In this document: piece after piece, positions 1 through 47,357 of the stretch | Layout of the letters: every line of letters begins with the position of its first letter | Position numbering within the stretch: the stretch's first letter is position 1 | Source of the DNA: an uncultured Spirochaetales bacterium | Lineage (GTDB): Bacteria > Spirochaetota > Spirochaetia > Sphaerochaetales > Sphaerochaetaceae | Direction: 5' to 3' | DNA: 47,357 nucleotides | NCBI GenBank assembly: GCA_949293335.1 | Contig: CASFDA010000008.1 | Location: forward strand, 1-47,357 | Notes under the pieces: generated by a model | The model's input: the letters and a program-made list of their open reading frames with translations, nothing else | Databases searched by the model: none | What the model was told of the DNA's origin: nothing | Made by a program: the position numbers and the translations under genes

Positions 1-74
1 AAACAGAACGGGCAGTAAGCGGACCATTGGCCTACGGTAACCAATCCATGAATATGAAAGTGGTCAAAAGCTGA
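1..74 (+). CDS. C-terminal tail of a possible TnpB-like protein (partial)
   Basis: An open frame enters from the left edge (codons counted from base 3) and stops at TGA 72-74, giving about 23 residues ending in SMNMKVVKS. Short tails of this kind, often ending near a SMNQE/MKQEA-like string, are common in IS200/IS605 TnpB proteins. The non-coding sequence just downstream also looks like the right end of such an element. No catalytic motif lies within the window, so the family call rests on the tail style and on context. It could also be the end of an unrelated gene. Confidence 0.35.
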   Translation, partial: TERAVSGPLAYGNQSMNMKVVKS

Positions 75-160
75 AAAACTGATTTCAGCCTGCCTTGGAA
101 GCCTAGCAGCACATGATTATTAACGTTCAAAGGAGTTGTGGTAGATTCTGAAAATTGGAT
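1..160 (+). mobile_element. Possible right end of an IS200/IS605-type element
   Basis: After the stop at 74 comes about 85 bases of non-coding sequence with the layout seen after many tnpB genes: a GGAAGCCTAGC block near 98-108, then AAGGAGTTGTGGTAG near 130-145. In IS605-family elements this segment holds the right end and encodes the 3' part of the omega (re)RNA scaffold, with the guide read from the flanking DNA. The exact boundary cannot be fixed from this sequence. Another tnpB begins at the right edge of the window. Confidence 0.35.
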
Positions 161-224
161 TTAGTATTTGACAGAAGTCACATCATATGAATATTTGGAA
201 AGAATAAGGATGTTTCCTGTGAAC

Positions 225-262
225 AAAAAAACCGCGTCCTACTTTTCCTTTGAGAGACGCGG
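225..262 (-). terminator. Intrinsic terminator of the tRNA-Cys gene
   Basis: On the minus strand CCGCGTC (262-256) pairs with GACGCGG (238-232) across a 17-base loop and is followed by seven Ts (231-225). It lies just downstream of tRNA-Cys, as expected for a single-gene tRNA transcript. Confidence 0.8.
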
Positions 263-269
263 CTTAGAA

Positions 270-343
270 AGGTGCGAATCGGATTCGAACCGATGAACAA
301 CGGTTTTGCAGACCGCCCCCTTAGGCCACTTGGGTATCGCACC
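270..343 (-). tRNA. tRNA-Cys (anticodon GCA)
   Basis: The minus strand folds into a complete cloverleaf. The acceptor stem is GGTGCGA/TCGCACC, the D arm has CCC/GGG, the anticodon stem is GCGGT/ACCGT with loop CTGCAAA (anticodon GCA), and the T arm is ATCGG-TTCGAAT-CCGAT. The discriminator base is U (complement of 270), which is typical of bacterial tRNA-Cys. The 3' CCA is not encoded, so it must be added after transcription. The gene has its own promoter upstream and a terminator downstream. Confidence 0.95.
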
Positions 344-363
344 AAAGATATATTTGCTTTGAC

Positions 364-392
364 AATATAGCAGATAGAAATAAATCAATCAA
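364..392 (-). promoter_or_regulatory. Promoter of tRNA-Cys
   Basis: On the minus strand TTGATT (392-387), a 17-base spacer and TATATT (369-364) preceded by TGC form a good sigma-70 promoter. It would start transcription about 15 bases before the mature tRNA 5' end at 343. This is one of the clearest housekeeping promoters in the window. Confidence 0.65.
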
Positions 393-488
393 GTTAAAGC
401 GTTCGCGAACCTCCCCACCTTATAGAAGATGGAGACTCTGCAGGCTTGATAGCTTCAAATCGATAGACACAAATCGCCGATAAAAAGC

Positions 489-494
489 TATCAT
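489..494 (+). promoter_or_regulatory. -10-like TATCAT just before the start of the 501 gene
   Basis: TATCAT lies 6 bases before the ATG at 501, and there is no purine-rich ribosome-binding site between or before them. A transcript from this hexamer would begin at or next to the ATG. No convincing -35 is present; TAGACA lies upstream at a longer than normal spacing. Confidence 0.35.
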
Positions 495-500
495 CTAGAT

Positions 501-803
501 ATGAGTGACATTGAAAAGATCTATACATTTCTAAAAAACGCGTCACACGTCTATATAGACGGAAAAGAAGTATCACTTGAAGGTATGCGCTTTGTCATGA
601 ACAGAATATGTTTTCCCTCATCTCTGATGAAAAGCGGGAATGTCGTTCTCAGTGCAAAAATGGAAAACGGTGAGCATCTTGAGATGAAGATGGTGATTGA
701 AAACGTCAAGAGGAAGAGCTTGGAAGAAGAACTCAATGGTTCTTACACAACCCCATCGCGTATGGATGTTGCATTCTCATCAGGAATGATCATGGAGTTC
801 TGA
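501..803 (+). CDS. Hypothetical 100-residue protein
   Basis: I do not recognise this family. The protein is soluble-looking, with no signal peptide or membrane segment. The N-terminal half reads as alternating strand and helix (SHVYIDGKEVSLEGMRFV, then FPSSLMKSGNVVLSAKMENGE), and the C-terminal part is mixed. Its TGA overlaps the ATG of the next gene by one base (TGATG at 801-805), so the two are probably translationally coupled. It is first in a three-gene run ending in an Ldh2-type dehydrogenase. The start is ATG with a -10-like TATCAT 6 bases upstream and no visible ribosome-binding site. Confidence 0.65.
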   Translation: MSDIEKIYTFLKNASHVYIDGKEVSLEGMRFVMNRICFPSSLMKSGNVVLSAKMENGEHLEMKMVIENVKRKSLEEELNGSYTTPSRMDVAFSSGMIMEF

Positions 804-1396
804 TGAAAAAGAGGATCATTGTTTTACTGCTTATGGCCATGACACTTCTTCCCCTCTGTGCAAAGAATTACCTCTCGCTCGGAGTTGGAGGACTATATGA
901 CAATGTAAGTTCCTCTTTTGCTGTCGGCCCTTACGTAGAGTACCATGTACTCGCTCCTATAATGGATCCCATGCTCTTCGGAATAGGAGCAAGAATCGAT
1001 ATAGATTTCAGTACCATCTCTGATTACTGGGCAACAAATGCAATCATTGGACTGTCCATGAAAGCAGAACTTACACCCGTGGTGACCTTCACGACCCTTT
1101 TAGGAGCATCTGTCGGACTTTATTCGAGGATGCACCATGACAGAGGAACGGCACTGACAATAGGAGGAGCCGTCCTTGTGGGGACAGATCTATTCCTGAA
1201 TAGTTCAAGGAATATCGGGCTCTCGTTCAGCGTTCTGGCCAACATGGGAGTTGATATGGAAACGAAGAATTTCGTTATCCAGAGCGGAGTCTCTGCAGGT
1301 ATTGTGTTCACTTTCAACACCCCGGAAAGGGGAAGAGGACGTTATCATGACAGACCTAGATATGAAGAATGGGACAGCTACAATCGATGGCACTGA
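803..1396 (+). CDS. Small predicted outer-membrane beta-barrel-like protein
   Basis: The 197-residue product starts with a signal peptide (MKKR, a hydrophobic run LLLMAMTLLPLCA, likely cleavage near residue 20). It continues as amphipathic strands rich in Gly and aromatic residues (YLSLGVGGLYD, FGIGARIDID, VGLYSRM), as in OmpW/OmpA-like small barrels. The last 20 residues are charged and aromatic (RGRGRYHDRPRYEEWDSYNRWH), so it does not end in the usual terminal F. That tail may lie outside the barrel. It overlaps the previous gene by one base and sits 16 bases before the dehydrogenase gene. The signal peptide contains a Cys, but the context LLPLCAK is only a weak lipobox. Function unknown. 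Confidence 0.65.
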   Translation: MKKRIIVLLLMAMTLLPLCAKNYLSLGVGGLYDNVSSSFAVGPYVEYHVLAPIMDPMLFGIGARIDIDFSTISDYWATNAIIGLSMKAELTPVVTFTTLLGASVGLYSRMHHDRGTALTIGGAVLVGTDLFLNSSRNIGLSFSVLANMGVDMETKNFVIQSGVSAGIVFTFNTPERGRGRYHDRPRYEEWDSYNRWH

Positions 1397-1412
1397 GTCC
1401 GGGAGGTGAGTA

Positions 1413-2555
1413 ATGGACGAAAAGTACAGAAGAGAATATCTGGACAGATACAAAGACGATGTATTCGTTCCATTCGACAAGCTTGAGAGATTCATGAAGG
1501 AATGCCTTATGAAAGAAGGCCTTTCCAAGATCGATGCAGAGATCGTCTCCGATGTCCTGATCGAATCTGACAAGAGAGGGATAGATAGCCACGGAATAGG
1601 AAGACTGAAGCCAATTTATCTTGACCGCATCGAGAAAGGAATACTGAATCCGAAGACAGAGATAGAGATACTGAAGGACGAAGGTGCTGTCACTGTGCTC
1701 GATGCCCATGATGGAATGGGTCACGTCGCGGGGAAAAGGGGGATGGAGATTGCAATCAGCAAGGCCCGGAAATATGGCATTGGCATGACTGCGGTAAGAA
1801 ATAGTTCACACTATGGAATTGCAGGCTACTATGTCACGATGGCAACAAGGGAAGGTCTTCTCGGCATCACTGGAACAAACGCACGTCCATCCATTGCGCC
1901 TACTTTCGGAGTTGAGAACATGCTCGGAACGAATCCCCTTACATTCGGCTGTCCTACCGATGAGGAATTCCCTTTCGTATTCGATGCCGCTACAAGCGTG
2001 AGTCAGAGAGGAAAGATTGAGGTGTATGCGCGCGAAGGAAAGGACGTTCCTCCAGGCTGGGTAATAGACGAGGAAGGAACGACGAGGACTGATACAGAGA
2101 CAATACTGGACGATCTGACTAAGGGAAAGGCCGCTCTGGCTCCCCTTGGAGGAATCGGGACAGATGGTGCAGGATACAAAGGCTATGGTTTTGCAACTGT
2201 CGTCGAAATCCTGTCTTCCGCACTCCAGAAAGGTTCTTTCCTGAAAGATCTCAATGGAAAAGATGAGAACGGAAATAACAGGCCATATCATCTAGGACAC
2301 TTCTTCATCGCAATAAACCCTGATTTCTTCATGGGAGAAGATACATTCAGGCACATTGCAGGAGAAATACTCAGAGAACTCAGGAATAGCAAGAAAGCAC
2401 CGGGAGAGGAAAGAATCTGGACCGCAGGAGAACTTGAATGGACCAATTGGCAGATCAGGAAAGAGACAGGCTGCCCTATTCCAGCAGAGCTCCAGAAACA
2501 GATTTCAGAACTTACCAGGAAATTCTCACTCTCCTTCCTCTGGCCGTGGGATTAA
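1413..2555 (+). CDS. Malate/L-lactate dehydrogenase family oxidoreductase (Ldh2 type)
   Basis: The 380-residue protein matches the Ldh2/YlbC/AllD family of NAD(P)-dependent 2-hydroxyacid dehydrogenases, which have a fold unlike classical MDH/LDH. Visible landmarks are DKRGIDSHGIGRL (about residues 53-65), the substrate-site segment RNSSHYGIAGYY (about 128-139), the glycine-rich GTNARPSIAPTFG and LGTNPLTFG, and KGYGFATVVEILSSAL near the C-terminal third. Malate, lactate, ureidoglycolate, sulfolactate and diketogulonate are all substrates in this family, so the substrate is not assigned. A strong site GGGAGGTGA lies just before the ATG. The 3' end overlaps the convergent gene by 30 bases. Confidence 0.85.
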   Translation: MDEKYRREYLDRYKDDVFVPFDKLERFMKECLMKEGLSKIDAEIVSDVLIESDKRGIDSHGIGRLKPIYLDRIEKGILNPKTEIEILKDEGAVTVLDAHDGMGHVAGKRGMEIAISKARKYGIGMTAVRNSSHYGIAGYYVTMATREGLLGITGTNARPSIAPTFGVENMLGTNPLTFGCPTDEEFPFVFDAATSVSQRGKIEVYAREGKDVPPGWVIDEEGTTRTDTETILDDLTKGKAALAPLGGIGTDGAGYKGYGFATVVEILSSALQKGSFLKDLNGKDENGNNRPYHLGHFFIAINPDFFMGEDTFRHIAGEILRELRNSKKAPGEERIWTAGELEWTNWQIRKETGCPIPAELQKQISELTRKFSLSFLWPWD

Positions 2556-3707
2556 GTCAGTATAGAGCTTCCTGATGCGGGCAAAAGACGTGTCTGCCTT
2601 TATATGCATAGCGCTCTTTGTCCGCTTGAAAGTAAATGAATCGGAATGGCATTCGCCAGAATAAAAACCCAAAGATATCCTCGGGTTATCATAATTGAAG
2701 AACCCCAGCGCGTACATTATCTTTTTCTCTTCGCCTGGAATGAGTGCCATATTCCGTGTTCCTTTTGGGCCGGAATTAAAGCCGACAGAGAGGGAAGAGA
2801 CCTGACTTGTCCCACCATCAAAAAGGGCCCATGGCGCATCAATCCTGCCAAGATAATTCTCTGTGATGCTCACGTTCTCCAGATTGAATACACTCTCATC
2901 ATCCAGTACAGGAGTGAATGCCAGAAGAACCGACATCATATTCGGATTAGTGACCGTTATCCAGCCAGTCTTGTCCTTTGATGGAACTTTACCGAGGATG
3001 TAATCGTAGCTGCCTGTGGGAATAGGAACGAGAGAGGCATCGGTCACGCCACCAGAAAGAAGGGGTGCTTTTCTGAGATCTTCAAATACAAGATTAGGCT
3101 TCAATCTGTTTTCAGCCAGCTCCCTCACCCCGCGCTGATAACACGTGAAATGTCTCCCATTCGTATTCATGAAGACACCTGTCTCAAAGAACGGAGAGCC
3201 GAGCATCGCATTGAATGCAGGACTGCCTTCAAGCACATCATCTCCATTGTTCCTGATATTCACAAGAGTATAGAGGAACGGATTGTCAGGAGAGAGGTAA
3301 TCGAGCTTCGTAAGCTCATACCTATTGCCCTCCTCCCTGCTTTTCATAGTGCTCAGGCGCCAGACACCTCCATAGGCCTCCTCTGTCCCGTAACGTCTGA
3401 CCATCCAGTAGGTATTGTTGCTCGTTATCCTCTCTTCCGACGGATAAGGAAAAGTGAAGTATGCCCCTCCCGCCTGATAAAGAGTCTCCTTCATCGAATA
3501 CCATGTGCCATTCGGATCGGAAAGGACTCCGCTGCCAGTCCCCCTGAAATACGGGAGAGCAAGCGGATTCACTCTCGCTCCGGTCTTTATCAGATTGGAT
3601 AGTTCGATCAAGACTTCTCCCTGATCCTCGATTACGGCATAGCTCTCACCGTTGCTCATTATGGTCGCATTCCTACCCTCCCAGAGAGGGAGTCTTCGAA
3701 TATCCAT
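2526..3707 (-). CDS. Unrecognised 393-residue beta-rich protein
   Basis: No signal peptide or membrane segment is visible, so the protein should be cytoplasmic. The sequence is dominated by predicted strands with many aromatic and Gly/Asn turns (PYFRGTGSGVLSDPNGTWYSM, NNTYWMVRRYG, VNIRNNGDDVLEGSPAFNAMLG). That texture resembles the supersandwich fold of carbohydrate-active enzymes and mutarotase-like domains, but I see no catalytic signature. It diverges from a GH36-like gene at 3763, which fits a carbohydrate theme. GAGGA sits about 8 bases before the ATG. Its end overlaps Ldh2 tail to tail. The call beyond 'protein-coding' is weak. Confidence 0.75.
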   Translation of the reverse strand: MDIRRLPLWEGRNATIMSNGESYAVIEDQGEVLIELSNLIKTGARVNPLALPYFRGTGSGVLSDPNGTWYSMKETLYQAGGAYFTFPYPSEERITSNNTYWMVRRYGTEEAYGGVWRLSTMKSREEGNRYELTKLDYLSPDNPFLYTLVNIRNNGDDVLEGSPAFNAMLGSPFFETGVFMNTNGRHFTCYQRGVRELAENRLKPNLVFEDLRKAPLLSGGVTDASLVPIPTGSYDYILGKVPSKDKTGWITVTNPNMMSVLLAFTPVLDDESVFNLENVSITENYLGRIDAPWALFDGGTSQVSSLSVGFNSGPKGTRNMALIPGEEKKIMYALGFFNYDNPRISLGFYSGECHSDSFTFKRTKSAMHIKADTSFARIRKLYTDLIPRPEEGE

Positions 3708-3762
3708 GGCAAAATCCTCACTAGTACGCTATATTTGAGTATAACAGAAATAGAGGGTCTGG
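3708..3762. promoter_or_regulatory. Divergent promoter region
   Basis: This 55-base gap separates the 2526-3707 gene (minus) from the 3763 gene (plus). On the plus strand TATATT and TATAAC are -10-like and GAGGGTCTGG is a plausible ribosome-binding site. On the minus strand TGTTATACT is an extended -10, with GAGGA before the ATG. No clear -35 is visible on either strand. Confidence 0.4.
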
Positions 3763-5607
3763 ATGATCATACTTGGAAAGAAAGGCACACTTCATCTCTT
3801 GAACGGGAAAACGAGCATAATGCTCTGTGAAGATGAGAAAAAACGGCTGTTTTTGCTCTATTCAGGCCCTGATCTCGGGAAAGACGGAGAAAAATACATC
3901 GATGCCCTCATGCCTCAGAGGAGAGAGCTTTTCTCAAACCTGATAGAGACAAATCCGAAGTCGGGTCTCTCTTTCCATGTGACAGACAAAAAGAAGCTAA
4001 ATGGCCTGATAAATTATGAAAAATCATATTTCCCGTTCCTACAGCTGAAGGGCGAGACTCTTGAGATAACAGCTCTGGAAGACGCGGGGGAGATAGAACT
4101 TGCGATGGCTATCACCAGCTATCTGGACTATGACGCGTTCTCAGTCAAGATCAGGATAAGGAACAGAGGCAAGCGGAAGATAGACATCTCAGATATCTCT
4201 CCGTTTCCAATACAAAGTGACACATTCATCAACGCGGGAGGACGCAACTGGGAAATTGGAGAAATCCAGAACCTCGTACTTGAAGATGGCGCACCATTCT
4301 CTTCGTCCCTCAGCTATATAACAGCTTGCTCCAGGGAAAAATACGTCAAGGCATTCCTCCTTTCATTCGGAGCAAAGAAAGTAAGGATAAAAGATGGAGA
4401 GGTATTCCTCTCGCAGTCTAGTGCATACTATCCTTTAACCCTTGATGCAGGTGAAAGCTTCATTACTCCAGAACTCATGCTCTTCTTCGGCGAGAGTGAG
4501 GAGAAAGCAACTGATACTGTACGTCAGGCATTGAGAACAGCAGAGAAAGGAAACGGGAAGAACATGTTCCGGCCTCTCATGATTTCCACAAGGGAAAGTT
4601 TCGGCCTCTCGATAGATGAGAGGAAAATCAGGAAGATGGCAGAACACGGAAAGGCCATGGGCTTTGAGGGAATACTGATCGACGAGGGATGGTTCTCTTC
4701 TAGAAAGAGCAAGGACGAGGGACTTGGAGACTGGAAGATCGACACGATGAAGTTCCCTTCCGGGCTCAAGGCACTAGGAGAAGAGATACATCTATCATCA
4801 CTTCTATTCGGCCTCTGGGTAGATCTCATCACGGTAAATAGGAGAAGCCTCTATTGCAGCATGAAGGGAAAGAACCTACTCGGTGAAGAATGTGATGATA
4901 ATCTCATCCTGGATCTGAGGAAAAACGAAGTAAGGGAAGAGCTCTTCATTTCCATCTCATCGCTGATCGAAATCGGGAAGCTGGACTACCTGAAGCTTAC
5001 AATTCCAAACAGCCTTCCACACATACAAAGTGAAGCCAACCTCCTTCTCGATCTGCAGAGGGGAATATATCTCCTCCTTGAAAGGATAAGGAATACATAC
5101 CCAAACCTGTATATTTCAATGGAATCGGACGACCCTTCCCTATCGCTATATGCATCTGTGCTTGAAGAGACAAATCCAGAATCCGATCAATATTACTTTC
5201 CGGAAAAGATCTCCAGGCGCGTGAAAGGGAACGACAAGATATTGCTTACATTCACACCGATCTATACAGGGAATATCATTTCCCTCTCGCATGACGAGGA
5301 AAACAATGTGAATGAGTTCACGTCGTTCACAAAAGAGAGGAGGAAGATGCTCTCTGATGGAAAGACAGGAAAAAGCGGTAGTACTTTACACATAATGAAC
5401 GAAAACGGAAGTTATGCCCTCCTCCTAAATCAAGAGGAAGGACTTCTGAGAGACAAAGATCTTCCAAAAGACAAGGAATACATACTCAGATCGCTTGACG
5501 GGAAGTATCCGGTCATCCTCATAACAGGCGAACTCCTCCATACAGGAATAGAGTACGGAGCGAAAGGTTCAGTCATCGAAGCAATGTCAAAGGAGAAGCA
5601 GAGTTGA
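3763..5607 (+). CDS. GH36 alpha-galactosidase-like protein, probably catalytically inactive
   Basis: The 614-residue protein has an N-terminal beta-rich part and a barrel that follows GH36 family order. LIDEGWF (305-311, usually DDGWF), GLGDW (320-324), KFPSGLKALGEEIH, FGLWVD, LDLRKNEVREELF and DYLKL (408-412) all align with known GH36 blocks. The block that normally carries the nucleophile Asp (YIKWDMNR) reads YLKLTIPN, putting Thr413 at the nucleophile position. The acid/base block (TSDNTD) appears as EETNPESD. The EPVLLNNWEA-like block is RPLMISTRES. It is also shorter than the usual 700-plus residues. It may be a carbohydrate-binding pseudoenzyme. Its stop overlaps the TTG start of the next gene. 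Confidence 0.75.
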   Translation: MIILGKKGTLHLLNGKTSIMLCEDEKKRLFLLYSGPDLGKDGEKYIDALMPQRRELFSNLIETNPKSGLSFHVTDKKKLNGLINYEKSYFPFLQLKGETLEITALEDAGEIELAMAITSYLDYDAFSVKIRIRNRGKRKIDISDISPFPIQSDTFINAGGRNWEIGEIQNLVLEDGAPFSSSLSYITACSREKYVKAFLLSFGAKKVRIKDGEVFLSQSSAYYPLTLDAGESFITPELMLFFGESEEKATDTVRQALRTAEKGNGKNMFRPLMISTRESFGLSIDERKIRKMAEHGKAMGFEGILIDEGWFSSRKSKDEGLGDWKIDTMKFPSGLKALGEEIHLSSLLFGLWVDLITVNRRSLYCSMKGKNLLGEECDDNLILDLRKNEVREELFISISSLIEIGKLDYLKLTIPNSLPHIQSEANLLLDLQRGIYLLLERIRNTYPNLYISMESDDPSLSLYASVLEETNPESDQYYFPEKISRRVKGNDKILLTFTPIYTGNIISLSHDEENNVNEFTSFTKERRKMLSDGKTGKSGSTLHIMNENGSYALLLNQEEGLLRDKDLPKDKEYILRSLDGKYPVILITGELLHTGIEYGAKGSVIEAMSKEKQS

Positions 5608-6563
5608 ATAGAATAGTTGTCGCAGGAGCAGGTACATTCGGTACCTCTGTCGCAGAACGTCTAACATGGAACGACAAGAACGACGTAGTTCTGCATACGA
5701 TCGAAAAGGATGTAGCTGAAGACATAAACAGGAACAACAGGAATCAGAAATATTTTCCGACAAGGTATCTGAACATAAAACTGAGAGCTTCATCAAGCTA
5801 CGATGTATTTGAACGGGCAGATGTCGTGATGCTAGTAATCCCCTCAAAGGCGATAGTCCCATTCAGCAAGGAAGTGAGGAATAACACAAACGGCAATCCC
5901 CTGATCGTGAACCTTGCAAAGGGAATGAGTGATGATGGCGCATTCATCACAGAGAAGATACCATTTGAACGTACAGCAAGCCTCAAAGGTCCTTCTTTTG
6001 CAATCGAGACGCTTAACGGATATCCCACGTCATTCACCTTCGGAGGCAAGAAAGAGGATTACGAATATTTCAAGAATGAAATAATTCCGCAGACAGGCTT
6101 TTCCCTCGATTACTCGAGTGATGTCAGGGCGGTGGAGCTTCTGAGCATTCTCAAGAACATGTACGCAATTGCCATAGGTCTGGTCTCCGGAAGATACAAT
6201 AGTCCGAATGTCGACTTCCTCGTATACACAAAGGCTGTAAATGAGATGAGGAAGCTTTTAAAGCTCTTCGGTTGCGATGAGGAGACTATTTTCCGTTACT
6301 CCGGAATAGGTGATCTTGGGCTCACAAGCCTCAATGACCTTTCGAGGAACAGGACATTCGGAATGCTGATCGGAAAAGGTTTTGCCTACGATGACATGAA
6401 CAGCGGATCAACGGTCATCGAAGGAAGACGCACAATAAAGCTTATAGGAGAAATGACAAGGGAACAGGGAAAAGAGGATGAATTCCCACTTGTCCAGGCT
6501 CTTTACCGTCTGATGTACGAGAAGGAGAGCCTGAACAACTATATAGTCACAGCGCTTGAATGA
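5604..6563 (+). CDS. gpsA: NAD(P)H-dependent glycerol-3-phosphate dehydrogenase-like protein
   Basis: The 319-residue protein resembles GpsA, which reduces dihydroxyacetone phosphate to sn-glycerol-3-phosphate for phospholipid synthesis. The N-terminus has the dinucleotide site GAGTFGTSVAERL (8-20). It continues with NLAKGMSDDG, the family's GPSFAIE segment, LSILKNMYAIAIGL with the expected active-site Lys, and SGIGDLGLTSLNDLSRNRTFG in the C-terminal domain. The start is a TTG at 5604 that overlaps the previous stop (TTGA), with AAGGAG about 8 bases upstream, so translation is coupled to the GH36-like gene. The 3' end overlaps the convergent Nudix gene by 17 bases. It is somewhat divergent, so a second GpsA elsewhere in the genome is possible. 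Confidence 0.85.
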   Translation: MNRIVVAGAGTFGTSVAERLTWNDKNDVVLHTIEKDVAEDINRNNRNQKYFPTRYLNIKLRASSSYDVFERADVVMLVIPSKAIVPFSKEVRNNTNGNPLIVNLAKGMSDDGAFITEKIPFERTASLKGPSFAIETLNGYPTSFTFGGKKEDYEYFKNEIIPQTGFSLDYSSDVRAVELLSILKNMYAIAIGLVSGRYNSPNVDFLVYTKAVNEMRKLLKLFGCDEETIFRYSGIGDLGLTSLNDLSRNRTFGMLIGKGFAYDDMNSGSTVIEGRRTIKLIGEMTREQGKEDEFPLVQALYRLMYEKESLNNYIVTALE

Positions 6564-7155
6564 AAGCCTGATTCTTCTCCCTCCAGCGGAGGAAGTACCC
6601 AAGGGCCATCATCATTATCCCGTTGCCATATTCCTCCTCTCCCATTGATGCGATAGTCTCATCCACATCGAGAGTGAGGAGATCAATCTCCTCATTCTCA
6701 TCGAGATCCTGTCTTCTCTCAGGCTTGAGGTCATATGCAAGGTAAAAACTCTGCTTATTCGACATGAAGGCGGCATTGGGAGAGACAGTGCCAAGGTGCA
6801 GGAGAGAACAGGAAAGGCCGGTTTCCTCCATCAGTTCCCTTCTGGCAGCATCCTCGCTCTTCTCCCCGTCTTCCACTATGCCTCCGGGAAATTCGATCGC
6901 CATCTTGCCGCTTCCATGCCTGAACTGCCTTTCGAGGACAAATTTCAACTGCCCCTCTCGAGATCGGAAAATCGGAAGGACCAATACCCAGTCAGGGGAA
7001 TCTAGTCTGACAAAAGTCCCCTTTTTTCCCCCTTCACTCTCCCGTTCTACAGACTCAAGGGAGAAAATAGGAGTCCTGATGATCTCCTTTCTCCCCTTCT
7101 CCTTCCACGGTTTTGCTACATAGTTCTTGTTGAATATTTCTGAAAGATCCTTCAC
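6547..7155 (-). CDS. Nudix hydrolase (ADP-ribose pyrophosphatase-like)
   Basis: The 202-residue protein carries a full Nudix box: GGIVEDGE, seven residues, RELMEETGL. Before it sit a strand-rich lead (DWVLVLPIFRSREGQLKFVLERQFRHG) and the EFPGG typical of ADP-sugar pyrophosphatases (YqkG/NudF group). I place the start at GTG 7155, because its GTGA overlaps the Mrp stop codon and GAGG lies 6 bases upstream. A longer reading frame extends upstream to 7251, but this would lie wholly inside mrp. It is coupled to mrp and overlaps gpsA tail to tail. Confidence 0.85.
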   Translation of the reverse strand: MKDLSEIFNKNYVAKPWKEKGRKEIIRTPIFSLESVERESEGGKKGTFVRLDSPDWVLVLPIFRSREGQLKFVLERQFRHGSGKMAIEFPGGIVEDGEKSEDAARRELMEETGLSCSLLHLGTVSPNAAFMSNKQSFYLAYDLKPERRQDLDENEEIDLLTLDVDETIASMGEEEYGNGIMMMALGYFLRWREKNQAFIQAL

Positions 7156-8072
7156 TTCTTCCTCGATGGACAGTTGGATGTGCAGCTGGCACATGCGCTG
7201 GGTGAACATGACGGGGTACCCAGGAACGATGTATCCCTGCTCGTAGAGCATGCCGTCCCATTGTTTATCTCATTTGCAATGGCCTTCAAAGCCTCGGCAG
7301 ACGGATGCGAGATTCCCTCGTCCATCCAGTCCTTTCCTTCATCCTCCGCACTTCTCAAGTCGATCTCCATCGGAACTTCACCAAGAAGGGGAACATGCAT
7401 CTCAGAGCACATCTTCCTTCCCCCGCCTTTTCCGAAGATTGGTATCTCCTCCCCGCAGCCAGGACAACGAAGATAGCTCATGTTCTCGATGACACCGATG
7501 ATCGCGACCCCCATCTTTCGTGAGAAGTTCACACTCTTACGTGCATCAAGAATTGCCACAGGCTGTGGTGTAGTGACAATGATCGTACCGGTAAGCTCTG
7601 GAATTGCCTGACAGACAGTCAGCTGCTCATCACCAGTTCCGGGAGGTGTATCTATGAGAAGGTAATCAAGTTCGCCCCACTCCACATCAGAAAGGAACTG
7701 CCTGATCGCACTCATCTTCAGAGATCCGCGCCAGATGACAGGCGCATCTGGATCTTCAAGGGCAAACGACAGGGACATCACCACAAGATTCTCCCTCACT
7801 TTCACAGGAAGGATTGTCACACCATCTCTGGAACTGAGGCTCTTATCTTCAACGCCGAACATCTTGGCTACATTCGGGCCATGGAGGTCGGTATCCAATA
7901 CGCCTACTTTGCATCCCATCTTGGCCAGCTCGTATGCAAGATTGACAGTGACAGTGGTCTTGCCGACTCCACCCTTTCCACTCATTATCATGATCTTGCG
8001 ACCGATCTTGTCCATCCTTGCACGGATTTTCTTGTTCACTTCCTCATATTCGTCTCTGACTTCATCAGCCAT
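7152..8072 (-). CDS. Mrp/NBP35-family Fe-S cluster carrier ATPase with C-terminal Cys tail
   Basis: The 306-residue protein has the deviant P-loop SGKGGVGKTTVTVNLA (about 32-47), the DTDLHGPNVAKMFG block, LLIDTPPGTGDE (switch/Walker B), and a CPGCGE pair (Cys-X2-Cys) that binds a bridging Fe-S cluster in the dimer. These proteins load Fe-S clusters onto apo-enzymes in the cytoplasm. After the normal end the protein continues with a Cys-rich tail, SPSACASCTSNCPSRKK. It resembles the Cys motif usually found at the N-terminus of clostridial Mrp proteins. AAGGAG lies before the ATG. The Nudix gene overlaps its stop. Confidence 0.9.
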   Translation of the reverse strand: MADEVRDEYEEVNKKIRARMDKIGRKIMIMSGKGGVGKTTVTVNLAYELAKMGCKVGVLDTDLHGPNVAKMFGVEDKSLSSRDGVTILPVKVRENLVVMSLSFALEDPDAPVIWRGSLKMSAIRQFLSDVEWGELDYLLIDTPPGTGDEQLTVCQAIPELTGTIIVTTPQPVAILDARKSVNFSRKMGVAIIGVIENMSYLRCPGCGEEIPIFGKGGGRKMCSEMHVPLLGEVPMEIDLRSAEDEGKDWMDEGISHPSAEALKAIANEINNGTACSTSRDTSFLGTPSCSPSACASCTSNCPSRKK

Positions 8073-8206
8073 ATTTCACTCCTTTGAAACTAATCCTAGT
8101 TAATTTACCCCTAAAGCGGATGATAGGAAAGGGAAAAGATGAAAAATGGGAAATGAAAATTTACACCATCATAAGGAGATAGTATTTTTTCGCCCTCTAA
8201 GGGTAA

Positions 8207-8238
8207 TTGCTAAAGAATGTACATTGAATTACAATTCA
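8207..8238 (+). promoter_or_regulatory. oadGAB promoter with overlapping palindromic operator candidate
   Basis: TTGCTA (8207-8212), a 17-base spacer and TACAAT (8230-8235) form a good sigma-70 promoter 41 bases before the oadG ATG. The -10 is embedded in the palindrome TGAATT-AC-AATTCA (8225-8238), so a bound repressor would block polymerase. The leader ends with ATAGGAGAAAAAGA before the ATG, a normal ribosome-binding site. Confidence 0.6.
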
Positions 8239-8276
8239 GCCTTGAATGACTTTATTTTAAAAATAGGAGAAAAAGA

Positions 8277-8555
8277 ATGGCGACATTGTTAACCAACCTG
8301 CCTAAAGAGACGCTTGTTGCGCAGCTTCAGGATGGTGGTATCCTTCTTATTCTCGGCATGGGAACTGTATTCATATTTCTGGTCATACTCATCTACGCTA
8401 CCAAGCTTATGAGCAAGATCTGTATGAAGATGCAACCAAATACGCCGACAGCTACCACCAGAAGCAATCAGACAGCACCAAAGGCAACTGTAAAGAAGAG
8501 TGATGATGCAGCAGTAGCAGCGGCTATCGCGGCGGCATATGACAAAGAGAACTAA
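8277..8555 (+). CDS. oadG: Oxaloacetate decarboxylase (Na+ pump) gamma subunit
   Basis: The 92-residue protein has one membrane helix (about residues 20-43, GGILLILGMGTVFIFLVILIYATKLMSK) and a polar Thr/Ala/Lys-rich cytoplasmic tail. This is the standard OadG layout. OadG anchors the alpha subunit to the beta subunit and helps assembly. It is followed after 14 bases by oadA and then oadB, the usual gene set in a G-A-B order. The call depends heavily on this context because the sequence is short and low in complexity. Confidence 0.9.
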   Translation: MATLLTNLPKETLVAQLQDGGILLILGMGTVFIFLVILIYATKLMSKICMKMQPNTPTATTRSNQTAPKATVKKSDDAAVAAAIAAAYDKEN

Positions 8556-8569
8556 GGACGGAGAAAAAA

Positions 8570-10693
8570 ATGAGCAAGAAGAAAATTAACTTTATGTGTA
8601 CTGCTTTCCGTGATGGATTCCAGTCCGTTTACGGAGCACGAGTATTCACAAAGGATTTCATGCCTGCAGTAGCAGCCGCACGCGAAGCAGGAATCAAGCA
8701 TTTTGAAGCAGGTGGCGGTGCACGTTTCCAGGCACTTTACTTCTACACAAACGAAGATGCATTCGAAATGATGGATGAGTTCAGGAGAGTTGCAGGACCA
8801 GATGCAAACCTCCAGACTCTCGCAAGAGGAGTCAACGTTGTAGGTCTTGACTCCCAGCCAAGGGACATGATTGCCCTCCATGCAAAGCTTTTCAAGAAGC
8901 ACGGCATGACAACAATCAGGAACTTTGACGCACTCAATGATGTCAACAACCTCATTGATTCCGGAAAGGCCATCCATGATGCAGGTCTTCGCCATGAAGT
9001 CACAGTAACAATGATGAGCCTTCCAGAAGGTGTTGTAGGCGCACACGATCCTGATTTCTACGAGAAGATACTCCGCCAGATCCTCGATGCAGGAATTCCT
9101 TACGATTCTGTATGTTTCAAGGATGCATCAGGCACAAGCACACCTCACAACGTCTATGAGACGATCAAGAGGGCAAGGAAGCTTCTCGGACCGAACATGA
9201 ACATCACATTCCATTCGCACGAGACAGCTGGAGTATCAATCTACCAGTACATGAGCGCTATTGAGGCCGGTGCTACACAGGTTGACCTCTCTCTTGCCCC
9301 ATGCTCAGGTGGAACATGCCAGCCAGACGTGATCACAATGTGGCATGCACTCAGAGGAACTGACTACACACTCGATGTTGATATCGCAAAGGTACAGGAA
9401 GCAGAAAGAGTCTTCGAAGATTGCATGAAGGACTACTTCCTCCCACCAGAGGCAACAATGGTCAACCCGAACATCCCATTCTTCCCACTTCCGGGTGGAG
9501 CTCTTACAGCAAACACACAGATGCTCAGGGACAACGGCCTGATGGACAAGTATCCTCTCATCGTAGAGGCTATGGGCGAGACTGTTGCAAAGGGCGGTTT
9601 TGGAACAAGCGTAACACCTGTTTCCCAGTTCTATTTCCAGCAGGCATTCAACAATGTCATGTTCGGACCATGGAAGAAGTTCGCAGAGGGTTATGGAAAG
9701 ATGGTTCTTGGCTACTTCGGAAAGACACCAGTCGCTCCAGATCCGGAAGTTGTCAAGCTTGCAAGCGAGCAGCTCCACCTCGAGCCGACAACAGAGAAGT
9801 GTGTCGATATCAATGACAAGGATCCTAACAAGGGACGCGCTGCTGCAGAGAAGATGCTCAAGGACGCAGGTCTTCCGATCACAGACGAGAACGTATTCAT
9901 CGCTGCTGCATGTAAGGAGAAGGGTATCCTCTACCTCACAGGAGAGGCACATGTGAATGGCGTAAGAAAGATCAGCGAAGAGAAGAAGGAAGAGAAAAAG
10001 AAGAGCGGAAACGGCGAGTACACAGTAACTGTCAACGGTGTCAGCTATGGCGTCAAGCTCGAGAAGGACAGCGCTGTTGTCAACGGCACGAAGTATCCTC
10101 TTTCAATCGTTGATGGAATCAAGGCTCCAGCAGCAAAGACTGTAAAGAAGGTAGTAAAGAAGGCTGCCGGTGCAGAGGCAACAGAAGTTACAGCACCAAT
10201 GCCGGGACTCGTACTCCGCTTCGCAGTCAAGGAAGGCGCTGAGGTAAAGAAGAATGACCTCCTGATGGTCATGGAAGCTATGAAGATGGAGAATGAGATC
10301 TACGCTCCTTGCGATGGCGTGGTGGCAAGCATCTCAGTTGGCCAGGGCGATCAGCTCCAGGCAGGAGATCTCCTCATGACAATTTCCTCATCCGGAGAGG
10401 CTGTTGAGGTCGAGGAAGAGGTTGTCGAAGAGGCAGCAGCTCCAGTAGCAGAGGCCAGCGAGGATAAGGCACCAGCAGAGGGCGCAGAAGTCACAGCACC
10501 AATGCCGGGACTCGTACTCCGCTTTGCAGTCAAAGTCGGTGACAAGGTAAAGAAGAATGACCTTCTGATGGTCATGGAAGCTATGAAGATGGAGAACGAG
10601 ATCTACGCTCCTTGCGATGGAGAGATCAAGGAAATCTCCGTAAATCAGGGCGATCAGCTTCAGGCTGGCGATTTGCTGATGGTCATCGGCTGA
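8570..10693 (+). CDS. oadA: Oxaloacetate decarboxylase alpha subunit with two tandem biotinyl domains
   Basis: The 707-residue protein transfers CO2 from oxaloacetate to biotin and yields pyruvate. The carboxyltransferase TIM barrel starts with TAFRDGFQSVYGARV (residues 10-24), followed by VCFKDASGTSTPHNVYE and the metal-site THFHSHET-like segment ITFHSHETAG, then the PYC/OADA conserved domain to about residue 465. A charged linker and a small beta domain lead to two biotinyl domains. The target lysines lie in MEAMKMEN at Lys572 and Lys673. Family members are usually near 600 residues with one such domain, and the extra 100 residues are the duplicate. An Ala/Glu/Val-rich hinge joins the two. 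GGAG precedes the ATG. Confidence 0.95.
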   Translation: MSKKKINFMCTAFRDGFQSVYGARVFTKDFMPAVAAAREAGIKHFEAGGGARFQALYFYTNEDAFEMMDEFRRVAGPDANLQTLARGVNVVGLDSQPRDMIALHAKLFKKHGMTTIRNFDALNDVNNLIDSGKAIHDAGLRHEVTVTMMSLPEGVVGAHDPDFYEKILRQILDAGIPYDSVCFKDASGTSTPHNVYETIKRARKLLGPNMNITFHSHETAGVSIYQYMSAIEAGATQVDLSLAPCSGGTCQPDVITMWHALRGTDYTLDVDIAKVQEAERVFEDCMKDYFLPPEATMVNPNIPFFPLPGGALTANTQMLRDNGLMDKYPLIVEAMGETVAKGGFGTSVTPVSQFYFQQAFNNVMFGPWKKFAEGYGKMVLGYFGKTPVAPDPEVVKLASEQLHLEPTTEKCVDINDKDPNKGRAAAEKMLKDAGLPITDENVFIAAACKEKGILYLTGEAHVNGVRKISEEKKEEKKKSGNGEYTVTVNGVSYGVKLEKDSAVVNGTKYPLSIVDGIKAPAAKTVKKVVKKAAGAEATEVTAPMPGLVLRFAVKEGAEVKKNDLLMVMEAMKMENEIYAPCDGVVASISVGQGDQLQAGDLLMTISSSGEAVEVEEEVVEEAAAPVAEASEDKAPAEGAEVTAPMPGLVLRFAVKVGDKVKKNDLLMVMEAMKMENEIYAPCDGEIKEISVNQGDQLQAGDLLMVIG
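10184..10690 (+). repeat. Tandem duplication of the biotinyl-domain coding segment in oadA
   Basis: The unit beginning at 10184 recurs at 10487, an offset of 303 bases or exactly 101 codons. Long stretches around the biotin site (for example the codons for KKNDLL, then MVMEAMKMEN, then EIYAPCDG) are nearly identical at the nucleotide level, including synonymous positions. The linker between copies is not repeated. This points to a recent duplication or ongoing gene conversion. Confidence 0.9.
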
Positions 10694-10710
10694 TAGGAGA
10701 AAACTGAAAA

Positions 10711-11922
10711 ATGAACGCAATTATAGAAGGTTTTCGCAACCTGGCAATGACAACCGGAATCGCAGGATTCGCGGGTATTGCAGAGGATGGAAGCATCGGA
10801 AACCTTTTCATGATCCTCGTAGGGTTCGTACTACTCTATCTGGCAATCAAGAAAGGATTCGAGCCACTCCTCCTCATTCCAATCGGAATGGGATGTATTC
10901 TTTCGAACATCCCTCTGGCATATATTGCAGGAGTTGATCCATCGAACAATGCACCGGGATTCATCAAAGTTCTCTTTACAGGAATTGATCTCGGCTTGTT
11001 CCCTGTCCTCATCTTCATGGGTGTTGGAGCAATGACAGACTTCGGACCGCTTATCGCGAATCCGAAGACACTCCTTCTCGGAGCAGCAGCACAGCTTGGT
11101 ATCTTCACAGCACTGATCGGCGCTCTCGTACTGTCATTCATTCCAGGAATCAACTTCGACCTGGCAGTTGCAGGCAGTATCGGAATCATCGGAGGAGCAG
11201 ACGGACCTACAGCCATTTACGTGACCAGCAGGCTGGCCCCAGATTACCTCGGGTCAATTGCTGTTGCGGCTTACTCCTATATGGCTCTCGTTCCTATCAT
11301 CCAGCCACCGATCATGAAGCTTCTCACCACTGAGAAAGAGAGAAAGATCAAGATGGAGCAGCTCAGACCAGTATCAAAGCTCGAGAAGATCATCTTCCCT
11401 GTAATGGTACTGACACTCTGTGCAATACTTCTTCCTTCTGCATGTCCGCTCATCGGAGCACTCATGTTCGGTAACCTCGCACGTGAATGTGGAGTCATAA
11501 ACAGGCTCTCCGATACTATGCAGAACGCATTGATGAACATCGTAACGATCTTCCTTGGCCTCTCTGTAGGTTCAAAGATGGCTGCATCGAGCTTCCTCTC
11601 ACTTGAGACGATCGGCATCCTTCTCCTTGGAATGGTCGCATTCGGAATCGGAACTGCAGGCGGCGTTCTTCTCGCAAAGATCATGAACGCAGTGGATCCA
11701 AAGCACCCGATCAATCCGCTCATCGGATCAGCTGGAGTTTCCGCTGTTCCTATGGCTGCCCGTGTATCGAGCAAGGTAGGACAGGAAGCTGATCCGCAGA
11801 ACTTCCTTCTCATGCACGCCATGGGACCGAACGTGTCCGGAGTCATCGGATCTGCTGTTGCAGCAGGTGTCCTGATCTCGACAATACCAGACATGATGAA
11901 TGTAATTGCAGCTGCAATCTGA
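10711..11922 (+). CDS. oadB: Oxaloacetate decarboxylase (Na+ pump) beta subunit
   Basis: The 403-residue integral membrane protein decarboxylates carboxybiotin and couples this to Na+ export. It has about nine hydrophobic segments, and the conserved loop [20 protein letters not shown] contains the Asp implicated in Na+/proton transport in this family. C-terminal blocks [18 protein letters not shown] and [19 protein letters not shown] are also typical. It is 17 bases after oadA with TAGGAG before the ATG, and a terminator follows its stop. Closely related beta subunits serve methylmalonyl-CoA and glutaconyl-CoA decarboxylases; the adjacent OadA-type alpha subunit argues for oxaloacetate. Confidence 0.95.
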
Positions 11923-11943
11923 TAGAAGCAAAAGCAAACATGA

Positions 11944-11981
11944 AGAGGGCTTACAAGATACTTGTGGCCCTCTTTCTTTTT
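11944..11981 (+). terminator. Intrinsic terminator of oadGAB
   Basis: AGAGGGC (11944-11950) pairs with GCCCTCT (11967-11973), with an inner ACAAG/CTTGT stem, followed by TTCTTTTT. It starts 22 bases after the oadB stop. Confidence 0.85.
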
Positions 11982-11999
11982 GCCTAAACTTTTCTTACC

Positions 12000-12905
12000 G
12001 TGATCATTCTTATAATCATTCTGTCCATAGCAATATTCATCTGGTGGAACAACAGCCTTCCATTCTATTCGGAAAAGGCAAAGAATGAGCTTGAGAGCGA
12101 TGAGAGTAACCTCATCTCGCCGAAGGCACACTCAATCGTATATGAAAAAGGGAACAGAAAGGCAGTGCTTTTCCTACATGGGTTCCCTGCATCCCCTGTG
12201 CTATATGAGAACTCAGCAAAAATGTTCTCCGAAGAAGGTTATGATGTCTTTGCGCCTCTCATACCCACTTTCGCATCTGATATGGAGAAATTCACAGAGA
12301 CCAACTTCACAGAGTGGTATGCCTTCATAGCAAGAAAGTATGAAGAACTCGAAAGAAAGTACGAAGAAGTATATGTCATTGGTGTCTCAATGGGAGGCTC
12401 GATGACACTCAAGATCGCAGAGGACTACAGGCCATCCGGGATTGCGGTCATTGCAGCTCCAGTGACGTACAACAGCTTCCTCAGAGATGGGATAATCTCT
12501 GACTGGCACTTCTATATTGCAAGGTTTCTGGGGCTTTTCACCAAGAGCATAGGGGCAAAAGCAGTAACAGGACGCCCGGAATCGCACGACGGGGACGAAA
12601 ACTGGATTGGATACGATGGAGCATTTATCCATCAGAGTATATCTTTCATATATAATCTCAAGACCATCAGAAAGAATCTCCGCAAAGTGGATTCTCCGGC
12701 AATACTCATACATGACAAAGGGGACAGGACAGTTCCTTTCAAGAATCAGGAGATTATCAGAAAAGGAATATCATCCGGGAAAATAAAAGTGCTCTCTCCT
12801 GACATGGGAGATGGATATCATCACTCAAGACACAACTTGCTGATGTATGATTCTGTAGGAAAAGAGTACACTGTTGATATCTTGAAATTCTTCAATGAGG
12901 TTTGA
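12000..12905 (+). CDS. Membrane-anchored alpha/beta hydrolase (esterase/lipase-like)
   Basis: The 301-residue protein starts with a single hydrophobic helix ([15 protein letters not shown]), probably a membrane anchor, followed by an alpha/beta-hydrolase domain. The oxyanion region is [10 protein letters not shown], the nucleophile elbow is GVSMGGS with Ser130, the acid is likely Asp in [10 protein letters not shown], and the His is in [10 protein letters not shown] near the C-terminus. The pattern resembles carboxylesterase/monoacylglycerol lipase groups. The proposed start is GTG 12000 with no good ribosome-binding site; the start just after the oad terminator implies its own promoter, which I cannot place. 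The end is followed directly by the deaminase gene. Confidence 0.8.
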
Positions 12906-12906
12906 A

Positions 12907-13389
12907 ATGAAACGTACAGATTACATATCATGGGATGAATACTTCATGGGCATTGCAGTCCTCTCCAGCATGAGGAGCAAGGATCCGAACACGCAGGTTG
13001 GCGCCTGTATCGTAAATGAGGAGAAAAAGATTGTCGGTGTAGGCTACAATGGCTTCCCCATCGGTTGTTCTGATGATGAACTTCCTTGGGAACGAGAGGG
13101 CGACTGGCTCAATACGAAATACCCTTATGTCTGCCATGCCGAACTGAACGCGATTCTCAACTCTCCCCTGCCCTCTCTCAAGGGTGCCACTCTGTATGTG
13201 GCACTTTTCCCGTGCAACGAATGCGCAAAGGCAATCATCCAGACAGGAATCAAGAAAGTGATATATCTCTCTGACAAATATCATGACTCCGAGCAGAGCA
13301 TAGCATCACGGAAAATGCTCTCTGAATCTGGAGTGGAGATCGAACAGCTGAAGACAGACAGGAAGGAACTTACCATACGTTTCTCCTGA
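12907..13389 (+). CDS. Deoxycytidylate (dCMP) deaminase family protein
   Basis: The 160-residue protein shows the zinc-dependent deaminase signature: CHAELNAI (zinc His and proton-shuttling Glu) and PCNECAKAI (two zinc Cys). The dCMP deaminase/ComEB group start, [29 protein letters not shown], and the GYNGFP segment are also present. dCMP deaminase converts dCMP to dUMP for dTTP synthesis. I chose ATG 12907, since GAGG lies 6 bases upstream at the end of the hydrolase gene. An upstream in-frame ATG at 12895 lies inside that gene. The two genes are separated by one base and are probably coupled. Confidence 0.88.
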
Positions 13390-13415
13390 TTTCACTCCAT
13401 CGCTTTCTCCTTGAG

Positions 13416-13444
13416 TTGACAAGAGTAACTCAGGCAAGGAAAAT
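13416..13444 (+). promoter_or_regulatory. Candidate promoter of the molybdenum hydroxylase gene
   Basis: TTGACA (13416-13421), a 17-base spacer and GAAAAT (13439-13444) lie about 34 bases before the probable start. An inverted repeat TGAGTT-N9-AACTCA (13412-13432) covers the -35 and could be an operator. The -10 is weak. Confidence 0.4.
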
Positions 13445-13477
13445 CTAATGAAATGACTAGTTTCAGGAGAGGTGACC

Positions 13478-16039
13478 TTGCCCATGCGATTTACTCTTAA
13501 CGGTAAAGAAATAACAACAGACAAGGAGAAGAAACTCCTCTCTTTCCTCAGGGATGACATGCACCTGATGGGAACTAAGGACGGGTGCTCAGAAGGTATC
13601 TGCGGCACCTGTACCGTAATAATAGACGGGAAAGCCAGAAAATCCTGCACAATTCCACTCTCGAAGGTGGAAGGAAAGAATGTCATAACCATTGAGGGAC
13701 TTACGGAAAAAGAAAAGGAAATCTACTCATATGCCTTCGGAAAGGCCGGAGCAGTCCAATGCGGTTTCTGCACGCCTGGGATGGTGATGTCTGCAAAAGC
13801 CCTGCTTGACGAGAACAATAATCCAAGTGAAGAAGAGATAAGGAAAGCGATCAGGGGAAATCTATGCAGGTGCACAGGCTATGAGAAGATAGCAAGGGGA
13901 ATTGAGCTCGCAGCAAAAATATTGAGAGGCGAATGTTCTCTGGAAGAAGAGAAAAAGGATGGTGCGATCGGAGACGATATCATAAGGCTCGATGCGACGG
14001 ACAAGGTTCTCGGAAGAGCACTATATGCAGATGACCTTCGTTTTGATGATATCGTGTATGTCTCTGCAATCAGAAGTCCATACCCCAAGGCCCTGATCAA
14101 GAAAATAGACACGAGCGGGATAGAGAGAGATGAACACCTTGTCGGAATAATCAGGAAAGCGGATGTCCCGTTCAATATGCATGGACATCTGACTGCCGAC
14201 TGGCCTGTCCTCTATGGAGAGGGGGATGTGACATCATACCTCGGAGATGCTTTGATACTCATTGCAGCAGACTCCGAAGAAGAGCTGGAGAGGTTGAAGA
14301 AGGAAGTCAGGATTGATGCGGAAAAACTTGAAGGAGTGTTTTCCGCAGAAGAGGCATTGAAAGATGAGAACATCGTCCACTTCTGGGAAAAGAGCAATCT
14401 CTACAGGGAAGAGAAAATCTCTCGTGGAGACGTCGACAAGGCCTTCAGCGATGCAGATCTGATAATCACAAGGCACTTCTCCACCCCAGTCACCGAGCAT
14501 GCGTTCATGGAACCAGAGTGCGCAGTAGCTATCCCAGATGGTGATGGAGTACACCTTTTTACGTCCGGACAGAGCGTATATGACGAGAGAAGAGAATGTG
14601 CGCGGATGCTGAAACTTCCTGAAAAAAAAGTACGGGTCACATCAATGACTGTAGGAGGAGGTTTCGGCGGGAAGGAAGACATGTCTGTCCAGCATCACGC
14701 AGCATTGGCCTCCTACATTCTCAAAAGGAAAGTGAAGGTTTCCCTCTCAAGGTCAGAAAGCCTGCTCGTGCATCCAAAGAGGCATCCGATGGAATTGGAA
14801 ATTTCCCTCGCCCTAAGCAAAGGAGGGAAAATCCTTGGGCTCAAGGAAGATATCCTCACAGACACAGGAGCATACGCATCGCTTGGAGGACCTGTACTCC
14901 AGAGAGCATGCACCCATGCAGGCGGCCCATATGATTTCCAGTCGATATATGTGCGTGGAAGGGCTGTGTACACAAACAACATACCAAACGGCGCTTTCCG
15001 CGGATTTGGCGTAACACAGTCATGTTTTGCAATCGAATCAATCATCGATGAAGCGGCAGAAGAACTTGGAATTGATCCATTTGACATCAGGATGATGAAT
15101 GTGGTGCATCCAGGAGCCTCCCTTCCAAACGGCCAGATAGCAGGAAAAGACACAGCTATTGAAGAATGCCTGAAAAAAATAGAGAAATACTACAGAAGTG
15201 CAAAATACAAAGGACTTGCAATCGGATTCAAGAATGCAGGAATAGGAATGGGGGTACCCGATGTAGGAAGGGCACTGCTGAAGGCGGAGGATGGAAAGAT
15301 CCATATCCGTACGAGCGCAGCATGCATGGGGCAAGGGCTGAAGACAATGGCGCTACAGGTTGCAATTACAGCAACAGGGCTTGATAGATCCCTATTTGTT
15401 GTCGATGAGCCAGATACTCTCTTCACCCCTGACTCAGGAACATCGACAGCGAGCAGACAGACAGCTTTCACAGGAGAAGCTGTGAGGATCGCAGCAGAGA
15501 AACTCAGATCATACCTTGAAGGAAAGGATCTATCTATGATTGAAGGAATGGAATTCTATGGAGAATTCGGGCCAAAGACAGATCCTCTCGGATCAAATAA
15601 AGAGCACCCCGTCAGCCATCTTGCATACTCCTACTCTGCCCAGCTTGCAATTCTCTCCGATGAAGGAAGAATAGAGAAAATCGTGGCCGTTTCAGATGCT
15701 GGAACTGTGATAAACCCAATCTCCATCTCTGGACAGATGGAAGGTGGAATTGCAACAGGAATGGGTTTTGCGCTCACAGAGAACTTCAGGGAAAAGGATG
15801 GCTATCCTATAGACAAATTCGGTACCCTCGGCCTTCTCAGAAGTACGGACATGCCAGAAATCATTGCGGAGATGGTACATGGAAAAGGAAAAGGTCCATC
15901 AACATATGGGGCAAAGGGAATCGGAGAGCTTGCAGCAATCCCAACAGCCCCCGCCATAAGGAACGCATACTTCCATTTTGACGGGAAAAAGAGATATTCT
16001 CTTCCCCTTGAAGATACACCATACAGCAGAAAAAAGTGA
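13478..16039 (+). CDS. Xanthine dehydrogenase-family molybdenum hydroxylase, 2Fe-2S and Mo domains fused
   Basis: The 853-residue protein joins two subunits. Residues 1-150 form the iron-sulfur part: plant-type ferredoxin Cys in DGCSEGICGTC...SC, then the second cluster in QCGFCTPGM...LCRCTGYE. From about residue 165 to the end is the molybdopterin-binding part, with GGGFGGKED, GAFRGFGVTQ, and the active-site Glu in AKGIGELAAIP. There is no FAD domain and no FAD-subunit gene nearby. This fused layout occurs in the predicted selenium-dependent xanthine dehydrogenases and in some aldehyde oxidoreductases, so the substrate is open. The start is uncertain: TTG 13478 has GAGG 5 bases upstream, while GTG 13472 and ATG 13484 are alternatives. 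Confidence 0.85.
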   Translation: MPMRFTLNGKEITTDKEKKLLSFLRDDMHLMGTKDGCSEGICGTCTVIIDGKARKSCTIPLSKVEGKNVITIEGLTEKEKEIYSYAFGKAGAVQCGFCTPGMVMSAKALLDENNNPSEEEIRKAIRGNLCRCTGYEKIARGIELAAKILRGECSLEEEKKDGAIGDDIIRLDATDKVLGRALYADDLRFDDIVYVSAIRSPYPKALIKKIDTSGIERDEHLVGIIRKADVPFNMHGHLTADWPVLYGEGDVTSYLGDALILIAADSEEELERLKKEVRIDAEKLEGVFSAEEALKDENIVHFWEKSNLYREEKISRGDVDKAFSDADLIITRHFSTPVTEHAFMEPECAVAIPDGDGVHLFTSGQSVYDERRECARMLKLPEKKVRVTSMTVGGGFGGKEDMSVQHHAALASYILKRKVKVSLSRSESLLVHPKRHPMELEISLALSKGGKILGLKEDILTDTGAYASLGGPVLQRACTHAGGPYDFQSIYVRGRAVYTNNIPNGAFRGFGVTQSCFAIESIIDEAAEELGIDPFDIRMMNVVHPGASLPNGQIAGKDTAIEECLKKIEKYYRSAKYKGLAIGFKNAGIGMGVPDVGRALLKAEDGKIHIRTSAACMGQGLKTMALQVAITATGLDRSLFVVDEPDTLFTPDSGTSTASRQTAFTGEAVRIAAEKLRSYLEGKDLSMIEGMEFYGEFGPKTDPLGSNKEHPVSHLAYSYSAQLAILSDEGRIEKIVAVSDAGTVINPISISGQMEGGIATGMGFALTENFREKDGYPIDKFGTLGLLRSTDMPEIIAEMVHGKGKGPSTYGAKGIGELAAIPTAPAIRNAYFHFDGKKRYSLPLEDTPYSRKK

Positions 16040-16060
16040 TGCGGGGAACTGATCCCCGCA
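16030..16060 (-). terminator. Intrinsic terminator of the InlB-repeat lipoprotein gene
   Basis: On the minus strand TGCGGGGA (16060-16053) pairs with TCCCCGCA (16047-16040), followed by CAC and six Ts (16035-16030). It overlaps the stop codon of the convergent molybdenum hydroxylase gene. Confidence 0.75.
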
Positions 16061-16063
16061 TGA

Positions 16064-18025
16064 TCATGTCTGACTTTCTTCGTATACTGCATAGAGTGTA
16101 GTATGTGAATAAATTTCAGCACTAAAGTCAAATGGTATTTCTGTCACTTCACTTTTAGACCAGCAGATAAAACCTTCTCCTTTTGGTGTGGGTGCTTCCA
16201 CTAAGCTTCCTTCCCTGATTGTCTTTACTGTCTTTTCCTCTCCGTCGACGAACGTAACATCAACATCCCAGACTGCATATATGCTTGTGTCTTCATAAAT
16301 GACATGCCCATTGATATTGCCAATACTCTCTCCATTCTGCTCGAACGCCCAATGGCTGAATCTTTTTCCATCCTCCTCAGGATTTGAAATCGCAGGGATA
16401 GGCTCTGCATACTTCACGTACAAGGGTCCTATCGGAGGAAGTACATTATAGAATGTTACACGATACGTTTTTTTCTCCCAGATGCCATACAAATCGAGAG
16501 AACTTGTCACGGGAGATGAAAGATCATATTCAGTCGATCCATCGAAATCTTCACTCAAATACTTGAACATATAACCTGTTGTCTCTGGATAACTGAGAGT
16601 AGGCAAAGTCTTATTTTCTTCGACAAAGAAATATTCAACACGAGCGATATCATTGGGATCTTCCCAGTATATATTTACATAATACCCGTATACGGCGACA
16701 AGGGTAATGTCTTCAGTTACGCGGAAATTAAAATCGAATTCACCATAGTCTTTACCGCTTTCTCTCCAGTACATGAAAGTACGTCCATTACTATCTGGAA
16801 CATTCGAGACATATTTTTTATCAATCAAACTGCCTTGAACGTATACTTCGGTTTCAATATCCCCATCATTGTTATAAGTAACGGTGATGGTAGCAGCATG
16901 ATTCCAAACGGCATAGAGTACGATGTCTTTCTCTACTGCAGTTGATTCGAAATCGAACTTTCTTGAGATATCTCCATCCTCGATCTCCGACCAATACAGG
17001 AATTCCTTGAATTCATCCCCTTTGACTTCAGGAATTTCAGAAATAAACTCACCTTTGTTATAAACATCAGTCAGGAGTATCTCTCCTTCGCTGATGAAGG
17101 TAACGGTATATTGATCTTCGTAGACCGCATATAGATCAAAAGGTGCATAGTGCTTTATAGAGAAATCAAATGGCTCTCCACCAGGTACACTGCTCCAATG
17201 ACTGAACTTTCTATCAGAGTCTATCGGATCTAAAGGAGTAGTCATCATCTCACCTGAGAAAAGCGGATTGGTATAAGTAAACTCTCCTTCATGTATCGTT
17301 ACATCAAATTGCCATATCGCATAGAGATCTATGTCTCTTTCCATTGCACCAGTGAAAGGTACAGACTCTCTGCCATTCTGCGCTGTGCTCCAGTATTGGA
17401 ATGTGCTGTTCTCATCATCAGATAATATTGGGAGATTTGGGAATTCCCCGAACTCCACTTCCATTGTCTGATATAGTTTCCCTGGATTGGAATACAGATT
17501 GACAGTACAAGAATCTCCTACATAGAAAGCATATAGGAAAGTGTCTCTTGTTATCGGTTCTGTAAAATTGAATTTTTCTCCAGTGTTGGGATCAAGAGTC
17601 CAATATACAAACGTATAGTTTTCATCAGGGCTCACCGGATCATTCGGTTTTACAGAAGAAGGAATGGGTTCTCCATAAGTCACATAGATCCACTCTGATT
17701 TATAATCATTCTTTTCATCTATGAATTGAACTATATATTCCTCATATTCATAGACAAGATAAAGAGTCACATCCTCTGTGATAGGGTCTTCGTATGGACT
17801 CCCACCCTCATTCAAACTCCAGTAATACTCTGGAGCAATTCCCTCTTTATCCACATATATGCCAAGAGAAGTCACGGTTCGCCCTTCAGGTACTTCCATT
17901 TCACGAAATAGTTCACCATCGACCATAAAACGAACTACATGTGTCGGCGTGTGGATTTCGCATGAAAACGCAAAGAGGAGAGCAACAGACAATATAAGCA
18001 GTAAAATCAGATTTTTTTTTGCCAT
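16064..18025 (-). CDS. Lipoprotein made of nine InlB B-type repeats
   Basis: The 653-residue protein has a lipoprotein signal peptide ending LLFAFSC (lipid on Cys22). The rest is a chain of about nine repeats of 60-75 residues, each with an F-x-Y-W centre and a (L/I)YA(V/I)(W/Y) end: LYLVY, LYAFY, LYAIW, LYAVY, LYAVW, LVAVY, LYGIW, IYAVW, LYAVY. These are InlB B/Listeria-Bacteroides repeats, which form ubiquitin-like or mucin-binding-like folds in surface proteins. The last repeat ends only four residues before the C-terminus, so there is no other domain. A GAGGTAG site lies just before the ATG. A monocistronic surface lipoprotein, possibly adhesive, is the likely role. Confidence 0.85.
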   Translation of the reverse strand: MAKKNLILLLILSVALLFAFSCEIHTPTHVVRFMVDGELFREMEVPEGRTVTSLGIYVDKEGIAPEYYWSLNEGGSPYEDPITEDVTLYLVYEYEEYIVQFIDEKNDYKSEWIYVTYGEPIPSSVKPNDPVSPDENYTFVYWTLDPNTGEKFNFTEPITRDTFLYAFYVGDSCTVNLYSNPGKLYQTMEVEFGEFPNLPILSDDENSTFQYWSTAQNGRESVPFTGAMERDIDLYAIWQFDVTIHEGEFTYTNPLFSGEMMTTPLDPIDSDRKFSHWSSVPGGEPFDFSIKHYAPFDLYAVYEDQYTVTFISEGEILLTDVYNKGEFISEIPEVKGDEFKEFLYWSEIEDGDISRKFDFESTAVEKDIVLYAVWNHAATITVTYNNDGDIETEVYVQGSLIDKKYVSNVPDSNGRTFMYWRESGKDYGEFDFNFRVTEDITLVAVYGYYVNIYWEDPNDIARVEYFFVEENKTLPTLSYPETTGYMFKYLSEDFDGSTEYDLSSPVTSSLDLYGIWEKKTYRVTFYNVLPPIGPLYVKYAEPIPAISNPEEDGKRFSHWAFEQNGESIGNINGHVIYEDTSIYAVWDVDVTFVDGEEKTVKTIREGSLVEAPTPKGEGFICWSKSEVTEIPFDFSAEIYSHTTLYAVYEESQT

Positions 18026-18104
18026 TATCTACCTCAATTCATACTTATGGTAATATTATCATGGCAAAGCGTTTAGCTGGCAATGTTCAAAAATGACATT
18101 TTTC

Positions 18105-18959
18105 TCACTTCATTTTCTCATATGCCTTTTCAAGTGATGATTTAAAAAATGCCGAAAAACGTGGGGCAACATTTTTTTCTACCCTTTTCCATGCATCATC
18201 AATCCCTTCAGGTCTCGCAAGTGACAATGCGATGAGTTCCTTCTTGCCAAGAACCCAAGATGCCGGAACGTTAAAACGACTTGCAACTATATCACGAGCA
18301 TTGAAAAAAGCCCTCAGATATGTCCGCTCTTCAAGAGAAAGTTTTTTTGTATCTATTATCTTCATCCACCCTGGAACGCTTCTCTTGACCTTTCGCGCTT
18401 CCAGAAGGCGGTGTGTGGCATCCTTTTCGACATTCATATCCACGACTTTAGCCCAAAGGACTTTTTCAAGATCGAAAAGGTACTCGACATCTGAAAGCGC
18501 ATACCTGATTGCACTCTCATCAAGAGGACGGCGCATCCAGTTGAGCTGCTGGAACTTCTTCTTACTACCCTCTTGCCTTACTCCAAGGTACTCCTCCTTG
18601 ATCTTATCCAACCCCCGCATATCTCCAATAGCAATGGCATAGGATCTGATGTCATGTACATTCTCTATCTTTTCCCGATATTTCTTGAAAACGATTGCCC
18701 CATCGCTTCCGTAATCGAACCAGAGTTTCTTCACGCCTGTATGAAAGAACGCAGACAAGATTTTTCTATCAATCCCAGGAGCAAGTACGTCAAAGACATA
18801 AAAACATATTCCATCGAAAACTTGTATGAGAGAAAGGTGCTCGCCATACATGTGAAGATTACATTCTTCCTCAAAATCCACAGCTATAGCATCTTTCGAT
18901 TCAAATGATAAAATGATATCCAACGCCCTATCATGCTCCGTTACAAGCTCATATTCCAT
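18105..18959 (-). CDS. RNase D-like 3'-5' exonuclease with HRDC-like C-terminus
   Basis: The 284-residue protein follows the DEDDy exonuclease order. ExoI is AVDFEEE (Asp28, Glu30), ExoII lies around FDYGSDGAIVFKKY...VHDIRSYA, and ExoIII is RYALSDVEYLFDL (Tyr and Asp). After residue 200 comes a helical HRDC-like region (LSLEERTYLRAFFNARDIVASRFNVPASWVLGKKELIALS). It is shorter than E. coli RNase D (about 375 residues) and has room for only one HRDC domain. Its ATG overlaps the end of the WYL regulator gene by 11 bases, so the two are translated together. Likely substrates are structured RNAs such as tRNA 3' ends. Confidence 0.85.
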   Translation of the reverse strand: MEYELVTEHDRALDIILSFESKDAIAVDFEEECNLHMYGEHLSLIQVFDGICFYVFDVLAPGIDRKILSAFFHTGVKKLWFDYGSDGAIVFKKYREKIENVHDIRSYAIAIGDMRGLDKIKEEYLGVRQEGSKKKFQQLNWMRRPLDESAIRYALSDVEYLFDLEKVLWAKVVDMNVEKDATHRLLEARKVKRSVPGWMKIIDTKKLSLEERTYLRAFFNARDIVASRFNVPASWVLGKKELIALSLARPEGIDDAWKRVEKNVAPRFSAFFKSSLEKAYEKMK

Positions 18960-19857
18960 CTCGTTTTCTCTCTGCCATCCTCTTAACGCTATCCCAATAT
19001 TTCTCTACGAACGAAGGAGGAGAAACAGGTTCAGCCTCCGAGCCGTAGAAAAGTACCCTTGACAGAAGCTCAACGTCACTTACGGCAGGAAGAGAGAGGA
19101 TGAAGCTCCCATCCGATAGTATCTTTCCTACTTGATCCTTCTGCCAGATTTGCCGGGAAACAATCCTTGCAGCCCACGATGTGAACTTTATTGTATATAC
19201 TACAGGCTCTGAATCGTTATTATATATTCCGTACGAAGACAAGAACAAATCAAGCTTCTTCCTGTCAGAAAACACTATATCATCATCAAGGACATCAACT
19301 TCAGCTATTCTGGAAAGGCTAAATGTAAGAATTGCATAATTGTTTTCCGGCGAGCTTGCGACAAGATACCATATCTCTGCATAGTTCACAAGTCGCAATG
19401 GTTCAAGAATTCGAATCTTCACCTTCCCTGATGGATAAATAATCCTGATTCTCTTATGAGTTCTGGCAGCATTTAAAAGCTTTAAGAACAGCTTGTTCTC
19501 AAATGGCTCCTCGGCATAGGACTTCACAGTAACGTACTCAAGGTCTTTCTTCAAGAACTGAAGCGACTCATCTCCTATTCCATACTCCTTTGTTTTTGCA
19601 AGCGAATAAAGTGTGTTTTCTCTCCATTTCACAAGCCTTTCCTTGTCGTGTTCGGAAATCACATATCCACGCCTTGCCTTGTCATATACAATATCCAGCG
19701 GAGAATAGGAGACAACACATCTCGACCTGAGGTACTCAATATCACGGAATACCTGCCTTCCAGATACCTCATATTCCTCAGTAATCTCCTTCAGTGTGAA
19801 ATATCCCCTGTAGATAAGTTTATCAATAATGTAGAAAAGACGTTCACTCTGGCTCAT
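18949..19857 (-). CDS. WYL-domain transcriptional regulator with N-terminal HTH
   Basis: The 302-residue protein starts with a DeoR-like winged helix (MSQSERLFYIIDKLIYRGYFTLKEI, then SGRQVFRDIEYLR). A WYL domain follows (about 140-240: KLLNAARTHKRIRIIYPSGK, LEPLRLVNYAEIWYLVAS) with its C-terminal WCX extension. WYL domains bind ligands, in some cases nucleic acid. ATG 19857 is chosen because the HTH begins there; upstream in-frame sequence runs through the pckG terminator and into pckG in the wrong frame. No ribosome-binding site is obvious. It overlaps the RNase D-like gene by 11 bases. Confidence 0.85.
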   Translation of the reverse strand: MSQSERLFYIIDKLIYRGYFTLKEITEEYEVSGRQVFRDIEYLRSRCVVSYSPLDIVYDKARRGYVISEHDKERLVKWRENTLYSLAKTKEYGIGDESLQFLKKDLEYVTVKSYAEEPFENKLFLKLLNAARTHKRIRIIYPSGKVKIRILEPLRLVNYAEIWYLVASSPENNYAILTFSLSRIAEVDVLDDDIVFSDRKKLDLFLSSYGIYNNDSEPVVYTIKFTSWAARIVSRQIWQKDQVGKILSDGSFILSLPAVSDVELLSRVLFYGSEAEPVSPPSFVEKYWDSVKRMAERKRDGI

Positions 19858-19886
19858 GGAAAAAGTGTACATCAGGGAAAGTTGAT

Positions 19887-19921
19887 GGAAAATATAAATC
19901 CCCAGACAATTGCCTGGGGAT
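19887..19921 (-). terminator. Intrinsic terminator of pckG
   Basis: On the minus strand ATCCCCAG pairs with CTGGGGAT (19921-19898) around a short AT-rich loop, then a T-rich tract TTATATTTT follows. It sits between pckG and the WYL regulator gene. Confidence 0.7.
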
Positions 19922-19942
19922 TCGATCATATCCTGATCAGGA

Positions 19943-21772
19943 TCACTTTGCGCTCTTGAGTGCGCTCTCGAGAGTATCGAGCATGTCGCTGAGCTCGTGA
20001 GGAAGGTGTTTACCGAACTTCGGATAATGATTTGTCCTGATGTCCTCAACTTCCTTGAGCCATCCGTCGACATCGACCTTGAGAAGCTCTGCCATTGTCT
20101 CGTCAGTAACACCCTCAGGGCGATCAATAGCATCGAGAGTAGGCATGATTCCGATCGGAGTCTCGACTGTCTTTGCTGTTCCATCGCAGCACTCGAATAC
20201 CCACTTGAGTACGCGGCTGTTGTCGCCGTATCCCGGCCAGAGGAAGTGACCTTCTGCATCCTTCCTGAACCAGTTGACGTAGAAGATCTTTGGCAGGACG
20301 CTCTGGTCTGGAGCAGCTGCGCCTACATCGATCCAGTGCTGGAAATAGTCTCCCATGTTGTAGCCACAGAATGGAAGCATAGCAAATGGGTCACGTCTGA
20401 TTGTTCCAGCCTTGACATCGAGTGTTGCAGCTGTAACCTCAGAACCTACGATAGATCCAAGGAATACACCGTGGTTCCAGTTCTTTGACATATGCACAAG
20501 TGGGATTGTCTTAGGTCTTCTTCCACCGAAGAGGATAGCTGAGATTGGAACTCCCTGTGGATCCTCCCATTCAGGAGCGATGCATGGGCACTGGCAAGCA
20601 GGTGCTGTGAACCTTGAATTTGGATGTGCAGCTGGCTTCTGTTCCTTGTTGCCCTTGTCCTGGATCCATTCCTTTCCTGTCCAGTCGATGAGCTTTCCAG
20701 GAGCATCATAGCCAATTCCTTCCCACCAAACGTCCTTGTCCTCTGTGAGAGCAACGTTTGTGAAGATTGTGTTCTTGCTTGCAGCCATCAGAGCGTTATA
20801 GTTGCTCTGTTCGCTTGTTCCTGGAGCAACGCCAAAGAAGCCTGCCTCAGGGTTGATTGCATAAAGCCTTCCATCCTTTCCTGGCTTCATCCATGCGATG
20901 TCATCACCGATGGTCTCAACCTTCCAGCCTGGGATAGTAGGAATAAGCATAGCAAGGTTTGTCTTTCCACATGCTGATGGGAATGCACCTGTAACATACT
21001 TGCTCTTTCCTTCTGGGTTTGTGACCTTGAGGATAAGCATGTGCTCTGCAAGCCAGCCCTCATCGCGTGCGAGGACAGATGCGATTCTCAGAGCAAGGCA
21101 CTTCTTTCCAAGGAGAGCGTTTCCACCGTATCCAGAACCATAGGACCAGATCTCTCTTGTCTCTGGGAACTGTGAGATGTACTTGTGCTCCATCGGAGCG
21201 CATGGCCAGAGACCATTGTCGGACTCACCCTCTGCAAGTGGCTTACCTACAGAATGGAGACATGGAACGAAATAGCCGTCTGTTCCGAGCAGGTCGAGAA
21301 CCTTGACACCTACACGTGTCATGATCATCATGTTGCAGACAACATATGCAGAATCTGTGATCTCTACACCGATCTTGGAAATCGGGGATCCGAGAGGACC
21401 CATGGAGAACGGGATAACATACATTGTCCTTCCCTTCATACAACCCTTGTAAAGAGCTGTCATAGTCTTCTTAAGCTCAACCGGATCAATCCAGTTATTT
21501 GTAGGACCAGCATCCTCTTCCTTTTCAGAAGCAATGAATGTCCTCTTCTCTACACGTGCTACGTCTGACGGATCAGAGCGGAAAAGTACGCTTCCTGGCT
21601 TCTTTTCTGGATTGAGCCTGATAGCAAGACCAGAATTAACACAAAGGTCAATAAGCTCCTTGTACTGGGATTCTGAACCGTCTGCGACCACAACTTCATC
21701 TGGCTGGCAAAGGGCCTTGATTTCCTCTACCCAGCTGACAAGTTTCGCATGCTTGAGATCGTTGATTGTCAT
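19943..21772 (-). CDS. pckG: Phosphoenolpyruvate carboxykinase (GTP)
   Basis: The 609-residue protein is a clear GTP-type PEP carboxykinase, interconverting oxaloacetate plus GTP with PEP, CO2 and GDP. The active-site P-loop [12 protein letters not shown] is intact with its reactive Cys. [10 protein letters not shown] is the second kinase motif, and NWFRKD...[10 protein letters not shown] is in the C-terminal lobe. In anaerobes without a full TCA cycle it often runs toward oxaloacetate. I chose ATG 21772, since AAGGAG lies about 8 bases upstream; an in-frame ATG at 21799 has no such site. It has its own promoter and terminator. Confidence 0.95.
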
Positions 21773-21809
21773 CTGAACTCTCCTTATTGGTATCAGCACT
21801 AATGCTGTT

Positions 21810-21854
21810 ATTCACTCAAAAGTGAATTTTACTTAAAAGGATATGTATTTGCAA
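21810..21854 (-). promoter_or_regulatory. pckG promoter with inverted repeat at the start point
   Basis: On the minus strand TTGCAA (21854-21849), a 17-base spacer and TAAAAT (21831-21826) form a good promoter. The inverted repeat ATTCACT-CAAA-AGTGAAT (21810-21827) covers the -10 edge and the expected start point near 21819, a typical repressor position. The leader would be about 47 bases. Confidence 0.5.
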
Positions 21855-21910
21855 GACTCTCTAAATGACTATGTAGCAAGGAGTACATACTACAGAGCAT
21901 GTGGTTGTGC

Positions 21911-21916
21911 TATCAT
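21911..21916 (+). promoter_or_regulatory. Extended -10-like element just before the U32 gene start
   Basis: TGCTATCAT is an extended -10 (hexamer TATCAT at 21911-21916) ending 7 bases before ATG 21924, with no ribosome-binding site between. Transcription would start at or next to the ATG. No clear -35 is visible. Confidence 0.4.
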
Positions 21917-21923
21917 TTGCACC

Positions 21924-23915
21924 ATGATTGAACTTGCAATGCCATCTGGCAACCTGGAATGTGCCCTGATAGAGCTCTCTAATGGAGCAGACAGCGTCTA
22001 TTTCGGATTGAAAGATTTCTCTGCGCGAAAGGGCGCTGAGAACTTCTCGATAGAAGATCTGCGGAAGATAAGAAACTATTCGAAGAGATGCGGTAAAAAG
22101 ATATATATCACATTCAATACCCTCATCGACGACGAAAATCTTGAAAAAGCCTATAGCCTGCTTGCAGAGATCGAGAAATACAACATCGATGGTCTGATAG
22201 TGCAGGATCTCGGGATTGCCCGCATTGTAAGAAAGGATTTTTCTTCAATTCCACTGCACGGGTCGACACAGATGGCAGTACATACATCTAGCGGAGTCAG
22301 AACACTTGAATGTCTTGGCTTCCAGCGAACTGTACTTTCCAGAGAACTTTCATTTGAAGAGATAAAGAAGATCAGAGCAGAGTGCCCTGATGCAGACTTG
22401 AAGGTATTCATACATGGCGCAATGTGTTACGGCTTCTCCGGGCTCTGCATGGCAAGCTATATAAAGACAGGGCGAAGCGCAAACGGGGGTGCATGCGCAC
22501 AGATATGCCGAACTTGGTTTGAGGATGAGGAGAAGAATCGATTCTTTCCTTTCAGCATGAAGGACCTTGATATAGGAGAAAAGATAAAAGAACTCGACCA
22601 GATAGGTATAAACAGTGCAAAAGTCGAAGGCCGTATGAAAGGGTATGAGTACGCAAAATACGTAACGCTCTATTACAGGTCAATCCTCGATGGAAAAGAG
22701 ACAGATGAACGGCATCTGTTCACATTCTCTAGAGAACATTCTGATGGATACTGGAACTACTGCAAAAGCGATCATGAAAACCTGATCTGCGAAAAGTACA
22801 CAGGGCATATCGGGAAAAAGGCCATAATAGTCAGAAAGAAGAAGGGAAACACATATGGATGCACATTTCTAATTCCAGTCAAGAACAGAGACGGGCTGAT
22901 GGTCATCCGGAATAACAAAGGTATCCCTTTTTCCGCATCAATCAAGGACGAGCTGCTGATCACACCTAGGGAAATAGTTCTTGAAGAAGGAGAAACTGTA
23001 TATAAAATCTCAGATTCGAGCATGAACACTCCATTGCTATCTGAGGAAATCCCACTTGAGAAAGAAAGAAGGGACGTGAGGGTAATTCTAGAAAAAGATG
23101 TAATCAGGCTTTCTGCAGATAATTATGAAAAAAGCTATCCAATAACGGTTCTTGAAGGAAAAAGTCAGAAGGGACTGGACGAAATAGTGAAAATCCTCTC
23201 AGAAAGCCCCGAAGACATTGCACTGAAAGTAAAGAGCATTGAGAACAAGAGTGGCTATGAAGATGTCTTTGTACGGGGAAAGGATATAAAGCGTATACGA
23301 AGGGATTTCATTGCTGGTATTCCTGCAAAAGAAGCCAAAAAATATAGGCCCGATTTGGAGGATCGCACTACAGAGTTGCTGCCTGATCGCAGATTGCTTG
23401 ACAGTGATGGCTTTCCATGGAATCTCGAAGGCAATGTCATTGGAAACAAGCGCTATATCATTCTACCCCCTATTCTATTCGAAGAAGATGAAATCCTCAG
23501 GAAAGCGGAGCTATATGCAGAACGGTCAAAAGAAGAAGTCATCATCGGGCTAAACAATATTGCAGAGCTTGAATGGGCAAAGGGACACAGGAAATACAAG
23601 TACTTTGCAGATATCTATCTCTACCTTTCAAACAGGGAAGCTGCAAGACTATTGAAAGATGAACTGGGGAACAATCTCATCGGAGGTTACTTGTGGCTTG
23701 AAAGAAAAGATTATATCAGGCCATGGCCATTTACCCCTACCCCAGCTTATGACTATATACCTCCTCTTTTCATATCCCGCTCTTGCTTCCGGCATGACAG
23801 CAAGGGCCTTGCCTGTGCTTCTTGCAAAGGAAAAAGTGAATACAAGCTGTACCAGAATGGAAAGGAGTACATAGCTAGAGTAAAAGACTGCATGACTGTA
23901 GTCATGGAAAAATGA
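21924..23915 (+). CDS. Peptidase U32 family protein
   Basis: The 663-residue protein begins MIELAMPSGNLECALIELSNGADSVYFG, the usual U32 start, and carries the family signature KVFIHGAMCYGFSGLCMAS followed by GACAQICR. Its Cys residues match the Fe-S-linked cluster of the RlhA/TrhP/UbiU group. Members are now linked to RNA or ubiquinone hydroxylation using prephenate or O2, rather than proteolysis. The first signature position, usually Glu, is Lys here. A long C-terminal region ends in SCFRHDSK and ACASCKG, a further Cys cluster. I chose ATG 21924 over the in-frame upstream ATG 21843, since the conserved N-terminus begins there. The nearest long RNA-modification homologues would be RlhA-like. 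Confidence 0.85.
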   Translation: MIELAMPSGNLECALIELSNGADSVYFGLKDFSARKGAENFSIEDLRKIRNYSKRCGKKIYITFNTLIDDENLEKAYSLLAEIEKYNIDGLIVQDLGIARIVRKDFSSIPLHGSTQMAVHTSSGVRTLECLGFQRTVLSRELSFEEIKKIRAECPDADLKVFIHGAMCYGFSGLCMASYIKTGRSANGGACAQICRTWFEDEEKNRFFPFSMKDLDIGEKIKELDQIGINSAKVEGRMKGYEYAKYVTLYYRSILDGKETDERHLFTFSREHSDGYWNYCKSDHENLICEKYTGHIGKKAIIVRKKKGNTYGCTFLIPVKNRDGLMVIRNNKGIPFSASIKDELLITPREIVLEEGETVYKISDSSMNTPLLSEEIPLEKERRDVRVILEKDVIRLSADNYEKSYPITVLEGKSQKGLDEIVKILSESPEDIALKVKSIENKSGYEDVFVRGKDIKRIRRDFIAGIPAKEAKKYRPDLEDRTTELLPDRRLLDSDGFPWNLEGNVIGNKRYIILPPILFEEDEILRKAELYAERSKEEVIIGLNNIAELEWAKGHRKYKYFADIYLYLSNREAARLLKDELGNNLIGGYLWLERKDYIRPWPFTPTPAYDYIPPLFISRSCFRHDSKGLACASCKGKSEYKLYQNGKEYIARVKDCMTVVMEK

Positions 23916-23977
23916 AATTTCAGAAATCCACACACAACGTATGGTAATTCTTGACACATTATGCATATCCTTGAAGC

Positions 23978-24262
23978 ATGGAAGATCAGAATATCGAGAA
24001 AAAACCAGATGAGAGCGTTGGCATCATTCTAGGCATTATTTCACTAGTGTGTGCAGTAACTGGCTTTCTGACAATAGTCGGACTTGTCCTTGGCATAATT
24101 GCAACGGTGAAAGGAAATAACGTCAAGAAAGAAGGTGGCAGTTCGGCTGGATTCATTCTTGGTGTGCTAGGCATTGTATTCAACAGCACTTTCATGCTCA
24201 TAGCGCTGATCTTTGCAAGTTTTGCAATACACGCCATGAGCACAATGTGGGCTTTTCTATAA
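23978..24262 (+). CDS. Small membrane protein, DUF4190-like
   Basis: The 94-residue protein has a short polar start (MEDQNIEKKPDES) and two long hydrophobic regions. The first is GIILGIISLVCAVTGFLTIVG plus LVLGIIATVKG, and the second is AGFILGVLGIVFNS plus the terminal helix. Repeated G-x-x-LG-I segments are typical of DUF4190 proteins of the cell membrane. Function unknown. No ribosome-binding site is visible before the ATG. A TTGACA lies upstream at 23952, but no -10 is at the right distance. About 260 bases with no recognisable gene follow. Confidence 0.65.
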   Translation: MEDQNIEKKPDESVGIILGIISLVCAVTGFLTIVGLVLGIIATVKGNNVKKEGGSSAGFILGVLGIVFNSTFMLIALIFASFAIHAMSTMWAFL

Positions 24263-24523
24263 AATACTTCGAAGTTTGACGCTTACCTTCATTTACGGGT
24301 TTTTCAGACAACAGGGAGAATAGGCAATTCTAAGCATGTTCCTGATGCTTTCTCAAAAATTATAGCAATGAAGTATTCTTTGCAGTATGGCAGTCCCCAT
24401 CGAGAATACAACAGACAAAAAATGCAGAAATACGCACAAATATCTTATTAGATCATTCAACACATGTTATTCTAAAAGACAAATAGGTTTAAACCCGCAG
24501 TTTTGTCTATTATGGAGACATAA

Positions 24524-25777
24524 ATGATTATAAGAAGAGACTCATACCTTGATAAACTCATATCAAAGAAGAAGAACGGACTGATAAAGGTCATTACAGG
24601 AATCCGCAGATGTGGAAAATCATATCTGCTGTTCAATCTCTTCAAAGAGCATCTTCTGGAAAACGGTGTTGACAGTTCCCACATAATAGAAATGGCCTTT
24701 GACTCATATGAGAACAAGAAATACAGAGAGCCTGATATTTTCTATCAATACATGAAAGAGAGGATTTCGGACTCTGGCCTATATTTCATCCTGCTTGACG
24801 AGATCCAGTTGCTGGGAGATTTTGAGGCCATACTCAACAGCCTGACACGCTTGCCAAACACAGATATATATGTGACAGGCAGCAATGCGAAATTCCTTTC
24901 AAAGGATATCATCACAGAATTCAGGGGACGCGGGGACGAGGTACATATGTATCCCCTATCATTCTCGGAGTTCATGAGTGTCTATGATGGCGACAAGCGT
25001 GATGGCTGGAATGAGTATATGATTTATGGAGGGATACCTCTCGTTCTGAATCAGAAGACACATGAGCAGAAGTCAGCTTTTCTAAAATCATTATTCAATG
25101 AAGTCTACATCACCGATATCCTCGGCAGGAACAGAATCAGGAACCGGGAAGAACTTGAGGAACTTCTTGATATCGTATCATCGGCTGTTGGTTCACTTAC
25201 AAATCCAAATAAGCTGTCACAGACTTTTAAAAGCATTAAGAACAAGACGATAAACAAGAGTACCATCAAGAAATATCTAGATTCTCTCTGTGATTCATTC
25301 CTGATTGAAGAAGCCAAACGCTATGATGTCAGAGGAAGAAAATACATAGGTACTCCACTGAAGTATTACTTTTCTGACATGGGACTGAGGAATGCCAGGC
25401 TGAATTTCAGGCAGATTGAGGAAACACATACCATGGAAAACATCATATTCAATGAACTCAGGCTGAGGGGTTTTGATGTCGATGTGGGTGTCGTCACTAT
25501 CAACGAAGTCACACGGGATGGAAAGAAAATCCGCAAGCAGAGTGAGATTGATTTTGTATGCAATATGGGATCGAAACGGTATTACATACAGTCAGCCTTT
25601 GCCATCCCAGACAATGCGAAGAGAGAGCAGGAAGAGAAGCCGCTCCTCCTTTCCAGAGATGGTTTCAAGAAAATAATTATCACAAAGGATGCCCCAGCTC
25701 CCCTTTATAATGAGAGCGGGATTTTGTCCATGAGTATTTATGACTTCCTTCTGAATAAGGACAGCCTCAATTTGTGA
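24524..25777 (+). CDS. AAA ATPase with C-terminal DUF4143 domain
   Basis: The 417-residue protein has an N-terminal P-loop domain: Walker A GIRRCGKSYLL (27-37), Walker B YFILLDEIQ, the GSNAKFLSKDI sensor segment, and FRGRGDEVHMYPLSFSEF. The C-terminal half matches DUF4143, with SDMGLRNARLNF and a nuclease-like IDFVCNMGSKRYYIQ segment. This is a large, widely spread family of cytoplasmic ATPases of unresolved function, often found as lone, mobile genes. GGAGA lies 6 bases before the ATG. It has no functional link to its neighbours and may have been acquired. Confidence 0.88.
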   Translation: MIIRRDSYLDKLISKKKNGLIKVITGIRRCGKSYLLFNLFKEHLLENGVDSSHIIEMAFDSYENKKYREPDIFYQYMKERISDSGLYFILLDEIQLLGDFEAILNSLTRLPNTDIYVTGSNAKFLSKDIITEFRGRGDEVHMYPLSFSEFMSVYDGDKRDGWNEYMIYGGIPLVLNQKTHEQKSAFLKSLFNEVYITDILGRNRIRNREELEELLDIVSSAVGSLTNPNKLSQTFKSIKNKTINKSTIKKYLDSLCDSFLIEEAKRYDVRGRKYIGTPLKYYFSDMGLRNARLNFRQIEETHTMENIIFNELRLRGFDVDVGVVTINEVTRDGKKIRKQSEIDFVCNMGSKRYYIQSAFAIPDNAKREQEEKPLLLSRDGFKKIIITKDAPAPLYNESGILSMSIYDFLLNKDSLNL

Positions 25778-25864
25778 TTAGACGAAAACGAGAGCTCGGC
25801 AGCGAAATGCTGTAAAAGCTCTACAGTCCTGAAAGAAAAATGAATATCAGAAGTTGACAGACTG

Positions 25865-25910
25865 CTGTGACTGTAAAAAGTCACAGATCTCTCTGGGATT
25901 TTACAGTCAC
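25865..25910. repeat. Nested, mutually exclusive inverted repeats
   Basis: CTGTGACT (25865-25872) pairs with AGTCACAG (25879-25886) as a tight hairpin. The longer GTGACTGTAAAA (25867-25878) pairs instead with TTTTACAGTCAC (25899-25910), a perfect 12-bp arm. The first arm is shared, so only one of the two hairpins can form. It lies between the convergent ends of the DUF4143 gene and asd. A further CTGTA...TACAG pair lies just upstream near 25810. Confidence 0.7.
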
Positions 25911-25916
25911 AATATT

Positions 25917-26939
25917 TCAGACAAGTCCGTATTCTTTTACAAAGGTTTCTGCGTTCTCTATCGAACCGCCAGCTGCACCTTTGACGATATTGTTCACCAA
26001 AAGGCAGAAGCCGATCTTGTCGTTCTTCTTCTTTATCCTTCCCGTATATACAACCATTCCCTTAGGTTCTCCCCAGAAAGCATATTTCGGCTGAGGGAAT
26101 GTATTTTCAGGAGAATAAGAGATCGGATGCTTCGCACTTGAAGGGAGATCTTCTCCAAGAGAAAACTCATCCCATGCTCTGATGACATCCTCTGTCTCTA
26201 CGTTCTTTTCGAACTCAAGCCATACTGTCTCAAGATGACCGAACATCACCGGCACACGGACGGTATAGGCATACACATCTGGATCGATCGAAAGGATCTT
26301 CTTCAACTCCTTCTCAATCTTCTCCTCTTCTCCCTTGATGAAAGGAATACAGTTATCTGTGATGTCAAAGGAGGAAAGGCCAGGATAGCCTGCTCCCGAC
26401 ACCGACTGATAGCTGTTGATCATAACGCTCTTGATTCCGAATTTCCTCAGAGGTGCCAGAGCGACAGCAAGACCAGTAGTCACACAGTTGGCATTTGTGA
26501 CAATGAACCCTGTTTCCGGATAACCCTGCTCCTTTATAAGGGAGAGCTGCTCCTTGTTTGCCTCTGGAATCATGATAGGTACATCTTTGTCATATCGCAT
26601 CGCAGCAGCATTGGAGAAAACATAGAAACCATTTGCTCTGAGCTGAGGCTCTGCCTCGGATGCAACGGCAGCAGGAAGAGCAGAGAATACAATCTTTACT
26701 CCCGCTTCCTTCATCTTCCCATAGTTGAATTCCTTCATCTCGATGTCCTTTATACTCTCGGGCATCTCGAATGGCATGACCCAGTGGACTGTAGAGGCAT
26801 ACTTGAGTCCAATACGGGATGCCGATGCAGTAGCATAAGTGATTTCAAACCACGGATGATTACCAAGCATCCACATGAACACCTGGCCCACAGCGCCTGT
26901 AGCGCCAATAACAGCAACCTTGATCTTTCCGCCTTCCAT
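25917..26939 (-). CDS. asd: Aspartate-semialdehyde dehydrogenase
   Basis: The 340-residue protein reduces aspartyl phosphate to aspartate semialdehyde, the branch point to lysine, diaminopimelate, threonine and methionine. The N-terminal NADP site is VAVIGATGAVGQVFMWML (8-25). The active-site Cys152 is in TNANCVTTGLA, SYQSVSGAGYPG follows, and RVPVMFGHLETVWLEF carries the catalytic His. The sequence is closer to the archaeal/fungal-type branch than to E. coli Asd. GGAGGA lies 9 bases before the ATG. It has no other biosynthetic gene beside it. Confidence 0.92.
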   Translation of the reverse strand: MEGGKIKVAVIGATGAVGQVFMWMLGNHPWFEITYATASASRIGLKYASTVHWVMPFEMPESIKDIEMKEFNYGKMKEAGVKIVFSALPAAVASEAEPQLRANGFYVFSNAAAMRYDKDVPIMIPEANKEQLSLIKEQGYPETGFIVTNANCVTTGLAVALAPLRKFGIKSVMINSYQSVSGAGYPGLSSFDITDNCIPFIKGEEEKIEKELKKILSIDPDVYAYTVRVPVMFGHLETVWLEFEKNVETEDVIRAWDEFSLGEDLPSSAKHPISYSPENTFPQPKYAFWGEPKGMVVYTGRIKKKNDKIGFCLLVNNIVKGAAGGSIENAETFVKEYGLV

Positions 26940-27011
26940 CGAACTAAATCCTCCGTGAGGTTGGCTTTAAGAATAGACAAATATAGACAATTGCACAATA
27001 TAGCGAGTTAT

Positions 27012-27037
27012 CGAACATTTTTGCATAAAAGTGTTCG
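27012..27037. promoter_or_regulatory. Dyad between asd and the lipoprotein operon
   Basis: CGAACATTTTT (27012-27022) and AAAAGTGTTCG (27027-27037) form an 11-bp inverted repeat with one G-T pair and a GCAT centre, flanked by outer TAGCGA...TCGCTA (27001-27006 and 27035-27040). Lying between divergent genes, it could be an operator for either. The extended -10 TGCTATACT of the lipoprotein gene follows about 20 bases later. Confidence 0.45.
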
Positions 27038-27056
27038 CTATCTCTCGTTTTTCTGC

Positions 27057-27062
27057 TATACT
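27057..27062 (+). promoter_or_regulatory. Extended -10-like element before the 27070 lipoprotein gene
   Basis: TGCTATACT (hexamer 27057-27062) ends 7 bases before ATG 27070. There is no ribosome-binding site between, so the transcript would begin at or next to the start codon. Confidence 0.4.
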
Positions 27063-27069
27063 GGTCGCC

Positions 27070-28863
27070 ATGAAAAATAAACTTAGATCTTTTCTCCTTT
27101 TCATGATGCTTCTCGTATCGCTCTTTTCATGCAGTGAAGTAAGCGACGAGAGCCTGGCAAAACTGCCTGTAGATGAAAGCGAGAAAACAGCATTGGAGAT
27201 TACAGAAAGAGGATCGACATCGGTCAACGTATCATTTGAATATATATCACGGGCCGAGGAATACAGGATCGAGACGAGAGCAAGCGATGAGAAACTCGCA
27301 TCGCACGATGACGTACTTGTCAATTCCTCGGACTTTTCTGACGGAGTTTTCACAGCATCTGTCAATTCACTCATCCCAGGTTCCACCTACTCTTTCCATC
27401 TTTTTGCGAAGAACAGCGCAATGGACAGTTTCGTAGAAGTGACAGAAGCAAGTGGCACAGAATATACCCTGGAAGAAGGAGTGCCGGAACGTGATCCTTC
27501 TGTTTCAATCACACAGGATAAGGGTATGCTGGCCATCCGGGTGAATGCAGTAAACGGATATGCGTACAAAGCTACTTTAAACAACAGTCAGGGGAATGTC
27601 ATAAAAGCTGGAGACTGGAAATACTTTTATGACGAGAACGGAGGACAACTCCTGCTGCTTGAAGCAGAGACAGAAGAAGACGAAAGCTACACATATATCA
27701 TTGAAAGCGCATACTACACGACCCTCGACCTTACCCATCAGACAGAGGGAGAAGTTTCCCTATCTAACTTTTCAATCGAAAGCGAGACTGACGGGATAAT
27801 AAAAATAACTGGAGAACTACCTTCTGGCACATCAGAGATAGTTCTCTATGACGGGGATGAGGAAATCATAAGAGAGGCCTACCGCAATCAGAGAGAACTT
27901 GCCCTTCCTGATGGTATCGGAAGCCTGAGGACCATGTCGCTGTCACTTTCTGCGTTAAATCAGGATGGCAATCTCATTGCATCCTCCCTGCCAATCACAT
28001 ATACGACAGGACTTGAAATTGAGAGCACAGAGGCGACACAGCAGCACATCAGGATAAACGTAGATCTCAGAGATACCGACTACAGCTTCTACTACAGCCT
28101 CGATAATGGGAATGAGGAACAGATCAGTTATGACAGTTCTGCCAATGCTTTCATAATATCCGGCCTTGAGAGCCTGACTGAATATGAAGTGACTATTCTG
28201 GCAAAGAAAGCCGGGAAAACAGTCGCATCTGATACGGCCACTGAAACAACCACGACATTCAAAGGGTTTTACTCCTGGACAAATGAGACAGAGAAAACAG
28301 ATGACAACTACCAGTCGAATTTTGTGGTCGAAGTTGTGGAAGCGCCTGCTGAGTCCTCGTTCAAGTATTATGTACTGACACATCAGGATGACAATCTCTG
28401 CAAGGAGTATGCGGACACTGTCGGCCTCAGGATCTCACCTCTGATGGAAGATAACGAGTCACTCCCTGATTCTGTCACATACCCTTCCGATGAGGCCGGA
28501 GCAATGAAAAATGCTGGAAATCCGAACTACCTTAGAGCTTATGTATGGAACAACTTGAAATGGAACTCCTCAACAAGCAAGCCAGATACGTTCAATAACA
28601 TTACGGCAAGCATAAGCGGAGACAAGGTGACCGCAACTGCGGACTCGACTGCACTTGGTGTCACCCTGACAACAACTACAGAATTTGAATTCATAGAAGA
28701 AGATGGAGAGACAAAACTGAAATTCTTCAACAAGATAACTGGAAACAACGGCGGTCTTTTTGGTGGGATTGCACAAGGCATTGCAAACAACGCTCTTAGA
28801 AAGAACCCTGATCCTGGGACTGCTGTCGATGGAGAATACACATTCTATCTGGAGATGAGATGA
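27070..28863 (+). CDS. Fibronectin type III-like lipoprotein (597 residues)
   Basis: The signal peptide ends LLVSLFSC (lipid on Cys21). FN3-like domains follow: ALEITERGSTSVNVSFEYISRAEEYRI and further segments such as LEIESTEATQQHIRINVDLRD...LESLTEYEVTILAKKAG. After about residue 400 a different domain begins (FKGFYSWTNETEKTDDNYQSNFV), ending DGEYTFYLEMR. I do not recognise that C-terminal domain. The in-frame ATG at 27031 would put 13 polar residues before the signal peptide, so ATG 27070 is preferred. Its TGA overlaps the ATG of the barrel gene (ATGATGA), so the two are coupled. A surface role is inferred from the lipobox and FN3 domains. Confidence 0.8.
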   Translation: MKNKLRSFLLFMMLLVSLFSCSEVSDESLAKLPVDESEKTALEITERGSTSVNVSFEYISRAEEYRIETRASDEKLASHDDVLVNSSDFSDGVFTASVNSLIPGSTYSFHLFAKNSAMDSFVEVTEASGTEYTLEEGVPERDPSVSITQDKGMLAIRVNAVNGYAYKATLNNSQGNVIKAGDWKYFYDENGGQLLLLEAETEEDESYTYIIESAYYTTLDLTHQTEGEVSLSNFSIESETDGIIKITGELPSGTSEIVLYDGDEEIIREAYRNQRELALPDGIGSLRTMSLSLSALNQDGNLIASSLPITYTTGLEIESTEATQQHIRINVDLRDTDYSFYYSLDNGNEEQISYDSSANAFIISGLESLTEYEVTILAKKAGKTVASDTATETTTTFKGFYSWTNETEKTDDNYQSNFVVEVVEAPAESSFKYYVLTHQDDNLCKEYADTVGLRISPLMEDNESLPDSVTYPSDEAGAMKNAGNPNYLRAYVWNNLKWNSSTSKPDTFNNITASISGDKVTATADSTALGVTLTTTTEFEFIEEDGETKLKFFNKITGNNGGLFGGIAQGIANNALRKNPDPGTAVDGEYTFYLEMR

Positions 28864-30113
28864 TGAAGAGACTACTCATAATATTCCTTATACTGATAAT
28901 TGCAGTCACGACACTCTCTGCAGATATCGCACTAACATACGACAGCGCAGATGACCGATATTTTGACTCCCCTGCCCGTCTCGTCGAGATTGAAGAGAAG
29001 ACTCCATTTGCATTCATGCTGGATCTTGATAGCGATATCGACACGCTGAGGTTCTTCTCAAACCCGACAGGTACACTTGAAGAAAGCGCACTTGCTCTTG
29101 CTTCTTTCCTCAAAAGTCAGGATCTTTCCTTCTGGGAGAACAACATTGCCCTCATCGGTGTCTTCTCATCCCTTTCGGCGAACTTCCCTAGCGACGTGAC
29201 GAGTCCAACTTTCATGGCTGCAGTAGACGATTACTTCTCATCAGAGTTCCTTTCAGATGAATATGGCGATAGCCGGAGAGCCTGGGCAGTTGCGAATTCA
29301 CTTGATCTGATCAGTGCCTATCAGAATCCATCATCAATCCTCGGAGGAAGACTCGATATGGGGCTCAGCCTCTACGGAGGAGAAGTAAAGAATGGTTTCG
29401 GATGGGACTATCAGGTGAACTTCAATTACAACAACTCGGATTCACTGCTCTCTTCATTCAGGAACCGGATTTCAATAGATGCAAGGTCGAATCTAGGTTA
29501 TGCATTCCACATTGGATCTGAGAAATTCGCTTTTGGCTTCGCGTTCCAGCCTCAGCTGAGATTCGAGACCGAATTCACGAACGGGGAATTGCTTAGCGCG
29601 AGACTCAGTGATTCATTCATAGACCTTATCGCAAACAACAACCTGAATTTCGGCTTCGGCCTCGGACTCAACCTTGGATTTCTCTATCGGCAGAGTCCTG
29701 AATGGTCTTTCACCCTTGACCTGAGGGACGTGCCAACTTTCCAGACATTCTTCTATCTGATCCCGTCAGAACTGCTCACTTCCCCTCAGATGCACAGGGA
29801 TGACACGTTCTATTTCCTGGCACCCGACGTGGCTCTCTCAGTCCTCTGGGAGAGGGACAGATACCATGTGAACATAGAGCTGAGTGACATCGTAAATCAA
29901 GTGATATGGCATGCAACAACATCATATTCATTTGACTATTTCTCGATCCTGAAACTCAGATTCAAGTATGATCTTGATTCTGACCTTTCTCTGATTGCGA
30001 AGTACGAGTACAGGGCAATTGCATTTGCCGTCTCATGGCGCGAGCTCTATGCAGAAATATCCACCCGTCTTGACAGGGGTGCAGTCGGGATGAAACTGGG
30101 TTACAGATTCTGA
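28860..30113 (+). CDS. Predicted outer-membrane beta-barrel protein (417 residues)
   Basis: A signal peptide (MMKRLLIIFLILIIAVTTLSA) precedes a mature protein whose first third is helical (SALALASFLKSQDLSFWENN). The remainder is amphipathic strands with Gly and aromatic girdles (GGRLDMGLSLYGGE, NLNFGFGLGLNLGFLY, YHVNIELSDIVNQVIW), ending LGYRF with the terminal Phe recognised by the BAM complex. It is coupled to the upstream FN3 lipoprotein gene by overlapping start and stop codons, so the two may form one surface complex. Family not recognised. Confidence 0.72.
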   Translation: MMKRLLIIFLILIIAVTTLSADIALTYDSADDRYFDSPARLVEIEEKTPFAFMLDLDSDIDTLRFFSNPTGTLEESALALASFLKSQDLSFWENNIALIGVFSSLSANFPSDVTSPTFMAAVDDYFSSEFLSDEYGDSRRAWAVANSLDLISAYQNPSSILGGRLDMGLSLYGGEVKNGFGWDYQVNFNYNNSDSLLSSFRNRISIDARSNLGYAFHIGSEKFAFGFAFQPQLRFETEFTNGELLSARLSDSFIDLIANNNLNFGFGLGLNLGFLYRQSPEWSFTLDLRDVPTFQTFFYLIPSELLTSPQMHRDDTFYFLAPDVALSVLWERDRYHVNIELSDIVNQVIWHATTSYSFDYFSILKLRFKYDLDSDLSLIAKYEYRAIAFAVSWRELYAEISTRLDRGAVGMKLGYRF

Positions 30114-30198
30114 AAAAGAGAAATCAGAATACTTCTCTTCCAGCTTCTGGCCGCAAAAGAAGAGTTGTAGAATGCATCTGAAAAAGGTGAATTTTTCC

Positions 30199-30244
30199 TT
30201 GACAAGTCGGGATACTTGATGCTTATCCCGACTTACTATACAAT
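30199..30244 (+). promoter_or_regulatory. Promoter and palindromic operator of the FN3 lipoprotein operon
   Basis: TTGATG (30216-30221), a 17-base spacer and TACAAT (30239-30244) form a good promoter. Its -35 lies inside the loop of a perfect 11-bp inverted repeat AAGTCGGGATA-N9-TATCCCGACTT (30204-30234). A bound dimer would cover the -35. A second TTGACA (30199-30204) overlaps the left arm but has no good -10. The predicted start near 30251 leaves a leader of about 55 bases. Confidence 0.55.
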
Positions 30245-30305
30245 TCGGGTGAAATTTGTATAGAAACACAAAGGGGAGTGACTTAAAAAAGCCACAATTG
30301 AATAG

Positions 30306-33300
30306 ATGATAAAAAGGATATTATCCATCCTGACGATATCCCTCCTGCTAATTTCATGTCCTACTGCTCCACCTCTGGATCCGACAGATCAGTATGAAGC
30401 CTATATGACGCCAAGCGCTCCTGAGAGTGTGAATGCGACAAACGGATATGATGATACGATCACTCTTTCGTGGGCGGATGTTGAAAATGCCACCAGCTAT
30501 CAGGTATGGGGAATTGAAAGCGTGAACTATGGAGCTGAGAGCTCTTCATCCACTGTGAGTGAAAGCTATGGGACACTGCTTGAAAGAGGGTTTCATTTCC
30601 TTGAGGACACCAATCTGACAACTTACACTCTCGATGCGACGTCGGGGACATCGTATGTATTCTCGGTTGTTGCATTGCGGAATATCGGGTCTAGCGCTAC
30701 AGACAGTTCAAAGACACTGCTCTATTCCAATCCGAGCTCATATGTGGAAGGTTCTACAGCCGGTGATGTGCGCATTTCGGGAATTGCAAACTCCAATTCC
30801 GCGATCCTATACTGGTCAGTAGATGGAATTGAGAGCGTCCTTTCAGAGACAAATCTCTACAGTCCTGTCTTCACCGTCGACTACAAGCAGTCAACAGAGA
30901 GCGAATGGAAAGAAGGCACGATAGCAGAAACTGGGAACTCGACTACAGAGAATTTCTATGCCCAGCTGATGGCATCAAGCAACAATCTCATCCCGAACAC
31001 AAATTACGACTTCAGAGTCAATATGATTGTATATGGAAGCGCGGGAAACGAGATTGCAAGAAGAACGAGCGAGACATTCACTATCCTCACAGATGTGAAC
31101 TTGGTTCCTGAGAACATCACAGACATCAGTGCAACTACAAACATTCCGGATGCAATCGAGATATCTTTCACAGCCCCTGCTGTCTCCGCAAGCGATATGC
31201 AGAGTTATTTCAGGCTGGAAAGAGGAGTGACAAAATCATCTTTCGAGACGATCGTGGAAGGAAATGCAGATATATTCACTGAAAGCAGTGGAGTATACAC
31301 ATACAGGGATACCACGGCAGAAGTGAATACAGAGTACTACTACAGAGTCATCAACGGCTTTGAAAACGAGAATGGCAATGTCATATGGCAGAGCGATACA
31401 GAATCAAGCACGCTTTCAAATGTTGCATACCGCACCTGGAGAGCGGAGAACGCCTCTATAGAGATCACAAACACAACAAGCGATGAAGACAATATTCCGC
31501 TCAGCCGCGATCTCACACTCACATTCGAATACGGAAAAGAGATCACGGAAGATATCACATTCTCGCTGACAAAGAACAACTGGAGCGAAGAGAGCAACAA
31601 GACCGTAGTAAGTACGGAAGAGATTCCGAAGGACAGTCTGGTCGATCTTGGAAACGGGAAGTACAGTTATTCATATTCTGTAAGTACGCTTGATCAGAAC
31701 ACATATCAGACATTCACATTTGACCTGAACACGCTGCAGAACGGAAGTACCATAAATACAGTATCTGCCACATCAGACCTTATCGATCTTGGAAGGAGCA
31801 CGGCGATTTCATTCATCTCTTCATTCAGCGCGTCTGACAACTATGCTGGAAAAGTTCTCCTCTCATGGACTGTTCCAGATGGTACAGAGAATGAGAATTA
31901 CACATTCTACATCGATGAGAATGAAGTCACAGATGAGATCAGCGTCACAAGCTCAGGCACGGAGAGAAGCGTTTTCATCACAGCAGAAGACCAGGATGAG
32001 CACGAATACAGGATCTTGATCGAAGCGGAACTTGAGAATGTGAGAGGTCGCCAGTACTATCCATATCCTGCATATGGAAAGACACTCTCTGTTCCATCGG
32101 GACTCTCCGCAAGCGACGGGGAGAGCATCGAAGGAATAAACATAACGTTCACCGGTACAGATGATCCTGAAGTCATCTATAACGTCGAATATTCAGAAAA
32201 TGGCTCGACATGGGAAACTCTCGGAGAGAAAAATGAAAAAGAGTTCTTCCTTGAGGCAAAAGGAACATCTGAAGACGGCAAGGAAATAAGTTTCCGCGTG
32301 CGGGCGAGGAACACAAACGACACAGCTTACACAGAGTGGAGTGACTTGGAGACAGGTTCTGTATTCGGTCCGGGAGCGATGAATCTCCAGGCAAGTTATG
32401 AGACAAGCGGAGAAGCGATCACGCTTACCTGGGAGAGCGTCGAAGGAGCTGATTCCTACCGCATCGCGAGAAACGGCGTTGTCATCAGAAACAATGTAAG
32501 GAACGCAACCGAATACAGCGATTCTGATTTCCTCACTTCAACGACACTGGTAGATGGCGTGGAACCGCTTGCTGCTGAATATACCTACAATGTCATCCCA
32601 TTGAAGGAAGTAGATGGAGAAGAGATAGCATCAAAAACCGCGGCAGAGACTGTCGGCAAGCTGTATTCCCCTCCTGTTGACGTGACAGTCAGCAAAGGAG
32701 AGTACGCAAATTACGTGCATCTTGAATGGACTGACAGCAATGCTTACTCCGATGGCAACACATATTACATCATCAAGCGCTACAACCTTGATGAAAGCGG
32801 GAATGAGACAGATGTGACCACATTCACAAGGACGATGAGCACAGTCTTTGATGACACAAGGCCTTCCGGCAAGGCCTACTATACTGTAATGGCCCAGACA
32901 GGAGATCTCACTTCATGCTATCAGAACACATTCTCAGATGTGGACAACATCTTCGGAGAAACAGAAGATGGAAATCTCGGATACGAGCTCGGGAATGTCG
33001 GCGCCCCTGTCATCATGAGCGTAGTAGAAAATGACGGCTATCTCGCTCCGTATGTCCAGCTGACATGGGAACACGTGGACGGCGCGACTTCATACGATAT
33101 AATTGCGAATATAAGCAACCCAGGCTCCGAAGCATCGGAAATCACGAACAATGTTGATGTAAGCAACCTGCCCTACGATAATCCAAACAGTGACGGCCTT
33201 GTCACAACGGGAACAGAAGGGGAACCTGGTTATCTCTCATACAATCCGGAGACAAATCAATACACATATAATGACAACAGTGGAATGATGAGGACGACAA

Positions 33301-33905
33301 CTGCCATATCCTCCTACTCCCTCGCGGCAAGAAACGGCACAGAGAGTTCTGATGTTGCTCTCACAAGGTCAACCACATACAGATCGCCTAGAACAGACGA
33401 GTACGTCTCGATGGCGAATGAAATGATATATTCAGGACTGCACTGGGTAGATGATCAGAGAAGTGGAGACTGGATCAACTATGACTCATGGATTGGAGCG
33501 AGTGATGTAACCCTCAATTATCCAGATAGTGAAAATCCGACACTTACTGCTGTAATACCAACAGACATCAATCTAGTTTCAGTAGAATTAACAGGATCAG
33601 CATCTTTCTCTTCCTATGTCATCAGTGATCGCCCAATGACAATTACCAATGGATATTTCGGGACAAATTCTTCAGGAAGGCCACAGGACACAAACCCGCT
33701 GAGCGAACTTCAAAATGGCTCAGTCTCAATCTCGTTTGATCCAGTCACGATACAAACAGGAGAGACAGGAAACATAAGAGCAGCAGAGATCACATACCAG
33801 ACAATTAACGTCCATAGCTCTCCATATGGAATCAACTACAGCGTTAATGTCGACGGCACTACTTCACCCGTCACAGACAGCTCAGACATTTCGAGGATCT
33901 TCTAG
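30306..33905 (+). CDS. Giant fibronectin type III lipoprotein (1199 residues)
   Basis: The signal peptide MIKRILSILTISLLLISC lipidates Cys18. About nine FN3-like domains follow, recognisable by a repeated ITLSW/VHLEW/VQLTW strand and a Y-x-(V/I) strand: for example DTITLSWADVENATSYQVW, AITLTWESVEGADSYRIAR, VHLEWTDSNAYSDGNTYYI and VQLTWEHVDGATSYDI. The last 180 residues, from about YVSMANEMIYSGLHWVDDQ, are a different beta-rich domain that resembles the end of the next protein in layout. A ribosome-binding site is not clear before the ATG. First gene of a tightly packed six-gene run; probably surface-exposed. Confidence 0.85.
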   Translation: MIKRILSILTISLLLISCPTAPPLDPTDQYEAYMTPSAPESVNATNGYDDTITLSWADVENATSYQVWGIESVNYGAESSSSTVSESYGTLLERGFHFLEDTNLTTYTLDATSGTSYVFSVVALRNIGSSATDSSKTLLYSNPSSYVEGSTAGDVRISGIANSNSAILYWSVDGIESVLSETNLYSPVFTVDYKQSTESEWKEGTIAETGNSTTENFYAQLMASSNNLIPNTNYDFRVNMIVYGSAGNEIARRTSETFTILTDVNLVPENITDISATTNIPDAIEISFTAPAVSASDMQSYFRLERGVTKSSFETIVEGNADIFTESSGVYTYRDTTAEVNTEYYYRVINGFENENGNVIWQSDTESSTLSNVAYRTWRAENASIEITNTTSDEDNIPLSRDLTLTFEYGKEITEDITFSLTKNNWSEESNKTVVSTEEIPKDSLVDLGNGKYSYSYSVSTLDQNTYQTFTFDLNTLQNGSTINTVSATSDLIDLGRSTAISFISSFSASDNYAGKVLLSWTVPDGTENENYTFYIDENEVTDEISVTSSGTERSVFITAEDQDEHEYRILIEAELENVRGRQYYPYPAYGKTLSVPSGLSASDGESIEGINITFTGTDDPEVIYNVEYSENGSTWETLGEKNEKEFFLEAKGTSEDGKEISFRVRARNTNDTAYTEWSDLETGSVFGPGAMNLQASYETSGEAITLTWESVEGADSYRIARNGVVIRNNVRNATEYSDSDFLTSTTLVDGVEPLAAEYTYNVIPLKEVDGEEIASKTAAETVGKLYSPPVDVTVSKGEYANYVHLEWTDSNAYSDGNTYYIIKRYNLDESGNETDVTTFTRTMSTVFDDTRPSGKAYYTVMAQTGDLTSCYQNTFSDVDNIFGETEDGNLGYELGNVGAPVIMSVVENDGYLAPYVQLTWEHVDGATSYDIIANISNPGSEASEITNNVDVSNLPYDNPNSDGLVTTGTEGEPGYLSYNPETNQYTYNDNSGMMRTTTAISSYSLAARNGTESSDVALTRSTTYRSPRTDEYVSMANEMIYSGLHWVDDQRSGDWINYDSWIGASDVTLNYPDSENPTLTAVIPTDINLVSVELTGSASFSSYVISDRPMTITNGYFGTNSSGRPQDTNPLSELQNGSVSISFDPVTIQTGETGNIRAAEITYQTINVHSSPYGINYSVNVDGTTSPVTDSSDISRIF

Positions 33906-33914
33906 GAGGAAAGC

Positions 33915-36131
33915 ATGAAGAAAATACTGATTTTGATATCCACAGCCCTGATCCTCCTTTCTTTCTCCTCATGCAACTGGGACGTATGGGGAGGTGAATT
34001 CACAGATTATGGAGAAGGTTCTGCCGGAGCTAACGCATCTACTCTCTTCACAGGTGCAAAGCCAGAAGAGATCAGTGTCACGAAGTCTCGTTTCTCAGAT
34101 GAGATAAGGATCGCATGGAACAGTGTGCGCGGAGCAGACTACTATGAGATATTCAAGACTGAATATACTGAAGGAGATGACATTGAAAATCTCACGACCT
34201 GGCAGCGTCTTACAGATACAGCCATCAACTCGACAAGCTACTCGGACTACAATGTGGTGGCTGGAACAAGATATGCCTATCGTGTCAGAGCACGCTCATT
34301 CACCTATCGCGATGTCATTGGTGCATATTCAGATATCGGGACAGGCTGGACGCTGACACCACCGCTTGAAGTCGAAGCCTCCCAGGCCGAGAGCACAACC
34401 TCAATCACTGTCTCCTGGGAAGGGGTTGCATCTGTCCAAGGCTATAAAGTCTACTGGAGCCCGACGGGATATGACGGAACATGGGAAGCCACACAGTCTT
34501 CAGCTGTTCCCAGTACAGCACGCAGCCTCACATTCTCCCCTACCTCACAGTATTACGGGCAGACTCTCTACTTTCATGTGACATCGATAGCACGTGGAAA
34601 CATCGAGAGTGAACCAAGCGTGACAAGACAGGGATACACATATGTGGAAGGTGCACCACAGAGTCCGGAGAATCTTTCGACAAACAGCGGAGAGAGTACA
34701 GAGGAGATCACGCTTTCCTGGACGGCAATGTACCCGAACGAGGGAAACTATGACTGGATCATCTACAGACGTGCTGGAAACGAAAGCGAAAGGGCCATCT
34801 ACTCGACCCAGGCAGGCGACGACCAGCCAGAAGTCATCGATGGAATGATGACGTATACAGATACAACGGCATCAGGACTCACTCCGGGAGTAAGGTACAC
34901 ATACACAGTGATGGCAATCGGAAAGATCACAAGTGAGGACGGCTCAGGCACACAGACAGTAAACGGAATGCCAAGCACGACAACCGGATACCTGCTTTCA
35001 CCTCCGACAGAGATAAGCGAGAAGAGGATCAACGATACGACAGACGGCTTTGTATTCACGTTCCTCGCTCCTCTTGGCGATGACGGGACAAGGAATCTCA
35101 CTTATAACGTATACGGAAAAGCAACAGCAAACGGCTCTTTCTCTCAAGACCCAATCTATTCAGCTTCTCTTGATGGAAGTGAGAGCTATACATTTGAAAT
35201 CAAATACTCTGGCGACGGAGACAATGAATACTTTGACATCAGAGTACGGAACGGGAGTACAGAAAGTGTCGGATATGCAAGCCTTTACGGAAACCTCACG
35301 GTTCCAAGGCCAATAAAGGTTCGCGGCTATTCGGCAAGTGACAATACATACACAGATGCGATGAGCATAGTTGACGGACAGTATCAGGTACTCCTGCAGA
35401 TGGATGTGGATTCAAATGCCGACAATTACACGGTCAAAGTGTGGAAAACAAATCCTTCAAGCGCATCAGAGGATGCAGATTTCTCATATGAGATTGTTCC
35501 TACAACCTCTTCAGATGCAGGGTCAAACCAGATACTGATCGATCATGAGGCAAATCCTGCAGTCGGAGAGACCTACTACTACGCAGTGAGGGGAACAGAC
35601 AAGCTTGGAAGGACTGGAGAATGGAGCGACATAGATTCAGGTTACCCTGCGATCACAGGTGAAGAGCTTGTACGGCACATGCAGGTATTCGGCCTGAAGC
35701 CATGGGAGTTCATTGACACAGAGATGCTGGGACCTGATCTTTCTGACAAGTGGAGGAACAGTGCTATCTACGGGTATATAAGTCAGGCTGGAATGGGAAG
35801 TCTCGGAAGCGCAGCAGAAAATGGTGAGGCATCCGGACGTATCACCTACAATGCGTCCTACTCCCCTCCTGCATCAGGAAGCGTCTCATTCAATTACACG
35901 AACTTCGGAGAGAAGGACTACCTATATATCAACGGCAGTTACAACATGAACGTCAGCATGTCGGGAGATGGAAGCGCGTCAGGTGGATTCACTGTCGGAG
36001 GAATGTATCCAACGACAATAGGGCTCACCAACATTTATGTCACGGGACAGAAATTCGCAGGAACATATACTGTCACACAATCGAACGGGTCTGCATCTCA
36101 AGAGATAGACCCAAACCCGGAGGTACAGTAA
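33915..36131 (+). CDS. Fibronectin type III lipoprotein (738 residues)
   Basis: The signal peptide ends LILLSFSSC (lipid on Cys20). About five FN3-like domains follow (EIRIAWNSVRGADYYEIF, SITVSWEGVASVQGYKVYW, EITLSWTAMYPNEGNYDWIIY and others). Like the 1199-residue protein, it ends in a distinct C-terminal domain opening with VRHMQVFGLKPWEFID. That domain continues as short Ser/Gly/Asn/Tyr-rich strands (SVSFNYTNFGEKDYLYINGSY). GGAGG lies 5 bases before the ATG, 9 bases after the previous stop. Its TAA overlaps the next ATG (TAATG). Confidence 0.85.
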   Translation: MKKILILISTALILLSFSSCNWDVWGGEFTDYGEGSAGANASTLFTGAKPEEISVTKSRFSDEIRIAWNSVRGADYYEIFKTEYTEGDDIENLTTWQRLTDTAINSTSYSDYNVVAGTRYAYRVRARSFTYRDVIGAYSDIGTGWTLTPPLEVEASQAESTTSITVSWEGVASVQGYKVYWSPTGYDGTWEATQSSAVPSTARSLTFSPTSQYYGQTLYFHVTSIARGNIESEPSVTRQGYTYVEGAPQSPENLSTNSGESTEEITLSWTAMYPNEGNYDWIIYRRAGNESERAIYSTQAGDDQPEVIDGMMTYTDTTASGLTPGVRYTYTVMAIGKITSEDGSGTQTVNGMPSTTTGYLLSPPTEISEKRINDTTDGFVFTFLAPLGDDGTRNLTYNVYGKATANGSFSQDPIYSASLDGSESYTFEIKYSGDGDNEYFDIRVRNGSTESVGYASLYGNLTVPRPIKVRGYSASDNTYTDAMSIVDGQYQVLLQMDVDSNADNYTVKVWKTNPSSASEDADFSYEIVPTTSSDAGSNQILIDHEANPAVGETYYYAVRGTDKLGRTGEWSDIDSGYPAITGEELVRHMQVFGLKPWEFIDTEMLGPDLSDKWRNSAIYGYISQAGMGSLGSAAENGEASGRITYNASYSPPASGSVSFNYTNFGEKDYLYINGSYNMNVSMSGDGSASGGFTVGGMYPTTIGLTNIYVTGQKFAGTYTVTQSNGSASQEIDPNPEVQ

Positions 36132-36616
36132 TGAAGAAGATATTGATTATCCCATTGTTGCTGCTATCCCTCTTTTCTTGTGACATGTCTGAGATCCCGA
36201 ACCCACTCCACGGGACTTATGTCCTGAGGGAAGAAGGCACTAGTGGATTCTATAGCGCTATGTTCTCCTTCGCCTCCGATGGTACATTCCGTTACATCGA
36301 GATTGTTGAGAAAGAGATAAAGATCGCGATGGAAGGAACTTATAGTTACAATCTCTCGTTCTTCGATTTCGAGAGAGCGAATGGAAGGATAGACATCACG
36401 CTGATCTACCCGGACGAGATTCTGACAAGCGGCATACAGAACCTCATCATAAACCATGGAAGCACTTCTTTCCTTTTCGACTGGGAGGCTGACAAGAACA
36501 CAGGACCCAAGACCCTTACTCTTGTCGTGAGCACGACAGACAGGAATCAGAACTATGAACTCTACTATTACGGGAACGCAGACAAGATCCTGAGTGAAAT
36601 GGAGGACGCGATATGA
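36131..36616 (+). CDS. Small lipoprotein (161 residues)
   Basis: The signal peptide MKKILIIPLLLLSLFSC lipidates Cys17. The mature part is one small beta-rich domain: GTYVLREEG...FYSAMFSFASDGTFRYIEI...GTYSYNLSFFDFERANGRIDITL. The pattern recalls lipocalin-like 'GTY...G.Y' lipoproteins. It overlaps the genes on both sides (TAATG upstream, ATGA downstream), so expression is tied to the operon. Family not recognised. Confidence 0.75.
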   Translation: MKKILIIPLLLLSLFSCDMSEIPNPLHGTYVLREEGTSGFYSAMFSFASDGTFRYIEIVEKEIKIAMEGTYSYNLSFFDFERANGRIDITLIYPDEILTSGIQNLIINHGSTSFLFDWEADKNTGPKTLTLVVSTTDRNQNYELYYYGNADKILSEMEDAI

Positions 36617-37293
36617 AGAAAATACTTTTCCTCATTCTTGTTTTGACAGCTCTCCTCTTTCCACTCTTTTCTGCGGAAGAGGCTGTGAGTGCAGAAGACA
36701 TCAGATCCGCCACAGATCTTGAACTCAGCGATGAGACAATGGCGCTGCTGATGGAGCGGCTTAGAAGCGAAGGAATAGTTCCCCAGGCAGAACAGAGATC
36801 ATGGTGGCAGAGGGAAGTTGATGATATCGGTGTCAGCTATGACTTCTACCTGAGAGCTCCGGTTACCTACAACACGAGCACGATCGGAATAGGCGGAGGG
36901 TTCAATATCGGGCTCAAGACCAGATCGTTCAAGTTCGAAGCATACGTCCTCGGCGATTATTATCTCACCCCGCACGGGAGCAATGGCGGAGTACAGTCCC
37001 TGGATTTCATGATCGAAAGTGGAATCATGTTCGGCTGGAAAATACTGGATGTCTGGATCACAAAGACCTACATCACTCTAGATGTTGGCTACTTCATGCA
37101 ATTCGCGTCCCTTCCTGGAACTCCGAATGTGATATTCCTTGCAGAAAACGGCGTGATGCTGAGACCAAAAGTAATGACTGAATTCACATTCAACAAATAC
37201 TACGATATGGCTATCGGCATCTTCTATCAGATTCCTGTATATCCGAACTATGAAGGATACCGGGGCTTTGGAGTAATGGTTTCCCTTTGTTAA
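36613..37293 (+). CDS. Predicted outer-membrane beta-barrel protein (226 residues)
   Basis: A signal peptide (MKKILFLILVLTALLFPLFSA) is followed by a short acidic helical region (AEDIRSATDLELSDETMALLMERLRSEG) that could be periplasmic. The rest is amphipathic strands with Gly/aromatic content (YDFYLRAPVTYNTSTIGIGGGFNIGL, FKFEAYVLGDYYL, MAIGIFYQIPVYP). It ends FGVMVSLC, not in Phe. The ATG overlaps the previous stop (ATGA). As the only barrel candidate in the six-gene run, it could be the export or anchoring partner of the lipoproteins around it. Confidence 0.7.
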   Translation: MKKILFLILVLTALLFPLFSAEEAVSAEDIRSATDLELSDETMALLMERLRSEGIVPQAEQRSWWQREVDDIGVSYDFYLRAPVTYNTSTIGIGGGFNIGLKTRSFKFEAYVLGDYYLTPHGSNGGVQSLDFMIESGIMFGWKILDVWITKTYITLDVGYFMQFASLPGTPNVIFLAENGVMLRPKVMTEFTFNKYYDMAIGIFYQIPVYPNYEGYRGFGVMVSLC

Positions 37294-37303
37294 AAGGAGG
37301 AAT

Positions 37304-38131
37304 ATGAAAAAACTTGCTATTCTTCTCATTTCATTACTCCTCTTCTCTTGCAGCACAGATTCTTCACCAAGTCAGATATCGAAAGAGACAACGTTCACAT
37401 TCTCGTTTTCAGGAGACGAAAAATGTGACAGAGTTCTTATCGGAGATGAAGAGGCATTGCTATCAGAAAGTGGAAGTGTGACCATTGAAGGGGCAACAGG
37501 AGATCCTCTCCTATTCCTCTTCTTCAAGGATGAGAGGGTATTTGCACTTCTTGAAGTCTCTTCATATACAACAGGAAGCGAGAACAGCTACGAAATTGAC
37601 ACCTCGCAATTTCAAGTGAACATCATAGATGCATATGAGGCAGGCGGAACAGTATATATTTCCTGGGATGAAGTAATGTATGCCGATGAATATGAGATTA
37701 CATATGAGGGCAATGAATACTTTACCAGCGCAACTGAATTCGAAATTGCGGGAAGCGCAGGTAACAGCATCTCTGTCACACCAGTATTCAATTCCCATCT
37801 GGGACTGTCCAGCACAACAGAGATCAGAGAGGGAAGAAACGACATAGAGATCATCGTAAAGCCGCTTCCAGATGAACTCGGAATAGAAATCACAGCAGAG
37901 GACAAGATCCTCGAATATGGCGGAAAAATCACTTTCTCCACGAACGTATCAAAAGATGAATATACGATCACCTGGATGCTCAACGGAAAGATTATCGGAC
38001 ATGAAGAGAGTGTGGATATATATTACGACGAGGAGGCCCTTTTTCTCACAGGAGAGGAAGAGTCCCTCATGCTCATCCTTGTTAAGGATACAAACGTATA
38101 CTCGAAAACTTTAACTTTCGTGATAAATTGA
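37304..38131 (+). CDS. Lipoprotein with Ig/FN3-like domains (275 residues)
   Basis: The signal peptide MKKLAILLISLLLFSC lipidates Cys16. The mature protein is beta-rich. One domain is FN3-like (VNIIDAYEAGGTVYISWDEVMYADEYEITY), followed by a PKD/Ig-like C-terminal part (LEYGGKITFSTNV...YTITWMLNGKIIGHEESVDIYYD). AAGGAGG lies 5 bases before the ATG, 10 bases after the barrel gene. The C-terminal segment TWMLNG also resembles a piece of the 985-residue lipoprotein that follows (YQWLLNG), suggesting related modules. Confidence 0.78.
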   Translation: MKKLAILLISLLLFSCSTDSSPSQISKETTFTFSFSGDEKCDRVLIGDEEALLSESGSVTIEGATGDPLLFLFFKDERVFALLEVSSYTTGSENSYEIDTSQFQVNIIDAYEAGGTVYISWDEVMYADEYEITYEGNEYFTSATEFEIAGSAGNSISVTPVFNSHLGLSSTTEIREGRNDIEIIVKPLPDELGIEITAEDKILEYGGKITFSTNVSKDEYTITWMLNGKIIGHEESVDIYYDEEALFLTGEEESLMLILVKDTNVYSKTLTFVIN

Positions 38132-38145
38132 CGGGGTTTAGAAAC

Positions 38146-41103
38146 ATGAAGAGATTAACAGCAGTTTCATTGATTCTCCTGGCCCTTGCCCTGATATTCT
38201 CCTGCTCTACAGAGCCAGAGGATATTACAGAGAGAGCTGATCTGGAGATCACTACATCAGAAGTGAAGACAAGAACGATCCTGCCTGTCACTCCTGACAT
38301 CACTAGCTACACAGTTACTCTGACAGGACCCGAAACGCACACCCAGACATTCTCACCTTCAGATCCTATCCAGTTTTCAGGAATTCTTGTCGGAAGCTAC
38401 ACCATCAAAGTCGAAGGGAAGACAGAAGATGGCACAATTGTCGCAGAAGGAAGCGAATCTGTCACAGTAAGCGCATCAGGTCCGAACTCCGCTGTGATAT
38501 ACCTTTCATACCTTACAAGCGGTACGGGGACCATGGTCATTGATATCTCATGGGAAGAAAGGACTACAGGCTCAGGACCATTTGATGAAGCACTGGAACA
38601 TAAGAAACTCAGCTTCCAGGCAATGAATAACGAAACAGGCGAAGCATATGGCCCTCTGTTAGAAGTAGGCGAAGATGACTTTGCAGCAAAGAAGCTTACA
38701 TATGTGGCAGAAGGCCTTCAGCCTTCAGACGGAACCACGATCTATTTTGATATCTACACCGAAGTCGCAGGAAAGCCTCAGGTGATCGCACGCACCTTCT
38801 ATACAGTCGTCCAGATCATCCCGAACCTTACGTCCATGCCGGATTCAAATGAAACTAACAACTTCAAGATAACTGATGAGAGCATCATCCAGTACATCAA
38901 GAACGTCAGGAAATCATCGGTCAAGGCAATTATAAATGAGGAGAACCCCGACAGTGCAATCGACATCGAGTGGGAATACCCGAAGCTATCAAACGGCAAC
39001 TTCAATGCAACATTGACAGTCTCCTTATACAAAGAAGGGGATGATAGCCTTATTGACGAAGAAAAGTTCGAATACAACAACGGAACTGACAGAACTTGTA
39101 CCTGGACCATTGGTGGTGGAGTAAATGATATAGAACTTTCCCCAGATGATTCCTACTACGTCACATTCCAGAACACAAGTGAAACGGGTTACTCCCAAGT
39201 CCTTACAGCCCTTACTGGAATAAAGACGAAGGTAACTGTAACGGGTATAGACATCACATCTGAGGTACAAGAGTATTACACGATGGGTGATATTCTCAAA
39301 GTGGATGCTACCATCACACCAGAAGATGCGACTGATAAGGATTACACGATTTCTGTTATGAACTCAGAGGACGTTACAATCAATCAGGAGGCAAAGACAG
39401 TTACGTTCAACAGTTCTGGCGATTACACGATAACAGTCACCCCTACTGACATTTCAGCAAGCGTCTCAGCTACAGCAAATACGTATGTAAAACTCAGTAT
39501 TCCAGAGAATTTCAGCGCAAACCTCACAGAGGAAGGGATTTCCCTCTCTTGGACCGAGGTCTCCAGCGCAGATGGATATGTTATCGAGAAGACTGTCCCA
39601 GATGTGGGAAATTCACAAATAGAAGCCAACGACGAGAATACTACTAGTGACGGGGATACCATCACATATGTGGATACTCAGGTATATGCCGGCAAGACGC
39701 ATACATACACGATCAAGGCTATCAGAAATGATAATGAGAAGTACAATTCACTCCCGAGTTCTGAAGCCTCAGTTTCAGTCAAATCCACAGACATCGAGAT
39801 CATCAATCCTCCTGATATCACAACACAGGAACTTCCTGAAATCGATTTCGGAAATCAGTATCTCGTCGAAGGCGCATCATCAGATGCGGAACACTACAGC
39901 ATCTCAATTTCACTGAACGCAGCAATAGAGGGAGCCACAAACTATCAATGGCTACTGAACGGTGTGAGTATCGCCAACTCTGCTACTTTCTCTTCGGAAG
40001 TACAGAACGTCACCATCAAGGCAGATACGGAAGGACTCGATTTCTCACGTTTATATGAGACAGAAAATACTCTCGAGCTCATCGTGACTGTTGGCGGCAA
40101 GCCGTACAATACTTCTGGAACGTTCTATGTAGTCAACACTGATCTTACAAATATAAAAATCACAAATCCCTCGGATAGTAATCAAGTGACACTTGGCACA
40201 CCATTGCAGTTAGGAGTCAATTTCACCCCTTCTGTCGAAGACTCCGAGAATGCCCCGAGTATTGTTTGGACAGTGTCATCCGGAGGAGAGGGAGTGGTTG
40301 AACTATCTGGAAAGGGACTTGTCACGGCAATCGATGACGGAGAAGTTACAATCCGTGCGACAGCTATTGCAACAGGAAAATACGATGAAATCACTTTGAA
40401 GACATATATTCCTGCAGAATACATCGAGATACAGAATACGACAGGAAGAGATTTCATGTTCATGAGAAAAAATGGAGTCACAGTCACAGAAGAAAGTGGC
40501 TTTGATTCAGTTTCCCTCTCTGCTGTTGCAAAGAGAAACGATGGTAAGACTATCAGTGAAGAGGCAAGAGCAATCACCTGGTCAATCCCGGAGGGAACAT
40601 CAAATCTCACCCTCTCCTCAATATCAGGAGAGACCACTACAGCCAAGAGCGTCGACAGCACATCAGGAGGAGATATCGTCATAACAGCAACGAACATCGA
40701 TGGTATAGAAGCAACGAAAACTGTCCATGTACATGATATGGATATTTATATCAAGAGGGACTCAGCTAGTGATTTTACTAAAGTGACAGGGGGAACATAC
40801 CAAACATATGCTTTAGCTTCTGATCGAACATACAACATGAAAGTGGCATATTCATGTGGCTCGGAAGGAGCATTTGATAAGAACACTTCTAACAACCTGA
40901 GTATAAATTGGTGTTTTGATGAAAGTGGAACACAAGTGGGATCTCCTGGGTTTTATGTGACTATCGAAAATCCAACCTCAAGTGATTCCGAATTCTATGC
41001 AACATTGCAAAGAGATGGATCTACACTAAATACTTCAGACGTAACAGCCATTGTTAATTATGGCAACCAACAGGCAGCCATTGTTAGGTTTACTACAAAT
41101 TAG
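38146..41103 (+). CDS. Large Ig-like/FN3 lipoprotein (985 residues)
   Basis: The signal peptide MKRLTAVSLILLALALIFSC lipidates Cys20. An N-terminal beta region (TSYTVTLTGPETHTQTFSPSD, SGILVGSYTIKVEG) recalls lipoproteins with a repeated carboxypeptidase-regulatory-like fold. An FN3-like domain lies near the middle (ISLSWTEVSSADGYVIE), then at least one BIG2-type domain (PSIVWTVSSGGEGVVELSGKGLVTAIDDGEVTI) and a second partly similar one. I chose ATG 38146 over the TTG at 38128, which has no site and would lengthen the signal peptide. It lies 14 bases after the previous stop, and a terminator follows. Confidence 0.83.
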   Translation: MKRLTAVSLILLALALIFSCSTEPEDITERADLEITTSEVKTRTILPVTPDITSYTVTLTGPETHTQTFSPSDPIQFSGILVGSYTIKVEGKTEDGTIVAEGSESVTVSASGPNSAVIYLSYLTSGTGTMVIDISWEERTTGSGPFDEALEHKKLSFQAMNNETGEAYGPLLEVGEDDFAAKKLTYVAEGLQPSDGTTIYFDIYTEVAGKPQVIARTFYTVVQIIPNLTSMPDSNETNNFKITDESIIQYIKNVRKSSVKAIINEENPDSAIDIEWEYPKLSNGNFNATLTVSLYKEGDDSLIDEEKFEYNNGTDRTCTWTIGGGVNDIELSPDDSYYVTFQNTSETGYSQVLTALTGIKTKVTVTGIDITSEVQEYYTMGDILKVDATITPEDATDKDYTISVMNSEDVTINQEAKTVTFNSSGDYTITVTPTDISASVSATANTYVKLSIPENFSANLTEEGISLSWTEVSSADGYVIEKTVPDVGNSQIEANDENTTSDGDTITYVDTQVYAGKTHTYTIKAIRNDNEKYNSLPSSEASVSVKSTDIEIINPPDITTQELPEIDFGNQYLVEGASSDAEHYSISISLNAAIEGATNYQWLLNGVSIANSATFSSEVQNVTIKADTEGLDFSRLYETENTLELIVTVGGKPYNTSGTFYVVNTDLTNIKITNPSDSNQVTLGTPLQLGVNFTPSVEDSENAPSIVWTVSSGGEGVVELSGKGLVTAIDDGEVTIRATAIATGKYDEITLKTYIPAEYIEIQNTTGRDFMFMRKNGVTVTEESGFDSVSLSAVAKRNDGKTISEEARAITWSIPEGTSNLTLSSISGETTTAKSVDSTSGGDIVITATNIDGIEATKTVHVHDMDIYIKRDSASDFTKVTGGTYQTYALASDRTYNMKVAYSCGSEGAFDKNTSNNLSINWCFDESGTQVGSPGFYVTIENPTSSDSEFYATLQRDGSTLNTSDVTAIVNYGNQQAAIVRFTTN

Positions 41104-41111
41104 TGTTTGAT

Positions 41112-41146
41112 TATGCGCAAGGATCTAAAGCCTTGCGCATATTTTC
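41112..41146 (+). terminator. Intrinsic terminator of the FN3 lipoprotein operon
   Basis: TATGCGCAAGG (41112-41122) pairs perfectly with CCTTGCGCATA (41131-41141), followed by TTTTCT. It lies 9 bases after the stop of the 985-residue lipoprotein gene and marks the operon end. Confidence 0.88.
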
Positions 41147-41176
41147 TCACCAATTCAACCCAGATACAAAATTAAA

Positions 41177-41185
41177 TGTTATAAT
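41177..41185 (+). promoter_or_regulatory. Extended -10 promoter of the 41210 barrel gene
   Basis: TGTTATAAT (41177-41185) is a perfect extended -10. A conventional -35 is absent. It lies after the operon terminator and 24 bases before ATG 41210, with TGGAGAA as ribosome-binding site. Confidence 0.6.
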
Positions 41186-41209
41186 CAAAACCCAAATGGA
41201 GAAAACCAA

Positions 41210-41773
41210 ATGAGAAGAGCATTTATCATACTTCTAGTACTGTTAGCCATACCTGTTACACTTTTCGCAGACAATGCATACTTCTCTGTCACCTCCGGCC
41301 TGATAACCCCTGTCACATCGTTCTCTTCCACTAATGACGGAAGCAACTTCACCGAGAGGCATCCGGAAGTGCGGTTTTCTCCTGCATACACTGGTGATGT
41401 GTCGATCGGATACGAGTACAACAAGTATTTCGGATTAGGTGCGACACTGAGAGCAGACTACATACCTGCAGGAAATGCTTATCGTCTAATAGTTCCACTC
41501 TATCTGGATATCAGGGCAAATCCGAGTTGGGGAATCATCTCTTTTCCAATAACATTCTCAGTTGGCGGACATATGGACATAGAAGACGGGAATTTCAAGT
41601 TCGGACCTTCCGCTGCGATCTCACTTGCAGCAGAAATCCTTTGCAGCAAAAATCTTTCATTCTTCTTCAGGACTTTCGTCGAGCTCCACATGGGCTTTGG
41701 AAATGATATTTCAGACATGCGCTATGATCTCTTCACAGCTCCTGTGACAGCAGGCATAACCTACAGGTTCTGA
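41210..41773 (+). CDS. Small outer-membrane beta-barrel protein (187 residues)
   Basis: A signal peptide (MRRAFIILLVLLAIPVTLFA) is followed by regularly spaced amphipathic strands: YFSVTSGLITPVTSF, GDVSIGYEYNKYFGLGATLRADY, YRLIVPLYLDIRA, FKFGPSAAISLAAEIL and LSFFFRTFVELHMGFG. It ends AGITYRF with a terminal Phe, the standard signal for BAM insertion. An eight-stranded barrel fits the length. It has its own promoter and a ribosome-binding site GGAG. Its stop TGA abuts the stop of the convergent gene (TGATCA). Function unknown. Confidence 0.8.
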   Translation: MRRAFIILLVLLAIPVTLFADNAYFSVTSGLITPVTSFSSTNDGSNFTERHPEVRFSPAYTGDVSIGYEYNKYFGLGATLRADYIPAGNAYRLIVPLYLDIRANPSWGIISFPITFSVGGHMDIEDGNFKFGPSAAISLAAEILCSKNLSFFFRTFVELHMGFGNDISDMRYDLFTAPVTAGITYRF

Positions 41774-42568
41774 TCAGGAAAAGACCTCGCGGAAGCTCTC
41801 GTAATTGTTGTCATACCGTCCTTCAGGAATTGCGAAGATGATATTCCTGAAGACATTAGCGAAAGATTCATGGATCACTTTCTTGAAAATCGATGCCACA
41901 GCAACTGGATCGTTCCCAAATACACCGCAACCCCATGCACCGAGTATGAGATCCTTCTTTTTCTCCTCTGCAGCAACAGCAAGAATGCGGAAAATCCTCT
42001 TTTCAAGCATTTTCTCAAGTTCAGGGCCGGACAAAGAAAATCTCCTCTTGTTAGGAGCAGGAGAAGAAAGCACAGATGTCATGACTGGATTAGGAAGGAA
42101 ATCATGGTTGCTGTTCCTGAAGAAAAAGACATATGGGGAAAAAAGAAGATATTCGAGGTAGAACTTTCCACCATTCCTCCTGTTCTCGCTATACATCACA
42201 CGGGCATTTTGACTGCCGATAGAAAGGTAAAGTGTACTTGCTCTTGAAATAGCCTCTTCCTGTGCTCTTGCACCAGAGAGGAATCCCCCTCCTGGATTGA
42301 CTGCAGAAGCGAAATTAAGCACTAGAGAGTCTAGTGTATCAGGAAGGGATAATAGAGCACTGACAGTGTCCTTTGCACTAACTTTTACCTCGCATCTTTC
42401 GCCTGAAGGAATCACAACCCGACATTCATCCCATGACGGGCTATAGACTTTCACCTCTTCTGCTTTTTTCCGATCAAATGAAATAGTTCTTCCTGAATAG
42501 CTGTAACACCCCGAGGACATTACACGATAGCTCTCTTCAGCAATAGATCTCAAATCTTCTTTTCCCAT
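41774..42568 (-). CDS. Microbial-type poly(ADP-ribose) glycohydrolase-like protein (TIGR02452/DUF2263)
   Basis: The 264-residue protein has the family's macrodomain-type signature. NFASAVNPGGGFLSGARAQEEAISRAS contains the PARG GGG...QEE pair, whose Glu residues are catalytic in characterised members. LILGAWGCGVFGNDP is the phosphate/ribose loop. Members remove ADP-ribose from proteins or nucleic acid. I chose ATG 42568, since AGGAGA lies 7 bases upstream. Longer upstream sequence overlaps the phosphatase gene. It starts one base after the phosphatase stop, so the two are coupled. Confidence 0.88.
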   Translation of the reverse strand: MGKEDLRSIAEESYRVMSSGCYSYSGRTISFDRKKAEEVKVYSPSWDECRVVIPSGERCEVKVSAKDTVSALLSLPDTLDSLVLNFASAVNPGGGFLSGARAQEEAISRASTLYLSIGSQNARVMYSENRRNGGKFYLEYLLFSPYVFFFRNSNHDFLPNPVMTSVLSSPAPNKRRFSLSGPELEKMLEKRIFRILAVAAEEKKKDLILGAWGCGVFGNDPVAVASIFKKVIHESFANVFRNIIFAIPEGRYDNNYESFREVFS

Positions 42569-42569
42569 C

Positions 42570-43319
42570 TCAATCTCTCCTGAAAGGAAGTATACGCTTA
42601 TCTTCTTTGCCAGACTGCCAGTACTCGAATGTGTCCATATCCATGATTGTAATGCATCCCGATGGAAGGAAAGAACCTGTGTCGACATCGATCACGTGAA
42701 ATGATGAAGAAAAGAACGGACCGGAAAGCGGTGTATGTCCGACATAGAGAGTATGGCCAGAAAAATCTATAGCACTCTCTTTTCCGATGGCATTATCTTC
42801 AAAATACTTTGCTTTCCTTACATACATCCTATCCCAGAGGATGTCATCTGCAAATCTGCACTCCCTCTGCATCCGGGCAGGAAGATCAGACAACTCGAGA
42901 ACCTTCTCATAGTCAAGGTATTCCGGAATTCCGCCATGGACTATTACCTCGTTATCAAGAACGCGGACAACTGGTATTCTCTCCAGTTTCTCCTTCATCT
43001 CCCGCATTTCTTCCTTTTGTACGTTTTTTCTCCGGAAGTCCCCGACTGTTTCCATTCCTCCATTGTAGAAATACCAGAGATCCTCAATAGTTCCATCATC
43101 AAGATAAGAAAGAAGATACTTGTCATGGTTGCCGAGAACAGGGAAGAAATTCGCAAGGGAAAGGAGAAAGCGCAGGACAGAGACACTCTCTTCTCCTCGG
43201 TCTGCCAGATCTCCAGTGGAGAAAAGAATATCATTCTCAGGATTGAATGACGCTCTTTCCAAAACATCCATCATTTCTCTGTACATGCCATGGATGTCCC
43301 CTATGATCAGACGTCGCAT
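42570..43319 (-). CDS. PPP-family metallophosphatase (PrpE/ApaH-like)
   Basis: The 249-residue protein carries the PPP metallophosphatase motifs in order: GDIHG (8-12), GDLADRGEE (36-44), GNHDKYLLSYL (63-73), VHGGIP, and GHTPLSGP near the C-terminus. These bind two metal ions. The group includes protein Ser/Thr phosphatases and dinucleoside tetraphosphatases; the substrate is not clear. Its ATG overlaps the end of the HAD gene by 13 bases, and its end abuts the PARG-like gene, so the three form one operon. Confidence 0.88.
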   Translation of the reverse strand: MRRLIIGDIHGMYREMMDVLERASFNPENDILFSTGDLADRGEESVSVLRFLLSLANFFPVLGNHDKYLLSYLDDGTIEDLWYFYNGGMETVGDFRRKNVQKEEMREMKEKLERIPVVRVLDNEVIVHGGIPEYLDYEKVLELSDLPARMQRECRFADDILWDRMYVRKAKYFEDNAIGKESAIDFSGHTLYVGHTPLSGPFFSSSFHVIDVDTGSFLPSGCITIMDMDTFEYWQSGKEDKRILPFRRD

Positions 43320-44110
43320 AGACTTTCTTCAAACCTTTTCAGGACAGACACCACACTGTCTGTGCGCTTGAAATTAGGAGGAACATCCCTTACGGAAGAA
43401 GTTGACATCAGATAAGGATGTCCGACTTTCATAAGCATTGGCATATCGTTGTAGTTATCACCAAAGGCCATGACAGACGAAAGTGGTATAGACAACATCT
43501 TTGCCAGCTCAGATATTCCAGTACCTTTGTCCGCAAGATTGAAGTCAAGCCAGTAAAGGCCGGCGATAGCAACAGAGAAATGATCCTCCCATCCTGCCTT
43601 CATTTCCCCCTCCAGTACAGAAGCACCCCGGAGATCAAAACCGGAGACCTTCACTATAGGCTCAGCCACATCCTCCGGCCGATTTATGATTGTCACGTTG
43701 TTCCCGACAACATCGCTTATGAGATGCACGATTTCCTTTCCCTTTGGAATGAGATAGCTCATATCATTTCCAGAGATAAGCACCTCAACATCCCCATGAC
43801 TGAGAATATCGTATGCAAGCTCGATTGCAAGATCCCTATCCATCTCTGTATATGACAGAAGAGGATGATCCCCTTTCCCATAGATCAGAGAACCGTTGTC
43901 AGTAATGAAATGAAGAAGATGTTCAGTACCTTGAAAAAGCTTTCTGAGTGTCCGAAGCTGTCTTCCGCTTGCAGGAACGAACATAATGCCTTTCCTGTAC
44001 AATCTTTCAATCACCTCTCCTATTCCATCCTCCAGCCTTTCTTCTTGGCCAGTCAGGAGAGTACCATCTATATCAGATGCAATAAGGAGCACCTCATCTT
44101 CTCTTCTCAT
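43307..44110 (-). CDS. HAD-superfamily hydrolase (Cof/IIB type)
   Basis: The 267-residue protein has HAD motif I ASDIDGTLLTG, motif II PASGRQL, the IIB cap, motif III Lys in DLNLADKGTGIS-like DFNLADKGTGISELAKML, and motif IV GDNYNDMPML. Cof-type enzymes dephosphorylate sugar phosphates, nucleotides or phosphorylated cofactors. I prefer ATG 44110: a minus-strand TATCAT ends 6 bases upstream and the conserved domain begins close after it. The in-frame ATG 44146 adds 12 polar residues and has no clear ribosome-binding site. First gene of the trio. Confidence 0.85.
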   Translation of the reverse strand: MRREDEVLLIASDIDGTLLTGQEERLEDGIGEVIERLYRKGIMFVPASGRQLRTLRKLFQGTEHLLHFITDNGSLIYGKGDHPLLSYTEMDRDLAIELAYDILSHGDVEVLISGNDMSYLIPKGKEIVHLISDVVGNNVTIINRPEDVAEPIVKVSGFDLRGASVLEGEMKAGWEDHFSVAIAGLYWLDFNLADKGTGISELAKMLSIPLSSVMAFGDNYNDMPMLMKVGHPYLMSTSSVRDVPPNFKRTDSVVSVLKRFEESLCDV

Positions 44111-44116
44111 GTCCAA

Positions 44117-44122
44117 ATGATA
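44117..44122 (-). promoter_or_regulatory. -10-like TATCAT before the HAD gene
   Basis: On the minus strand TATCAT (44122-44117) ends 6 bases before ATG 44110. The flavodoxin terminator lies just upstream, so the trio needs its own promoter here. No good -35 is visible. Confidence 0.35.
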
Positions 44123-44183
44123 GTGCCTTTCCTTTTTCTCATCCACAAGAGAACAGCTTCAACATATAAGACCAATCAAGAAT

Positions 44184-44208
44184 AAAAAAAGGCCGGATTC
44201 CCGGCCTT
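44184..44208 (-). terminator. Intrinsic terminator of the DUF3793-flavodoxin operon
   Basis: On the minus strand AAGGCCGG (44208-44201) pairs with CCGGCCTT (44196-44189) around a four-base loop, followed by five more Ts. It lies 26 bases after the flavodoxin stop. Confidence 0.88.
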
Positions 44209-44234
44209 AATATCGTTTCCCGTCAGCTTCTGAT

Positions 44235-44657
44235 CTATGAGACAAGGGCAGACGCAGCTTCCTTCAATGCATTTATCGCATCTTCATCTGGTGCTTCATT
44301 TGCAATCACAGGGTCATGAGCCAGTATGGCACCATCCTCTCTGCATCTTTCCTCCCAGTTCCTCATCCATTCTCCATCACCCCATCCATAGGAACCGAAC
44401 AGAATGATTTTCTTTCCGGATAGTGTACTTTCGACAGAAGAGAACATAGGTTCAAATACATCTTCCTCAAGTACTTCAGCACCCATCGCAGGGCATCCGA
44501 ATGCGAATGCGTCATATGAGTCCATGTCATTTGGCCCAAATGCAGAAGGATCGATTGTATCGACTTCCGCCTTTCCTGAAAGTCCTTCGGCTATGGCATT
44601 TGCCATTGCCTCTGTATTACCTGTTCCAGAATAGTAAACAAGTGCTACTTTCTTCAT
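44235..44657 (-). CDS. Flavodoxin
   Basis: The 140-residue protein binds FMN through YYSGTGNTEAMANAIAEGL (9-27), the phosphate loop. GSYGWGDGEWMRNWEERC gives the aromatic residues that flank the isoalloxazine ring, and AFGCPAMGAEVLEED is the middle loop. It is a short-chain flavodoxin, a low-potential electron carrier that can replace ferredoxin. GAGGAGG lies before the ATG. It follows the DUF3793 gene, an association seen in many anaerobes, often tied to iron limitation. Confidence 0.93.
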   Translation of the reverse strand: MKKVALVYYSGTGNTEAMANAIAEGLSGKAEVDTIDPSAFGPNDMDSYDAFAFGCPAMGAEVLEEDVFEPMFSSVESTLSGKKIILFGSYGWGDGEWMRNWEERCREDGAILAHDPVIANEAPDEDAINALKEAASALVS

Positions 44658-44666
44658 TATTCCTCC

Positions 44667-45197
44667 TCAGGCTGACACACACAGCCTTGTTATATCCGTT
44701 CCTTTCAAAAAGCATTCAATATACTTCGTGCGACACTTATTCCATTTCATCAGCATCTTTTCTGCATTTTCTTCATCTGAATAGATTTTCCACAGTCCTG
44801 AAGAGATTGCATTCTTTCCCTTGTTATCGATAAAGCCTTTCACATCTTCCGGTGGATAACCAAGGAAAAGCCCGACTTCGTGAGGACAGTCAGTCGAACG
44901 GAAACGTTCTTGCAAATACATGAGCATCTCATCAAGCGTTCCAGAGTAGCCAAAATGTTCAAGGATGGCCTTGGATAGCGGATGTTCAAGAGATTTCTCC
45001 AATTTGTTCTTCCTGTATGCAAGAATAAGCGCTGTACCTTTTTTATTGACAAGAGGAAGAAACAAGAGTCCTCTCTCTTCAAGCTTCTCAATACAACAGA
45101 TTTTCGATGTGAGATTGCCAAGAGCGATAAGAGAAGCTGGTTTCATGTTCGCCAAAGTCGGAGAGCCATGCATAACAAGGATTTCTTCAAAACTCAT
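44667..45197 (-). CDS. DUF3793 family protein
   Basis: The 176-residue protein starts MSFEEILVMHGSPTLANMKPASLI, the usual DUF3793 opening (family members generally read HCxPTLAGxKxxNL there). It continues with the FLGYPPEDVKGFI segment and the C-terminal YSDEENAEKMLMKWNKCRTKY region. The biochemical role is unknown. These proteins are regularly encoded next to flavodoxin. The start is ATG 45197 rather than 45209, because the latter abuts the predicted -10. The Cys of the HCxPTL motif is Gly here. Confidence 0.82.
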   Translation of the reverse strand: MSFEEILVMHGSPTLANMKPASLIALGNLTSKICCIEKLEERGLLFLPLVNKKGTALILAYRKNKLEKSLEHPLSKAILEHFGYSGTLDEMLMYLQERFRSTDCPHEVGLFLGYPPEDVKGFIDNKGKNAISSGLWKIYSDEENAEKMLMKWNKCRTKYIECFLKGTDITRLCVSA

Positions 45198-45209
45198 ACT
45201 CTTCCCCAT

Positions 45210-45238
45210 TAGTTAGAATATTCTAACTCATTTGCCAA
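45210..45238 (-). promoter_or_regulatory. DUF3793-flavodoxin promoter with 18-bp palindromic operator
   Basis: On the minus strand TTGGCA (45238-45233), a 17-base spacer and TAACTA (45215-45210) form a promoter. The perfect palindrome AGTTAGAATATTCTAACT (45211-45228) fills most of the spacer and the -10. It shares GTTAG-N6-CTAAC with a second site at 45315-45330. Confidence 0.6.
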
Positions 45239-45288
45239 AAGATTTAGCAGTAATTGAATTTTTGATATAAATCATACCAATCTACTGC

Positions 45289-45330
45289 TTGTTGAAAACA
45301 TATTATCAGATTATGTTAGTTTATACTAAC
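45289..45330 (+). promoter_or_regulatory. Candidate Rrf2 gene promoter with second GTTAG-N6-CTAAC operator
   Basis: TTGTTG (45289-45294), a 17-base spacer and TATGTT (45312-45317) form a possible plus-strand promoter. GTTAGTTTATACTAAC (45315-45330) overlaps the -10 and the expected start point. The leader to ATG 45492 would be long, about 165 bases, with AT-rich sequence and no obvious structure. Confidence 0.45.
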
Positions 45331-45491
45331 TATTTTTTTAAATTTTTCATCTCTATTTACGAATACAGATAGAATGCATTCCGTCACAATGTACCAAATC
45401 CCCCACTCTACCAGAAAAGTCCAAAGATAATTTTGTTGTAACCATTGACATTACATAAGTGAGGATAAAGAATGATAGCAGGAGGAAGAAG

Positions 45492-45935
45492 ATGCAGATT
45501 TCGTCAAGATTCACAATAGCTCTGCACATATTCACCTGCGTAGAGTATTTCAAAGGAGAATGCAAGGTAACAAGTGATTTTCTTGCAAAAAGCATTAATA
45601 CGAACCCTGTCATCATTCGCAGGATACTTGGGCAGCTGTCAAAAGCCGGACTTATAAAGGTTGCAAGAGGAACAGGTGGAATTGATGTGACAAGACCACT
45701 TGGCGATATAACTTTCCTCGATGTCTATCGCGCAGTAGAGTGCATTGGAGGCGATGAATTATTCCACTTTCATGAGAACCCAAGCCCGGATTGCCCTGTC
45801 GGAAGAAACATACATGCGCTTCTTGATGACAAACTCATATCGATTCAAGAGGCCATGGAAGAAAAGATGAAGGAATACACGCTTGATGATCTCAGGAGGG
45901 AAGCAATACAAGAACTTGATAGACAAAGTCTCTGA
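45492..45935 (+). CDS. Rrf2-family transcriptional regulator
   Basis: The 147-residue protein shows the Rrf2 winged-helix layout: MQISSRFTIALHIFTCVEYF, TSDFLAKSINTNPVIIRRILGQLSKAGLIKVARGTGG (recognition helix and wing), and FHENPSPDCPVGRNIHALLD. The last segment is characteristic of the YwnA-like subgroup. The three-Cys Fe-S cluster set of IscR is not present; single Cys residues could be redox sensors. I chose ATG 45492, as AGGAGG lies 6 bases upstream. It diverges from the DUF3793-flavodoxin operon and overlaps the next gene by 50 bases. Confidence 0.9.
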   Translation: MQISSRFTIALHIFTCVEYFKGECKVTSDFLAKSINTNPVIIRRILGQLSKAGLIKVARGTGGIDVTRPLGDITFLDVYRAVECIGGDELFHFHENPSPDCPVGRNIHALLDDKLISIQEAMEEKMKEYTLDDLRREAIQELDRQSL

Positions 45936-46350
45936 TGCTGGGCCTTTTTTCTCTCTGCTCTGCAAGAGGATCCATACAGTAGTCGCCGCGACAGTTGATG
46001 ATGATGGCCAACCTGTAACCTGTGCGCTCGATATCATGGACTGGGATGATGATAATCTGTACTTTCTCACGGCAAGGGGAAAAGGATTCTATCGCAGACT
46101 GAAGAAAAGAGCATATATCGCTCTGACAGGGACAAAAGGAAATGACACATTGTCATCAATAGCGATCTCTGTGCGTGGAAATGCCGAAGAGCTTGATGAT
46201 GCAATTCTGGCACACCTTTTGAAGAAGAACCCCTACATGTATGAAATCTACTCTACCAGAAAATCGGCAAGAGAGCTCCATCCTCTACAGGGTGGAGATG
46301 AATTGCCGAAGATGCCGTATTGGACAGAGCAATCAGTTGTGATAAAATAA
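45886..46350 (+). CDS. PNPOx-like FMN-binding protein
   Basis: The 154-residue protein belongs to the pyridoxamine 5'-phosphate oxidase-like split-barrel group: VVAATVDDDGQPVTCALDIMDWDDDNLYFLTARGKGFYRRLKKRAYIALTG is the FMN-barrel core in its usual order. The substrate is unknown. The start is uncertain: ATG 45886 lies inside the Rrf2 gene with no ribosome-binding site, and TTG 45916 is a shorter option with AGGAGG 16 bases upstream. Overlap with the Rrf2 gene indicates co-expression, so it is a likely target or effector of the same redox response. Confidence 0.8.
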   Translation: MISGGKQYKNLIDKVSDAGPFFSLLCKRIHTVVAATVDDDGQPVTCALDIMDWDDDNLYFLTARGKGFYRRLKKRAYIALTGTKGNDTLSSIAISVRGNAEELDDAILAHLLKKNPYMYEIYSTRKSARELHPLQGGDELPKMPYWTEQSVVIK

Positions 46351-46353
46351 ATT

Positions 46354-47357
46354 ATGGATAAAAAGGCACGTATTGAGAAGAACAGCAGCATCAGGAAAAG
46401 CATCAGAGAAACCCTCACTCGTCATGCGTCGATGCGTCCACTCTGTGTGGAGCTGAAACTCGATCTGAAGTGCCTGAACAGGGTGGAACGGGAGAAGCTC
46501 TGGCACTACTTCACACAGTGCCGCTGGCTGTGCAATTACCTCATCTCCCTTGACGCTGATGCATTCAAGTCTTTCGATACAAAAACAAGGGACATCACAT
46601 CCCTCGATAAGGAAGGCAACCCAGTCGAGCGCCAGCTCACCATGCCAGCCAAGTTCATCCAGTCGGTGTATTCGTCACTCAAGCGTGACATGGCCGCTCT
46701 TGCAGCGAAACGCGGGAAGACGGGAAAGAAGAACGGCAAGCTGAAGTTCAGAAGTGAGTACAATGCGATAGAACTCAACCAGTACAGGGATACGCACTGG
46801 ATCTGCCATGGTCCAGAGGGCGACAAGAATGGCAAATACAAGAACACCTTCCACATCTCAGGCATCAAGCGGCCCATAAGGGTGTTCGGGATGGACCAGA
46901 TTCCCCTTGATGCCGAATTCGCCAATGCGAAGCTCTTGAAAAGGTCGTCAGGGATATACCTGATGCTCACTTGCTACATCCCGAAGCATGAGGGGAATGC
47001 GAAGCGTGAGGACAAGCCTGACATCGGCCTCGACTTCGGCATCAAGACCACCATAACGACCTCCGAAGGTGAGAAGTTCGACATAACAGTCCGAGAACCG
47101 GAACGCCTCAAGGGCCTGCAGAAGAAGCTTGCCCGCCAAATCAAGGGTTCCAGGGGCTGGCATGACACGAGGCATCTCATCAGGAGGGAGTACGAGAGGC
47201 TCGCCAACAGGCGGCGAGCAAAAGCCAATCAGATATATCATGACATCGTCACGGGAAGGAAGCTCATCGTCATGCAGGATGAGAACATCAGGGGATGGCA
47301 TAAAGGGCTCTTTGGGAAACAGGTGCAGAACTCCGCACTCGGCACACTGAAGAGCAA
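46354..47357 (+). CDS. tnpB: TnpB-like RNA-guided nuclease of an IS200/IS605-type element (3'-truncated by window)
   Basis: The frame opens at ATG 46354 and stays open to the window end (334 codons). It shows the TnpB order: an N-terminal WED/REC-type part (FTQCRWLCNYLISLDADAF, MPAKFIQSVYSSLKRDMAALAAKRG) and the RuvC-I block DIGLDFGIKTTITT with catalytic Asp227. The bridge-helix/lid follows (LKGLQKKLARQIKGSRGW, NRRRAKANQIYHDIV), then RuvC-II IVMQDENIRGW with Glu310. The zinc ribbon, RuvC-III Asp and right end lie beyond the window. No tnpA transposase is present upstream, so it is a lone-tnpB type. A TAAAAT lies 5 bases before the ATG. Confidence 0.88.
   Translation, partial: MDKKARIEKNSSIRKSIRETLTRHASMRPLCVELKLDLKCLNRVEREKLWHYFTQCRWLCNYLISLDADAFKSFDTKTRDITSLDKEGNPVERQLTMPAKFIQSVYSSLKRDMAALAAKRGKTGKKNGKLKFRSEYNAIELNQYRDTHWICHGPEGDKNGKYKNTFHISGIKRPIRVFGMDQIPLDAEFANAKLLKRSSGIYLMLTCYIPKHEGNAKREDKPDIGLDFGIKTTITTSEGEKFDITVREPERLKGLQKKLARQIKGSRGWHDTRHLIRREYERLANRRRAKANQIYHDIVTGRKLIVMQDENIRGWHKGLFGKQVQNSALGTLKS

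Follow-up and report, generated by a model that had tools for sequence, protein, structure and literature searches.

Among Na+-translocating oxaloacetate decarboxylases, the OadABG pump of Klebsiella, Salmonella and Vibrio is the obvious point of comparison for the locus studied here, and the available part of the structure paper on this pump describes a single BCCP domain at the C terminus of the alpha subunit (PMC7274780). Tandem biotin carriers are known from the OadA of Geobacter bemidjiensis, Gbem_1454, which has two biotin attachment domains and for which beta and gamma subunits were not found; in the accessible portion of that work, its authors state that pump-associated homologues have only one biotin domain (PMC2996986). 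Two carriers with Ala/Pro-rich linkers also serve a single Na+ pump complex, the glutaconyl-CoA decarboxylase of Clostridium symbiosum, as the subunits GcdC1 and GcdC2 (PMC7145394, available excerpt), and in 2-oxo acid dehydrogenases each E2 chain bears between one and three lipoyl domains (PMC6270654, available excerpt). For tandem biotinyl domains in pump-linked OadAs, our search of the open-access literature found no paper. Why swinging-arm enzymes should have multiple arms is an old question, inherited from pyruvate dehydrogenase.

The window (the whole stretch of 47,357 nucleotides analysed here) lies on contig C8 of the 1.92-Mb, 35-contig genome of a gut spirochaete; its closest relatives with a name are uncultured Spirochaetales, Candidatus Ornithospirochaeta among them. 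Its pump genes form one three-gene operon in the order oadG-oadA-oadB, with the following features (window positions):

8277..8555, plus strand: oadG, gamma subunit, 92 aa (Pfam OAD_gamma, 67.8 bits)
8570..10693, plus strand: oadA, alpha subunit, 707 aa, with carboxyltransferase, PYC_OADA and two biotinyl domains (open reading frame, Pfam, biotinyl HMM, AlphaFold)
9485..10048, plus strand: PYC_OADA conserved carboxylase (association) domain, residues 306-493 (Pfam, 101.7 bits; cut-off 27)
10112..10171, plus strand: flexible linker ahead of biotinyl domain 1, residues 515-534 (pLDDT <50)
10181..10384, plus strand: biotinyl domain 1, residues 538-605 (Pfam Biotin_lipoyl, biotinyl HMM, model)
10181..10318, plus strand: acceptor half of domain 1, -34 to +11 around Lys572, apparently homogenised (codon tests)
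10283..10285, plus strand: Lys572, predicted biotin acceptor, in AMKME (sequence)
10385..10483, plus strand: inter-domain linker, Glu/Ala-rich, predicted disordered at residues 610-636 (sequence, pLDDT <50)
10484..10690, plus strand: biotinyl domain 2, residues 639-707 (Pfam Biotin_lipoyl, biotinyl HMM, model)
10484..10621, plus strand: acceptor half of domain 2, -34 to +11 around Lys673, apparently homogenised (codon tests)
10586..10588, plus strand: Lys673, predicted biotin acceptor, in AMKME (sequence)
10711..11922, plus strand: oadB, Na+-translocating beta subunit, 403 aa (TIGR01109, 539.5 bits, cut-off 190.6; Pfam OAD_beta, 524.3 bits)

Elsewhere in the window, a GTP-type PEP carboxykinase (19943-21799, minus strand), another enzyme of the PEP-pyruvate-oxaloacetate node, lies about 8 kb from the OAD operon. 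A molybdenum hydroxylase of 855 aa (13472-16039, plus strand) has its 2Fe-2S and molybdopterin-binding domains fused in a single chain, and a 653-aa protein with three Listeria-Bacteroides repeats (16064-18025, minus strand) is likely a surface protein.

A preliminary description of this DNA had reported two complete biotinyl domains with acceptor lysines 572 and 673, 101 codons apart, and this is confirmed by the open reading frame, by two Pfam Biotin_lipoyl matches and by a custom biotinyl HMM, which also gives two matches, both with MKME. The chain combines the traits of an OAD-type alpha subunit: a carboxyltransferase match to Pfam HMGL-like (30.0, cut-off 29), PYC_OADA, an operon with oadB and oadG, and a C-terminal MKM biotinyl domain, here present twice. 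In its gene set, its order of carboxyltransferase, association domain and BCCP, its OadB family and its OAD_gamma, the locus resembles the described OadABG pump, but its alpha subunit has two carrier domains instead of one and scores below the TIGR01108 oadA equivalog cut-off (360.1 bits against 756.5), so that it is the operon and homology which point to oxaloacetate as its substrate; on these grounds the window enzyme presumably decarboxylates oxaloacetate and pumps Na+. Single-domain relatives also fall under this cut-off (L129, 296.6 bits; L197, 277.3 bits), and a two-domain OadA from another family, f3, clears it (L206, 828.9 bits).

In an AlphaFold model of the window OadA, built from 37 sequences and with a mean pLDDT of 83.6, the biotinyl domains are two distinct beta-barrels, for the most part modelled with confidence (pLDDT about 77-97 per ten-residue block), each acceptor lysine sitting at the hairpin that joins two strands. 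Foldseek matched the model to pyruvate carboxylases, to the transcarboxylase 5S subunit and to the V. cholerae OadA carboxyltransferase (2nx9, TMt 0.86). The model thus places several acceptor domains with flexible linkers on one chain, which resembles the E2 of pyruvate dehydrogenase by analogy only: multi-lipoyl E2p, as the accessible text of two papers describes it, also has one to three swinging-arm domains and flexible linkers (PMC8421416, PMC6270654), but it uses a lipoyl cofactor in another enzyme and has no membrane pump. Gbem_1454 shares the two biotin domains and differs in its pump subunits, since window-type genes adjoin oadB and oadG, whereas GcdC1 and GcdC2, in the part of the source available, are separate subunits and the window carriers are tandem domains on the carboxyltransferase chain.

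Within the window's genus, two domains are the rule and nothing out of the ordinary. OadA matches were found in 46 of 48 genomes (the other two had none at the search threshold), and of the 40 intact genes 30 encode two domains and 10 encode three, the three-copy genes in this table being recognised by a second overlapping match; six genomes have split or partial OadA genes, several of which terminate within the array. The preliminary description had held that OadA normally has one such domain and had proposed a survey of homologues, which returns one, two or three domains and not uniformly two. Its generalization agrees with the pump literature and with most other spirochaete families seen, but gives way in the window's genus (two or three) and among the OadAs of family f3, which we take to be probably Treponema: these belong to a different, canonical subfamily, about 30% identical to the window's, and have two domains in all 27 genes read. 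Among 151 distinct genes, from all loci fetched up to that point, 54 full-length genes have one domain, 70 have two and 14 three, with six having none and seven truncated; for the closest 111 (core identity >77.5%) the full-length figures are 28 one, 59 two, 14 three and three none, besides seven truncated. Further two-domain genes come from other spirochaete families (L180, L181, L230, L231) and on a contig labelled Kiritimatiellae (L107). The acceptor motif is MKME in 235 of the 240 domains of the 151 distinct genes and MK in all 240, although extraction itself required MK.

Nearly all of these sequences are metagenome assemblies, in which near-identical repeats may collapse or break contigs, so three-copy genes are possibly under-counted and some three-to-two changes possibly false. 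The 35-contig state of the window genome, together with relatives' contigs that end in or just before the array (L096, L100, L121, L136, L241-L245), might invite the explanation that the window's second domain was duplicated in assembly. Its two copies differ at 39 of 207 nucleotides, and the same architecture recurs in 30 of the 40 intact genus genes and in the one-contig genome L122, which has two domains; given this presence across many independent genomes, we ruled out an assembly artefact, whose probability is negligible. The contigs of L241-L245 start or stop within the biotinyl array, and the first 820 bases of one of them (L242, G009 contig 7) hold one partial and two full domains, which means that arrays of three or more may get broken by short-read assembly. 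In L172 the OadA frame breaks before the biotinyl domain, which resumes in another frame, through a frameshift or a sequencing error.

OadB lies in the fetched stretch for 69 of 71 two-copy genes and for 14 of 14 three-copy genes, and both OadB and OadG do so for 45 of 57 single-domain genes. Judged from their sequences, window-type genes are exceptions to the published one-domain statement for pump-associated OadAs. They combine known themes (tandem carriers, pump linkage and varying number) in a little-described variant of the OAD pump.

Gene trees indicate that domain number, whether one, two or three, has changed repeatedly across the family. In a codon tree built on the carboxyltransferase core (117 rows), the full-length genes require at least 20 changes among the one-, two-, three- and zero-domain states; when only one-, two- and three-domain rows are used and truncated genes are taken as they stand, the count comes to 22 (mean after shuffling, 41.8), and the three-domain state by itself then requires at least nine that are forced by starred branches. 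For 167 genes on a wider protein tree, 24 copy-number changes are needed, and 14 between single and multiple; assembly collapse of near-identical repeats could inflate such counts. All 14 three-copy genes look, in sequence, like duplications of the first domain with a new linker joined from the two neighbouring ones. Their first and middle domains have a mean amino acid identity of 97% in both halves, against 85% and 58% in the two halves for first and last, and in a domain tree of mostly weak branches (36 of 184 starred) all 14 middle domains fall with the first domain of their own gene or within one small cluster together with it. In each of the 14 genes, the final 24 nt of the first linker resemble the sequence ahead of domain 1 more than they do the second linker's end, though narrowly in two (15 against 14 in L014, 16 against 13 in L009), and the start of the first linker usually matches that of the second. 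This is the pattern that duplication of domain 1 through recombination of its two flanking linkers would leave.

Changes this frequent, for which no correlate was seen among those looked for, would also be expected of a neutral array, in which linkers recombine readily, both domains are biotinylated, one arm is enough and the pump runs at the same rate whatever the copy number. The many single-domain relatives that retain the oadGAB set are in keeping with such neutrality, and pyruvate dehydrogenase functions with its E2 shortened to one lipoyl domain. Yet at least two domains are present in 40 of 40 intact genus genes and in 27 of 27 f3 genes, with the acceptor motif intact in the copies read, and such lasting retention suggests a benefit, although it is no proof of one. 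Neutrality is a real possibility, but on balance we lean against it.

Over 69 codons, the two domains of the window gene are identical at 58 of 69 residues and at 168 of 207 nucleotides, the longest uninterrupted match being 32 nt, and they use the same codon at 37 of 52 identical residues against 27.2 expected from the codon usage of oadA itself (P about 0.002). The likeness at the DNA level that had first drawn attention to the gene holds for the acceptor half, with the same codon at 30 of 37 positions (for same-residue positions elsewhere, 45 of 113), and fails for the C-terminal half, where there is no excess (7 of 15 against 16 of 33); it is limited to the first two thirds of the biotinyl domain. 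In the one-contig genome L122 taken alone, the same codon is found at 28 of 36 positions in the acceptor half and at 58 of 125 elsewhere.

Across the family, we compared pairs of two-copy genes at codons whose residue is shared by all four domains, scoring them as orthologous (domain 1 matches 1 and domain 2 matches 2), concerted (the two copies of each gene match but the genes differ) or crossed. For 22 disjoint pairs whose core identity is 0.80-0.93, of 670 scored in the acceptor half (-34 to +11), 69 were concerted (10.3%), 42 orthologous and 22 crossed, against 776 of 18,360 (4.2%) concerted at random same-residue positions of the core and 94 of 1,838 (5.1%) at other same-residue positions within the domains. 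The acceptor half exceeded the core control in 17 of the 22 pairs (Wilcoxon p 5e-5); a Fisher test on the disjoint set assumes that position pairs are independent, though they are not. The C-terminal half of the same pairs (8 concerted, 26 orthologous and 3 crossed of 248) has no excess over the core control, and the contrast between halves is partly post hoc, as the +11 boundary was picked after the per-codon counts had been seen. All 288 pairs with an identity of 0.80-0.97 give 13.6% concerted in the acceptor half and 6.4% in the C-terminal half against 4.9% in the control, but they share genes, and only the disjoint set is a fair test.

The alternative that the likeness reflects codon bias together with purifying selection acting to conserve the motif, without any recombination from copy to copy, gains from the strong constraint on these residues and from the clear codon preferences of oadA, which already account for 27.2 of 52 same codons. 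It does not explain why homologous acceptor-half positions are concerted more often than those of the two controls, nor why the C-terminal half of the same domains lacks any excess in disjoint pairs, and it is very improbable; pure codon bias was ruled out by the core and same-domain controls. By the codon evidence, then, acceptor halves are homogenised between copies beyond two codon-usage controls and C-terminal halves are not, an effect that is real but partial. The two domains of f3 OadAs mostly group by position at the protein level, and protein-level ranks had suggested that f3 escapes homogenisation, an idea dropped since the codon test shows an acceptor-half excess there as well (40 of 283 concerted against 7.9% in the control; 12 of 13 disjoint pairs, p 9e-4). 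Homogenisation of acceptor halves may thus be general to tandem biotinyl domains, or the excess may partly reflect some other constraint.

The C-terminal halves have position-specific residues, with a mean mutual information of 0.19 bit against 0.06 in the N-terminal half (52 genes) and the strongest position-marking sites at +14, +15, +17 and +32 relative to the lysine. Such residues could mark a division of labour, in which the domains dock differently (each on its own carboxyltransferase of the dimer, for example, or on its own OadB protomer) or a different biotin enzyme is served by the second, and the Geobacter authors, in the accessible part of their paper, suggest that a two-domain OadA may cooperate with GcdA (PMC2996986). 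However, conversion tracts merely ending there would also yield position-specific residues. In the window genome, the biotin/lipoate ligase family has a single match and PYC_OADA a single gene, and the only other biotin enzyme found there, acetyl-CoA carboxylase, has its own carrier (acc cluster on contig C15), so that the second arm is without an obvious client except the pump; a foreign client is therefore disfavoured in this genome, and a division of labour in either form seems unlikely.

We consider it likely that the window gene encodes a Na+-translocating OAD-type alpha subunit with an expandable biotin array, here of two carriers, whose acceptor halves are kept alike by intragenic recombination. 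The carboxyltransferase would pass CO2 from oxaloacetate to the biotin of either domain, both lysines presumably being biotinylated and used, and either arm would then swing through its disordered linker to OadB, where decarboxylation would drive Na+ export. In the pump model, as many as three alpha dimers work with one beta3-gamma3 hexamer (PMC7274780, available part), and two arms per alpha chain would amount to four carriers per alpha dimer. Faster transfer of carboxybiotin to OadB by two arms is a hypothesis that fits the operon, the flexible linkers and the parallel with pyruvate dehydrogenase. The array would lengthen and shorten through recombination, three-copy genes stemming from domain-1 duplication by linker-linker joins; acceptor halves would be kept alike by conversion, or by a 2-3-2 cycle in which the last domain ends up chimeric, while C-terminal halves would retain their position-specific residues. 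Four OadA-type genes (L173, L174 and L175 of genus g22 and L195 of family f20) have a C-terminal biotinyl-like fold that lacks the MKM acceptor motif, and no oadB or oadG was detectable in the fetched stretches around them; their genomes have other biotinyl domains and a ligase elsewhere, and the four genes are consistent with the carrier being retained for the pump. A more elaborate proposal, that one to three arms (perhaps more) tune throughput as an adjustable carrier dose set by linker recombination, with acceptor halves converted and C-terminal halves specialised for docking, is tentative and somewhat doubtful.

Tandem-domain genes of this kind qualify the published claim of a single biotin domain in pump-associated OadAs, and they provide an example of partial-domain homogenisation within a bacterial gene. 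Since close relatives have one, two or three arms while pump and operon stay the same, the influence of arm number would be directly measurable, in an enzyme that yields a Na+ gradient.

What the first reader, a model, noticed from the sequence alone, without database searches (positions are those of the whole stretch)
27070..41773. FN3/Ig lipoprotein and beta-barrel locus of unknown function
Seen: nine envelope genes in a row on one strand, namely lipoproteins of 597, 1199, 738, 161, 275 and 985 residues plus barrel candidates of 417, 226 and 187 residues. Six of them (30306-41103) are packed with overlaps or gaps of at most 14 bases, have one promoter and one terminator, and contain at least 15 FN3-like domains between them. 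Known: lipoboxes and FN3/BIG2 domains mark surface or periplasmic proteins. Inference: a multi-protein surface structure, adhesin or polymer-capture system, with the barrel proteins as export or anchoring partners. I know of no described system with this composition.
Basis: partly seen in the sequence, partly recalled or inferred. Interest (0 to 1): 0.65.

Follow-up and report, generated by a model that had tools for sequence, protein, structure and literature searches.

The report
Conserved four-gene spirochaete envelope cassette
Inside this stretch lies a four-gene set, kept in the same order in at least 50 genomes of two spirochaete families, that should build an outer-membrane complex of two long rod-like lipoproteins, a small lipoprotein and a small membrane barrel; nothing matching it turned up in the libraries and papers searched, and what it does is not known.

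Summary
The nine genes are real and their sizes and spacing are as stated, but they are not one unit. Comparative genomics splits them into a conserved core, C-D-E-F (30306-37293: 1199-, 738- and 161-residue lipoproteins plus a 226-residue barrel), and accessory modules: A-B, G-H, and the single gene I. Loci chosen by the barrel alone carry C and D beside it in 32 of 35 cases, while the flanking genes differ. Loci of a second family (the treponemes), chosen by D alone, carry C in 18/18, E in 16/18 and a barrel-like gene in 17/18. A-B and G-H often lie elsewhere. F models as an 8-stranded OmpA/NspA-type barrel (Z 17), so an anchor or small barrel rather than an exporter. D ends in a domain found in no library searched, confidently modelled (pLDDT 91.5), present in five spirochaete families and also as stand-alone secreted proteins. 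C and D are paralogous FN3 rods. Most likely the cassette makes an outer-membrane lipoprotein-barrel complex that presents binding domains on rods. Assembly is inferred from synteny; surface exposure and ligand are untested. The window lies in a gut-type Sphaerochaetaceae genome that lacks penicillin-binding transpeptidases and FliG.

The parts
30306..33905 (+). Gene C, 1199-aa lipoprotein, at least 7 FN3-like domains plus a C-terminal domain; core
   Evidence: FN3 count; orthologues in two families; lipobox
33915..36131 (+). Gene D, 738-aa lipoprotein, 4-5 FN3-like domains plus the D C-terminal domain; paralogue of C; core
35628..36131 (+). D C-terminal domain (residues 572-738), helices plus 8 antiparallel strands, no library family, also found as a stand-alone secreted protein in treponemes
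   Evidence: AF2 pLDDT 91.5; class-wide search; stand-alone copies; no PDB match with E<=1e-3
36131..36616 (+). Gene E, 161-aa small lipoprotein, perhaps lipocalin-like; core
   Evidence: weak DUF5640 in one treponeme homologue
36613..37293 (+). Gene F, 226-aa 8-stranded outer-membrane barrel with a variable N-terminal extension; core
   Evidence: AF2 model; OmpA/NspA fold; family
37304..38131 (+). Gene G, 275-aa lipoprotein; accessory module with H
38146..41103 (+). Gene H, 985-aa lipoprotein with Big_2 and one FN3-like domain; accessory module
41112..41141 (+). Terminator-like hairpin (11 pairs, T tail) closing the packed run
27070..28863 (+). Gene A, 597-aa FN3 lipoprotein; independent pair with B
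28860..30113 (+). Gene B, 417-aa barrel-like protein; independent pair with A
41210..41773 (+). Gene I, 187-aa barrel candidate, weakly like the TP0733 family; seen beside the core in only one other locus (L033)

Best explanation
C-D-E-F is a conserved spirochaete operon that makes one outer-membrane-associated complex. F is an 8-stranded barrel in the outer membrane. C, D and E are lipid-anchored next to it. C and D are paralogous rods of FN3-like domains that hold their C-terminal domains away from the membrane, and E is a small (perhaps lipocalin-like) accessory lipoprotein. I think it most likely works as a surface capture or attachment device for gut-living spirochaetes, with the D C-terminal domain as binding head and F as anchor and organiser. 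Shown: the gene set, its order, lipoboxes, FN3 content, F's predicted fold, and D's C-terminal domain as an independently used domain. Inferred: that the four proteins form a complex. Guessed: surface orientation and ligand binding.
For: In 32 of 35 loci found by F alone, C and D sit beside it on the same strand with median gaps of 9 (C-D), -1 (D-E) and -4 (E-F) bases, while neighbours differ. The order repeats in a second family found by D alone: C 18/18, E 16/18, barrel-like gene 17/18 of 18 loci, with three more loci. Profile comparison links C with C' and E with E'; D-type C-terminal domains match at 98.9%. F adopts the NspA/OmpA/OprF fold (Z 17.3, 149 residues, rmsd 2.5). The treponeme gene in F's place has the same enrichment of amphipathic strand windows (0.095 against 0.025 shuffled). 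The D C-terminal domain occurs alone in secreted proteins, as expected of a self-contained functional domain.
Against: No interaction was tested. F and its treponeme counterpart are not shown to be homologous (84.7% by hhalign, largely over the signal peptide). Family f70 has C-D-E without a barrel next to it, so the barrel is not indispensable. Many genomes of the family lack the cassette (F in 45 of 139, 32 of 75 good-quality). In T. pallidum lipoproteins are mostly periplasmic (PMC7521688 abstract), so surface exposure cannot be assumed. No carbohydrate-binding or known adhesin domain was found.
Confidence: 0.4

Rival explanations
1. C-D-E-F forms a periplasmic or envelope scaffold: FN3 rods anchored in the outer membrane span the periplasm and stiffen the envelope, with F as the outer-membrane node.
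For: The window's genome, 99% complete, has no penicillin-binding transpeptidase and no FliG, like Sphaerochaeta and Bullifex, which lack PBPs and are coccoid (PMC7738495), so a protein scaffold could be useful. FN3 rods suit spacing roles. Treponemal lipoproteins are mostly periplasmic.
Against: Only 45 of 139 genomes in the same family have F. The cassette also occurs in family f3, which contains Treponema, so it does not track loss of the wall.
Confidence: 0.2
2. The cassette binds and carries a small or lipidic ligand at the outer membrane: E and the D C-terminal domain are calycin-like binding barrels and F is the membrane partner.
For: E is weakly DUF5640-like in one homologue. The D domain is a helix plus 8-strand meander whose best weak structural neighbours include DUF3224, nitrobindin and ORP lipid-binding domains.
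Against: All those matches have Z below 6, a level the tool warns is common by chance. Long FN3 rods are not needed for a transporter.
Confidence: 0.15
3. Four independent envelope proteins that are merely co-transcribed.
For: No interaction data. The barrel is absent beside C-D-E in family f70.
Against: Order and tight spacing are kept across two families while the flanks change, and the paralogues C and D are kept as a pair.
Confidence: 0.2
4. One reading: the whole nine-gene (or six-gene) run is one surface structure.
For: The same run A-B-C-D-E-F-G-H-I exists in one close relative (L033). C-D-E-F-G-H exists in L034 and L035.
Against: A-B and G-H are absent from, inverted at, or remote from most C-D-E-F loci.
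Confidence: 0.05

Closest known systems
8-stranded outer-membrane barrels (NspA, OmpA, OprF, OmpW/OprG; in Treponema pallidum TP0126, TP0479, TP0698, TP0733, PMC8407342)
   Same: F: signal peptide, eight antiparallel strands, closes as an OmpA-type barrel
   Different: No sequence family match; variable N-terminal extension; operon with FN3 lipoproteins
Surface lipoproteins with FN3/Ig or Big_2 arrays (e.g. Leptospira LigA/LigB)
   Same: Spirochaete lipoproteins built of beta-sandwich arrays (C, D, A, H)
   Different: LigA/B are Big_2 proteins, not linked to a barrel gene or to a D-type C-terminal domain (from general knowledge)
Lipoprotein-barrel partnerships: RcsF-OmpA (PMC7553776), Slam-dependent surface lipoproteins (PMC5449769), SusCDEF
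   Same: Idea of lipoproteins displayed with the help of, or beside, an outer-membrane barrel
   Different: No Slam, SusC or SusD family matched any of the nine genes; F is far smaller than Slam or SusC
FadL/TraF-like barrels (for B)
   Same: B has many amphipathic strands; one homologue has a weak Toluene_X hit, E 0.015
   Different: No match above any cut-off; not part of the core

Membership tests
Fibronectin type III domain proteins (C, D) | match to the FN3 profile | tested here: met
   D 40.6 bits against cut-off 25; C 23.7, just below it; treponeme C homologue 39.1; repeated domains by a locus-built profile
Bacterial lipoproteins (A, C, D, E, G, H) | signal peptide with lipobox Cys | tested here: met
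   Cys conserved across homologues of A, C, D, E and H; G by ORF scan only
8-stranded OmpA-type outer-membrane barrel (F) | eight antiparallel strands closing as in OmpA/NspA | tested here: met
   AF2 model and fold comparison, Z 17.3 to NspA; location in the membrane not tested
TP0733 family (I) | NF047328 curated cut-off 130 bits | tested here: not met
   25.1 bits, E 9e-6: resemblance only
Lipocalin-like lipoprotein (E) | lipocalin barrel fold | not tested
   only a weak sequence hint (DUF5640 E 0.0013, below cut-off)
FadL/Toluene_X (B) | PF03349 match above cut-off | tested here: not met
   no match for the window's B; E 0.015 in one of 12 homologues
Slam / SusCD-type systems | large SusC- or Slam-type barrel partner | tested here: not met
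   no Pfam or NCBIfam match of that kind in any of the nine genes

The most novel reading that the evidence does not exclude
A spirochaete-specific outer-membrane appendage in which paired FN3-rod lipoproteins tipped with a so far unnamed domain are organised by an 8-stranded barrel, used for attachment or capture in animal guts.
Probability: 0.3. Interest if true: 0.7.

Novelty: new variant of a known kind. Interest (0 to 1): 0.5.

Why it matters
It defines an unnamed, syntenic four-gene envelope cassette and an unnamed domain family across several spirochaete families, probably including culturable treponemes, giving a concrete target for how gut spirochaetes build their poorly known outer surface.

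Tried and rejected
Pfam and NCBIfam for all nine proteins; Pfam alone for the aligned homologues of D (treponeme), B and F: no family for B, E, F or the D C-terminal domain. PDB sequence profiles for F, B and the D C-terminal domain: nothing credible. Foldseek and VIA for the D C-terminal domain: no confident match. Whether C carries the same C-terminal domain as D: only suggestive (82%, 44 columns). F against the treponeme barrel gene: homology not shown. Neighbours of stand-alone D-domain proteins in treponemes: varied housekeeping genes, no functional clue. Literature searches found no described system of this composition. Promoter prediction was uninformative.

Full report
Observation. The nine ORFs are present with the stated sizes, strand and spacing. 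Lipoboxes are confirmed by conservation of the Cys among homologues. FN3 domains are real: Pfam scores D at 40.6 bits and A at 38.2 (cut-off 25) and C at 23.7, just under it; a profile built from the locus finds 7 in C, 4-5 in D, and one each in A, G and H. In the window's genome PF00041 hits occur only in this locus. One strong terminator-like hairpin follows H (41112-41141); promoter matches are at chance level.

Where it lies. The window is a whole contig of a 1.92-Mb, 99%-complete genome. That genome has no penicillin-binding transpeptidase and no FliG. The same family contains a complete 2,227,296-bp genome, which from memory is Parasphaerochaeta (Sphaerochaeta) coccoides (2.23 Mb in PMC3726837), so family f1 is most likely Sphaerochaetaceae. 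Coccoid Sphaerochaeta and Bullifex are reported to lack PBPs (PMC7738495). Family f3 contains a 1,139,633-bp genome (T. pallidum Nichols, from memory) and a 3,055,580-bp single-contig genome carrying the cassette (L087), whose size and 51% GC fit Treponema brennaborense (3.06 Mb, 51.5%, PMC3726837).

Anatomy of the conserved unit. Using the barrel F alone, I found homologues in 45 of 139 genomes of the family and mapped 35 loci with an F gene, including the window. C and D are adjacent to F in 32 of 35, with median gaps of 9, -1 and -4 bases, while the next genes on either side belong to no common family. Using D alone, I found the same cassette in family f3: 18 loci with C 18, E 16 and a barrel-like gene 17, plus three more loci. 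C and D are paralogues over their FN3 arrays (hhalign 99.7%). C and E are linked across families by profile comparison; the D C-terminal domains match at 98.9%. F and its treponeme counterpart are positional equivalents with similar amphipathic-strand content, but homology is not shown. In f70 the run is C-D-E without a barrel next to it; in f10 the parts are rearranged.

Accessory genes. A-B occur together in all 12 mapped loci with a full-length B, but B is found in 47 of 139 genomes, including genomes without a detected F, and often on another contig. G-H sit downstream, inverted beside, or remote from the core. I is shared near the core with one other locus only.

Structure. F models as eight strands (pLDDT 85.7) with the NspA/OmpA fold (Z 17.3, rmsd 2.5 over 149 residues). 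The D C-terminal domain (residues 572-738) is confidently modelled (pLDDT 91.5): N-terminal helices and an eight-strand antiparallel meander. It has no PDB match with E below 0.001, and the best VIA scores (5.6, 5.4) are at the level of common coincidence. It is found in 76 of 395 genomes of the class, in families f1, f3, f8, f10 and f70, and as stand-alone 167-191-aa proteins with plain signal peptides in f3. That identifies it as an independent secreted domain.

Mechanism. The best reading is an outer-membrane complex: barrel F, lipid-anchored E, and two FN3 rods that present C-terminal domains. Gene order and spacing make joint function likely. Complex formation is inferred, and surface orientation and binding are guesses. 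An export role for F is unlikely, because an 8-stranded barrel has no pore for folded protein. A periplasmic scaffold and a ligand carrier are the main rivals.

Comparison. No described system with this composition was found in the libraries or papers searched. The parts belong to known kinds (FN3 lipoproteins, OmpA-type barrel); the combination and the D C-terminal domain are undescribed as far as tested. Hence a new variant of a known kind, of moderate interest.

Noticed in passing
window 16064-18025 (-): 653-aa protein with three Listeria-Bacteroides repeats (PF09479), probably another surface protein.
   Followed up: no
L110:8948-9523, L111:8843-9355, L112:9073-9576, L113, L114, L115: Treponeme-family genomes carry stand-alone secreted copies of the D C-terminal domain outside the cassette, with no common neighbour seen.
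   Followed up: partly
window 38146-38600 (N-terminal ~150 residues of H): This N-terminal module is shared by many other proteins of about 270-780 residues across the whole family, including complete genomes without a detected core.
   Followed up: partly
L065:10290-11450: F homologue with a ~200-residue acidic repeat N-terminus; one member of the F alignment matches the LED repeat family PF20854 at 8.7e-10 (that this is the member is inferred from its sequence).
   Followed up: no
alignments A2, A4, A10: The residue after the lipobox Cys is family-specific: Asn in 26 of 31 D proteins, Asp or Glu in 18 of 25 E proteins of f1 but Tyr in 11 of 13 of f3; possibly a sorting signal.
   Followed up: no
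window 24524-25777 (+): AAA_14/DUF4143 ATPase; relatives lie near several C-D-E-F loci (L047, L050, L054), three of them in L054.
   Followed up: no
window 41774-42688 (-) and 46354-47355 (+): Microbial-type PARG (PF10021) next to the locus, and an IS605 OrfB transposase running off the contig end.
   Followed up: no
L108 (G503): D is split in two ORFs (468 and 194 aa) in a C-D-E locus of family f70: a frameshift or assembly error.
   Followed up: no
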